Origin: Dromaius novaehollandiae
Lineage: Eukaryota; Chordata; Aves; Casuariiformes; Dromaiidae
Assembly (NCBI RefSeq): GCF_036370855.1
Contig: NC_088102.1
Span: 67,155,601 to 67,219,600 of the forward strand
Length of the DNA stretch: 64,000 bases
Direction: 5' to 3'
The first letter of the stretch is position 1, and each line of letters begins with the position of its first letter. Both the position numbers and the translations under genes were made by a program. The notes under the pieces are model-generated. The model saw only the letters and a list, made by a program, of their open reading frames with translations. It had not been told where the DNA came from and searched no databases. Shown one piece after another: positions 1 to 64,000 of this stretch.

Positions 1-760
1 GCACGGCTCCTGCCTGGCTCGTTTCCCGTCCCAGGGCCCCCGCGGGCAGTGGCCGAGTTGGGCGGCGGAGCTTCGTGGCGGTGCCTGGCCCAGCCCCTGC
101 CTTGCTGAGTTTCCACCGGCCCTTCTGTGCTTGGCCGAACTTACCGGGCGCCGAGGGCGAGATCAGCCTCTCGCCGGGGGTTTGTACAGCGCCCGGCGCG
201 CTGGGAGCCTTGCTGCCGGCTGGGATCGGCAGGTGCTGGTGAAATAGGGCCGGGGGCGACGCTGCAGCGGTGGCAGGGCGGCCGGCGGCATCCCGCGGTC
301 GTGCAGCCCCGAGGGCATCGTGGCACGAACCAGGGCCCCGCGTGGCGCGTGTCGCGTAACGAGGAGCAGGGAGGTTCGGTCGCGGCTGGGAAGGAACCTG
401 CTTAGTGGCCGGGACGGGTTGGGAAACGGCCTCCTCGGCGTGAGCCCGGCGCCCGCCAGCAGCACTTCTGGTTTCCCAGGGTCAAGCGAGAGGAAGCTGC
501 GGCGCGTTAGCTGGCTGGCGAAAACCACCCGCGTCTCCCTTCGGGAGCAGCTGCGACAGTGACGGGGCTCGGCGAGGTGGCCTGAAAGCCCCGTTTCCAG
601 CTGACGGCTGCTTTCGCATTGAGCAGACCGGTGCGAGAGCTGGGAGGGGGTCGTGCTTCCCCTCCGTTCCCGCGTCCGGGGCCCCCGTCGCCCTGCCTGG
701 TGCCTTGGCACGGACGGAGCCGGGGGGCAGAGGGCTGGGAGGCGGCAGCCCACCGGAGCC
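1..760. other. CpG-rich non-coding stretch at window edge
   Basis: The first ~760 bases are GC-rich with frequent CpG, like the flank of a CpG island. Open frames exist on both strands but none shows a recognisable domain or a clear exon. It may be the downstream side of a promoter or early DUSP8 exon lying just left of the window, which would fit the missing DUSP8 5' exons. That is inference; only the composition is seen. Confidence 0.35.
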
Positions 761-3440
761 GCCTCCGCTCTGGGGAAGCAATGGGAGATTTAGGGACACT
801 TGCGTGAGCCGGGCGCAGAGCGGCTGCCTGCTTTCCCCGCAGCGCCGTGCAGGGGTGCCTGGGAGCGGTGAGCAGCAGGCAAAGGAAGCCTGGGCCTGGA
901 ATGAGCCTCACGCAGACGCGTGGTGGGACACAGACCCGTCCTGGCCGTCAGCGTCCCCGTTGCTGAGCGTGCGTGAGCAAGGACACACTTGTGTGTGCAT
1001 GCACGCATCCTCCGCGCCGGGCGCTGCCGTTCCCATCCTCTGCGTCTGCTAGGTTCAGCCAAGACCCAAGACTCCCAGGCAGGACTATGTCTGTCTATAC
1101 TAGGTGCTAAGTGAAGTTTAAAACATCCTAATTAAAACCTGTTAACAGGTTTCTGAGCCGTTCCCTTCCTCCCTCCATTTCCCCTGTCGAAAAGAAGTCC
1201 TTAAAGCGCTGCTGCAGCCAGAGCAGGAGGGAGCGTGTTCCCAGAAGTGGCTGGTAATTGCCTCGCTGAGGTTTTGGCAGAGCCGCTCGTGCTCCTTTTG
1301 CTGCGGCGTCATGAGCCGCACACCCTGGAGCCTGCCGCTTCGCTAATGGGAAACACAGGCCACTAATGTGTGGAAAAAAGGAACTGAAATGTAGAACACT
1401 GGGTCATGGCTGCTGCGTTTTATATGGAAATCATGACTCAAAAATACTGCTGAAAACATTTAGAGGGAGGCTGGGCACACTTTCGAACACACAGAGTTTC
1501 CTCCTTCCTGTAATGTGGGCAGCAGCCAGCTTATTTTAGCCCCAGATTTGCAGCGCTTGGGAGGTCTGAGGGCGATATGCATGCTGGGCCTGATTCTGAC
1601 TCCTTGCCAGAGCAAATCGAGAGGTGCCCGCTGGCAGTGGGGCTGCCTGCCCCCTCGGGTGGCTGGTGCAGAAGACCACAGTGCTGGGGCTTGCCGGGCT
1701 GCGAAGGCTGCCAGCACCCCGCCAAGACTTTGGGTCAAGTGCTGCTCTCGCCTGCATCGATCCAAAGTCCCTTCGCTGGCTGCCCAGGACAGACTGAGGA
1801 GCTGCGTCAGTACGAGGAGATCAGGGAGCACGAGAAGCCCTTGGCTGTCGTGTTCCTGCTGTCTGCGCGGCGTCCTGCCCGGACTGACCCCGCGCCCCTG
1901 CCCGCTCTCCGGAGAGGCGTCCGGCTGCTCCTGGGCCGGGGAGCTGGTGGCCGCAGCGGGGGCTGAGCTCAGGTCTGTGTTCAGCTGCCCCTTTGCTGCG
2001 GAGATGGTGTGTGGCTTCAGAAGCATCATTTTCCCTCCTGCTCCCCCATTCCCTGCCTGGGAAATGGAGATAGCAGCCCTCCTCTTCGTCTGGATACGTC
2101 CCCGGCTTTGGGAGCCGAGGGGCAGCAGTGTGGGTCCGGCCAGCCCCGGCAGAGCAGCCTCCGCTGAGGCGACCAGAGCTCCTCCCAGGGCACTAACGGA
2201 GGGGGCTGCCTGCTTTTTGGGGAGGGAGGGAGGACAGTGTGCAGGAGGGTGACTTTCCAGGTTTGAGAGTGCAGCCGGCTCGGCAAGCCTGGCTGGGTGC
2301 AGTGTCTCAAGAGGGCACTGCAGGCACTCCAGCTCCGTCCCCGTGCTCGCAAGTGCTGCTCAGCAGAGGCAGAAGGGCACGAGCGAAGCCAGCGCAGGGG
2401 TTTAGCTGAGGAATTGCAAACTTCTTCCCCTGAGGTGAAGGAGCAGTTCCCCACCACCCTCCATCGCCTGTCGCCCTCCGAGGCAGCGGCCTCGCCGCTC
2501 ACCTTCGAGATACGGCAGCGAGGTGCATGGCCGAGGCTGCAGTGCGCGTGCGCTGCAACGCCGGGAAGCAGCCTGCAGACCTCAGCCAGGCTTTTCTTTC
2601 TGCTTTTCGCAGCCTCTGCTGCTCCTGGTCAAATGCAAGTAAGCTGTGTGTCGTACGTGCTGAAGAGCTGCTCTCTGTCCCTAGTATAGATGTAGCTAGA
2701 GGCCAGCGGCCCGGAGCCAAAGGAGAGGGCTCACCCCGCTGAGCTGGTTCCTTCTTTGCTTTGAGAGCATAAGTAAACCTCCTGGTACTAAAAAATCAAA
2801 TTTACCTGTTTGCTTCACTCCTTTTCTGCACACAGAGTGTTAGATACATTGCGAAGAGCCTACTAACACCCTTCCGCCACCCCACTGCAGCTGGGGGGGT
2901 CCCACCGTTAAAGGGGGCCGGGAACTCAGTCCCTAGGGTCCCCGGAGCGGTGCGTCTGCCCCAACCAGGGCCACGGCTCCCGCGTGGATGGCCGCTGCTG
3001 CTCAGTCAGGGTTTACACTGATTGCAGGGACACGCTTGCCCCACATCTGGGAGGTGCCCAGCTGCTCCAGGGGAATCTACGCTTCACCACAGGTGAATCT
3101 GTGGCCCCTCTCCCATCCTTCCCGAGCCGGTCTGTCATTACAAGGGAAACAGGCTGCTAAATTCATTGCACTGAGAGCCCTTTCCCATCCCCTCATGATG
3201 GAGATACAGTCCAAAAAAAAAAAAATCCAAAGAAGTCCCGAAACCTCCAGACCCGTTCTGTGGTCCCCAGCTCTCTTCAGCCTCACCGTAGGACTGGAAT
3301 TTCCTCCCAGGTGATGCTTGTGCAATGTGACGGCTATTGAAACTGCAGCAGCAGACGATGCATGGGGGAATTCCCCTCTCCCAGAAAGAGCTTCTGCTTT
3401 CCCCACGCAGTCTAGTAGCTGGAGCAGGGATGGGGAGATG
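760..3440. other. Non-coding DNA with enhancer-like patches
   Basis: No exon recognised. Two lower-GC patches stand out. One is near 1,080-1,160 and holds an 18-bp palindrome at 1,135-1,152. The other is near 1,340-1,470 and holds an AP-1 consensus TGACTCA at 1,434-1,440. The rest is GC-rich sequence with no feature I can support. Confidence 0.4.
1135..1152. promoter_or_regulatory. Perfect 18-bp palindrome, HNF1/E2-box-like
   Basis: AAACCTGTTAACAGGTTT reads the same on both strands. It contains GTTAAC (the core half-site type bound by HNF1 factors) flanked by ACCTG/CAGGT half-sites of the ZEB/SNAI type. Perfect symmetry is seen; binding is inference. Confidence 0.3.
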
Positions 3441-3545
3441 GGACAGGACCCAGGAGTCCTAGCCGGGTTGCTTTGGGCGAATCACTTCTCTTTTTCCATG
3501 CCTCGGTGTCCCCATCTTGTACAAATTTGGTGCCTGGCCATTTTT
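3441..3545 (+). repeat. MIR/CORE-SINE-like fragment
   Basis: The text order is the one expected of a MIR-family element: a CCAGGAGTCCTAGC segment, then TTTGGGCGAATCACTTCTC, then a degraded 'CCTCGGTGTCCCCATCT' stretch. Divergence is high, so it is old. Recognised from memory of the MIR core, without alignment. Confidence 0.6.
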
Positions 3546-6500
3546 GTTCATCTCCAGCCCACATCATTCTTCAAATGAGTCTGCTGCCTGGAAACAGCTG
3601 GTAGAGGCTGATGGGCAAAGACGGACGAGCTGAGGGTGGCAAGGCTGGTGGCAGGAGCCCAGCAAGGGTTAACATGCTACAAGCAACAATTCCAGCCGGG
3701 TTTGCAAGGAGGAATCTGAGTCAATTATTCCCAGTCTTGGAAATCATCATCTACTCCTCTTTTTCCTTTTTTTCTTTTAATTGTGTAAGTATAAATAGTG
3801 CTGCTTGCTGCCCTCCATCCGTGGGAGCAGAAAGCATGTTGATTTATATGGTTTTCCTGACATCACATGAAGTGGTGGAAAACTGAATGGAGCCAACATT
3901 TTTCCTGCATTACGTAATGCCCCCTCCCTCCCTCGCAGCCGAGCTTTGCTATTCCTGCAGGAGCCTGACTGTTCTTTAACCTTTGTTTATTTCAGCACAA
4001 ACCCTGGCTTTTTTTTTCAGTTTCTTTTTTTTTTTTCCTTCCCCCTTGCAAGCTCCCGCTTTGTTTTTATTAACAGCCATTATCTGTTTATGAAGCAGCA
4101 GCAGTCTGGCTCCATCGGCCCCTGATGGCTCCTGCATGCGAGCTCTCGTGTTGGAGACTGGCCAGAGCCGTAGTGTGGTGCTGAGCTGCTGGGTGCTGAG
4201 CTTCAGCAGCTCCTCTCCCTGCATTTGTTCAGCTGCAGAGGACTTCAGGGAGATCTGGCTTGGAATTTGCCACTCCAGTGGCTGGAAGTGGTAGCGGAGG
4301 GCTTAGGATGCTCCTCCAGATGATGTTCAGGCCCCATGCACAAGGGGAAACAGCCTTGGGGCACAGCAGACCCAGGCTCTTGAAGTTGTTCCAGGTGGGC
4401 CAGCACAGCAAAGGGGGGCTCGTGCTTCTCACAAGGGCTGGGGTTACTCTTAGGTGGGGGCCTGTGTGCTCCATGGGTCTCACGATCAGGCAGGTCCAGT
4501 CTGAGACCTGAGGCCCCATTTGGCCTGAGGTTGTAGCTGGCCACTGGCGTACACGTTGGTCCCAGTGCTTGGTGGGGCTGGACGAAGCTCCTGTCAACTG
4601 CAGCTTAAAGGTCAAGGAGAAAGCGGTGCTGGTACACAGTCTTGCTGGCTAGTGCCAGGGCTTTGGGGCAATGGTTGTCTCCCCAGCTCCCTTCCATTAT
4701 AGAGGGTTTGTGGAGGCATGCTGGAGTTGGGACCTTCCTTGCATGGCAGGAACTGCTTTCATTTTATTTTTGTGCACAAGGGGAGCTTTATCTTTGCAAT
4801 ATCGCACACTAACCTGAAACAGGCCCCTCGCTTGCTTTCTGAACTCAAGTCATGAGCTTTTCATCTGGCTCTTGTGTGTGTGAGATCATCTTCAGTCCCC
4901 CTTCGCCCTCCCCCCCCTCCATTTGTACCAATTCTTCAAGGAATGTTTAAATTTTCCAGTCCTGTTCTTTCTAAATTTGGAGCGTCTGTTTACTCCCAGG
5001 ATTCGGAAAGAATGTAACAATATCATCAGTGAGAAATCCCTCCCAGCCCTCCACTCTCCATCCTCCTCCCTCCAAGCTCCTCGGCAAGCAGACTGGCCTG
5101 CACAGACTTGGCTGGTGGCCCAGATCCCATACAGCCCGACAGCGCTGCAGCGGGCCTGCATGTTCTGGAAGAGCAACTGAGGTGTCGCTCATCTCTCCGT
5201 CCGTCGCTCTCCCGCTTCTTCTCCCCGCGCTCCTTTCTCGTGCGTGCACCCATAAGTACTCAGGGAGGTGCGAGCGTGGTGTGCTGGTGGCCTTGGAGAT
5301 GCAGCTCGTGCCCATTTGACAAGTCGGGTGGCAATGTTTGTGTTAGACCTCCGAAGGTCTTTCCACCTGGAGATAGCGTGTTGAGGAGGAGGTACCGGCC
5401 TTTCTAATGGGGGAAATAGAGCTTGTTGGCGCCCTATTTTTTGCCAAATGGATGTCAGCAAAATAGCGGAGTTGGGAGCATCAGTGGATGCAGTTGACTG
5501 GAAGCTTCATCTGCCTTTTGATGCGGTCCCTCATCCTCCTAAGGGAGCTGTGAAGCTGTGGGGTGAGCTCCTCTCCAAGGACCTCGCGTGCATCGGGAAA
5601 CTGCGGGAATGAAGGGCTCGTTTGCATCGGCATCATCAAGGCAGACAGGCGACAGCGGCCACCAAGTCGTAACGATGTGACTGGCGTGATCTGGGGGGGC
5701 TGATCTCATTAGCAAGTCCAACACAGTTATTTCGGAGATTCGAAACCGATCACCAGGGAACTGGGGAATTTTGGGGGAACCTACCAAAGCCAGATGGCTT
5801 AAGAGTGGATGAAATGAAGTAGTGAAAAACAAAAGGGAGTTTCCATTGAAAGAGTTGGTTTGAGCTGTCCAGACTGGTGATGAGGTCCCACATTAGGTGG
5901 AATTACTTTTGAGACAAGGACCCAGGGGCAGATCAGTTAAAAAAAAAGGAGTTTGGGTTTTGAGGTTTTTTTCCTGCTGTATAGGGACAGTCCTAAAAGG
6001 AGATCAAACATCAGGATGGCTGAACATGGCAGCACTTGTTAGGCTGGAAATCTAGTGGAGCTTTTGCATCTCATGTCTGTGAGAAGCCATTTGCTAGCAT
6101 GGTATCTCCCTTGCCGCCTGCTTCACTCAAAACATGTTGGCCTGAGGGACAGGGGACAGCACTGATCAAGGGGAGGGCTGATGTGAGAGAGGATTGGGGC
6201 GGCTTAGAATAAAAGAGAAGATGAATGCGAAACACCAAACTAGGCAGGTGCAAAAACAGCAGCTAGGACAGAGCGGGGAAGAGAGGGGTTGCTCTTTGTC
6301 GGAGTAATAGGAGCTGAAGACGCCTGGTGAATCTGAAAGGCAGGTAAAAATACAAATTAGTCTGCAAAGCTTGTCATGGCTGTCACTGAAGCTAATAGCT
6401 TAGCAGGATTGAAAATGGGGATTGAGGCATTCTTACAACCCTGATGGAAGAAAAAATAATCAAAAGCCTAAGAAAGAAAATACCCCAAACACCCACACTT

Positions 6501-9270
6501 CAGTCATCAGTCAGCGACTGTCTGTTGGGAGTGAGGAGGCAACTTCCCGCTTAGCCGGTTATTTCATAACCACCTTCCCGATAGCCTGTTGTGGACACCC
6601 AACAGTTTCACCTGAGGGCTTCAGGGCGTGACTACCTCTCCGGGGAACAGCCCCCCAGCTAGCCTGAAGTCTTCGCTGGTCTCCACGAGCATAGCAACTC
6701 CCGTGGATCCTCTGGGACCCACCGGTCCTTCTGCCCAGTCCCACCACCGCCCCGCACGCCGTGCTGACCCCAGGCAGCTGTCCTGGGCAAGTCGCTGCAG
6801 GGAGCTCCTCGAGGCCTCGGTCCCCGATGCACCGCTGCGCCCGAGGTGGCTGTGCTCTGCCAGGCAGCGCAGGTCGAGGTGTGGAGATCCCTGCTGAAGG
6901 GATTAGCTGGAGGAACGCTCTCGCGGTTCATTTGGCAGGGCCTGAGTAGCCCGTGGGACGTAGATGCTGGTTTTACCTCTCATCTGCTACTGGGGGAGCA
7001 GGTAGCACGTGTGCCCCATGGTGAAGGCCCTGGCGCGGCACCTCAGGTTGGGATGTTGCGGGTTCTCGAGAGCTGAGCGGGCGCAAGGCGTTGCCAGTGC
7101 ACAGCTAGAGATCTCCAGGTCCGTCCCAGGCGCGCTTCGTGGAGGGACGTCGTCTCGTCGCTTTGGGACAAGGGTGCTGGGGGAGCTACCCGAGCACGCG
7201 TGGTCAGCGAGGAGCTGCGGGCCGTTTCTCACAGAAATAAAGCAAAGGTTGGATTCTAGCTCAGCTGGCAAATGTTGCCTGCCTAAGGCTGGATATGGCT
7301 CCGTTAAATCAGGATTTTGGTACTTTCTCTGATTTCACCGCTTAGTATCCAGGCCTGAACGTGCGTGTTTATGCAGAGCGTTAAGGCTATTTCAGGTACT
7401 CGTAGACCGCCAGGTAATCGTGCATTCGTGGGGGGCCAGGGCAGCTGGCCTGAATCCAGCAGGTGCATCCACAAGTTCCTCTCCTAAAGCCTGGTTATTG
7501 CCCCTGGACCTCCGACAAGCAACTCTCCCCACCTGTGGCCGTGCCTGTCCCGAAGCGTGCAGTAATAAACCTAAAGACGCTGGTCTTCAGCTGGTATCAG
7601 TCAGCAGGCACTGCTGGCTCGAGGGTCGTGCTCCGAAATACGTGGGTGTGAGGAAGGAGCGGGCACGTGTGGGTGCCAGGGGGAGTTTGGATGGGAAAGG
7701 AAAGCGTGCGTGCACCCAAGCGACTTAGGATTTCAGTGCCTCGCTTCTCCAGCGCTGAGAGTTTCGAAGAACCGTCCCTGCAGGTGCCGGCGGCCGGCCC
7801 CGGCGCTCAGGGCAGCCGGTGGAGGCGAGGATGCTCGGCCACCGCCGCGTTGGGTTCGGCGGTCGCTGGAGCCGGCGGGGCAGGCTGGCACCCCGGCCTC
7901 CGCTTGGACTCGGCGATGCCGTTGGGCGTTTTGGCCCCGGCGGGACCCGCCGCTGCATCCCTGGGAGGGGTTAAGCCAGGTCACGTATGCGCGAGCTGGT
8001 TGTATTCCAGACCTATGCTCTAAAGCTCCCCATTTAGCAATGCTGTCGTCAGACAACTTGTTTTCCTGCTTCTATAATTACTCCGCGGTGCTTCCCCTCC
8101 CCCTCGGCCGCGATCTTACCAGTTGGACCAAGGGAAGGAGAGCGAAAGGGCCGAAGGCAGCGAGGGATGGAGAAAGAGGAAAAGAAGGGAAAGGGGTTAT
8201 GGAAGAAGAGACCGCTGCTTGCCAGGACTTACAAAACCCTTGTGTAATTTCTTTTTTCATTTCTGGAAAGCTGAAGGGAGGAAGGAAGCTTTCCCAGTAA
8301 GAAGTCCTGCTGGACAGGAACCTGTGCCCAGTTATGATTTCCTTGCTTTGGAGAAACCTGCCTCCCCTTTTCCTGAGGCCTCATCCTTGCGAAAGGTCTG
8401 GGGTTGGGATTATTATAGGGACCTTGCGCTGGGTGGGGAAGGGAAATGCCGGCCGGCACCCGGCTGGCCTCGCGCCAGGCTATAGGTGCAGTCGCTGATG
8501 GGGCTGTAAGGGCTGAGCAGGGCTCGCGCCGCTCTTCGGCAGACCGTCCCCTTCCATTTTGGAGCAGAGCAGGTCTAATGCAAACGATACGTAGGAGGGA
8601 CCGGCCCCTGGGCTGAGAAATAGCCTTCCTTCCCTCTGCGTGCCTCCCCCTAGCCCAGCACCAGCTCCAGATCTCTCTGCTGGTCATGGCGAAGGGGTGA
8701 AGACGACGGGAGGTGCGTAGGCAGGCCGGAGCCGGGGAGGAGGCTCGTGTCTGGGGAGAGGTGGGCTGCAGGTGGCATCTCCACGTGGGAGGCCCTTGCG
8801 CTGGTGAAGGGACCTGCACTCGCCTGTCCTTCAGCGCGGATGGGGGGGAGGCCGGGCGCGGGCCCACGCAGGGCTGTCCGAGGTGTCGCGCCCAGCTCCC
8901 GGCTGCCCCACGCCGCCCAGCCCCAGCTGCCCTGAGCAGAAAACTAGGTCCGAAGGCATCCTGGAGGGACCTGCCAGCACGAAAATAGCTCGTGCCTGGG
9001 GCTCTCGCAAGCCGGAGTGAGTCAGTCCCCGGCAGCAACCAAGGCAAATGCATGCTCCTGGGTTGCTGCGTCGGGGGCAGGCTGAGGACGGCGCTTAGGG
9101 TTTCGCCAAGCGCTCCCTGCATCGTTGTCCCTCTCAGCTGGGCAAGAGCTGCTGGGCAGGACGGAGCCCACACGGGCCACCAAGCCAGGCAGCAGCACCC
9201 TGGTCCAGCTAGGGCAGCCGCTTCCCTGCGGGGCTCACGGAGGAGACACTGCTCCTCTTTTTCCCCCCAT
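3546..9270. other. Non-coding DNA, mostly featureless, with one enhancer-like patch
   Basis: No exon recognised. A patch at about 3,690-3,960 is A/T-richer and holds TGACATCA (3,858-3,865) and a perfect 14-bp bZIP palindrome (3,907-3,920). The segment around 4,230-4,620 and 5,850-6,250 is GC-moderate but poor in CpG, as expected for old methylated repeats, but I cannot name a family. The remainder holds nothing I can support. Confidence 0.4.
3907..3920. promoter_or_regulatory. PAR-bZIP / NFIL3-type palindrome
   Basis: GCATTACGTAATGC is a perfect 14-bp palindrome containing ATTACGTAAT. This matches the RTTACGTAAY consensus for NFIL3 (E4BP4), DBP, HLF and TEF, and a strong C/EBP-type site. It lies in a lower-GC patch that also has an ATF/CRE-like TGACATCA 42 bp upstream. 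The motif match is seen; function is inference. Confidence 0.45.
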
Positions 9271-9279
9271 CTCGTTCAA

Positions 9280-9545
9280 GCACGCTTTGAATTTTAGCCA
9301 ACCTCTGACCCACATCTGATAATCATCAAGCCATATTCGTTACAACAACAGGGCTCGTTAGCAGGCTGGCTCCGCGCGGGGCGGGGAGGGTGGGGGCGAG
9401 GGCGGGGAGAGCGCGCATTTAATGCCGATGACCTCATCTCATGTGATGTCATTCAAAGGAAAAACACTGAAGTCACTCACATATGGCTCAGCCTTGGGTT
9501 TTTCAGCCCATAAAGCTTCTGGTTTTCAAAGACACAATACATGCC
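9280..9545. promoter_or_regulatory. Candidate enhancer with paired CRE-like sites
   Basis: A lower-GC patch carries TGACCTCA (9,429-9,436) and TGATGTCA (9,444-9,451). Each is one base from the CRE/ATF consensus TGACGTCA, and they are 15 bp apart start to start. A GATA-like CTGATAATC near 9,317 and an E-box CATATG at about 9,480 are also present. It ends in a C-run near 9,546. Regulatory function is inferred from motif density and composition only. Confidence 0.3.
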
Positions 9546-10700
9546 CCCCCCCCCACTATAATCCTGAATGGCTTGCTGGAGGCCTGGTGCCGAGCAGCGA
9601 GCTGGTGCCGAGCTGCGTGGGGACGTATCGGGGAGCAGCAGGGGTGGGCGGGAGGGGGGATAAATGCAAGGAGACCGTGCAGCAGCCCCCAGCTGCGTCA
9701 GAAATCGCGGCTCATGGATTGAGCCCCCGTGGGACTGGGAAAGACCATTCATAAGCGTCGCTTCTCGCTGTGCTTTTGCACCGGCGGAGACCGCGGCAGC
9801 GCGTGCATCTCCTGCAGGCGACGGTCTTGCTCTTCGGGGACCGGAGCGAATAACCCTGGCCCACACGGCTGCGTGCCAGCTGGGCGTGTGGCTCGGCCTT
9901 CTGCGTAGACGCGAGCAGCCCATCGCCAGAGCCCCTCACCCCCGGCTGCTGGGGCCCTTTCGCCTCTAGCTGTGCGAATCCCCTCCAGGCTGAGTGTCCT
10001 CGGGGGTGCCTGGCTCGTGGTCGCTGCGTTGGCCTTGGTGGAGAGGCACCAAGGACCGGAGAGTAAAGACGAGCCGGTGGTGAGAGAGCTTGCCCACCCC
10101 GGGCAGCCAGGTTCAGAGGTCTGCTCTGCAGCAGCCTCCTGCTGCACCCGGGAGAAGCTGTTTAGTCTGGTCTGCCTCAGTTTCCCCGCCGTGACGTGGT
10201 GATCGTGGCATTTCCCTTCCTCGCGCTGGCGTTCGGAGCTGAACGACGCGGCTCGGGGTGCCCGTTGGTCACGCCGGGGCAGGACGAGGGGCGCCAGCCC
10301 CACCACCGGCTGCAGCGGGGCTGCCGAGAGGGGCAGCCGCCTCCTTGGCACGCGATTTTGATCACACACCGTTTCCCAGTAAATCCCCCCCCCCAAAAAA
10401 CGGGGTAGCCGTAAAGCAGGGCAGCCCTTTGGGAAGCGGTCTCCTCCCTACGAGGCAAAACTCCTGCTCACTGCTGATGCCCGAGGCGGCGGGGGGAAAC
10501 GGGCTCGTTAAATCCAAGCGGTTTCCACGTCTCCCTTCACCCAGGAGGAAGGACTGCTCCGAGCTGGAGTAAAGCCCTGTTCTCCAGCCGCGCAGCGATA
10601 GGCACCATGGTGATGGGCACCTGCAAACCGCATCAGCTGCACAGCTCAGGGCTTCCTCGCTTCTGTCCCCGAATTAACTCCCCCGGGCCAAATCCAGCCT
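9546..10700. other. GC-rich non-coding stretch
   Basis: Open frames on both strands reflect GC content. A short MIR-core-like piece, TCTGCCTCAGTTTCCCCGCC, lies at 10,171-10,190. Nothing else is recognised. Confidence 0.35.
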
Positions 10701-11850
10701 GGTGCTGAGGTCCGTTTCGTGCAGAAGCTGCGGCTTTGGGGCAGCGCAGCTGCATCGTGTCCAGGCGGCACGATCGCGCGGGGCTTTGGTGGCCGAGGGT
10801 GGGCGGAAAGGAGCTGTTGCGCCTTTAAGCGCTGCGCGAGCGGCGTAGCCCCCGAGTCGAGTCGAGCCGAGCCGAGCCCAGCGGAGCGGCGCTGCGTGTC
10901 TGTGCGCTGAGTAAGGAATGCGGTTGCATGCCTGACCCGTTAGCTATGAGCGCGCCGCGGCGGCTCGGCCGCGCTCACGCTCCCGGGCTGAGCTCATCCC
11001 GGCTGGCCCCGGAGCCGCACACGCACGGAGCCGCGGCGCGGGAGGCGGGCGGGCGGCCGCGCTGGCAGCGGGGCTCCCGGTAGCCCCCCCGGCCCCTCCG
11101 GCTTGGGTTTTTTCCCCTTCGCCCCGAAGGCTGGAGCTGGGGGGAGGCTCTCCGTGCCTTGGCTCCGGCTGCTTTTTTTGGAGAAGCGGCTGTTTTTGCC
11201 GCTTTCTCGCCCGCCGGCTGCCGTGTCGCTAGGGCGAGGGGTGCCTGCGCGAGCCGCAGCCCGGATGCCTCTGGACGTGATGATTGCTCCCTCCGAGGAC
11301 CAGTTCTGGACGGACGTGCACGAGAGGCAGCTGAAGCTGAAAATCAGGGTGCGGAGGATGAAGGAGAGCAGGGACATGCGAGGTTTGTCAGCCTTTCCTT
11401 CCGGCGGGCACGGAGGGGGACCAGGGGGCTGGCGCGGCGGCGGCGGCGGTGCAAAGGGAGCAGGCAGCCGGCCAGCGCCGAGACGGAGGAGCTCGGAGAG
11501 CGGTTCGGAGGGGGGGACATGAGGAATTTCCAAGCAGAGATTTGCAGCCTGGTCCTGCAGGGACCTGCGGGGAAATTAAGGTGCAAGAAGGGGGCAGTTT
11601 CTCGACCCAGGTGAGGGGCTGCCTGCGGCGGGCAGGGGCGGCCGTGGCGATGCCGGCATCCGGCATCCGACTCGAAGCCGGAGCGGAGGAGAGTGCGGGA
11701 AGGAGGGAGGTGGCGGGCTGCCTCCGCGCGGATGCAACGCTCCCGTCTCAGCAATGACTGCTTTTAGAAAGGGGTTTCGCCCTGTTGCCCCCCATAGTGC
11801 CGAGGTGAAGGGCAAGCGGAGGAAGGAGACATGAGCCAAAGCAGCTTAAA
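10700..11850 (+). promoter_or_regulatory. CpG island, putative internal DUSP8 promoter
   Basis: About 1.1 kb of very GC-rich, CpG-dense sequence surrounds a short in-frame coding segment at 11,265-11,382. It includes GTCGA/GCCGA pentamer runs near 10,858-10,880 and many GC boxes. No TATA box is evident, so a dispersed start between roughly 10,800 and 11,250 is likely. That it drives a DUSP8 transcript is inferred from position upstream of the DUSP8 exons and from the splice phase of the enclosed segment. Confidence 0.5.
11265..11382 (+). CDS. DUSP8: Putative alternative first coding exon of DUSP8
   Basis: An ATG at 11,265 (with a second in-frame ATG at 11,280 in a better context, G at -3) opens 39 codons starting MPLDVMIAPSEDQFW and ending in a basic stretch KLKIRVRRMKESRDMR. 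The composition is protein-like, unlike the Ala/Arg/Gly/Pro-rich frames around it. A GT follows at 11,383 (CGAG|GTTTGT, a modest donor). The exon would end with one base, G, of a split codon. The DUSP8 exon at 17,234 starts with GA, so joining gives GGA (Gly) and runs straight into GGFATFSSCF. The predicted product is about 568 residues with no docking motif and no complete rhodanese domain. I do not recognise this N-terminus from a known family. It could instead be a first exon of another transcript. Conservation or RNA evidence is needed to be sure. Confidence 0.45.
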
Positions 11851-14559
11851 AATATGCCGAGCCCGGCATGACCTAGATTGCCGAACGGTTGGATCAAGAA
11901 ACTTCCCCTCCGCCACCACTTAAAATGGGAGCCTGCTAAAAGTGCTTGACAGGTTTTTGTGGCATGAACCACATAACCCAGTGATGGTGTCATTACTAAT
12001 AAGTCACTCATGGAAATGACACATTTTTCTTTACTTAGAACAAGCGAGGCTGGTCCAAAGCAGGCAGAGTCACCGGAGGAAAATCAGGACCAGCAGCTCT
12101 GGGAGTGTGTGTGTATTTGTGTGGGTGGAGGGCTTCCTTTCGGGGTTTTTCTTCCTTTTTTTAAGGAAGCGGTGGGAGACGGCGGGACGTGGGGGCCTGG
12201 GAGCAGCCCGCGAGGCCGGCGAGGGGCGGCGCAGGTTGGGAGGTGGCAGGGGGATTCGGCAGCAGATGGGCCCAAGCTGTTTGGGATGGAGGAGCTGACA
12301 GTTGGGGAAACGGGGGATTTACATGAATCCGTAATAGGGCTGATTCATCTGCTTGCTCATACCAACTGCTTGGAAAAAAGGACCCCGCGATGGCGTGATG
12401 AAATGCGGTGCCAAATGGAGGGAGGGCGAAAGCCGGACCGGAGGGTGGGGGGGAATACGAGGGCTGAGCAAGAGCTTTCGTGCCGATTTCGGCCAGAGGT
12501 TTGGCGGGGGGGCAGGTCCCCTAGCTCCATAGGCTGGTGGAGAAAGCAAAGGAGGCGAGCGCGGGGCGGCCGCGGAGGGAGCAGCAGCAAGGATGCTGGC
12601 GGTGGAAAAACTCAAACTTCCCAGGCAGCAGGAAGCTCTGACGAACCCGCGAAACTTCCCAAAGCGCGATGAGTAAGGGTGACAGTAAGCGGCGTTTCAT
12701 CACGCCGCCCGGCTTCGCTGCCGGCGCGGCCAGCACGAGAAGCAGGGATTTTGCAAAGAGGGGTTTTCCCGGAGGCTCCGGGAACGACGTGCGAAGCGGC
12801 CGGCCCCTCGGCTTTCCTCCCTTCCCTTTAACCCACTGCAGAGACGCTGGGGCTCGCTGGGCTGAGCCGCTCCTGCCGCGTGCCGGGCGTCGCGGGGCCG
12901 GGGCGAGCAGCAGCCGGGGGCGACGCCGGCCGAGGACGCGGGCGCGAAAGCAGCATCCCCGGGCTTGCAGAGCTGGTACCCGGCAGGTGGGACCCCAGGC
13001 CGCGGCGAAAGCTGGACCTGCGACGCCGGGCTCCCGGCAGCACCGGCAGCTGCTGCTTAACCTCGTTACGGGGGCAACGAGGGCGGGCTGTAATCCAGCG
13101 CTTTGCAGACCCCGTGGGTCCCCTGCTTGCTCCGAGGCTGCGAGCTGGGGGTGAGGAGGTGGCAGCTGGCCCAGGGAGGGTTTGCAGCTCGCTTTGCTCT
13201 GCCTGTTTCCCTCCTCCTCGCGGCTGCAGGCTGACGGCCCGCTGGGGTGAAATGTCGCCTTTTCTTCCCCGTTTCGTGCTGGGGGGCTTTGGGTCGGATG
13301 CGCTGCGCTGCGTGCGTGCGAGGCTGGCGAAGAGGCCGCGTTTCTGCAGCTCAGGTGGCTTCAGGTTTGCAGCACTTGTTCTCCAGGAGGTCTCTAAGAG
13401 ATGTGTGGGGCTGGGGACGTTCCTGGCACTGGGGACAGACCCATGGCTCTCCTGTGGGGCAGTTTCAGGGGCAAGGCTCTGCCCGTGTGACCGTGCAGCT
13501 CTCGCCCCGGTAGGGCTTTCTTGCAGTCTGTGGGGAGCTGGATCAAGGCCATGGAAACACCAGGCCAGAAAGCTTTCGAGCCAGGTTGCCCCCGCCGCTC
13601 CCTGTCTCCGTTTCATGCTTCCAGCCTACAAGGATGGCATGGACATAGGGCAGGAAGCTGGAACCTTCTCCCACTTATAGTGGCAGGGACCTGGGGTAGC
13701 CTTGGCTTGCTGCACATCTCCCTTTGATTCCCCCAGAGGAATCAAATCCTCAAGGGCTTGCACATCTCCGCGGCTGGGGTTTGCCACCGGGAGAGCAGTG
13801 CCACGCCGCATCCCTGCCCCGGCTCTGGGGACAGCGGCTAGGCTAGGTCTGCCTTAATGGTCCAGCCCTTCCCGTGGCCGATGTACCGCCGCGTGCCCGC
13901 AGCAAGCCTGGACAGATCTGCTGACTTCTGCGGGCCTCTCGCGGGGCGGTTTGTCCCCGCTGGTGACGGCAGCGGTGGTACGGCAGGGTCTCGTTCGGAG
14001 CCGCGTGTGGCATCTCCCCCGGGCTCGTAGCTGGGCTTGCGGGGGGGGGGTGGCTCGGTGCCCTCTCCCTGCAGCCCTCCACCCCCCTGGTGACCTTGCT
14101 TTCGCTGGGGGTGGTCAGAGATGTTTGGTCAGAAAATGTGCGGTATCGAGTCACTGCACAAGCCTGTGCCTCAGTTTCCCCCTTTCCTCCGAGGGCATCC
14201 CGGCCCTCTGTCCCCTCCCAAAGCTGCTCTCTGTCTGGCCCGGCCTGGAGCCCCTTGGCTGGACGCCACCGAGGATTTTAATTTCTCCTGGAGAACTGCC
14301 GAATGACCCCCCACACACAAAATCGGGGGCTGGTTTTCCTTCCCCAGCACGGCCGGGGGCCTGGCCCTGGGAGGGGCTGCCTCCTGGCTCTGCCTTCCTC
14401 CAGCTGCCGCAGAGCAGCAGAGGTGTCCCCTCTTCTGGCGGGGGGCCCTGCATTTGCACACCCCCCCTCCTCCTGGGCCCCACCTCTGCCTGACACAGGT
14501 AACTGTAGAAGGCAGGAAAACATTGGATTTTGCAGGGAATGTTTTTGGAAGCCCTCAGG
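11851..14559. other. Non-coding DNA between two CpG islands
   Basis: Probably intron of DUSP8. A lower-GC patch at 11,870-12,060 includes TGTGG (11,958-11,962) facing AACCACA (11,967-11,973), a convergent pair of RUNX-type sites. A MIR-like piece with GCCTGTGCCTCAGTTTCCCC lies at about 14,162-14,181. Long open frames around 12,670-13,680 are open on both strands and are not considered genes. Confidence 0.4.
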
Positions 14560-15070
14560 AATGCCGGTGCCGTGGCCGGGTGCAGCGTGGGGGACCGGCT
14601 CTGCAGCCCTCGCCGGGCTCCGGGGAGCGTCGGGGAGAAACGGGAGAGCTCGAACCGCCCACCGCCTGTGCAACGCGCATCCTTCCCGAGCAATTCCCGA
14701 CGTGCCGGGCGGGAGAGACCCCGCGCTGCCCCGTGGCCTCGGCCCTTTGGGCTCGGCGCTTCTCCCGCTCCGAGCCCGGGGTACGGAGGGGAAAGCCCCG
14801 GCGCCGCTGGAGCCCCGCCAGGGACATTCCCTGCCTTCGGGATCACTCGGAAGAGCTGCCCGGCTTCCTAAAAACGCCTGGCACGCTGGAGCGGCGGGCC
14901 CGGGTGGGGTTCGCCCCGCTCCGGCGCCGGGCCCCATCGCTCGGGTTTCCCTCGGAGCGGCCGGCGCTCGCCCGGGCGAGGCGAGGACGGTGCCGGGGCC
15001 GGGGCCGCGCGAGGGAGCGGGGCGGCGGGGAGGCCCGCACGTGTGCGCGCCGCGCTCGGCCCGCTGATTT
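14560..15070. promoter_or_regulatory. CpG island, unassigned
   Basis: Roughly 500 bases with very high C+G and CpG, including runs of GGGGCCGGGGCC type, end abruptly at the A/T-richer stretch after 15,070. A CRE-like TGATGTCA follows at 15,181-15,188. No coding exon or clear start is recognised, so it could be an internal promoter, an enhancer island or exon 1 of an unknown transcript. Confidence 0.4.
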
Positions 15071-17233
15071 ATGCCGCTTGGCAATGCCGACGCCGTCCAG
15101 GGAGCAGCCGTAACCAGAGCTGCCGTGCACCTGTGCTGGGCCTCCTTCTTTCGCTCTGATTTAATGTCCCAGTTGAGAGGTGATGTCATGTCGGAAGGAG
15201 CCAGGGAAGAGGAAGTGCTGGGGAAGATAAGGTGCCTTAACTCTTCCCTGCCCAGCTTGGCAAGGTTTTGGGGCTGAGACTTGCGCTAACTGCCAGCCAG
15301 CCAGGAAGACATGAGAGCGGAGGAAAGAGAGGTTGGTTGGAGGTTGCTTTCCTCTTTGAACAGAGGGCTGGACACCAGGACACGGTGGCTTGCAGGCGGC
15401 GAGGAGGTGGAGGACCAGGTGCCTGGAGAGGAAGGGCTGAGACCCTGCCCAGTTCAGAGGGAAACCAGGAATGTGCCCAGACCTGACCTGCTTCTTGAGC
15501 GGGGAGAGGCTGGGTGGGAATGTCCTAAGCAAAGGCCTGTTGAAATGTGTCATTCGGCTGCAGAGATGGGCCGGGGATTGCCACGTTAGAGACTAGGACT
15601 TTGAGCGTGAGCTTCTGGAGGCATCCAGGTCCCGTGGAGAGTCAGCCCCCAAAGTCTGCTCAGCCCTGTGCGTCATGTCCAGCTCTATCTAGTCGTTTGT
15701 ACTATCTAGGAAACCCCTGGGAGGGCTGGCTGGGCTGACACAGCCTAAGGTCCTCGCTGTTGCCCCAAGCTGTCCCCCAGATGCCCTCTGCTCGAGGGGA
15801 GTGAGCTTGTGCCACCGCTTGCCTGGCTCTAGCCCGGGGAGCAGGATGGCTGGGGGAGAGGGGCCATCGTGGGTCCCCACCGCTTATCGTGAACCGTTTC
15901 GCGATCCCTTCTCCGAACGCTATATTCGGCGACGTCGTGCCCCAGCACGCAGGGAGGGAGGCCGGAGGCTCAAGCTCCCGTTTCGGGCTCCGCCACTATT
16001 CTTAGGCAGGTCCCTTCGGTTCCCTAAGCCACAAGGCACGAGGCTGCAGAATGAGATAAGCAGCGCGCTTATGTAACCGCCCAGGACGTGCGGCCGTCCT
16101 TTAAGGTTTTACAGCTCCCGGAGCTGCCTGGCAGGCGAGCGTGGCAACGTCCGCTGCCCTGCTGCAGTGCTGCTGCTGTTCGAGGGGGGGCTGCTTTGCG
16201 GGCCGGTGCGTTTGCATTTCGGCCGTATTTCTGACGGTGCCAGACAGCACTGGTAGCTTCGGTCGTCATGTTCTACCTGCCGCTGCCGCAACCGGGGTTT
16301 TTCTCTCAATATTGGACTTTGAGATGGATGTGACTGCAGACCAGCTTGGCACGGTAAACTGGGCACGGCTTGCTGTCACGTTCGGTAACGTCTGGCCGTG
16401 AAAAAAAATTGCTAGGAAATCTGTTCAAAAGAAATTAAATTGCATCCCCTCTGGCAAAACCTCCGCTACGTCCCTCTCTCCGTTTTTGCAGACTCACTTC
16501 TCTAATTAGCGCCGCGCTCGCAGCCGCGTGAAGCAGGCAGGCGCTCGGCTGCGGGAGGACGGGAAGCCTGCGCCTGGCGCCACGGGCAGATCGCACGGCT
16601 GTGACAGCTCTCCGGCCCGCGCGCGAAGGCTGCCGGCAGCGATGCCGCGATTTCCTCAGAAATCACAAGCTCGGCAGGGCCGGGCAGAAGTCCAGCCCCG
16701 GGGAGACGGGGCTGGTGCCTGCTGCGAGTCGCGAGCGGACCCCCGTGCCCGACCCTGCCTGCCGTGACCCTGGGGAGCGTCGTGCTGCTGGAGCGCGTTG
16801 GTGTCGCTGGCCCTTCACGTCATCCCGCCGGGCGGTTTTTGCTAACAAATCGTGAACGTGACGGTCTTCAGAGTAATAGGTGGCCAAAAGAAGGACTTTT
16901 CCTGCCTGCCACTACGAGCAGAGCTATCCGAATGGAGGTGCAAACAGCGAGGGGGGTGCAAGGTGTCACCTGGCTCACGTATACGTTGATATCCAGTGTG
17001 GCAGGAAAACAAGAGCTGGCTCTGTCCTGTCCTGTACGTGTGCTGCGGTCATCACAACACATTGGGGTCGATTAACGATGGTTGTTGGCTTTTTGCTCCT
17101 CAAAACTCCGTCCTTAGTGGTGTTACCACAGCTTCATCCACAGCCCTCGGAGTGCCGGGTCCTGGCTGTGCCGCAAGGAGGGACAGTCTCAGCCTCGGTG
17201 CTTGCACCCTCAGCGTCCCTCTTTCTTTTGCAG
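15071..17233. other. DUSP8 intron, no feature recognised
   Basis: The stretch ends with a strong polypyrimidine tract and CAG acceptor at 17,231-17,233. The DUSP8 exon that normally precedes this one (end of the rhodanese domain, containing a DQST-type segment) was looked for and not found here. Confidence 0.5.
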
Positions 17234-17400
17234 GAGGCTTCGCCACCTTCTCGTCCTGCTTCCCAGGGCTCTGCGAGGGGAAGCCGGCCGCCATCCTGCC
17301 GATGAGCATCTCCCAGCCGTGCTTGCCCGTGGCCAATGTCGGCCCCACGCGCATCCTGCCGCATCTCTACCTGGGCTCCCAGAAAGACGTCTTAAACAAG
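17234..17400 (+). CDS. DUSP8: DUSP8 exon: rhodanese end and start of phosphatase domain
   Basis: DUSP8 (MKP family, also called hVH5) dephosphorylates phospho-Thr and phospho-Tyr in the activation loops of MAP kinases, chiefly JNK and p38. This exon encodes GGFATFSSCFPGLCEGK, the last part of the rhodanese/CH2 domain. It continues into TRILPHLYLGSQKDVLNK, the start of the dual-specificity phosphatase domain. The match to human DUSP8 is near-identical. The acceptor is TTTTGCAG|GA at 17,231-17,233 and the donor AAG|GTACGG at 17,401. It enters in phase 1 (two bases complete a Gly codon) and leaves in phase 0. The upstream part of the protein, about 123 residues in human, is not in the window in recognisable form, so the intron before it is either more than 17 kb long or an alternative first exon at 11,265 is used. 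Confidence 0.95.
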
Positions 17401-19568
17401 GTACGGCCCTGCCGGGGTGGGGAGCACGTCCGCCTTGCGCCCTGTCCTGGCTGGGAGAGGGCTGCACTGTGACTCCTTTAGCCACGCGAAGGGCAGAGGG
17501 TGGTGGTGCCTCCTCTCCTCTCCGGCGAGGACCATGTGGAGTTGGACCTTACCAGGAGGCTTAAGACGCAGAGCACATGGGCAGAGCCCAGAAAAATGGT
17601 GGTGCTGAGCTTCGGTGTGGTCCTGAGGGCTTGAAAGCCCTTGGGAGCCGGACGGAGGGGGAGAAAGCCGGGGCATCCCACGACGGGAGCGCAGAGGTAG
17701 GCGGCTATGGCCAGCAGCAGAGCACTTTTTCAGGAGGCCTGAAAACGGGCAAAGATTTGCTGTGGGGAGAGAGGAGGAAAAAGGGGCCGTGTCCTTTAAA
17801 GGTGCTGGAACGGCTGCGCGGTGATGTCAGACCAGGGAAGGAATTTTGTTTAAAGGAAAAATAAAGGCGAGAAGAAAGAAACAGGAATCGCAGTTAAAAT
17901 GCCGATGGGCGCCTGCCGCGGGCAGGAGGGAGCCAGTCCGGCGTCCTCGCCTGGGGAAGGCGAGGGGGGAGAGGGCCAGGGGACAAGCGTCCGACCGGCA
18001 GTGGGGGTGGAGGCAGAAAGGAGGGAAAGAGAAATTATATACAGGGAGTAAAAGGAAATGAAAGAGAAAAATGCCAGGAATGTGAGCCTGGGAGCTGGGC
18101 CGGCTCCGAGGAGCCGAGGCCGGGCTGCAGCGGAGCCGCCGGGGACAGGCTTTCGTGCAAGCGGGGACCGGCGGCCCGCGGACGTGGGGCTGAAATCCCA
18201 TTGCGGTCTCCAGCGGAGTCCGTGTCCGGCAGTCAAATTGATGGTTTCTTCCCTCCTCTCCTCCTCCGAGGTTTTCACTCATCTTTTGGGGACTCATTTT
18301 CTGCCATCTCTGCGGTGCAGTGGCTCGGCAACAGCTCTGCCCATAGGTTCCAGAGCCGGGGCGAGCGTAGAGGTCGCACACGGGCGAGCGCAGTGACGTT
18401 TCTCCTCCCCGGCGCTTTGCTAGGCGAGATCCCATGTGGCAGCTCCACGGGTTGGCTGTTTTGTCCCCATGTTTCCTTTTTCCTTCTGGGTCTTCCAGGC
18501 CAGGCACTGAGACCTAGCAGTTGGCACAGATGTTCCCCCTTGTCTTGTACCTAATCTGCCCTTGAGTTATACAGATTATACATAATCTGACTGGAGGGGA
18601 AAGGGACAGGGGTCAGATTAACCATGAACTTGAGTCAGCCCTGCAGGTGGGTGAAGCTCGTTTTAGCCCTGGGGAGGAAGGCATGGAGCTTGGCGTGGAT
18701 GCAGCGATGCCCACCCAGCAAGCCCGTGTCCCGAGGGATGGCTCATACGTTGCATCTCGCTCCCTCACTGCAATTTTTCTTCGGATCCTCCTTGCTAAAG
18801 TTCTCCCTTGCGCCATCATGTTTCACTGAGTCAGAAATATGGGCAATGATGGTGGCGGCTCAGTGGATGAAGCAGAAAAGTCACAGAAAGCAGTTCACTC
18901 CTGGGTCAGAATGAGGGAAGAGATCATTCCTCTTGCAGCCTATAGATATCCCAGCCAAAAAAGTGCATGTTCTGAGTTATCAGTCGCTAATACCCAAAAT
19001 GAGCAGGAGGTAGCTTACGTGAGCCTCTTGCAGGCTGAACTCAGCCTGCAACTGTTCATTGGAGACTTTTGAACAACTGACAAATCTGTGAGAACTGATA
19101 AGTTTCTGTGAGGTTTGGGAGCAAAGAAATGGGTTGAATTTGGTGGATGCATGGTCCTGCTGATAACTCTCCCAACTCTGTCGGTGAAATGCTCCCTCTG
19201 TCCTTCAGGTCATGCTTTCTAAGCTTTCATCCAGACTTTTTGCTGGTCTTTTTCTTTTATTTTACCATTGTCCCTCCAATACTGGGGTTGTTTTTTCTCC
19301 TTCTGGGACCTCCTTCCAAGAGTCTTTAGTCTACCCAAAGAGGGACAAAAGTAAAGAATCTGCTGAGTTTCAAACCTGTGTCATCCGAATGGGCTTGTCT
19401 TCCCCCGCCCGTCTCTGCTGCACTGTGGTCAGCTAGGCCAAAGCAGCAGTGGGAGAGCCGGAGGAGGCAACACTCGCATGGGCAACAGCAGAGCGTGCGG
19501 AAAGGCAGACCTGCAGCACTCTGCTCTCTGAACTCAGCTCATCGTTTGATCTCTTTTTTTCTCACCAG
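17401..19568 (+). other. DUSP8 intron (2.2 kb)
   Basis: Bounded by GT at 17,401 and AG at 19,567-19,568. Contains a GC-rich patch at 18,080-18,190, a CRE-like TGATGTCA at 17,822-17,829 and an inverted repeat CAGATTAT-AC-ATAATCTG at 18,572-18,589. No exon seen. Confidence 0.8.
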
Positions 19569-19728
19569 GACCTGATGACACAGAATGGGATAAGCTATGT
19601 CCTCAATGCCAGCAACTCCTGTCCCAAGCCGGACTTCATCTGTGATAGCCACTTCATGCGCATTCCTGTCAATGACAACTACTGTGAGAAGCTGCTTCCC
19701 TGGCTGGACAAGTCCATTGAGTTCATTG
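19569..19728 (+). CDS. DUSP8: DUSP8 exon: phosphatase domain, middle part
   Basis: Encodes DLMTQNGISYVLNASNSCPK through NDNYCEKLLPWLDKSIEFI. The NDNYCEKL segment carries the aspartate expected to act as general acid in this family. The acceptor is CTCACCAG|GAC and the donor ATTG|GTGAGA at 19,729. Phase is 0 in and 1 out, joining to AC at 19,937 to make Asp as in the human protein. Differences from human are conservative (for example CDSHFMRIPV here). Confidence 0.96.
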
Positions 19729-19936
19729 GTGAGATTTTGTTATGATGGTTACTGACCCTCCAATTCCCTGTCCACCTCAGCCCTTAAAACCCAGGCAGCT
19801 CATTTTTCCTCTACGGTCTTACTTTACACAATCCTTCCCTTTCACATGTAGAGGTTGAGGGTTGGAGAGGGAGCCTAGAGTCATTTGGCTCACCATCTCT
19901 GACGGCATCAACATCTTTCTCTCTGCTGTGCTCCAG

Positions 19937-20060
19937 ACAAGGCCAAGGTGTCCAGCTGCCAGGTGATTGTGCACTGCTTGGCAGGGATCTCCCGATCGGC
20001 CACCATCGCCATCGCCTACATCATGAAGACCATGGGTATGTCGTCAGATGATGCCTACAG
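19937..20060 (+). CDS. DUSP8: DUSP8 exon: catalytic signature
   Basis: Encodes DKAKVSSCQVIVHCLAGISR and on to MSSDDAYR. The HC-X5-R phosphatase signature is HCLAGISR. The nucleophilic Cys codon is at 19,975-19,977 and the phosphate-binding Arg codon at 19,993-19,995, so the enzyme is predicted active. The acceptor is CTCCAG at 19,931-19,936 and the donor ACAG|GTGAGT at 20,061. Phase is 1 in and 2 out. The intron before it is only 208 bases and the one after it 404 bases. Confidence 0.97.
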
Positions 20061-20464
20061 GTGAGTTGCCCCCAGATGACAGGGAGCGGTTGTGCTAATA
20101 GGCTTCCCTCCAGCAAGGGAAAGCAGGCTGAGCCCAGACAGAGGCCTGCAGCTCCTTGAAGCTCTGGCTTATCTTAGCTGAGGCCTGGGGTAAGCAAGCC
20201 CTGCTGCCCCTTCACAGAGTGCATGCGATGAGGAAGGTTGGGGGCAGCAAACTGGAGGAAGGAGGCCAAATTCACAGAGTCTGGGAAGGCCTAGCTTTAG
20301 CTCCAGAGCATCCTGAGGCCTCACGGTTTCCCAAGACCCCTTTGTTCCTGAGGGTCTGGCAGAAGGCGCTGGACGATGCCTCCTCTCCCCAGAAAGGCCA
20401 AGAGAGTAGGGGTGGCCTGGTGAAAGGCCAGGTGACAACCGTGGCTGTTGGTATCTCTCGGCAG

Positions 20465-21602
20465 GTTTGTTAAAGACCGGCGCCCATCTATCTCACCCAA
20501 CTTCAACTTCCTGGGCCAGCTCCTGGAGTATGAGAGGAGCCTGAAGCTCCTCAAGGCTTTGAAAGCCCAGGGCGATCGGAGTGAGGGGGATGCGCAGCAG
20601 GACCCGGCTGAGGTGCCCGAGAGCAGCAGGCACTCCACACCACCTACCTCAGAGAAGGCCGAGGAGACATCGAAAAGCACAAGCTCAGCGCCCTCCCACA
20701 GTGACCCCGAGAGACAGGCGGGAGCTCCTAAAATCCTGTCGCCCACAGCACTGCAGCAAGGACTCAACGGCTTGCACCTGTCCTCAGAGCGCATTCAAGA
20801 CACCAACCGGTTGAAACGCTCCTTCTCCCTGGACATCAAGTCGGCCTACTCCCCGGGCCTGAGGCAGGACGTCCCGGGCCCCGCCGACACGGGGGAAGCC
20901 CCGAAGCTCTGCAAGCTGGACAGCCCGTCCGGACCCAACGGCGTGTGCCAGTTCTCCCCGGTGCCGGACAGTCCGGACTGGCCGAGCGGGCCGGACCTCC
21001 TCCTGGAGGCCAAGGTGAGGCAAAGGCGGAAGCACAGGCACCAGGCAGGCTCCCCCGCCCACGGGCTCAGCCTCAACTTCAACGGGGTGTGCGCCGCGCA
21101 CAAGGGCACCGGCGCGGAGGACAGTCTCAAGCAGACGCTGCGGCTCAGCCTGCCCGGCGTGGGGCAGCAGCCCGTGCAGCCGGCGACCACGCCGACCGGC
21201 ACCGGCGTCGGCCCGTGGGGGGTCCACCTGGAGTCCCCGAGCACCCCCTCCTCGGAGGGCGCCTGGTACTTTGGCACAGACTCGGCCGTGAGCGGCGGCG
21301 GCGGCGGCGGCGGTGGCGGCGGGGGGGCCCTGTTTGCCGGCGCCGCCTCCTACCCCTCGTTCGGCTGCGGCGCGGTGCCGGGCGGCTGCGAGATCAGACT
21401 GAGAGACAAGCAGCGGGCCGAGCCGCGGGACGGGCGTCACAGCTGGCACGAGGACGCCAGCGCCGAGAAGCAGTTCAAGAGGAGGAGCTGCCAGATGGAG
21501 TTCGAGGAGACCATGTCAGAGGGCAGGTCCCGGGAAGACCTGGGCAAAATAGGCAAACAGTCTAGCTTTTCGGGCAGCATGGAAATCATCGAGGTGTCCT
21601 GA
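20465..21602 (+). CDS. DUSP8: DUSP8 last coding exon: domain end and disordered tail
   Basis: It starts at GCAG|G (20,461-20,464), completes an Arg codon, and encodes FVKDRRPSISPNFNFLGQLL, the last helices of the phosphatase domain. A low-complexity tail of about 330 residues follows and the stop is TGA at 21,600-21,602. Conserved islands in the tail are LQQGLNGLHLSSERIQDTNR, LKRSFSLDIKSAYSPG, EAPKLCKLDSPSG, QFKRRSCQMEFEE and the extreme C-terminus SFSGSMEIIEVS, all diagnostic of DUSP8. The middle differs from mammals and includes an 11-Gly run encoded by mostly GGC codons at 21,294-21,326. The four exons together encode 529 residues from the split Gly codon. With a human-like N-terminus the full protein would be about 650 residues, close to human (625). 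The tail may control stability and localisation; that is family knowledge, not seen here. Confidence 0.97.
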
Positions 21603-22982
21603 CATCCATCCCGGGCACTCGGAGAGCAAGGGTGGGGGGATATTTAAACTGGGGAGAGACGGGGGCGGGGGGGGGGAGTATTTATACCCGTGCGTGCGTT
21701 TTCGGGAGCACGCACGCCAAAACGAAAAGCAGAGATGAACGAATCCAAAGTCAGGAAACATAACGGTGAATGCTTAGTGTCCCTCCCGCTCCCAACCCCT
21801 TTCCGTCCCTCTCCCGTGTCCCCCCGCGGCTCGCCGGGGCGGTGGGAGAGCCGCCCCCGACCGCCGGGGAGCCGCGGCACGCGGGGCTCTGCAGCCGAAA
21901 TCTCCGTGTAAAATCCAAGCGGGAGGAGGCAGAAATTACTTTCGCTGCCGACGGGCAGCCGCGGGAGGTCTCCCGGCCCGCGGGACGCGCTCGGCACGCG
22001 CGGGTGCTGCCGCGCGGGGACGGAGCCGCGGGAAAACCCCGTGCGCCCCTTCCCCTTCCTCCTGCCCCAGCGCACTAAGCATGCTCCCCCCTGTTTCTCT
22101 GGCTACGTATCCTAAAAATGCTGCACTGGAGCAGCCCTATACATATATAAATATATATTATATATAATATAAAAAAAAAACACACACACAAAGAAAAAGG
22201 TAAATGGTTTTACTGCGATTTTTATTGAGACGTAAATAATATTTCGATTTTTTTGTTTTGTTTTTAATTTATTGAAGCTGTTCATTCTGGCAATGATTTG
22301 CAGACAATGTGGGGCGGTACTTTCAGCTCTATTTTTACTGTGTATGGTATTTAAATCTGAAATACGAGTTTCTAAGCAATATCTGAGGCCTGTGGCTCCT
22401 TCTATAGCTTATGTCGACGACAAAGGTTTTTTCCCCCCCGTTCCCTCCGGGCACAGCAAAAAGGGGACAGAAAACGCTTCTGTGCACTTTTTCTAGAAAC
22501 AAACAAGCAAACAAACCATAAAATCTTCTTACGACACAAACTGAGCCAGAAAACTCTCTTCTGGAAGCTGCTGCCGCTTCTTTTACCTCTTTCGGTCCCT
22601 GTTTGCTGCTCCCCGTCCCAGCCGCAGACCCCTTCCCTCCCCCGGCGCGGCGTGAAGGGCTGGCCTTCCTCCGTGCAGGAGGGAGAGGAGGCAGGGACCT
22701 AAAGCGGAGGGAAGGATGCTCGTGTCCCCCTGGAAGAGTGAGGGACGAAGCGGGCAGGGAGCACAGAGCGGTCCCGGCGCCGGCAGGGCCACGGTACCCG
22801 GTTTGCCGAGGCCCCGGGCTGGTTTGCAAGCTCCTAGCTCAGGGTCCTGCCGTCTGCGCGTCTGCGTCCTGCGTCGTCCCGGGAGCCCTTTTCTTTCTCT
22901 GGATCCGCACGGTTTTTCCCTCTCCTTTTTTTCCTACTCTCATTGTTCGTTTCTATCTTTGAAATCAGACTACATGTGATAA

Positions 22983-22988
22983 AATAAA
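22983..22988 (+). terminator. Candidate poly(A) signal AATAAA (proximal)
   Basis: AATAAA in GATAAAATAAATGATC follows a T-rich stretch 1.4 kb after the DUSP8 stop. The downstream sequence is not strikingly GU-rich, so usage is uncertain. Confidence 0.45.
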
Positions 22989-25237
22989 TGATCTCAGGTT
23001 TAAAACTTAACGCGAACCAGGGGCGTGAGGAGCTGCAATAATACAGTAACGGTCCAGTCGCTGCAGATGGGTGTTTCCCTCATCGCCTCCGTCCCTCGCT
23101 TTGCGCCTGTCCCAAGTCCCGCAAGCCTCCCTGGAGGCTTATTGCTGGCTTTAAGCTGGTTTTGGTTTTTCTGCTTTCCAGTGGGGCAGTTCGGCGAGAT
23201 GCTGGGAGGCCCCACGTGCTCCCTCCGGTACCCCAAGGTGCGCTCAGGATGGCGGAGGATGGAGGGAGGTGGCTGAGTCCCTGCATCCAGCAGCCCCCCT
23301 TGCTTTTTTTGCGGAGAAGGGGAGATTTGGCATTCGTTCCTCTTCCCCAAAGCACGCCGTCACCCGTTGTTTCCTCCAGCCTCAAACCAGCTCGGTGTTG
23401 CCAACCAGGCGGTCGGGTAGCGGTTTGGGTAGCGTGGGGTGGGCGACGCGGAGCAGCTGGTGGGCACCCAGCCGCCCCACGGCCTGGGAGGCTGATGGTG
23501 CACGACGGCTTCGCCAGGGCCCCTCAGCCCTTCCCTGCTCCGTTTTTAGCCACTCGCCCCCGCTAGTTGCTGGCTCCCCTTCAGCTTCCTCCCCTCTCGA
23601 CCACCTGCAGCCCCCCTGCCCTTTCTCCCCATCATTCGTGCTGTATCTTCACTGAAACGTGAACATTTTCTCCCTGCTGGCCGCAAAAGGCCGACTACCT
23701 TATTTTCTTAGCCCCCCTTTTATATTTCGGCCAACGTTGTTGTTGTTCCTCCCAGTCTCCCCACGGGGGGCCAGTCCGTACGTGGCTGAGCCCCCCCGCG
23801 GCACGAGAGCCCCCGGGCGGGCTGCGGGACGGGGCCAGCAGCCCCAGGGACGCCGCTTCTCCCGACCATCCCTTACCAAGCACGCGCGTTTCTGCCGGGG
23901 GTCGTCCCTGGCGGACCGCTGCTCCGCGTCGCGCGGGCGCAGCCCGTCCTCCAGGGCTGGTGTCAGCGTAGACCAGCTAAGTCCCGCTCACACAGACGCC
24001 CGGCAGGAACAGTGTGGGTGTAGAGGTGGGCAGTGGAGGGGGGAGCTAGGTGACTTCTTGAGGTCCTCTGCTAAAAACAGGGCAGCAGAAGGGTGCAGCC
24101 GGGCGGGAGACGGCGCAGAGGTGACCCTCCTTTCTCCTCAGAAACCAATGCAGAGAGCAACCTTTTAAGACTCGTAGACCGTAACTTGCCAAGAGACATT
24201 GAGGACCCACCGCTGCAACCTAGTTTTGATGTGCTTCCCATGCGTCCTTCCCCTTTACGTTGGGCCTGTGCGCTAGAAGCCCTCTCCTGTGGAATATTTT
24301 AAAGCCACATCTATAAAATACCCCATGAAGGGACCTCCCTGCCTGAGCGTCTGCCGCCACTACTGACCCAAAGCCATCAGGGTCATTGAGGGCCTCGCAG
24401 TGACCTTTAATGATTTTTTTTAATCGAGCTCTGCCTAGCAGACCACACCGGGGTATCAGAGACCCGTGAGCTATCGTGAGGATGGGTCTGCTGGCTGGCT
24501 GCTGCCCATCGTCTGCCAGCCAAGCTCTTCTAGGGGCCCTCTCAGCCTGGCAGCCCGATCCAAAGCTTCACTGCAACCAAAATTGTCTTTCTACGTGGAG
24601 CTGATGAGGCAGCACCTACTGGTAGGGTCCCGTGGTGGCGTACGTGAGAACAGGGCAGAGTCAGTGTCCCTCCGGCCTGGGCAATCCTGACCACCCACCG
24701 CGGCGGCTGCGTGCCCGCGGTCGGGGACAGGGCTTTCCACCCCGATGGACCAAATCAGAGCGCTTGGACGGCCTTCCCTTAGGCTGGAAACGACGTCCCT
24801 CCCCGCGGCTCCCTCGCCACCCGCCTCGCGGCCGGCTGGGCGACGCGGGGAGGAAGAGCACGGCGTGGCCGCGGTCGGGTCGGCGATGCTGGGCGAGGGG
24901 CTCGAGTCAGGCAGCCCCTGTCCCCGGCCCCGGCGCTCCCCTCGCTCGTGCCGCGTTCCCGGCCCTTCTCCCCCTCGCGCTTTGTCTCTGTTTCGTTGGA
25001 CATTCATCCCTCTCGCGTCTGCCCCTTAGAAGATTATGCCCAAAAGAAACCCTCCCCCCCGTCCTGTTTCCGCTACCATTCTTAATACTAATGATAATAA
25101 GCTATCAGTGTTGTCATTGCAATCTATGAATGATAGATTTGAGTATTTATAATTATTATTATTATGATTATTATGGTTATGATTATGTACTTTTTGCTTC
25201 TTACTCTTTGTATGTTGCTCTTTGTTTCTCTGTCGTG

Positions 25238-25243
25238 AATAAA
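25238..25243 (+). terminator. Candidate poly(A) signal AATAAA (middle)
   Basis: GTGAATAAATGCAAGG follows a long T-rich stretch (TTTGTATGTTGCTCTTTG). The A/T-rich UTR-like sequence ends here and gives way to GC-rich DNA, as expected at a real 3' end. Confidence 0.55.
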
Positions 25244-26426
25244 TGCAAGGCCCCGTCGCACCTTCTCTCTGCTCGCCGCTGCCCGCCTGGGGCTGGCTGG
25301 CCCGGGCTGCCTTAGGCACCGCTCGCGAGCGGGCCCGGGCCGGAGGAGGCACACGCAGGGCTGGCAAGCGCTTGGCCCAGGAGCTGGAGGGTGGTGCTCC
25401 CTGAGGATGCAAGGCTCCCAAACCCCGGGAAGACGCAGTCTCTTGAGTCCTGCCTTCCTTTGCGGTGAATCCCCCCCCCCCCCCTCAGCTGGAGTCCATC
25501 CGTGTTTGCAAAGGGCAAGAACGCACTCGCACCAAGACTGGTGAATTAAATGGCGAAAGCTTGAAGCTGGAAGTATCAGCTCTAAGGAGCGTGGGCCAGG
25601 CATCCAGCTCATGGGGTCGGCTCCCTCCAGGTCACGGTCCTCTCACCTTCTTCTACTGGCTGCACCTAGAAAGCGCCTCTTCCCCCCAAGTGGCTTCGTG
25701 ATCTGCTCGCGCCGGCTCTGGCCCCGCTTAGTCTAGTTTTGGCAAGACCCCTTGGGTCTTCCCGGCTCGCCTGTCCTCCTGACGCCCTCTCTGCCCCAGG
25801 ACAGCACATCCTGGGCCAGACCCAGGGCCGGCGTCAGAGCTAACCAGGAGAAAACATCAGGGAAAGGGGAAAGGACCCCTTTCTGCACCGCAGCGTAAAA
25901 TACTCCCTCTGTCACGAGCCAGCCCAGGGAAGACTCAGTTTAATGGATGGGGTTTAACACTGCCCTTCCCAAAGCAGCCGAGAAACAGCCCCTTGTCCCT
26001 GCCCGGGCTTTGAGCTGTCGCAGGTAGGGTCTTGGTCCTTGCGCTGTGTTGAACTCATCATGCCGTTGCTCAGAGCCCCAGCGCGATCCCGCTCAGGCTT
26101 TATCCTGCACCCAGGAGCCGCTGGCAGCCCTTCCCGCGGCTCCCGGCCAGGCGCCGCTCTTCCTACCTCACGTGCTCGCGGGGCGGCCGGGACGCCCTCC
26201 CGGGGCGTCTCGGGGCGGCGGGGCCGTGGCCGTGGCCGTCGGCAGAGCCCGGCACGCGCCGGCGCTGCCGAGCCGGGAGAGCATCCGGGCACCGCCTGGC
26301 CGGACCGCGAGAGACACCCTGCCCCTGCCTCGTCGTTACTTATTTATTACCGGAGGCTGTAAGCAGCTGTGCTTTTTTACCCTCTCTTTCTTTTCCTTTC
26401 TTTTGTATTTTGGAACAACGTGTTGT

Positions 26427-26432
26427 AATAAA
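26427..26432 (+). terminator. Candidate poly(A) signal AATAAA (distal)
   Basis: GTAATAAATGCCC is preceded by a pyrimidine-rich stretch and an AU-rich TTATTTATTA. About 25 bases downstream comes a GT/T-rich stretch (GCTGGTGTCGGCCTTGTTTTT), the usual arrangement of a strong cleavage site. This may be the main DUSP8 3' end. Confidence 0.6.
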
Positions 26433-26450
26433 TGCCCAAATAGATGTTTT

Positions 26451-27419
26451 AACAGCTGGTGTCGGCCTTGTTTTTGCAGGACCGGACCCGTTCGGGCAGG
26501 GCTGGAGGCTCCTAGTTGGGGTGGCCCCTCATGGCCGGGCTGAGGGATGCTCCCGTGCATCGACCCGGCCTGGTGCAAGGCTGGACACACAGACGTACCC
26601 ACGAGCATTTACGGGGCGAGCGGGAGCTAGGCAAGTTCAAAGCAGAAATATGCATCATCTCCCTCCATATGACTACGATACGGGATATTGAGCCCCTAAA
26701 TAAAAACACTCTACTCCCACCTTCCCGCTGCGGCGCCGGGTGACGGTGGCCATGTCGCAGCGAGGACCACACGCCGCGCGCTTGCTGCGTGTTATAGCTA
26801 CATCTTGGGAACGCACCCGGACCCCCCAGAGGCCCCGCTCGGAGGGCCGTGGGCTGCTCGGGGTCCAAGTCGGTGGCATCCTGGGCACCAGCCGGCCGCT
26901 GCGGAGCTGATTTCACCCGACGGCTCTCGTGGAAACGTTTCCCCGCTCCCCCTCCAGCGAGTTTACCTTGGAGAGAGGAGCAAGCGCGGGGAGGCTCCCT
27001 GCAGCTCCGGCTCCAGAAAGCTGCAGCGCTTATTGACTTAAACACGGCAGTGACATCCATCAAAAACCAGTTGCCAAGGCAGTTTTCCACGGGCCCAGCT
27101 AAATCCCGTTGTCTTGTATAAATACAGCCCACTCACCCAGCTACAGCCCTTTGCAAAGGCTCCTAAAGCGGCTGCCGCCTCCCTCGACGGGGCCCAGCCC
27201 GGCACCAGCAGCAGGGCTCCCAGCGCCCCAGGTCTCACCGCCTCGCCCGGCCACGCAAAGGGGACTGATTTAACCCAAAACCATGAGCTTTTCCCACCTC
27301 CCGACCCATTTCCCAGCTCCATTTCACCAGACAATTTCCCGCGGGGACAGTGCTCCCAAGAAGCCCCCAGTGCCAAAGCAGCACCCACCACCCGTCAGCT
27401 GCTGCAGCCACAAGCCTGG
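26451..27419. other. Intergenic DNA after DUSP8
   Basis: GC-rich with no exon recognised. TGTATAAATACAG at about 27,115-27,127 looks like a TATA element but no gene follows it. Confidence 0.4.
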
Positions 27420-27770
27420 CTAAATCCCACTGTCATTACATTATATAGAGCTAAATATAATAAGTGCTGTGCCACTAAGACATGAATAACGCTTAGCGCT
27501 TGGCACAGCAAGGCACACGTGAATATCTGCATCCCAGCTCGCGTCCACGAGCCGTCGGAGTCGAAGGTGGCTGCAAGCGGGCGCAGGAGCGGGAAGGACG
27601 GTGCACGGCAGGAACCGTTCTTGCAATGAGAAGCCCAGGAACGTCCTTTTTCCAGCTCTCGGGCTTTTATTGACTCAGAACGGCTGCCAAGCCTATAAAT
27701 AAATGTTCCTTGTGCTAAATATAGCAGCCACTGAAATAGGCTGCCGTCTATTTATTTAGCTCGTGGCCTC
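27420..27770. promoter_or_regulatory. Candidate enhancer with three MEF2-type sites
   Basis: Three exact matches to the MEF2 consensus YTAWWWWTAR lie in under 300 bases: CTAAATATAA (27,451-27,460), CTATAAATAA (27,693-27,702) and CTAAATATAG (27,715-27,724). An AP-1 consensus TGACTCA sits at 27,671-27,677, and an A/T-rich CTATTTATTTAG follows at about 27,748. The surroundings are GC-rich, so the A/T islands stand out. MEF2 factors act in muscle and neurons, where DUSP8 is known to be expressed, so a DUSP8 or MOB2 enhancer is plausible but inferred. Confidence 0.4.
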
Positions 27771-28199
27771 TTTGAAAGCGGGCCAGTCGGCGCTGCCTCT
27801 ACCTTTGCGCCATCCCGCACGGGGCTGCGGCCACCCACCGAGGGGCCACAACCGCGCTGGTGCGGGGAGAAGGAGTCGCTGAAAGTCGCCCACGTCCCCG
27901 GCCGGAGGCTCCTAGGCTGTGCAGGCGGTGGTGGCGGGGTCTGGCAGGGGGAGGTGCTTTTGGACCCTGTGCCCCTGAGCGGAGAGCTCCTGGGGGGCTC
28001 CTGGGGGAGGACGTAGACAACGTGCCCTGCACTGGTAGCTGCAAGGTGGTTTCTCCTCCTGGGAGGACTCCAGACCTTTTTCCAGTACTGGAGCCTGGAA
28101 AGGAGAGTTTATCGCCTCCCGTGGGCACAGTGCTTTCCAGCGTTACGTGGGGTGCATTCCTTCTCCATGCTTCACGGGAGGGGAGATACCCTCCTCCAG

Positions 28200-29210
28200 G
28201 TGCATAGAGAAACCATATGCCAGGGCCCTGGGGGCACCAACAGGCCTTGATTGCCCCGAGTGGCCTCACCTGGGACCTCACCTGCACCTTCCACCCCAGG
28301 GCCAGAAGCTCCATTTAAGCTCAGGCTGGGCCCCATCTCCTGTCCTGTCTCCTGGATGGACCTTGGAGCTGTGTTACAGCTGTGTCCCCTGATGCTGTGA
28401 TGGGACCTCTGGCTGGACCTGGCTCCTCACTTGGTATGTTTGGGACTGCCATGACCCCTGTGTCCAGCTCCTGCTCCATGCTGTGGGAGGATGTCCTGCT
28501 GGTGAGGGTGCTGCGTTGCTGGGGTCTCCTTCAGGCCCCTCGTGGGGCTGTCCTGGTCCAGCAGCTCCTTGAGACCCTTCAGAGGGGGCTCCTGTTCTCG
28601 GCTGCTGTGCAGAATATCCTGGGCTGGGGACACATGAATGGCATGGAGGCACCTGAGCTCATCCCCCTGCTCCAGCATTTCCCAGGAGATGACTGTGAGG
28701 GGACTCTGGCCTGGGGGGACCCTGCTCTGGGACACCAGGCTGAAAGTGTATGGTGTTATGAGTGTGCTCCTGGGCCCTGCCACCTGCCTGGCCCTGCATT
28801 TGGCTCAACTTGCTTGCATAGAGCATCCTAGGAGGGAGTCCCCCATGCCAGGGGGTCTAATGGGATGGATGCGGGCTGTTTTATGCTGCTTAGACTCAAT
28901 GCTAGAGATTGGTCTTGGGCATATTTAACTCACCTGTATAGGTGTAACTCAAGAGTCATGTTGGCTGTGCACTGACGCAAGAGCCTGGGCTGAAAGAATG
29001 AGCCTCGTCTCTCCAAGGCAGAAAGCACTGATGGAAAGAGGTAAGGGTCACTCTCCTACTGCAGGCACTGCCCTGTGCCCTAAGCCTAACAGAAATAGGA
29101 CTTTGTTTACCTTGGGCTGTGACGGTGTTACTGCAGCTCCATGCCAGCAAAGGAAAAAACCCATCACTCCCTGGAAAGCCACACTTGTTCCTGGAGCAAT
29201 CCAAGACATT
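28200..29210. repeat. CpG-depleted GC-rich block, probable old mobile element
   Basis: The stretch is GC-rich yet has very few CpG, while DNA on both sides is CpG-dense. That is the mark of an inserted, methylated and decayed element. A CATTTAAG box at about 28,313 followed by CTGGATGGACCTTGGAGCTG-type text suggests an LTR-like layout, but I cannot name a family and see no terminal repeats or coding remains. Confidence 0.3.
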
Positions 29211-29530
29211 AATAATGCTTAGCACTTACAGAGAGTTTTGCTAAAAATGAGCTAATCCTTACAACACCCATGGGAAGGAGAAAAGTAATTATTATTATTG
29301 GGCTTGAGGTTTCTTCTTCTTCTTTCCCATGTACCCCTGCAGATCAGGATGAGCTCCACTGAATCCAGAGAGCTCTGCAAGTCAGAGGAGACCTGCATTC
29401 ATCTCCATTTTTACAAACAGGCAACCTGGAGCAAAGATAAGCAGTTTGCTGAAGGCCACATGGGAAGGCAGAGTCCGGGTTGATCTGGTGAATGGGGGAA
29501 ATCTGGGTCCTAGCTCTGCTCCTGCTTCAC
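29211..29530 (+). repeat. MIR/L2-type fragment
   Basis: The order of blocks AATAATGCTTAGCACTTACA, GAGCTAATCCTTACAACACC, ATTATTATTATT, TCCATTTTTACAAACAGGCA, TTTGCTGAAGGCCACATGGG and GGAAATCTGGGTCCTAGCTC is that of MIR/L2 3'-end elements (+ sense: lowest-to-highest). It appears interrupted around 29,310-29,390. Old and divergent. Confidence 0.65.
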
Positions 29531-32500
29531 CAGGCTGTAATTCTCCCACCAGCCCGTTCTGATAATGGAATATCCTGTGAATGTGTTTGGCATCTGCACC
29601 CTCCAAGCTGCCCTGTGTAAATCATGGCTGAGGACATCATCCTGCTCTTATTTTTGAGCCTCCAGCAGCTCTTGGCTGTGCCCTTAAATTCAGAAATTAC
29701 AGCCCAGCAGCATGGCACCTTGCCCCTGGGACCTGGGCAGAGGAGGACGGGCAGCCTTCCTCCTCTTCTGGCATCCTCACCTGGGAGACGTCAGAGGGAC
29801 CCCGGGCACTGCTCTGCAAGACGCCCTGCGCTCAGTGGCAGTAGATGCAGATGATGCTCATGAGCACAATTAATGACTTGAAGCCCTCCCTGCCCGCAGC
29901 ATGGGGCTGAGGCACTGCTGGGGTCCGGGGTTCCCAAATCCGTCCATGTTTTTCAGTGGCTTAGCTTTGCTCCCCTGCGGCGCTCTTCTGTGACCGAAAC
30001 CCTTGCGCTCGGTGTCTGAGTGGAAACACCGCCTGTCAGCAGTACCCAGATGATGTCATGTAGTTTTCCAGGCTCCCGGGTTGAGCCAGCAGCTCGAGCC
30101 AGTATGACTTGATGTTCTTTATTTAGAAGGAGCCCAAGTGTAACGGAGCCCCGGCCTTCCTGGCTCCAGCGGCACCTGGCAGCGGGTCCTGCCCTCCGCC
30201 AAGTCTCTTCTGATGCAACCACAGTCATGGTGAGGATGTCCCCGAGAAGGTCGCTCTTGGGAGGCTCAAAGCGGGGACCAAGTGCCGCTGACAGGAAGGT
30301 GAGTGCTTCAGACACCTGGTGAAGGCATTTGCTAGGTCCGTGCTGCCCCAAATTGTCTTCAGGACCAGCACTGCGGTGGGGTGGGAAATGCCCCTGCACC
30401 CAGCACCCACTGCATGGCCAGGGCCTTTCTCTCCACCTTCAGCGGTGGCTGCTGGGCTGTGCTCAGTCATGCCCTGATAACCCCCAAGTCCCTCTGGACA
30501 GCTTGCATGGCCCAGGGCCACCAGTGTCCCAGGTGCTCTTGCACCCCCAGAGCTCCCAGAGAACCTTCAGAGGCAGAAGGGGCCACCCTTGCCCTTGCGT
30601 GTGTCACCTCCAGGCCAGGTTACCATAACCGAGCGTCAGGCCGGCTCGGGTGCTTTTTGGGAGGCACGAGCGATGCGTATGAAACGCTGTCTACTGGCTC
30701 CACTGCCAGAGAAAGGTTTGGCCTTACTCTCTAAAACAAGCTCAAGGTGCAGCTCTGCTAGGACCATCCTGTGCACCCAGGAGGCTGATGCCACCGGGCT
30801 CGCTGCCCATAGCCCTGTTGCACGTGGGTGCAATCCTGCTCCGCAACACGCTGCGGGTGGGTAGCCAGTGTTGCCCCGGCACCCCGTAACCCACCCCCTG
30901 TCCCTGCGCAGCATCTCGTGGCGGCAGCGTGGCTAAGAGCAGCCCTGCCGCTGGCTCCGGGCTGTCTGGGTTTGCCCAGGGACTCGGAGCTGGCTGGGCA
31001 GGCAGCTGCTCTGAGGGCCCTGTTACTCACCTGCCTGCCTTGCCCCCAGGATGGGGTTTGTCTCTCCTTTAAAGATGCCTTACTTATTTCTTTTTATTAA
31101 ACCTGCCTTCTGCAAAGACAGCAATTATCCCGCTGAGGATTCACCACTAAATGTGTTTGCAGGATGCTGCAAACTCCGTTCCTCAGGTGCCCATGCTGAC
31201 AGCCCCGCGGTCTTGCTCCCGCTCACCGCCCCGCCGGAGAGGAGCCGTGTGGGCAAGAGGAAACACCTGCAAAAATCCCACTTCACGGCACTAGGGTAAG
31301 TCTGCAGACGAGATCCTCTCCTCCAAAAATCAGCGCTGGACCTGGCTGGGCCCATCTCGCCCACGGCCATGCTAACTGCAGCCCTCCCTCCTCTTGGAGC
31401 GTCTCAGCCTCACGGACGCTGCAGCGTCGGCAGGGCACCTCGGTGAATTAAAACAGGCCTCGCTTTAAAGCGCTGCGCTGTTTACGAGCAACAAGAAGGC
31501 GCCAGCTTCCTCCTCTGGTTTGCTCCCGGGAGGCAGTTTCTGAGTCACCGCGGCTCGTGCTGGTACCACGGCCACGTCCCCACCGCAGCGCGTCTGCAGC
31601 AGTTATGGCAGCACTGTACTTCTGTGCATTTCTGGAAAAGCTTCCGCACCCTGCACGTGAATTTTCCGTGCATCATTCAGGGCCAAGGCCTTCTCCATCG
31701 CTGACCCCTCACTGTCCCTCTCTCCCTGACTTGCAATTAAAAATCCGGCGAAGGTGGCTGTGCCGTGCCAGTGCTGTGGTCGCAGGCAGGAGAGGGGCTG
31801 GGCATGCCGGGCAGGCGCTCGCGGTGCTGGGGCCGCGGCGAAGTTGTCGAGCGGAGGCAAAGCCGCCCGGCTCTGCAGCCGGCTCCGGGCGAGCTGCCCT
31901 CGGCCCCCAGCCTCGCCTGGGCCAAAAGGGGCAGATTTCCGCTCTGTTGGACACAGCAACGATTTCCCGGCCTCAGGGTGCCGGTGGCACGGCGGGGGTA
32001 AGGCAGAGCCCGCTGTCACCCAGATGCGGGAGGGAAGCACTGAAATCTGCCCTGCTCGTGGCGGGTCCCCTGCAGAGCCCACCGCCCCGCGGGCCAGGCC
32101 TGCAGCGGGCGGGCGGCCTGCGAGCAGCCTCTAGTGGCAGTCCCCGACAGCTCCTTCGTCCCCACCGACACCGTGGCCGGGCCAGGCCACCGCAGAGGCC
32201 AAGTCCCCTCCTGCCAGGTCCTTGGGGCTGCTGCTTGGTGCCACGCGAGCTGGGCAGAGACGGAGACGCTGCGGGGCCTCCCTGCTGCGTGCGCTGGCTG
32301 CCCTTGGCCCTGGCGCCCACCGAGGCTTTCAGCAATGAGCTCACCCGCTGTCAGCACCGACACCAGGAGCCTGGACGTGCAGGAGCCGCTATCGATATGC
32401 ACATCCCAGCCTCCCCCCGGGGCTTCGCTTGCAGGAAACCTTGGTGCCTCGCCTGCCGTGGAGGGAGACCGGCACCTTCAGGGAAAGCGATGGGATGATC

Positions 32501-35500
32501 CAACCTTTCTTGTTTTTAAATCCACGACGAGGTCTCCTGTGGTATCTCATGTCGCCCTTCAGCTTCCCCGAGCAAAGGCCGCCCTCTTAGCACAGAGGGC
32601 TGGCAAACGGGTGACTGCGTCTCCGGGCAAGCTCACCCCAGGGCACCAGCAGATAAGCCTGCTAGTCTGCCAGAAAACACCTGGTTACGGTGAGCATCAG
32701 TTCGGCGGCAGCACGCCACCCCGGGAGGAAAAATGGCAATTTCTGCTCCCCGGTTGCAGGTCGTGAAGCACGTGCTGGAAGTGGTTTGGTGTGCACTTTG
32801 GAAAGCCGGCCTCTGCCCCTCGCACCTGGGTGCTGGCCACACGTCCCAGCCCTTCCTCACGTGCTCGCCGGCTGGGCGTTAAGGGATGCCCCAGCCCACA
32901 GAGGTGACCCACAGGTAGGACTCAGCTCTTCTGGCTCCATTCCCAGCACCTTCTCTACCACGCTGTCTGCAGCAACCCCAGCATATCCAGGTTGGCCCCC
33001 ACCTCCTGCACTATCGCCTCATGCCTCTTTGCATTTCGGGAGGACATGCCAGGGCCCAGCCCTGGCCTGCACCGTTAGCTGACACTTGTGCCTCGTAGGC
33101 AATGGTTTCAGGTGTTTGCAACTGCATGAGGAACCGCACTGGGCAACTGGGGAGTCAAAATGACTGGTAGAGCTACAGCCAGAAACCATGTTATTTGCTC
33201 TGGGCTCCTTTCCTAGCTATGAAACAAACCATTTGCTGTCTGGCCTCTTGCAAAATGGGTTGCCTCCCTCCCTCTGCGTTCCCCGGAAAGACTTTCAGGT
33301 GCCTGGGTAGACTTCATAAATGACTAATGAGCCCTTGCAAACATTAGTGCTAGAGCCGACTGCCAGAAGCAGACTGAGCTCAAGCAGTCCCTTGCATCTT
33401 TCTGCTCCACCCAGGAAAAGCACTTGCTCTTGACGATGGCCAGATTAAGAGAAAGGCGGACAAACAACCGCGTGGTGCCCTGGACAGGCAAACTCTGACA
33501 CTCGCAGCCCCCAGGAAGGAGTGACTATCAGAGGAGGAAGAAAACCCCTCGTCCTGCCACAGTCCCCTTCACACAGCTCCTCCAGAGAGGGGATTTCTAG
33601 TTGTGGCATTAACACACCTGTGTTTTTCCTGGCTGTGGGTCAGGACTAGCAGAGCAGAGTCTCATTTCTGGGTGGGTTTGGGGATGACAGAGCTGTGGAG
33701 CCAAGGGGTGCCCTGAGGAAGCCTCCACACTCATTGAAAAATCAGTGAAATATGACTTCCCAATGAATCCCCATTGCACTTGGCCCAGAACCGAACTACC
33801 CAGAGGTCTGTATCTTGCAGTGCCTCACCTGGCCACCTATGCACCCCAAATCTGGCCCAACAGGCCCAGAGGGAGCTCAGCCTTTCCTTCGGCAGCCTGC
33901 TTTGGAAGGCTTTGCTTCTACCGGCACCTCAAAGCTGGCACTGTGCACCTCCGCCCTGAGCTGGGCAGGTTTCCAGCAGCACTTAGCCGATCTCAGGGAG
34001 CCTCTGCAGTGTTTTAGGTTTTTTTCTGCTGGATCCTGCAGTTCTGTCTCCCATCCCCTTTTTCAATGAACCTGCTAGAGAGATGCTGCTGTGCTGCTCT
34101 TGCTGTGTTGGTGTCCGGGAAGCTGAGTGAGGAAGAGGAGAGTTTCCCACCACACGGGCCAAGCCATCCCACTTCTGCACGCTCCTGATCCCCTCCCAAA
34201 GCTTCATTTTCCCTCCACCATCAGTGCCTAGCTACAAATGGTGTTACTCGTTGGGAATAGCCTTTGCATCGGTCTTTAACATGCTGTCTCCAGGAGAAAA
34301 CGGCTTGTACCGCTTCCTTGTCTTACGGCCATTAGATGGTGCCATTGAGTCTGCTTTGGATGCGAGGCCCCGAGGACCGCAAGCTCGCACCAGGGAGCAG
34401 AACTGGCTTCTTGCTCCATCCATCCCACAGGCAGGATCTTACAGCAGGGAACAGGGCTTTATCGCCCAGGTCCAAATTTGGCCAAATGAAGAGATTTCTG
34501 ACCATAGCGGTGGGAAAGTAAAGCAAATGTAGGTTTTCAGCTGTTCCCAAAGATGTTAAACAAGCCTGCGTCACTGTTTTTTGCACAAGTCTTGCAAGAC
34601 TGGATCACTTGTTAAACCTGGGCTCGAGTGCTATCAATACAGAAGTATTTCAGCCTCAGTTTCCAAGAAAAGGTGTGTTTGCTGCTGGAAACACTTAGGA
34701 AAGAGGAATCTGGTTCATGCAGCAGGGCCATTGCTGGAAAGGAGAGCTCATGATTCCCCAGAGCCTGGGAGCCCGGCCACTGCCTTGCTCAGAGAGGTCA
34801 CAACAGCAGGCAGAGGTTGAGACAGACCTCCAGTGGTGGAGATAGTCCTAGGAGCAAGGCAGATTTCACACACTAGTCCCTGCTTACGCTAGTTTTTATG
34901 CCAAAACCAGCTTGTGCCCTCTGGTGAAAGCTCCCTTTCCCGTGAGGACCAGGCAGTGACGTGGGACACGCGGGGGATGCTCTCCTCAGACAGTCCTAGA
35001 AAGCAGAAAACAGGCTGGCCTAAGCTCTTCTGCTTGGGGGTGACCTTCTCCCTGCCACATCTCACCTCACCTCTTCCTCTTCTCTTTGCGCAGAGCACAG
35101 CAGAAGAAGAGGTTTGTGCATCGAGGCAAGCTGCTTGCAGCGTGCTTATCACGTTTAACATCTCCCCTCCAGATGTGCAGCCAGGACTTCCTGGGCCTTT
35201 GCACTAATAATTCTCTTTGAGGCAGGCTCTGGCTTTTTGCAATGACCAGAGCCTGGCACAGATGGCCCTGGTGTCCAGCTGAGGCCTTTACCCGGCATTG
35301 CAAACATGCATGAGTAATGACTTATTGCTTTCCCTGGGTTGGCTTTAGGTTTTATTCGTGCAAGATGAAAGAGGAGAAGAATGCTAGCGACGTGAGGAAG
35401 CTTGGGAAGGAACGAGAGAAGAAATAATTACAATTGCATTTAGTCAGCGATAAGAATGGCTGCTGAGCTGGGCTGGGTGATTTCCAAGCACCGGGGGAGC

Positions 35501-38500
35501 CAGCTTCAATTTCACAGCATAATCTTTCCTGTGCCCTTAAAATAACTTCTCCCTGCCCCCAGGGTGTCACAGCAGCTGGTGCGTGCCCCTTTCCTGTGCA
35601 GCCCCATGCTCAGCGCTAGGTTATCATCCGGGGCGGTTTGGAGAGCGGCGGCATCACGTGCGGCACCGAGGCACCGCGTCCCAGCCAGAGGGCTGGAGCG
35701 CAGAGGGGACGTTTTGCAGATGCAGACCTGCGACCTCTCCGGAAAGGTGGCAGGCTGGGGAGAGCTGAATGTCTGAGCTCTTGTTTGGTGCAAGCGACAG
35801 AGCTGCTTCCCAGAGCCGCTGTGCCGAAATGGGACCCTCTTTATTGTCGGGGCTAATTGCTCATGTGAGATGTATTTACAGAAGCAACTGTTTGTGCAGA
35901 GCGCTGCAGACAAACAGACTCCTGTTCTGCCAGGCACGCTTTGTAATGGCTGGGGGCTGGGAAGGCTTTAATGCTGTCATGGGAGGCCTCATTTGCACCG
36001 CGGGCACCAGCCCTGCACGGTCCTGGACGGCGCCTGCGGGATGCTGAGCCCCCGTCTCGCTCCCTGACCGCAGGAGAAATGAAGGTGTGGGGCAGCTCTC
36101 CAGGTCCAGCTCTTGCAAATGCATTGTGTGACTCACGGCTCTGCAAGAGACATGACACAGGCTCAGAAGTTACTTTGGGGGTTACGTGGTGACTTGTTTT
36201 ATGCGTTGTTGTACGGGGGGAGACATGCCAGCAAGCTGTTCTTTGCTCCTGCAAACAGACTGTTTGGTTAAAAGCATGCAAGACTCTGAAAAAGCGCTTT
36301 ACAAACATTCCTCAGCTGGTCCCTTTGCTGCCTGATGGGTTTTTTTTCCAGGTGGAGGCCTCGGGGGAGTTTTGCCACGTGGGAGAGACATGCAGCATTA
36401 GGAAAATAACGCAAACGATTTCCAGCATTGTCTCCATCTTCCTGCAAAACCCGTGGGGATGGGCAAGTCCTGGTTCGGGCTGGCGTACAACACCTTTCAC
36501 TTACTGGTAGCTCACACCCCAACCGCACTGCACGACATCCCTCCCCGAATTTAAATAGACATCTCCTGTTTCTCACCTTATGCCCTTTTCTCTGCCCTGA
36601 CGCAGGCGATAAATTAAAACACGCATAGGGAAAAGCAGCACCAACCGTGGCAAAGCTATACTGGAGCAAGTTACTCCTGGAGCTGTGACCTAGCACAAAA
36701 AAGTAAGCATGGAGTAAGAAGCGAGTCTTCCCTAGAAATCACCCTCTCCCTGCTAATGTCAGTGTGCGGAAATGCAGCTGGCGGTATTGATAACAAATAA
36801 GAAGGCAAATAAGGTCTAAGCACCTCCTGACTGTGCTGCACTCAAGCTGCAGAGCATTTACGGATCAGCTCTCCCAACGCGTTTGTGGTGGAGGGAAGGC
36901 ACAGGGAAGGTATTGCTCAGTAATACTTAACTAGCGGAAAACAAAACCTTCACATTGTCACCATTAGTCTCATGCTTTAACGTCTCCTCCTAAGTTCTTC
37001 TATAAAAGAGGAAGCATCTAATACTTCTGTTCTTCTGTGGCTGATAGAGCAAATTTTTACCCAGAGGTTTACTTCAAGATGTGTCTGTTCTCGATGAGGC
37101 TCCAGATCAGCTTTTCACACACAAACTGCTGAAGTCAGTGGGAGTTATGGATGTTCAACATCTCCGGAAACACAGACCCCCCCAGGGCAGGTTTTCAGGA
37201 TTTCAGCACTCCTCCCCAAAGCCTAAGCCCTCCCTTAGACATCTAAGCACAAGCCATATTTCCCAGTTTGCTCAGGGCCAAATTTTTTTCAAAGTCCGAT
37301 CCTCAGCAGGATTGATCGTCCTGTCACAAGACTATATCTAAAATGTCTTACTATTATTGGCAGCAGTCAATATTTACAACCACTCACAGTGTTTATTTAT
37401 GAAAAAAATCAAATGTTCCAACCAGAAGGAGATGTTGTTATTAATATCCAGCATGATTAATAATCACATTGTGAGCTGCAGGCAGGCCCACGCTGTAAGG
37501 ATCATGCGCTTTGCTTTTTCTAATGGCTCCGCAGGAATTTGAACCGTAACATGTTTCATGCACAGAGACAAAGACGTTTTGTCCCAGGGAAGGAGTATGT
37601 GGATGTTTTTGACTTAAAGAGCCAGTGCCGCATTCAGCGCTTTACAAACACATCATTTTGATCCGAAGACTATCAGTCTGTCATGTCTTTCCACTGAATG
37701 TTTAAACCCTCCTGTAGCTGAAGAGCCGGATCTGAAAACAGATTTTCTGGTTTTGTCCGTTGAAAAACACTTCGTCTCCTCTGTGTCAGGGCAGCCGTCA
37801 CCTATCCTGCTTCTCCGCTGCCGCTCTGTGCACTGCAACAAGCACCCCGTGCACTAGAAATACCTCAAACCAAGCAAACCAGTTCACATTTCTCTGCCTA
37901 CTGAGGCTTCCCAGCTGCCCAGGAAAACATAAGCTTCATGTTGCCTCAAATCAAGAGAAGAAAAACTCATACTGCCCTAAGCAATGCTTTCTCTTCTTGG
38001 CCCATTCCTCAAGCATTACCACGGCCGCTTAGCGGGAGAAGAGGAACGTGCAAAGCTCCTGATACCATTTGCCCTCTTCCCTCTGCTGCTGTTGTCAAGG
38101 CCTCAGATACGAAGCCGCTCGGCCCTACACCAGATATTAGGTTGGGAAGCAGGGACAGGTGTTTCTGCAGTGAGCCTGGAAGGGCCAAAGTTCGCTCCCG
38201 CTCCTCAGCGCTCTGCCGTGCAGATCGATGTTTGCCCACCTGGTGTTGTGCTTTTTCTGCTGCGAGAAGCAACGACCACAAAGCTGGAGGCAGTAAAAGG
38301 ACACAGTTGCAGGGAGCCCTGTGCCTGGATTGCTTCCTCATAGCTGTTTGTGCTTTAGAGCACCGCTTTATTACCAGCCGGGCAAAGCAAGCCGACTGAA
38401 ACACTGCTACGCAAATCAGCCGTACGTGACAAACAATGCCTGCACTTCCATCAAACATCCTGTTTTGGACAAATCTGGTCATGGGAACAGCGAGAGGCAA

Positions 38501-39109
38501 AAATAAGGAAGGAAACCTTCAGGCTTGCTCTTCCAAAGCAGCTCTGAACGCGCCGAGCTGGCCTCAGGACTGCAGCGCCTCTCTGCTGGGGTCACAGCTC
38601 CCCGCTGAGCCCTCGGAGAGATGGGGACAGCCCTCGGGGCCACGTTGGCCTTTAGCTTGGCTTTACTGAGCCCTGCAGAGCTTTTCAAGAGTGCCAAACC
38701 CTGGTGCGAGAGGTCCGTCTTCCCAATTCCCATGGTGAGGCCGAGGAAGCAACGCAGCCGTCTCTTGTTAAGCATCTTAGCTCAGGCAGTCCGGGCCCTT
38801 GCGAGCCTGTTGCCCTCAACAAGGACCACCCTCCCGTTGCATATGTGCATAGGGGCTAACACAAAAGATCCGCACAGCCTGCCAGGCCTGCTATTGTCAA
38901 ACGAATAATCGCTGCGGTGCATGTGCAGAGGGTTTGGAGACAGCAGGGAGTTGAAGGCCACCGCTGGAGAGTGCTCCTGGCCCGGTGCATCCTTCGCTCT
39001 CCAGATTTGCTGAGGGACAGGCTGACCGAACAGCGGAAAATGCCAAGTACTCGGGTCTGCTGGGGGGATTTCTGAGTTTTCCAATGTCTGAGGGAGGTAG
39101 GAAAAAACC
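29531..39109. other. Intergenic DNA between DUSP8 and MOB2
   Basis: About 9.6 kb without a recognisable exon. GC falls gradually towards the right. A CRE-like TGATGTCA lies at 30,051-30,058. Short MIR/L2-like words such as GCGCTTTACAAACA occur at 36,294 and 37,638. Long frames at 31,557-32,498 are GC-driven. Nothing else can be supported. Confidence 0.4.
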
Positions 39110-40030
39110 CCCCCACTAGCTATAATATAATTCTGACAGCCGAAAAAAATTATAAAATAATCAGCTTAAGTGAAGTATACATAACATTATGTAAAACCAT
39201 GTGTTGGATAGACATAAATGCCTTGTGAGATTGCAGGGTCTGATACAACAGATTAATAAAATAAATGTCAGTTTTCTGAGTTTCTATTGCATTAGTAATT
39301 CCCCAAGTGCCACTTGCCATATATTTTCCTTGACACAGTCAGGAGGAAAACAGCTAATCTAACATGACAAACTCATTGTATTTGAACTCATCTATGGTTT
39401 GAAACATGTGTCATATGACTAAACACCCTACTCCTGGTACAATGCACCCCACAGTAAAATTGGACAGAGCTCATCCTTAAATGCCCTGCCAAAAATACTC
39501 CTAACAAAGGGCAACAAGAAAACATAATTCAAATGAGGGACATCTGTTCTCTAATGTTTGCAGATAATGACTGGATCAAGTGTCTGCATAAAGGATAATT
39601 ATTTTCTGCAGATGGTTTGATCTGGTATTTTAAACATTGTAAAAAATCCCCGTCTTAGCCTCTCAGTAAAGTATGTGGGGTTTTGTCAGAAAGAGACCTT
39701 TTTCCCACCCTCTGCTACATTTTATAAATGCAAAGACAACTAAAACAATGAGCAATTAAAAGACAAAATGTGGGTGTTAAAGAAAAATACTCTATTTGAA
39801 TGCATACATATGCATTCCGTTTTTATATTACATTGCTGGATTCCAAAATAATTCTCAATGTTAAGTGTTATTATAGGAGAAGGGCAAAGTAAAGGACTTA
39901 GGCTGTGCAAGACTTCAGAGGGAAGTTCAGTTCCAAAAATGATGGTGCAATACAGTTTTTAATACAAAAATAATTCTACTGCCTTTCCTCAAGACAGAGG
40001 GGAATAAAACAACCATTACCAAGACACATT
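39110..40030. promoter_or_regulatory. AT-rich island, candidate conserved non-coding element
   Basis: Roughly 900 bases are distinctly A/T-rich between GC-richer flanks, with no simple repeat, no retroelement layout and no open frame. They contain many homeodomain-type TAAT words and a 20-bp inverted repeat of two ATGCAT half-sites at 39,798-39,817. Such islands often mark distal enhancers. This is inference from composition and motif content. Confidence 0.3.
39798..39817. promoter_or_regulatory. Inverted ATGCAT repeat, POU-dimer-like
   Basis: GAATGCATA, a two-base CA spacer, then TATGCATTC form a perfect inverted repeat. Two ATGCAT half-sites in this arrangement resemble the palindromic MORE-type element bound by POU/Oct dimers, with wider spacing. 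The symmetry is seen; binding is inferred. Confidence 0.35.
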
Positions 40031-41539
40031 CTTGTTAAATCACCCTCGTCGTACGCCCTTGCAGTGTATTGCTTGCCTAGAGATAACGCAGTTTATTGCG
40101 ACTGTCGTCTGAGTCAGTCTGATGGCTGGAGACCAAGCCGTCCCCTCTGCATGACTGGGTAGCGGGGCTGTGGGTCGGTGCCCGTGGGGCGGCGGATGCA
40201 GACCAGCAGGGATGAGGGGCCATGCGGGCTGCCCTCCGCAGGCTAGGAGCGAGCCCCCGGCACGGCTGGGTGGACGAAGCAGGAGGGAGGAAGAGGATGG
40301 CTCTCCCCGCAGCATCCCTCATCATCCAGGCTTCATTTCCCTTAGGCCAGCAACCTGCAGGCAGCCTGGGGCTGACCTTGCTGCTGGGGGGGATAATTAC
40401 TCTTTACCACTTTATTAGTTCATATCGCAGCATTACAGCCCGAGAGCACCAGCCGCTTGCAAGGTGCGAGCTCACCCTCAAACGCAGCCTCCAAAAGGTG
40501 CCTCTTCCCTCCGGAAGCTGGCAATCACAGGCGAGAAAGAGCTCCGAGGAAGTAACTACCACTCACCCATAACGCAAATATTTTTTAGTTCCTACGTGTG
40601 TGCAAAGTGTGCGATCACCCCAGCAGACCTGCCTCTGTCAACATCCCCGCCTAACCAGGTCCTCACCACTGCCGAGGGGGAAGTGGGTGAAGAGGACCCC
40701 TTTCTTTTTTTGCGCCCAGCTACCACGGTCTTTGGAAATGCTGTAACCGAGTGTTTTGAATGGAGAGGATTTCTTCTCCGAGAACAATTAGTATTGCCTA
40801 CATCGCAAAGAAATGTGGTGTCAGGCAGCCTGCGGGGGTGGGCAGGCATCATTCTGCCTGTTTTGGACGAGTTTATAGATGGTTGGTTATTCCTGCGATT
40901 GGAGGAACTAAGCAAAGAGGCGTTTTAAATGAAAGAGTAGCTGCTGGAGTACAGGGTGCTGCCAACAGGGAAAGGTAGCAGCTAGATGAGTGAGGCAGGC
41001 AGGCCGGGCCCTGTTTCCAGGGCACGGGGACTCGCTCATGCTAGAAAAGGGGCAGCTGCTGCCTTCATGTGCGTGTTAGGAACCAGGAAAGGGGAAAAGG
41101 GGCCTCTCTGAAGGGCCAGCTGTGGTGGGACTTCAAGGTGTTCATCGCCAGGTACGCCTGGGAAAGCAATGCTTTTGTTTTGAATGCAGGGACGTATCAC
41201 TGTCTCAGTTTTACCCTTGGAGATCAGACACTGATGTCACCTAAGGACGCCTGGGGCATAGCAAGAACTGGCCCCTGAAACCCCGAGTCCTGGCCCAGAG
41301 CTTCAGCCAGAAACATGCCTACGTGTGCGACCTCATTCAGCGCGTTAGGTAAATGACTGTTTGCTCTGTCCCGTCTGCGGTGAGTACGTGATGGGCAAGA
41401 GACGGGCTTATTTCCTCGGCCCGGCCCCCCGCCGCACCCGGGAAGCGCAAGCAGCCAGTGCTGCCTCCGGGGTGAGCACGGGCCGATTTGAATCTCAGCA
41501 ATTACACAGGTAATTACGTTACAGACAAGCACAGTTGTG
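40031..41539. other. Intergenic DNA upstream of MOB2
   Basis: Moderate GC, no exon recognised. A CRE-like TGATGTCA lies at 41,232-41,239, about 0.6 kb before the probable MOB2 start. Confidence 0.4.
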
Positions 41540-41678
41540 TCTGTTGCGGTGCCGGGGAGGAGCAGCGGCAGGGCAGCGCTACGCCGTGGTGCCGCGTGCC
41601 GGGCCGCACGCGCGGGGCGGCCCCAACAGCCGCGCCGACCGTTAACGGCCGCGGGGGCGTGCCGCGCGCCGCCGCCGC

Positions 41679-41698
41679 ACTACATTTCCCAGCGTGCC
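41679..41698 (+). promoter_or_regulatory. ZNF143/THAP11-type promoter element
   Basis: ACTACATTTCCCAGCGTGCC closely matches the long ACTACAATTCCCAGMATGC-type element found in many CpG-island promoters and bound by ZNF143/THAP11. It sits about 130 bases upstream of the ETS site and likely start. Confidence 0.7.
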
Positions 41699-41822
41699 TC
41701 GGGCGGCCAGGGGGGCGGGCCTAAAGCGCCCACGGGAACGAGGGCGAGCGTGCGGCAAGGGGGGGGGGCTTCCGGGTTGGCGGCTGGCGGCGCGCGCGGG
41801 GCGGCGCGAGCGGCGTGTGTTT

Positions 41823-41830
41823 ACTTCCGG
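41823..41830 (-). promoter_or_regulatory. ETS/GABPA site
   Basis: ACTTCCGG is the reverse complement of the CCGGAAGT ETS core. Its location in a CpG island near a probable start is typical of GABPA/ELK-controlled promoters. Confidence 0.6.
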
Positions 41831-42109
41831 CCGCCCCAGTGCGCGAGTGTCAGGCTGAGGAGGGGACCCGGCGCAGCCTGGCGGCCGCGGCGCGAGGCGA
41901 GCGCAGCCGCAGCCTCTCCGCGGGCGCGCGCGCCCCGCAGCACAGTGCGAACGGCGGCCGGAGCCCGCACCAGGAGCCCGGCAGCGCGCGCGCGCACCCG
42001 CTCGCCGGGCAGCGAGGGAGGCAGCGAGGGCGGAGCGGGGAGGGCGCCGCCGCCGGGAGGAGCCGGGCCCCAGCCCCGGCGCCCGGAGCGGGAGCTGCGG
42101 GGGTCCCCC

Positions 42110-42124
42110 ATGAGCGGGCGGTGA
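42110..42124 (+). other. Four-codon upstream open frame in MOB2 5'UTR
   Basis: ATG AGC GGG CGG TGA ends 49 bases before the MOB2 ATG and is in a different frame. Its start context is poor to moderate (C at -3, A at +4), so it might be skipped or allow reinitiation. A translational role is inference. Confidence 0.5.
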
Positions 42125-42173
42125 GCCGGGACGCGGCGGCCGCGGGAGCCTCGCCGCGCGGCGGGACCCAGCC

Positions 42174-42190
42174 ATGGACTGGCTCATGGG
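42174..42190 (+). CDS. MOB2: MOB2 first coding exon (MDWLMG)
   Basis: MOB2 is a small zinc-binding adaptor of the MOB family that binds NDR1/2 (STK38/STK38L) kinases and competes with MOB1. It acts in cell-cycle/DNA-damage signalling and neurite growth. ATG GAC TGG CTC ATG GG encodes MDWLMG, the start of human MOB2 (MDWLMGKSKAKPNGKK), in a strong context (GCCATGG). The donor GG|GTGAGTAAGG at 42,191 is excellent. The exon ends in phase 2, matching the human junction within the Gly codon. Only 17 coding bases are seen; all remaining exons lie to the right of the window. The identification rests on six residues plus start context, donor, CpG island and synteny with DUSP8. Confidence 0.85.
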
Positions 42191-42344
42191 GTGAGTAAGG
42201 CTTACCGCTTCCCTTCGCCCCCACCCCCCCGCCTGCACACGCGGGGGCACCCGGCGCCTCGGGGAGCGGCTCCCGGCTCGGCAGGCTCTTCCTCGCCCGG
42301 GCAGCCAGGTGCGCTCAGCGCCCGGCGGAGCCGTTGGAGGAGCT

Positions 42345-42715
42345 GTTAGGCTGAGCCGTTGGGGGCGCGTGGGGGGGGGGGCGCGAGCGGGAGCCGTTAG
42401 GCTGAGCCGTTGGGGGCGCGGGGGTGGGGGCGCGAGCGGGAGCCGTTAGGCTGAGCCGTTGGGGCGCGAGGCTGAGCCGGTGGGGGCACGGTGGGGGGGG
42501 CGCGAGGCTGAGGTGCTGGGGGCGCGAGGGGGGGGCGGGGAAGGGGCGCGCGAGCCGTTAGGCTGAGCCGTTGGGGGCGAGGGAAGGGGCGCGAGCGGGA
42601 GCCGTTAGGCTGAGCCGTTGGGGGCGCGGGGGGGGGGTGGTTGGCGCGAGGAGGGATTGGCGCGAGCCGTTAGGCTGAGCCGTTGGGGGTGCGAGGCTGA
42701 GCCGCTGGGCGCCTC
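42345..42715 (+). repeat. G-rich minisatellite at the start of MOB2 intron 1
   Basis: The 20-mer GTTAGGCTGAGCCGTTGGGG occurs in full at 42,345, 42,396, 42,445, 42,557, 42,604 and 42,669. Degenerate copies (GCGAGGCTGAGCCG-type) start near 42,467, 42,502 and 42,691. Unit length is about 50 bases with variable G-runs (up to 11 G) and GCGCGAGCGGGA linkers, so spacing varies from 47 to 112. Long G-tracts on the transcribed-sense strand could form G-quadruplexes in the nascent RNA or promote R-loops. It starts 155 bases after the splice donor. Confidence 0.9.
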
Positions 42716-45472
42716 CCGGCGTCGGGGATCCCGGGCGGCCCCTTGAGGGCCCGCGGGGTGCGGGCCTGCCTCGGCGGGAGCGAGGCGTCTCTCGCCCGAC
42801 GCGGGGCTGAGCAGCAGCGCACGCAGCGAGGGAGGAATAAATGACTAATCAGTTATTTGCAGTAGAGATGACAACCAGTGTTACATCCTGCGGTGACATT
42901 AAGAGGAAACGTTAGAAAACGCTCCTGGACCACACAGAGGCGAGCTTGTCTGGGTGTAGCCTACTGTGCTGGGGGGTGGGGGGAGGAAGAGGTGCGGAGA
43001 GCTTGTTTTGTCTCATGCAGTCACTCTCTGAAAAAGTAACTTTTCGTTCTGGACATAAAAAGGCCAGGTGTTACAGGTCTCCATGCATTCCTACTATTTA
43101 GTGTGGGATTAGTATCTGCAAAATAACTTCACTTTCAACCTAGAGGCTTGCCAAGGTTTAAATGGCTTTCTGTGGAGAGGAAGAAGAGACCTCAGCAGAG
43201 ATTAAAGCCAAATCAGAGCTGTGCCAAGGGGGCTTGGGTAGCCTGGGATTAATAGAGCTAACTACATCGAGACAGGAGGTAGAAAGTACTTTACTGGTTT
43301 TAGGTTTGAAAACGTCAGCAAGAGAGAGGAAGACGCAGTTGATGGTAGTGGTCTGATACCCTGTCAGTATACTAAGGAAGTTAAACTTGGTTGCTTCTTG
43401 CATGAGTTGTGCTGGTGAACTGAACTCAGGTGAACTGTGAATAATCATGTTTCAGAATTGAATGGGCAGTAAGTTTATGCTTCAGCAAAACTAATATTTC
43501 AGTGATACTTGTTCTCCTTAGTTTCTTTTTTACAGTAGTTTGATCTTTATCAGGTTGTCTCCTTTTCTAATGTGACATGCTTAGAATATGGAGTAAAAAA
43601 ACTTTTTCGTTGCACTTGCCAAATCTGATGTGCCAGAAAGATCACCGGTGCATGTGTATTTGTGTGTGTATTGCCATTTGTCTCCAGCTGAACTGGTTTG
43701 CCTGTGAAAGTATGACACTTGCTATGTATCTTCACACTAGCTGTGACCAAGTCTTGAGCCAGTTGCCAATACCGGTTATGCTTTACTGTAAGTTTGATCC
43801 TTCAGCTGATGGCCATGAGTGCTGAATATCTGTAGGGTATATGTTAATTGTATGGTTTTCTTCCAACAGCCAAAGCAGTAGAAATACAGTATTTGAGACA
43901 TGTGAAAGGGTTCGTATGCCATGTACAGAAATACTTGCCTCTCGTAGGTTACAGAGCTATATTCTATTGTTACATAGTCATAGTGAAAATATTAGTGTAA
44001 ATGACAAAGTTGTTTGGATTTGATTTCCAACAACTATTAAGTACAAGTGGTCTGTTGTATTTACTTTGTAAAAGTGAAAGCGTAAGTATCGGAAAGCTCC
44101 ACGGTAATTACTAAAATGTCTAACCCAGTAAGCCACCTATGCAAGCCTCTTGGATGACTCAAGATGGCTCAGTTATATAGTTCTTGTTTTGTGTGAATTG
44201 TATTGTAAAGCAGAAGAGAATCAAAGTTCAGTTTAGTCAAACTGTCAATATGTTAAAATGCCAGTTTTCTTATCAAAAATATTTTAGGCTTTATGAAGTT
44301 GCTGTGAAAAGTTGACATTCATTCTGGGTTTTTGTTTTACCAAGGGGTGGATGGATATATCCAAGTGTGTGTGTGAGGGGGGAACCTGCCTGCTTTCCCC
44401 ATTGATCCTGAGTCATTTGTACATTATTTGCTTGTTCTCAGCTATTTCTTGATATTTGTTGCCTGACCAAACCCAGTAATGTCCCACTGTTTCTTCTCCT
44501 TTAAAAGTTTGAGAGTTCTATTTGTGCAGTCTTTTGGGGGGATAGCAGGAAGGAAAAGCATTGGTATTTTGAAGGTTAAAGGGAAAGAAGGTCTGACAGA
44601 CCCTTTTTAATCTTTCCAGCTTATTGCTGTCGTTAGCAGCAATGCATCTAAAAGAAAACGTTTTTTTCTGTTTCAGAAAGAAACGGAGGCTCTTAGTCTG
44701 TCACAGCAGAGTTTTGGGTGATGTTGCCCAGCCTTTCTTTCAGTGACAACTTTCAACTGTTACACTCTCCTGAGTGGGAAAGGAGGGGCTGCAGAAAAAC
44801 CTGCAGAAATAGTCAGAAAAACAGGTCACTTCCAGAAACTTATCAGTTCTTGTGTCAATTTCTTTTTGCATTTCTGGGTAACAAACTTCATTAGTCTGTT
44901 TCTTAGTGTTGTCACTTTTTTTGAATGAGCATTGCCACTAATAAAAAGTAGTGATCTTTCTTATTCCTGTCTGGTTTTGGTATTGTATTTCTTGTGTTAT
45001 CAGTAATGGTTTTCTAATGTTCTGGTATGAGAAAACATCCTCTAGTTCAGAGTTTCTTAACTTCATATTACTAAGAAATTACCTTTCAAGTACAAGTGAG
45101 TTAAATTAGGCAGCAGTAACAGTCACTTCTGTTCTAGATCTCTACTCTTCAAGCTCATGTTACATTTATCCTATAGAAGATTTAGAGTGAGATCTGCTTT
45201 GTTCCTTAATGGTCCTCCCCTTTACTTGTGTTCTGTTGGAAAGTGGGGGAAGGGTAAGTTCTAATCATACCACAAAGGGCAGCAGCCGAAGTTTGTCTGA
45301 TTGCCTCAGAGTGCTTAATATACGAAAACGGAAGCCAAAGCTCATAAACAATAGTGAATCTATTAGGGATTAGGCAAACGGCTCTAGGTTTGCTGATCAC
45401 ACAGCAAAACTTCAGTGAGGTGCTGCCTTCTGTTCTGTCAAGTGCTTCAACATCCAGCAAAGTCTTAACATG

Positions 45473-45496
45473 TTTTTTTTTTTTTTTTTTTTTTTT
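45473..45496. repeat. T24 homopolymer run
   Basis: Twenty-four consecutive T. It could be the tail of a minus-strand retroposed sequence, but no element body is recognised beside it. Confidence 0.8.
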
Positions 45497-48400
45497 ATGG
45501 TCAAACCTCAGTTCAGCATCAAAGTAAACTCAAGCTCTTTTTCTTGTGATTGGTTAGTATCTCCTACCCTTCTGCTGAATGGCTGCCTTGACACTGATAT
45601 TGGTGAAAGCTTAATGTTTCTTCAGTGTGTGAAGTGATGGTATATATGTGTGTCTTAGAAAAGAGCGTTTAGGTTGTGCAATATTTTCGGTCTCTGTAAA
45701 AAAACTGACAATTTTGAGCATTTTCATTGTACATAGAAAATATTTTCACCATAACTTTGATTAGAGATCAGTGTTGCTTAATAGCTTTGTTCAGTGGCAT
45801 CTGACAGATCTACATTACGCACTTTGAAAGAAATTCCAAATTTTTGTTACAAATAGGATTGATCTGCTCTTGAAATTCAAAGTGGTTATAAAGGCAAGCA
45901 TTGTTCCTTCTGTTATGAAACTTGCTTTTTAATTTGGTTTAAAATTCGTAATTAAAAAGGAATAAAGTTATTAAATGCACTAGTAAACCTGACATGGCGT
46001 CAGTTATTTTTAATCTTCAGCTGTGATGTCTGATGCTGTTACACTTTTTTGTGTCTCAAAGAAGAAATGTGTACTGTAGCTTTTTTTGTGAGTTGTAACC
46101 TAAACAGAGGAGAGAGAGAAATAATTTTATCACTAGTTACTTATTATGCACAAGATACTACTGTGGACTACATCTGTACTGTGATGTAGTACTATGCTGA
46201 TTGGAACTGAGAACTGCAACAGTTTAATGTAGCTGTGATGGCAAAACACCTCTGTGTGTAGAGGCATCTTACAGTGGCAGAAGAACTACTTTTGCAGAAA
46301 TGAGCTGGAGAGCTTTGTATAGGCTACTGACAAAGCCTTTGGCACATAGACTAGCCCTGCAAAAAGGGGCTTGTAGTGAAGAAAATGGGGAAAAAGAATT
46401 TCTTTTTTTTTCCTTTGCAAGAAAGCTTCTATTCCAATAAACTACTGGCATTCCCTCTCATTTCTTATCTGAACATCTCTGAGCACAAGAAAAACTGTAC
46501 ATCCTCGGAGAAGTGAAGTGCTGCCTATAAACTCTTCTGTGAAGATTATTTGCTGTTGAACGCATATCAGTATTCCCTCTGTATCAGAGGACTGTGATGT
46601 CCCAGGATCAGCATAAGCATCTCAAGTGCTTATGAGCTGCAGTGTCCAGTCCTTTCCCAGGCAGTTCTGGTACCAGTAAAATGTTAGTGCCTTCATCCAC
46701 ATAGTTTGGTTTCACTGCAGTATTTGAGACTCCTATTCCAAGGGAAAACTGCAGCACCTATCATCTTGTTAAAAATAAATTTTTAGATGCAGAACTTCTA
46801 CTGTGTAATAAAACTTCTTTCAATAAAATATTTTTTTGGACAGCGGGGCTATCTGGCTCTTGGGGAATATGACAATAAGAAAATAAATTCTATGAGCATG
46901 TTAACTTTACAACGACGTGTTATCTCTGTGCTTTTCTCTGACTGAAATTCACAGTTCCACCTCCCATATTTAACCACAAAGCAAATGGAGTAAAAGACAA
47001 ATGGGCTCTGTGCGATAGGGATTCACTGTGTTTTTCGTTTTTAAAGCTGTAGCCCTAGCTACCCATACTGTCACAGCATCCAGTGCTCAGTTACCTCTTC
47101 TTTCATATGTTGCTCTGGTGACTTGGGAAAGAGGCCTTAAAGATGATTGAAGGCTATCCTTTTCTCATGTCCTGGCCAAGCTGCTTCCACAGCTTCAGCC
47201 TTAAGGATTGTTGGAAAAGCAAGGGTCTGGAAAGATCAGAACAATACAGAGGGAAGAAGAAAGGAGCAAACTCCTCTTCTGATTATTTGTTCTTGAAGAC
47301 AGCTCAGAGAGGTTCAGTCTGCTTAGGTGCTCTAATGTCTCCTGCCATTATAAGTAAAGCTCCTATCCTTGCAGGTATTTTCAGGCTAGACAAAGCAGGT
47401 GGATGCAGCTGTATACTGACATGTCTAATCCAATATAACAGCTTTCACACTTTCAAATTTATTTTGCAATTTCAGTTAATCCTCTGGAAGCCCTGCCCAT
47501 AATGAACTGCCTTGCATAGTTTTCATCTGACCAGGACAAGTAGTTAGAAAGTGTGCTATGTGGAGATACTTGCTATGCAAATGCAATCTTTCAGACTACA
47601 TGCTATGCTGATGCATTTTTAACAGACAGCACAGAAGAACTTCTGCAGTAGTGATTAGGATTGCACACTGGTGAATTTATTTAGTGCAGAAGGCCATTAT
47701 GGCATGCTTTCTTTCATCCAGCTGCAAAAGTTTAGGGCTTAAGATAAGACTAACAGTTTATCCACTTTTTTGGATATAGGAATTTGCCACTTTATCCCAA
47801 CAATGATTTTGGAAGATAAAAGAAATGCAGATACTGCTGTTTTGCTCTCTCTTTCCCATACTGCATTTATGGAAGTATCTTTAAGAAACTGCCTCATAAG
47901 GTCTTAAGTCACTCTCCAGTTCAGGATATACTGTGGTGAAATATGAGTAATATTGTTGCACAGGGAAGTCCTAGCATTGAGCTAGTATGTAATGTGAACA
48001 GCTAGGGACCAGAGGTGAAAAGTGACACAAGGTGAAACATTCGTAACTAGCATTCTAGTACTGAGTCAGTAGAAATCCAGTATGCAAATTTACAGCTGTT
48101 AGACTAAATCTTTGTTGCTTTCGAAGAGGCTGCATTAATTAGAAGGAATACATCTTGTAGTGGGAGCAGTGAGGAAACCATGTGATATACTTTGCTCTCA
48201 GTTTGGCTGCTACACAATACAGTTGAACCAAACTAATATTAAGAGTACTTTTGTCTATGCCTACCTTCATGTAAAGGTAGCTAATGATTTTCATTCTAGG
48301 TATTGCTTGAGGCTTCCTAATTGTAGCATGCCTTTTTTTGAAAAGGAAGAAAGGAAGAGCACTGGAAGTTCTTCAGCTGCTGCAACCCCGAGGAATGCTT

Positions 48401-51400
48401 TACGTCTTCCCTTTAGTTCTTTTAAGTGAAGAAAGTCTCCTGCCTTTATAAGGCAATCTTCCCTAGAAACTCTGCTGTGACCTCCCGCCTTTCACAGCTG
48501 CACAGTGTTATACTCATGCTCTTTTTTAACTGACCTCGCAACAGGTGTTTCCCTTACATTACATTCCATGCAAACTCTTGGCTTCATGGTCCAGTCTCCC
48601 TTCTTTGAGAGCACTGAAAATAACTCAGAACCTGTAAAACAGACATGTCTGGTCCCACTGGGTAGAAAATGTTCACATGTTCCTTATTTATTCCTATGTG
48701 TAACACTACCTATGGCCTTCCAGGGTTTTCATCCCCAGATAAATCTTAAGTCTGTTTATGAGCCACTTGCACTCAGTTCACTGCTTACAGTTGAAGTTTC
48801 GATATTATTTCATATTCTTTTATTAGACATGAGCCTTACCTCTGTTAAACCAGAAGTTACCTGTGAACTGTTGTACTAGTTGTTTTAACAGGTAAAGGAA
48901 TATCTCCATTAAATATTAACTTGTATTATGCATTAATATAGTAGTGGAAAGTTGCTGTTTGTTTGATATCCTTGGAAACTCATGTTGTGTAGTTGAAGAA
49001 ATGTAATCAGGATTTGCTGAGCAATTTAAACTCTTTAAACCACCTGCTGTTCCTGTATGTCTGTGGTTCTGAGTGGCCTTAGATGTATTGCTGAAAGTCA
49101 TTATTACTTTTCTGCCATAATGCAAAGCAATGCAAAAGAAGTAACTGTAAAGCCTTGCACCCTGAAGTGTCTTGATATACTTAATTATTGATTTCTTGCA
49201 TTTGTTGGAGAAAATGCTGAAGATAGTCCTGCGTTTTGAATTCTGCATTATTTTAGCAAACCACCAAAATTATATTAGTTAGACAGTTACTTGTCTTTGG
49301 TTAATAAATGTATGTGAATAGCAGTTTGCTTTTATGAGAGCATTCTTTTTCCAACAAGGAGTTTATTTAGGGGCATAAGTACAGATCAGTCCCAAGGTTC
49401 CTGGCAATGAACTCTTAGTTTACTTCAAAAAAGAACATTCAAAAGGGTAGTAATACATCTATCTGCAAGTTACCATCTCCTCCTTTGCGCTGGCATCGGT
49501 GTTCATGAAGGCTTGTGGGTCAAGATGTTCGTCTTACCTTTACTTACCTTTTTTTTTTTTAAATACCTTTTTTCCTTTCCTAAGATTAGTTTTCGGCTAA
49601 ATGTGTTCCTGAGGCCTGTTTGTATAGCCACATCAGTTAAGCTAATAGTACTACAGAGCTGGTGAGACTATAAAGCTTAGGGAAGAATAGGGATGCTCTT
49701 TTTGGTGGCAGCAAAGGCTTAAATCAGTTGAATGTAACCATGAAGTCATGTGATTATTTGTGATAAATAATTAATGGTTTTCTGATCATGTATCCTGAGT
49801 GGACTGTTTGGAAGAACTGCAGAATATCTGAAAATATGAGATGTTGTGAGCTTGGCCTCAAAACACCATCAAACTTACTGTGCTACTTTGTTAAATCAAT
49901 TTATGACAAAACTATAAACATACTGATGGTGAGCTGGATATTTATGAAGAATTCAGAATTTATAATTTGTTCTAAATCAAGTTTCATATACCTTAGGAAA
50001 CTGCTGACTGTCTCGTGTCAGGAATGTAGGTAGAATTTTGGGTGCCTGGCTGAATCCAGCAGTCTGATTCAAGACAATTTTCAGGAAGCTTGGTTCATAC
50101 TTGATGGCCTATATAGCTTTGCCATATTTCACTGGCAGTTTCCATCTGTTATGTCTACTGGATGTGGGCCCAGAGCAAGCATTCTCGAAAGAGTAAAATT
50201 AATGAGAGTCTGCAGTTTTTAGATAGCTATGTATACAAGTTTGAACCTGGTGTTGTCAGATCTGCGTATTCTGTAATCACTGCTGACCTAATAAAGAACT
50301 TTAATGTGGGTCTCTCCTAGTGGAATGCTATCAAAGTAGTCTGTGCATCATTTTTTAACCCATGCTTAGCCTTCTAAAATCAGTGATAAGGTTGTGAAAC
50401 TTATTTACTGGATTCAGTTTTTAAATGCCCTCTTTAGGGCATTAATTTTTCCACCCATCTTATTCTGCAATAAAAAAGAAATTTAGACTGTGTCCTTAAC
50501 TGTATTAAGCTTTATAATGAATGTGTATGGTTTCTTGGCAACCAGGCATTGTTTGTAGTATTATTGGAGACTCTTATATCAGTGAGCCATGAGATCTCTA
50601 CTTAAGGAAGAATTATGGCTTCATGACTTTGCTGAAAACTGTTCCAGCACTTCAAACAATCACATCCAGAAGTCTCACTGCTCCTGAGACTATGTGCAAT
50701 AATTTTAAATAACTTAATTTTGGAATTAGTCAGACTGAGTGTAATTGTAAGTGGTTGAACAATAGTATAATAATGTTAGCATTTGGTGAAAAAACGGCAG
50801 TTTTGTCTGAAGTTAGTTTCCTTTCCTTCTGCCTGCCAGGAGAAACTGGTCAGGGGACAGGTTCTTCACACAGTCCACAAAGCTCTGTTTCTGCTTGTGG
50901 AAAAAGAGGGGCTACTTGAACATTGAACGCACATGTACACAATCAGAATTTAGATATAACTTGCCAAGCCCCTGAAGAAAGTCAGAAATTAAATTGGAAT
51001 GGGGACAGGAAGGATTGTCATAGATCAAATTCCTCTTTATTCTGAACATTCAAAGAACAACTCCATTAAGCTAAAATGTACACACGAACAAGACTGTATT
51101 CTTCAGCTAGCATCTTCTGTGCTTTGTTGGTGTTTAGGGCAAAGTCATAGTGATCCAAGCCCCCTTAACTTGAACTGTTCAGAATATATCTACTTGCATT
51201 TTTTTTCACTGTTCATAAAAAGTGTTCATTGAATGTTTTTATCATCAGTGTTCATTGACTGGATAACTGCTGTGCCTTCTCTGCACTGAAATATGTAAAT
51301 GATTGTGACTTTTACCTGAGAAATGTTTCATGGTAGTTACACACACAGAACAGAATTTGTGTGTAAGAGGTTATGTAGGTGACCTTGAGGGTTTTTTTTT

Positions 51401-51799
51401 TCTGTGATGCTTCTTTTCACAACCTTAATGTTCCTTCAGCATAGAATTTCCTAATTTATAGAACTCTTTATATATGATGCTTCATAAAATATAGCTGTTC
51501 AGGAAAGGCTTTGTTTCACAGAGGATATGTTAATAGGTTATGCAAAGCTGGATAGAGTTGCTTTTTACAACAAGGTGTTTTGTGTCTACTTTGTGGATGA
51601 GACTACTTGGGCTTAGGTTACAGGGTTAACTCTGTGGTTTCAAGTTTGTGTCAGGTGTGATAAATGATAAATAGCTTTCATTTCGGTTAGTCTTTGATGA
51701 CATGCAGGTGTTGCTGGAACTCCAGTTTGTGACCTTCATGATCGTCATGTCTAATAAAGTATTAGTGTGTAAGTGCTTGCAATCGGATGTAAGAAGGAA

Positions 51800-51890
51800 C
51801 AAGTTTGTAGTGAGGGTTAATAACTTTTATTAGACCAACAGATGCACTTGGGGGAGGAAGAAAAAGCTTCTGGGCATACTTGTATCTCTT
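51800..51890. repeat. Reptile-type interspersed repeat fragment (tentative)
   Basis: The phrase TTAATAACTTTTATTAGACC, then AACAGATGCACTTGGGGG and AAAGCTTCTGGGCATACTTG resemble a repeat I associate with crocodilian and turtle genomes (a 'ttttattagaccaac ... agctttcgggc' pattern). Not aligned; family name not known to me. Confidence 0.4.
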
Positions 51891-54394
51891 GTTTCTGTTA
51901 ATAGACTGTCTTGAACAAAACTATGTTAATACTGCTGCTCCAATGTCAGTTGGATAAACCCTGCCTGCTGATTTAGCAGTGGGCTGGTATCTTTTTAAGG
52001 AGCTGACCAGCCTACATTCGAAAAGTCACGTGTGGGCACCAGTCTTGCGATTACCAAAGTTATCTGAATCTCTTCTGGGAAAGGAAAGAGTTTAGCAATT
52101 GGAGTGCTTATTAGTTCTGGTTTAGGGTATCCAGATCCTCAAGTATACCTTATCCCATCCAATGTCTTTTTTCTTTTTTTTCCTTTCATTTCTTGAGCCA
52201 AACTTTCTTAGCTTATTTGTAATTTCTGGTTGGTGTGCATGTGCTAACCTGCAGTTTTGGCAAAGCATATTTATTAGTCTCATCTGTGTCTCTTTTTTGT
52301 TGTAGCCAGAAAGTACCATTTTTTGAATTAGTGAGAGGCTAATTTCTGAGGTTTAGAAAAAGTGTGACTGGTGACAGCTGAACAGAGGAAATAGTGAAGG
52401 GGATGCTTCAGCCTAATGACTATTGCTGATATTTTTTTTTCAATTGTAGTCTTAGCTCTTGTAAGGTAGAGGTTCTGTTGGATGCCCTTCTGCTGTTGGA
52501 TTTTCAGGCATTAATGAGTCTTAATTTTTTCTGCACAGTATTCCTTCTGGATGAAGATCTAACAGTAGTTGCTCCTATTCTGCCCTTTCCTCGTTGGATT
52601 ATTGTAGTGCTGTTTGTTGTGAAAAATTTTGAAGACTACCCTGAAATTTCAGTTATTTCAGATGTATTTATTAATGCTTCTTGTTAGGCATATGACAGGC
52701 TTTTACCACGTGGTCTAGCATAGCACGTGTTTTCACTTTGAGTTATGGGTGCTAGTCAAAGTGATTTGTGTTCTAGTAACCCCAGAGTGTCTGTAACGAG
52801 GGTGTCTCTGTTACCCCACCCTGCTGAACGTGGCAGTTGTGCTTGCCCGAGACTCACTTGAGCTTGTTGAGGCTTGAGCTGGTGGTGTAGAGCACTGTGA
52901 AAATTGTTCTTTGAAAGTGGAGATTCTGTGTTAATGCTCGTCTTGCACAGCTTGGTATTTAGCTACAAGTTTACACAGTGGTTTACTGTTGAGAAGGGTG
53001 GCCGTCCTGTTTTTGTACACTAGTATAAGGTGTTTAAAAGCGTAAATGTTTTCTAGGCTTGCATTGCAGATAGCATGTGCTCCAGTTAGGCGAAATGTTA
53101 CTGACGTTAACAGAGTTGCTTTTTCTCGTTGTTAATAGAATCAATGCTGTTTGTTTAGTTCAAATTACCTTGGTTTCAAGTGGAGTGAAAACTTACTAGG
53201 CTGACTGCTTAGGAATACTTGAAATTAGTCATCCTGTTAATGGAGAAATAGTTTCTGCAATTGACAAAACACGTGCAGGATAACTACTAACTTGCAGGAC
53301 AAAATCACCAAGTGCTTTTCAGTTGGAAATATATGTAACCCCTCTTCCAAATAGACGTAACAAGAAAAATTGCTGCTAGATTTATTAAATTGCCATATTT
53401 AAACATTTCATTCTGAAAAATGGGCTCTTTTTTATTTTCCAGTTGGAAAAATTTTCTTGAAAAGGAGGTATCTTTATAATAAAGATGGCCTTATTTTAAT
53501 ACATTGGTTCTACTGATTTTGGGTGTGTCAGCTGTCCTGAGTATTTCTGAGCCAAACAAAAAATATGAAATAAAAGGGTATTAAATATTTGGGTGGGCAT
53601 CACAAATTAAGCTTTAAAGCAAAGGTTTCTTAACTTAGGAATGGCAACTTCCATGAAGTTTTTAATGTATTTTAATGGATACAACTCATACTCACTGTTT
53701 TAACTTGGTTTGACTTTCTATATAGGAAAGTCCTTGCACAATCTCAAAGAAACTTTTGGCAACAAACCTGAGAATGCATGAGTTAATATCTGAAGTTTGA
53801 CAGTACTCAGTGTTAAGAACAGTGTTTGCCATTATGGTAAACTGATATAATCCAAGCAAATAGGTAGCAAATATAGGAAGGAAAGTGCTTATATATACAA
53901 GAAAACTGCTAACAGACATCATCATCTTTTCTCTGCAGGGCATGAGAGGAATAACAATTATTTTCCATTGTTACTAAGACCTCAATACTTTTCTAAAGTA
54001 TTGCAAGTGCCTAGTAGTATCTTATGTAGAATCATCTGTAATTGAACTGTAGCTATCAAAATAAATGCACAAAGGAGCTTAGATCTGGAGATTTCCAGTA
54101 CAGGCTTGAATCACTGACGTAAAAGAGTAATTTGTTATTCATCCAGAGAAATGTAGGCATATGTGCACATTTTGCCAGTGGGCACCTGCAACATGCTACA
54201 CGTATATCGCAGTATGCTGCTGTGTTGGTACCTGTTACAACTTTTTAATTGCCCGTGGCTGTGAATATTCTTGGCTGCCCTTTAATCCCTAGACCAATCA
54301 TTCATGTCCCATTGTTTGTAGATAACATATTCTTCTAGTTGTGGACTTAGCACACTTCTGTTAAAGGTGTGAATATGGTTTGGATCTGTCATTT

Positions 54395-54430
54395 TATAGA
54401 CTAAGGTTCTAGTCCTAGCTGTGCCAGAAA
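54395..54430 (+). repeat. MIR-like fragment
   Basis: GGTTCTAGTCCTAGCTGTGC resembles the MIR GGTTCnAATCCCAGCTCTGCC core. Short and diverged. Confidence 0.35.
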
Positions 54431-56948
54431 TTAATGTGTACAATTTGCTGACATCACAAGTCAGGCTGTAAGATATTACTCAGTCTCAAGGGAAAAGAAA
54501 GTGAAACACACATGTCTTTTAACTGATGTGAGGTGTGAACTTGAGGGCACCTAACTACCAGCTCAGTATGCGCTTTGTAGATTATACTGTACCTGAGTGG
54601 GAAAGGATCTTTTTCTGAGCTTGACTTGATGGTATGATGGAAAAGAAAAAGTGATTGGGCTGAAATGTGCAACTTCATTCAAAATTGTGTGCTCTGCCGT
54701 TCTCTTTTTTAGTAACTGGTCCATATTTGCTCTTTTTATTATGTTGATCAAGTGCTTTAGAAGTCAAACTACACATCTGTTAAATGAGCTATGGAAAAGT
54801 ACATGAGGCTTAGAGAAGGTCAAAGGCTGTTGTAACGGGAGAACCGGACTATGCATGCAAACCAAATCCACCCAGAGCTTTTTGTTCCTAGCAAAATGAA
54901 GATGCATTTCTTTTCCCTATTCCTCTTTATTCTGATCTCCATTATCCTAAATCTTTGACCTAAATTTGACCTGTTTGGTATTGCTATCCAAACAATAAAG
55001 CAGATATATTCTCTATTAGCTAAAATAAGAGGGTATAATACATCCTTGTTCTGGTATGTTTTGGATGCAAAATATAGCATCTTTACAAAAGGATGTTGCC
55101 AAAATAAAGGTTTCTCAGAGTCTACTGAATTTGACTAGCTCTTTATCCTTTTGCTAGTATATACCCAAGTATATACATATTTTATATGCAAAAAATGAGA
55201 CGAGACCAAACAACTGTGGGAACAACTAATTCAAATCGGATTCATGTTCCGACGCAAAGTAATAATGTAACTAATTGCAGGAACTATTCCTGTGGCTTTC
55301 TTCTCTAGGATCCCAGGAGGCTGATGAAGTGGGTGGAGTGTGCAGCACATGAAGCAAAAATATTGTAAGATAAAACTGTCCAAAAAGCAGTCTAATATAC
55401 AAGGAAGACAGTGGTTATCGCATTGGCATGGGCTATTTGTTAACTGGGGGTTGCTAAGACAAATATTATTCTAAAGTTGCAGCCAGCTACCAACATGAAC
55501 CTGCATTGTTTACTTTTTCTCATCTTTGATTTGCTTCTCTGTGCCATGTTTTTGGAGTCTGGTAGCAAAATGACAATGTGAATATTACAGCAGGCACCAT
55601 CTCCGACCTCTAAAGAAAGAATCATTTCTCTAACATGCTCTTGTTACAAAATCAAATCCAGCAGAACTTCACATTAACTAGGTTTCAAATAAATACTTGT
55701 TCTGCTTCATCATGTGAAAGAACATCACCAAGTTCAGAAGTGGAGGGCAAGTGAAGGCAAAAGTTGGTTTATAAGACCATTGACTCACCAGCATACTTCT
55801 ACAATAACGAAGAACTTTGACATCTTGCATAACAATGGAAGGTTAGAATACTAATAAACAGGAAGAATTTTTGCAACAGGGCATAGTTAAGCCATTGTAT
55901 TTAAGTTTTATGATGTCACTAAGGCAAATAATAGAATTCTGTAAAGATTAGCCACATTAGCCAGCATATCAGCAGTTGCACTAGCTAGGGTAATACTGGC
56001 TTTCGGTCCATGTGTCAAAGCCAAACAGCTAGAGCCAGGAAAGAATTTCTCCTGGGATATGTTATTGGACAATTAGCTGCCTTTACAGAGGTTTATGTCT
56101 TCTGAATCACTCCAGTGTTGGCCACTGTCAGAAATGGAATATTAGGTTTGGTAGGTTGTTGTTTTGCATTATACATGGTCCTGTGATGCAGATGTGGGTA
56201 TCCATTACTTAGTGAAATAACAGCACACTGAAGATTTATCTTTTCTTCCATTTGCAAATAGCTCTTCTTCCAGTGTTCTGAAAGTTGACATAGTTCATAA
56301 AAATCTGATTGTTAAAAAGGGATAAAAATAAAGCTGCTTTTTAGTAACTTTTGTAACAGTCATTTCCAATACCTGTTCCTTTTAAGGAGATGCTAAATAT
56401 ATTAGTTGGTGATTTGATTTTAAGTTTCAAAAACTTTAAGAAGTACTCATTGAATGCTCCTGTGTCTGATTTGGAAGTCAGTGCTATCTATGCATTTGCA
56501 CCTCCATGACGTCTCTTACGGAAAGATTCTTGATATCTCTTCTTCCTTGTTTTAAATTCATGGTTTTTAGACAAAGGTGAACTTTGTCAAATTCACTTTG
56601 TGTGAAGTCAGCTGTCTTGTTAGCATATTTCATCCTTGCCATCTCTTAGAGTCCCTGAATTACAGCATCTGGTTCCTAAGGATGCTCTTTCTGATATTTA
56701 CTGTTCCCTATTGTTGAAATGTCACCTCTGGGACCCCGGCTGTCATTGGACATATGTTAATGCTTCTAGTAACTTTTAATGGTAACGATAATGTAATGAT
56801 AATGAGGGAAAAGACAAAATTTGTTCTTGTAGGAGAAGATTATTTGAAATTCCATGGAATGAAAAGTATCCCAGGATGTTAATATTTAATCACTATGATG
56901 CACTTTCTTTAGTACTAGCTTTCTAGAAGTGAAAATCTAGTAGAAATT

Positions 56949-57016
56949 TTTTTTCCTCCTCAGAAAGAAGTAAGAATTAAAATTTTTTCCTCCTCAGAAA
57001 GAAGTAAGAATTAAAA
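56949..57016 (+). repeat. 34-bp tandem duplication, two copies
   Basis: A unit containing TTCCTCCTCAGAAAGAAG and TAAGAATTAAAATT is repeated exactly with period 34 (CCTCCTCAG at 56,955 and 56,989). The copies are essentially identical, so the duplication is recent. Confidence 0.9.
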
Positions 57017-57629
57017 TTGAATTTATTGTTACATTGGCAAGAACAGAATATAAATTTGGAAACAAAACCGTGTGGTTATACAGAAGAGTTATTATTGATC
57101 TGCCATTGTCTTTCCACTCTGTAGTTGCTTGCTTTTTTATTATAGCTACTTTTTAAAAGCAAATAATCTATTTGGAGCACAGATGTATTTTGAGAGATGC
57201 CAAGTGGTATGTTGACCTTGGTCTTCTCTGCTTGAATCTATAGTGCTTTTTGAACAGTTTGTGCACGTAGAACTTTCACATTCCTCAGGGGTGTTCTGAG
57301 CTGAAGCTTCTGAAGTTTCAATAAACTTTCATCTGAATTTGAAGAGTTGATTTCAGTCTATGTTAATTTTTTTGTGATTTTTTTTAACTTTGTTTCAATA
57401 TTATTTTAATGTTTAAACACTGTTTGCTAATTTTAGTCCTTCAGTAGGAATTACTCTAGCATCTGGAAAGATGGAACAAAAAGATAATGGATTGAAGGTA
57501 CTTTTCTTAAATGTAATTGCTGTGTAGAATAATTTAAATACTGAAGTTAATTTTCTTTCCCTAAAAGAGCTAAGGGGGAGAATCCTTGGTGGAAAAGAAT
57601 TGTGATTGCTCTGGGTTTTTTTTTTCCTT

Positions 57630-57648
57630 CCCCCCCCCCCCCCCCTTA
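57630..57648. repeat. C homopolymer run
   Basis: A run of about 18 C follows a T-rich stretch. Similar C-runs occur at about 9,546 and 25,470. Confidence 0.75.
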
Positions 57649-60600
57649 GGTGCACATTTTACTTGTTTTTTGCATATGTGCAAGAGAGAGATTTCAGCAT
57701 ATGATCTAAATACACTTCACATTTTTCAAGTTTTATGGTTAGTAACTAAGGCTAGCTTAATAATCCCAGCTTTATTTCCTTCTTGTCATATTAATACAAA
57801 AGAAATGTCTTTTTCAGGAGATGTGTAAATAGTATCTAATTGGGTAGATGAACAGAACACAATTTGGTGGCTAATGCAAAGAATACTATATAACAAAGCC
57901 AGTTCAAACAGCTGATCAGTTGAATGGTACCTCTAATTTGGTGGTGTGCTGAAAAAAATAAAGTTTGTTTAGTGACTGGAAATGAGTTTTTTTGTGTTCC
58001 TTGGAGCTGTTTTCACTCCAGTTTTTAAAAAACCCTCCACTTTTCTCTGACTTCGTTGGTATATTTAATGTTTTAAATCATATTGATACAAAATCATTGT
58101 ATACACATTAGTGTCTGTGCAAGTTTTATGAGAATTTTCACTGGATTAGCTAACTTAGTTCAAAATGTAAATATATAATAAGACAGCATACAGCATTTCA
58201 GTCTTACCGCTCAACTTTTCTCTGCGAGATCCCTTTTACTAGTAAAAACATCAGAACTTGAGTGGTTCAGGTATTATGTTTTCCAGAATCTCGTGGAGAA
58301 GATTAAGTGCTTTATTCTATGATTAGATTTGTCAAAAGGATGACCATATCATATGCAGTAGGAGTAAATGAGGCTGCAGCAGCTCTTACGAGCCTTAATT
58401 ATGAAAAGCTGCACAGATTTTGTAAATGCTGTGTCACCCTTCATCCTTTCTCTTTGAGGAAATATACCTTTTACCAAAGCAAGTCAGTGAAGAAGTTGGT
58501 GATAAATTTGGATAAGTTTGAAAATAGTTCACATATGGGAGTGGAAGAGAAAGAAAGGAAAGTCAAAAACATAGTGGGTGCTTCCTCGAATGCATTGTGG
58601 CAGCAACCTGTTTGTAATGTCCAATATAGATTTTTATGTGATGTATCTTGTCAAAAGAAAAATCACACTATCTGGCTTTCTAGCATGGCTGTTTCAGGGC
58701 AAGGCATACACTTTTTACTAGGGGAGGACTATTGCTTTCTATTGCTCCAGTTTCTCCCTCTAGCAGGTTTACTGAGGACAGTGTTTTTCTGACTGCACAT
58801 TGCAAAATTGAAAGACCTAGCTGATATACACATGAACTATGAACCTTTCTGTAAATTGCTTGTCTTAAAACTAATAATGATACTGATATTTTATATTGAT
58901 CTGTGTTAGACTATAGCTGTGTGTGTTCTTAGTGTTTTGGGTGCTGCAGTAAATAATTTTTTTTGTGTTCAGAAATTGGAACGATTGTATATATGCCACA
59001 ATAGCCTGTGTTTACTTTGGTTCTCATTACTGTACCTATGAGGGAAATATTTTTAACCCAGAAGCTGACAAGTGAATACAGATTTCTTTCTATGTATGTC
59101 ATTGTCATAGCTTCTTTGTCATAGCTTGATATTATGAGAACAAAAGAAAGCTAGAGACCCTAGTGAGAATGTTAGAGAGGGATTAACAGAGCCTTGTAGC
59201 TATGGAGTTAAGCTGGGGTTCTGTTTTCACTGCCAATGACATCTTGATTTATGCATACTGGGGATGTTTTTAAACACAGAAGCAATAGGAAATAAGACAG
59301 TCTGCTTCTAGCCTGTGTTTCCTGCAGGGCTTCTTGGCTTTGCCTTCCGGTTAAACAACAGCATTTGGGAGCATAATCTTGTCATTCCTTCCATTTATTG
59401 CTGTTTATTTGTTTTGCCAGTTATGTAAAGCTGCAGGCTTGAATCTGTTCTCCCTTTTCCCAAATCTTCCTTGAAGATATAAGTTGGGAATGTGCATTCA
59501 AAAAATTTCTTGTGCACATCCTGTTTGCAAATTGTGTTATTTCCTTCAGTCTTGCACTCCTACTGAGAATATGCCTTGAAGGATGTCTTGTGCTTGCATC
59601 TGATGGAGTTGGTGAATACTAAGGATAGAAGTGCGTATGTTCCTGAACAGCATATGAGTATAGCAGCTAGCAAGATTGTTTTAACTAGCGGATGAATCTG
59701 TAGCTTTTTAAGAAATATTTTGTGATGATACGGATAGCTAAGTTTTCTCAACTGTGGCTTTTTTTTCCCCTTAGGGTGTGTGTGAAGACAAAAGTAGTCT
59801 GATAGTGGTGTGAATATTCTGACTGTCATGAAACAGTGTAACCGCAGATGAACTTGCACAAATACAGAGAGGAGCAACTTGAAACAGAAATATAAACTTC
59901 TCCCTTCATAATGCTTTATTTTTTTATTTCAAATGTGCAGCTTGCTGAGGTAAGCAGGTCTGCAAAGTTGAGAAGGGTTAGCCATGGTACTTAGCATAAC
60001 AAAAAGCAAGCTCTCTTCCATTACAAGTATTTCTGTGTGGCCTGTTGCTGGTCACTTGCTAAAAAGTGATGTAATTCGCGATTCTAATAGTGTAGCATCT
60101 TATCGTTGAACTGCTGAAATGCCTTTAAATGTTTAAACTTTTGTTCACTAAAAATGTATTCATATATTTTTGATTATGTTTTTAATACAAAAGCAGAATG
60201 ATTGATAGAAATTAAATATGACAAATGAAGGAAATTTTAGAATGTATCGAAGGAATTTTATTAGGGAGATGACTGCAATTAACCTCTAGCCCTGTCTCAG
60301 TTTTCTTTGGTATTAAATTGCTAATACAAGATACTGATTAAGATCTTCCCATTCAGGGAAATAGTATTGCTTCATGTCTTTTTGTAGACTACTGTAAGGC
60401 AACCAAGCTGTTAAAATCATCTTAAAATGTCTGGCCACCAACTATTCTTTTTTTAACATTTTGTAGAGAAACCACAGTTACAGTGTTGATAAGAAGTGAA
60501 ATATGCTTTCATCTTTGTAAGTGTCTGAGGTAAAAAGCACCTGCGTGTAGATGCCTTGCTAGTCCTTTAAGTGTCCTAAAACAATGAGACTATTTTTTGC

Positions 60601-63600
60601 TGCTGCTAGAGAGCGGTGGCTTAAGGAACTTAGCCATAATACTGCACTGAAGTATGGATTTCCTCATTCCGCCCTTCTGTGCTGTTTGTATTGCTCATTT
60701 CTAACACTGTACCTAGAATTTAAATTGCTGTATCTCTTCATCTTCCTTGTGTTTCCAAGATATGCTGAAATTTAGATAATTGCTTTTTAGTTCAGCAGTG
60801 TTTAAGGTTGGACATACTGAACTAAATGGCAAACTTGGATTGCTTCATAGTTTTTCCTTAATTTTCTTAATTTTTTCCCATTGGTGTTGAGAATAATTTG
60901 CATCTGTATATAGGGGAAATGGTGCTAATGTTTGTTTTGTCTTGTAATGAATAAATCTGGTTTAGAAAGTTGCTCTTCCTAATTCACATCTTTAGAGTCT
61001 TTGTTTGCTTCTAATTAGTAGGTATTAGCATATGTATTAAAAAGCCAAATGTGCAATTACTATTTGAAAAATTAAATGCTAGGTTTAGCTCATCATTCTG
61101 TGTTATTTGGATTTATATTGAGCAAAGCATTAGCACACAGAAGCAGGAAAACTATAAAATTATGGCATAAAATCAACATCAATAAAAATCTAATTTATAC
61201 ATGCCTATTTCTCTCATAGTATCCATGCAGTTGAGCAAAAAAGAATGATAAAACATATTTGTTGCTACCCTTCCTGCCTGAGATTGGAGAACGTAAATGT
61301 GGAATTACCAGTGTTGAGTTGAAAATGTCTTAACATAAAAGTGCTTTTATAGTATTGAGAGGGAGGAAATCAGGTGGATCACTTTGTGGAGGAGGAATAT
61401 TTCGGTCTTAGGGCCAGTTGTATGAATGTGCCACCCAGCATAAATGTTTGTACCACTAAGTCTGTAATATCCACTAGCGTAGGCCTAAAGGAGCAGGAGC
61501 TCTGGCAGTGTTAAGAGCTGTACCTAATCACTTCTGCTGCGACGCTTGGTATGTTTTTAAAAATTCTTGCTCTTTTCTGGAGAAAGTGAGAATAGAGATG
61601 AACTCTTGTCCAGCTACTGTGGAACATCATTCAGTACCTCGTTATGCTCACTAAGCACTGTATCTCTGGATTATTTTATAATGCCTGTGATACTTTGCTT
61701 TTTCCCTAAAAGAGGGTGGCAGCAGCAACTCAAAGGTATGTAAAAACAACCTGGAAGATTTTTATGTGAAACAGACCTCAAGCATGTAGATTTACAAGGA
61801 GGAGCAGGTCTTCACTACTTCTGATAAACTGCACTGCTGCCATATCCTATAGTAATAATCTTGCTGTCACACGTAGGCAATGTATGCTGTAGTTCCCTGA
61901 GCACTTTTGGCCAACTGAACTGCCATGAGAAGAAGTGCTACCTCTTCTGACTGCTCCAGATATTTATTCCCCTCTCTTTTGCTAGCTCGAATGGTTGATG
62001 GAGCTCATTAAGAATTGGATCTTGGTAATGATACAGGTTAAAACTGATGGAAAGAAAACAACATTTGGGTTTTTCTCAGGTCAGTTCCTGATACAATTCA
62101 TTGTACTGCTGCACAAATACCTCTGCCTGGGAGGGTGGCAGAATGCCACAGGGAGGATTGAATGACCAGGAGGGGTAGAGAGGGGGGATCAACTTGCATG
62201 GTGGTAGTGGCAGTTTGTTGGCTTAAATTATTTGCAGGACTATGTACGTGCTATCAGGATCTCTCTCAGGATCTCTTTTTGCACTAGACAACAGATAAAA
62301 TGCACTTTTTCTATAAAACAGGCTAAAATGACTGCATTTTCAGTTAAGTAATATGTCCTCTGAGAAATAATTCTTCAAATGTCTGTTAAGTTGCTCCTCT
62401 AATTTGCTACAACTGTGGATCTAGAAATGCCACTTTGACAGAACATGCTTAAACTTGTGTTTAGAGGAAGCAAACTAACTTTAAATTTGATGTTACGGTG
62501 GAATTAATCAGGATGGCAAAATTACTCTGCCCTGGTGACTGCAAGAATAGTGCGGAAGGGGCAATTGTTGAAACAAACTGGTTGTCAGCTTGCCAGGTAT
62601 CCTGTTTAATCACTGCATACCTCTTAGGGTTTGTGATGATGGTTTGTACATAGATGTATGAATCTTTTCAGGAAATGCTAATAAGGTTGATGTGTTTTAA
62701 CAGACAGGTTGATATGTTTTAACATACTTGCCATAAATGCAGTTTTAGCTGAGGTTTAGCCGTTCTAACCTGACTGTCGTTCTTGGAACGGTAGTTTGTT
62801 CGTCGTTGCAGCTTATTTTCTGCTAAAATCAGACTACCTCTCTTTTATATTTAAGTTGTTTTGCTACAGCAAAGGGAATGCAAATCAGACATGGTCTGTA
62901 TTGTTTGTGTTCTGTCATTTATGGTAATAGCCTAGCCAGCAAAAACCTCAGCCCTAAGTCATGTCTCTGTTCTGCTAATTTTTCTCCTGACATAATGCTT
63001 CCTAACTGGGATGCCACATGTCTTGGGGACAGGAATGGATTTGGACTTTGATAAACAAAACACATTGCCCATTGATACAGCTGTTAGGCATGAAATCTTG
63101 TTTATTGAATATGTGATTATAGAAGAATAATGATAAATGACCTCCCTCTCTCTTAGTGCTGCAAATGGTAAACTCGTGCTGGTCAGGGGACCAAAGAAAA
63201 GTTACAGAATAGGATGTGCATCACTTATTATCTACTACCTACATGCTCCCAGCCAGATATTTTGTGATGTGAAAATCCAGCACTTAATTTATAAAACAAA
63301 AATACATTTACTAATATGACATGAAGTTCTCACCTAAATTCGTTATAACAAAGTTCTTAATTAACTTACTTTGCTAATTGTGCTTTGTTTTGTGCATGAC
63401 TCACTGAAAATGACTAATTTTGTTTAACCTGAAGTTACCTAGCTGCTATTCACAGTACGTTCTTCTGGTCGCTCTTAAAACCTCTGATTTTGTTTGCTTT
63501 TTTTCCCAGTAGTTTTTGTGCTCCCAAGATGTGGGGGGCAAAGTATTGATACACTTGTTAGGGAACCAAACATGCTGTGCTGAGACTCAGTGCTTTAGAG

Positions 63601-64000
63601 GTCTCTAGGGTATTGTGAAATGCAGCCATGTAGGTTTATCAGGAGCAGCTGTTTTTGTTCTGTGGACGGTTCCATCTGGGTTGGGGGGAAGAGAGCTGGT
63701 GGCTTTTAGAGATTAGCTGGTGACAGTTTTCCCTGGGAAGCGTACCAAGTTTTAAGCAGAGCTACTGTAACAGAGATAGGAAGTGAAAAGGGACCTGTGA
63801 GAAAAACACAAGCTCTACTAATCTTTCTTTGTGTCAAAAGAAGCCTTCAAGATTTGGGTATCCGCATGTGGGTCTAGCTGTAGGCTTGCTTAGAGGAGTG
63901 CCTGACACTTCCTACTTCAGCAAAGATCTAGCTGAGCTGTTACAGACAACATTTGGACATACAAGGCCTAGATGAGGAGTCAGAGCAGCTGTGTCCTTGT

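Follow-up and report, generated by a model that had tools for sequence, protein, structure and literature searches.

A candidate alternative first coding exon for a short DUSP8 in an intron of Dromaius novaehollandiae

Does the CpG-rich DNA that precedes the DUSP8 phosphatase exons hold a first exon of its own? A sequence-only reading of the stretch analysed here (64,000 nucleotides, hereafter the window, to which all positions refer) had proposed that a protein-like segment at 11,265–11,382 is an alternative first exon, giving a DUSP8 that lacks its N-terminal docking and rhodanese region. We conclude that a short DUSP8 isoform very likely takes this segment as its first coding exon and is expressed from a second, CpG-rich promoter in the DUSP8 intron preceding 17,234. 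The conclusion is supported by a coding signature, the phase of the donor, the best in-frame acceptor, the CpG-rich setting and a published chicken isoform.

We located DUSP8 exons by tblastn, using a human DUSP8 sequence as the query, and then placed the splice sites. The matches cover DUSP8 from about residue 124 to its end. The exons, together with the candidate exon and its setting, are as follows:

9,351–11,950, no strand assigned: CpG-rich region around the segment, from a composition scan
10,800–11,264, + strand: putative promoter and 5′ untranslated part, placed by inference
11,265–11,382, + strand: candidate first coding exon, 39 codons from an ATG plus one base (phase 1), from translation
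17,234–17,400, + strand: DUSP8 exon common to both forms (GFATFSSCFPGLCE...SQKDVLNK), with a phase-1 acceptor; putative splice partner
19,569–19,728, + strand: DUSP8 exon encoding part of the phosphatase domain
19,937–20,060, + strand: DUSP8 exon with the active site HCLAGISR
20,465–21,602, + strand: last DUSP8 coding exon, to the stop codon

In the last of these exons, GCG-type triplets are repeated over 21,292–21,322, where the product has a stretch of 11 glycines. Human probes for the canonical N-terminal exons gave no convincing tblastn match in the window at permissive settings, which places the segment inside the DUSP8 intron preceding the exon at 17,234; the canonical exons themselves probably lie upstream of the window.

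Translation of 11,265–11,382 gives MPLDVMIAPSEDQFWTDVHERQLKLKIRVRRMKESRDMR with one base over, a 39-residue peptide that begins MPLDVMIAPSEDQFW. The donor, GAG/GTTTGT at 11,380–11,388, has T at both +3 and +4 and ranks 50th of 549 GT sites in a simple matrix applied to 10–22 kb, which agrees with its earlier description as only moderate. The context of the start at 11,265 is poor (C at −3 and C at +4), and three ATGs lie 5′ of it, at 10,918, 10,928 and 10,946. These may lower translation from 11,265 if transcription begins before them, for example near 10,850; if it begins after about 10,950, the ATG at 11,265 is the first. The frame itself has an upstream in-frame stop that ends at 10,991 and, if the segment is left unspliced, would reach a stop at 11,520.

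CpG-rich stretches were called in 500-bp windows with a GC content of at least 0.60 and an observed/expected CpG ratio of at least 0.75. Fifteen stretches of the window pass these limits, 9,351–11,950 being one, so the CpG-rich setting alone is not specific. The putative promoter region (10,800–11,264) contains no TATA-box match. Scanning 10,000–12,000 with known motif patterns returned, as raw counts only, three E-boxes (CAGCTG) and a single SP1-like site, and no match for MEF2, CArG, TATA, NRF1, CRE, AP1 or YY1. The 39 residues have no Pfam family and no PDB relative up to an E value of 10. A degenerate DNA pattern for 11 of the residues had no exact match in viral_contigs or genome_contigs either, but neither collection is expected to contain vertebrate DNA, so this negative carries no weight. 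Rfam (at the gathering threshold) and tRNA scans of the whole window found nothing.

The codon composition of the segment resembles that of a coding exon. Its GC content at codon positions 1, 2 and 3 is 0.54, 0.33 and 0.87, which corresponds to a contrast between the third and the first two positions (GC3−GC12) of 0.44; the four DUSP8 exons in the window, taken as positive controls, have values of 0.27–0.39 over whole exons. Among other open 39-codon windows that start in 1–42,000, a contrast of at least 0.44 was found in 4 of 30,503, a count for which the DUSP8 region and any window that overlaps the segment were set aside on the + strand. All four are antisense images, three of the segment and one of DUSP8 exon 7, and such images carry the signature as a matter of geometry. 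With nothing omitted, ten windows reach this level: four on the segment, two in DUSP8 exon 7 and four antisense images. We also simulated 200,000 sequences from a first-order Markov model of the flanks, and none of the 87,639 frames that were open attained a contrast of 0.44.

A composition-corrected codon score separates the strands, with +7.7 bits for the sense frame of the segment and reverse frames that score −6.0 or −6.4 or are closed. The codon-usage score alone is weaker: of the 14,583 other open windows with a start in 1–17,233, 44 equal or exceed the segment, as do 195 of 31,392 over the wider range of 1–42,000. A codon score with a window-wide background, in which 231 of 32,625 open windows starting in 1–42,000 scored at least as high as the segment (the segment and DUSP8 exons included), was replaced by the composition-corrected tests because AT-rich stretches dominated it. 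Translation and codon contrast thus confirm the proposal of a protein-like, 39-codon segment in CpG-rich DNA with a phase-1 GT donor, and the segment is very probably a real coding exon. The same proposal had put the odds of a coincidental phase agreement at one in three, a figure that is much too high once the coding evidence is counted.

Joining 11,382 to 17,234 gives ..DMR-G-GFATFSSCFPGLCE.. across the junction, and no stop interrupts the DUSP8 exons before the one that ends at 21,602; the phase fit that had been pointed out is correct. The 17,234 acceptor is a strong one, third among the 914 AG sites in 10–22 kb. On the donor side, 1–17,233 contains 136 frames that run from an ATG to a GT over 30 codons or more and end in phase 1; 14 of them have an equal or better donor, two of which share the donor of the segment, and the segment has the top score per codon of those 14. 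On the acceptor side, we scanned 11,383–17,500 for phase-1-compatible exons of at least 25 codons with a contrast of at least 0.30, leaving acceptor strength unfiltered. The best of the five candidates is the DUSP8 exon at 17,234 (contrast 0.43), and the top three are this exon or its variants with acceptors at 17,237 and 17,267. The remaining two start at 17,460 (0.31) and 15,469 (0.30, at the threshold), the latter being the sole candidate inside the intron. In 21,603–42,000, the scan returned four candidates with contrasts of 0.32–0.36.

The joined exons encode 568 residues. Pfam places a DSPc domain at residues 84–214 (E = 2.4 × 10^−45, above the cut-off), and the three other families found up to an E value of 1 are other phosphatases, below their cut-offs; rhodanese is not among these four families. 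As a control, a 308-residue N-terminal part of human DUSP8 returned Rhodanese at E = 1.9 × 10^−9. The predicted protein is therefore a phosphatase domain without a full rhodanese/CH2 domain, as had been foreseen from the sequence. Its closest solved relative is human DUSP8 itself (4JMK, E = 6.2 × 10^−92, over product residues 76–222), the best of 24 PDB sequences matched at E values up to 1e-20. With a DUSP8-type catalytic domain and the active site HCLAGISR, the product belongs with DUSP8; typical MAP kinase phosphatases (MKPs) are defined by an N-terminal rhodanese/CH2 domain with a kinase interaction motif (KIM), and the short form falls outside that definition.

We take GFATFSSCFPGLCE, at the start of the 17,234 exon, to be the tail of the rhodanese domain, which means that this domain is cut short with some of its end residues kept. 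The kinase interaction motif is absent from the short product. In human DUSP8, the rhodanese domain comprises residues 23–138 and the motif residues 53–62, according to PMC6712826. Structure prediction for the 39 residues alone, with no alignment, gives one helix at residues 11–37 (mean pLDDT 86.5), a hint only because single-sequence helices are easily over-predicted. On this model, the new N-terminus is probably a charged helix.

It had further been suggested that the basic-hydrophobic end of the segment, KIRVRRMKE, loosely resembles the kinase-docking core that it would replace, a likeness that by the patterns used here does not exceed chance. Residues R21–V29 fit two docking patterns, as do 1651 of 5000 (33%) and 2493 of 5000 (50%) shuffled peptides, respectively; the segment does not fit a reverse docking pattern, which 161 of 5000 shuffles do. 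These patterns are a poor test because a canonical KIM stretch, included as a control, fitted none of the three. They therefore speak neither for nor against a docking-like replacement in the new N-terminus.

Alternative promoters combined with N-terminal truncation are an ordinary type of event. DUSP4, another MAP kinase phosphatase, has an isoform 2 whose N-terminal part is exchanged through an alternative first exon at the corresponding boundary, though the gene and the N-terminal peptide are different. Like the atypical dual-specificity phosphatases, short DUSP8 has a catalytic domain without a docking domain (rhodanese/KIM); unlike them, it would result from the choice of promoter in a typical MKP gene and would keep the long DUSP8 C-terminal tail. 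DUSP8 was absent among the matches listed in a literature search for comparable MKP isoforms.

A short, rhodanese-less DUSP8 is not new, as it is annotated and experimentally supported in chicken, according to PMC12536144. That study concerns chicken DUSP8 intron 3 at the lead single-nucleotide polymorphism (SNP) for inosine and IMP content, a region that bears DNase, H3K4me3 and H3K27ac signals in chicken muscle and is an active promoter in a chromatin-state map (PMC12536144). An Ensembl/FAANG track differs, showing an accessible region beside an enhancer, a disagreement that the authors note (PMC12536144). The annotated short isoform, XM_004941446.5/XP_004941503.2, is without the rhodanese domain and was the form raised most strongly by CRISPR activation in DF-1 cells, a fibroblast line, with the dCas9-VPR activator (PMC12536144). 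In muscle it surpasses the long form according to the authors, who use the term atypical dual-specificity phosphatase for it; one sentence counts XM_004941446.5 as a long isoform, which looks like an error (PMC12536144).

This chicken isoform X2 (XM_004941446.5/XP_004941503.2; promoter region GW1, intron 3) and the form predicted here would share their promoter placement in intron 3 and, as far as the chicken form is described in PMC12536144, likewise keep the canonical DUSP8 frame and the phosphatase domain and have no rhodanese domain. The comparison is one of architecture only, and we infer that the 39-residue N-terminus matches and that the published chicken short transcript has this segment as its first coding exon. 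The paper gives the 'exons' specific to the short isoform in the plural, which allows for a further upstream exon or another first coding exon (PMC12536144). Taken together, the sequence evidence and the chicken promoter and short isoform uphold the original suggestion of an alternative first exon of DUSP8.

Downstream of DUSP8 and on the same strand, positions 42,174–42,190 are the likely first coding exon of MOB2 (MDWLMG..., 17 bases, ATGGACTGGCTCATGGG followed by GTGAGT), a name that we assume from the human sequence. This exon lies within a CpG-rich stretch at 41,151–43,100, and just 3′ of it (42,339–42,637) is a GC-rich tandem repeat with a unit of about 49 bases and 5.8 copies. After the CpG-rich stretch, the GC content falls abruptly from about 0.74 (42,001–43,000) to 0.33–0.41, where it stays from 43,001 to the end of the window at 64,000. 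The order DUSP8 then MOB2 agrees with a gene list for chicken chromosome 5 (PMC10525433). Between the two genes, 28,559–28,675 holds the top composition-corrected codon scores outside the DUSP8 exons for open 39-codon windows (15.0 on the − strand and 12.0 on the + strand).

The published short isoform could use another first coding exon at this locus, in which case the segment would be an unspliced upstream frame or an unused exon-like stretch. PMC12536144 prints no N-terminal sequence in its main sections, and the donor of the segment is only moderate; moreover, phase-1 ATG-to-GT frames at 5,448, 2,527, 15,071 and, nested in the segment, 11,280 have positive codon scores, and three of the four have better donors. 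The codon score of the segment is nevertheless the highest of the 14 candidates, and within 1–17,233 the contrast is shown only by the segment and its antisense image, so that we regard another first exon as improbable. A further alternative is that the segment is a chance open frame in GC-rich DNA. Open frames are indeed abundant here, with 55 stop-to-stop frames of at least 30 codons overlapping 10,000–12,500 on the two strands together, and the codon-usage score, which those 44 other windows also reach, is unexceptional. By contrast, no simulated open frame matched the segment, and the independent windows starting in 1–42,000 with a contrast of 0.44 are confined to DUSP8 exon 7 and antisense images, which makes chance the least probable of the explanations considered.

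The segment might instead be a genuine first exon that never joins DUSP8, belonging to some other + strand transcript, such as a non-coding RNA or a MOB2 message with an additional upstream exon. What is likely the first exon of MOB2 does lie downstream on the same strand, and long intergenic splicing is conceivable. That exon ends in phase 2, however, with 17 bases before GTGAGT, and a phase-1 donor would therefore be out of frame with MOB2 exon 2; the acceptor-exon candidates in 21,603–42,000 are also weaker (0.32–0.36) than the DUSP8 exon at 17,234 (0.43). We judge this alternative to be very improbable, more so than the use of another DUSP8 first exon.

We therefore favour a short DUSP8 message whose coding sequence opens with the segment, with the following course of events. 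Transcription would begin somewhere upstream of 11,265, in the intron before 17,234 (which would be intron 3 in chicken numbering), and translation would begin at the ATG at 11,265. Splicing would then link the 11,382 donor to the DUSP8 exon at 17,234, the rest of the message being ordinary DUSP8. The product would retain the catalytic domain and the C-terminal tail, with most of the rhodanese/CH2 domain, the kinase interaction motif included, swapped for a charged, probably helical 39-residue N-terminus. Most likely, this DUSP8 phosphatase would no longer be bound to MAPKs by the usual docking, and its choice of targets would presumably be altered or less strict, in muscle for example.

More speculatively, and in our view doubtfully, the intronic exon may be old and conserved in sauropsids, with a helical N-terminus that steers the phosphatase to other partners in muscle. 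The lead SNP from genome-wide association for inosine and IMP content in chicken breast meat falls within the promoter region (PMC12536144; PMC10525433), and the window supplies a concrete candidate for the exon and for its N-terminal peptide. If the exon is indeed conserved in this way, one gene would give rise to both a docked and an undocked MAPK phosphatase by promoter choice. Loss of the docking domain through such a choice could let an MKP dephosphorylate different targets or make it a competitor of the full form.
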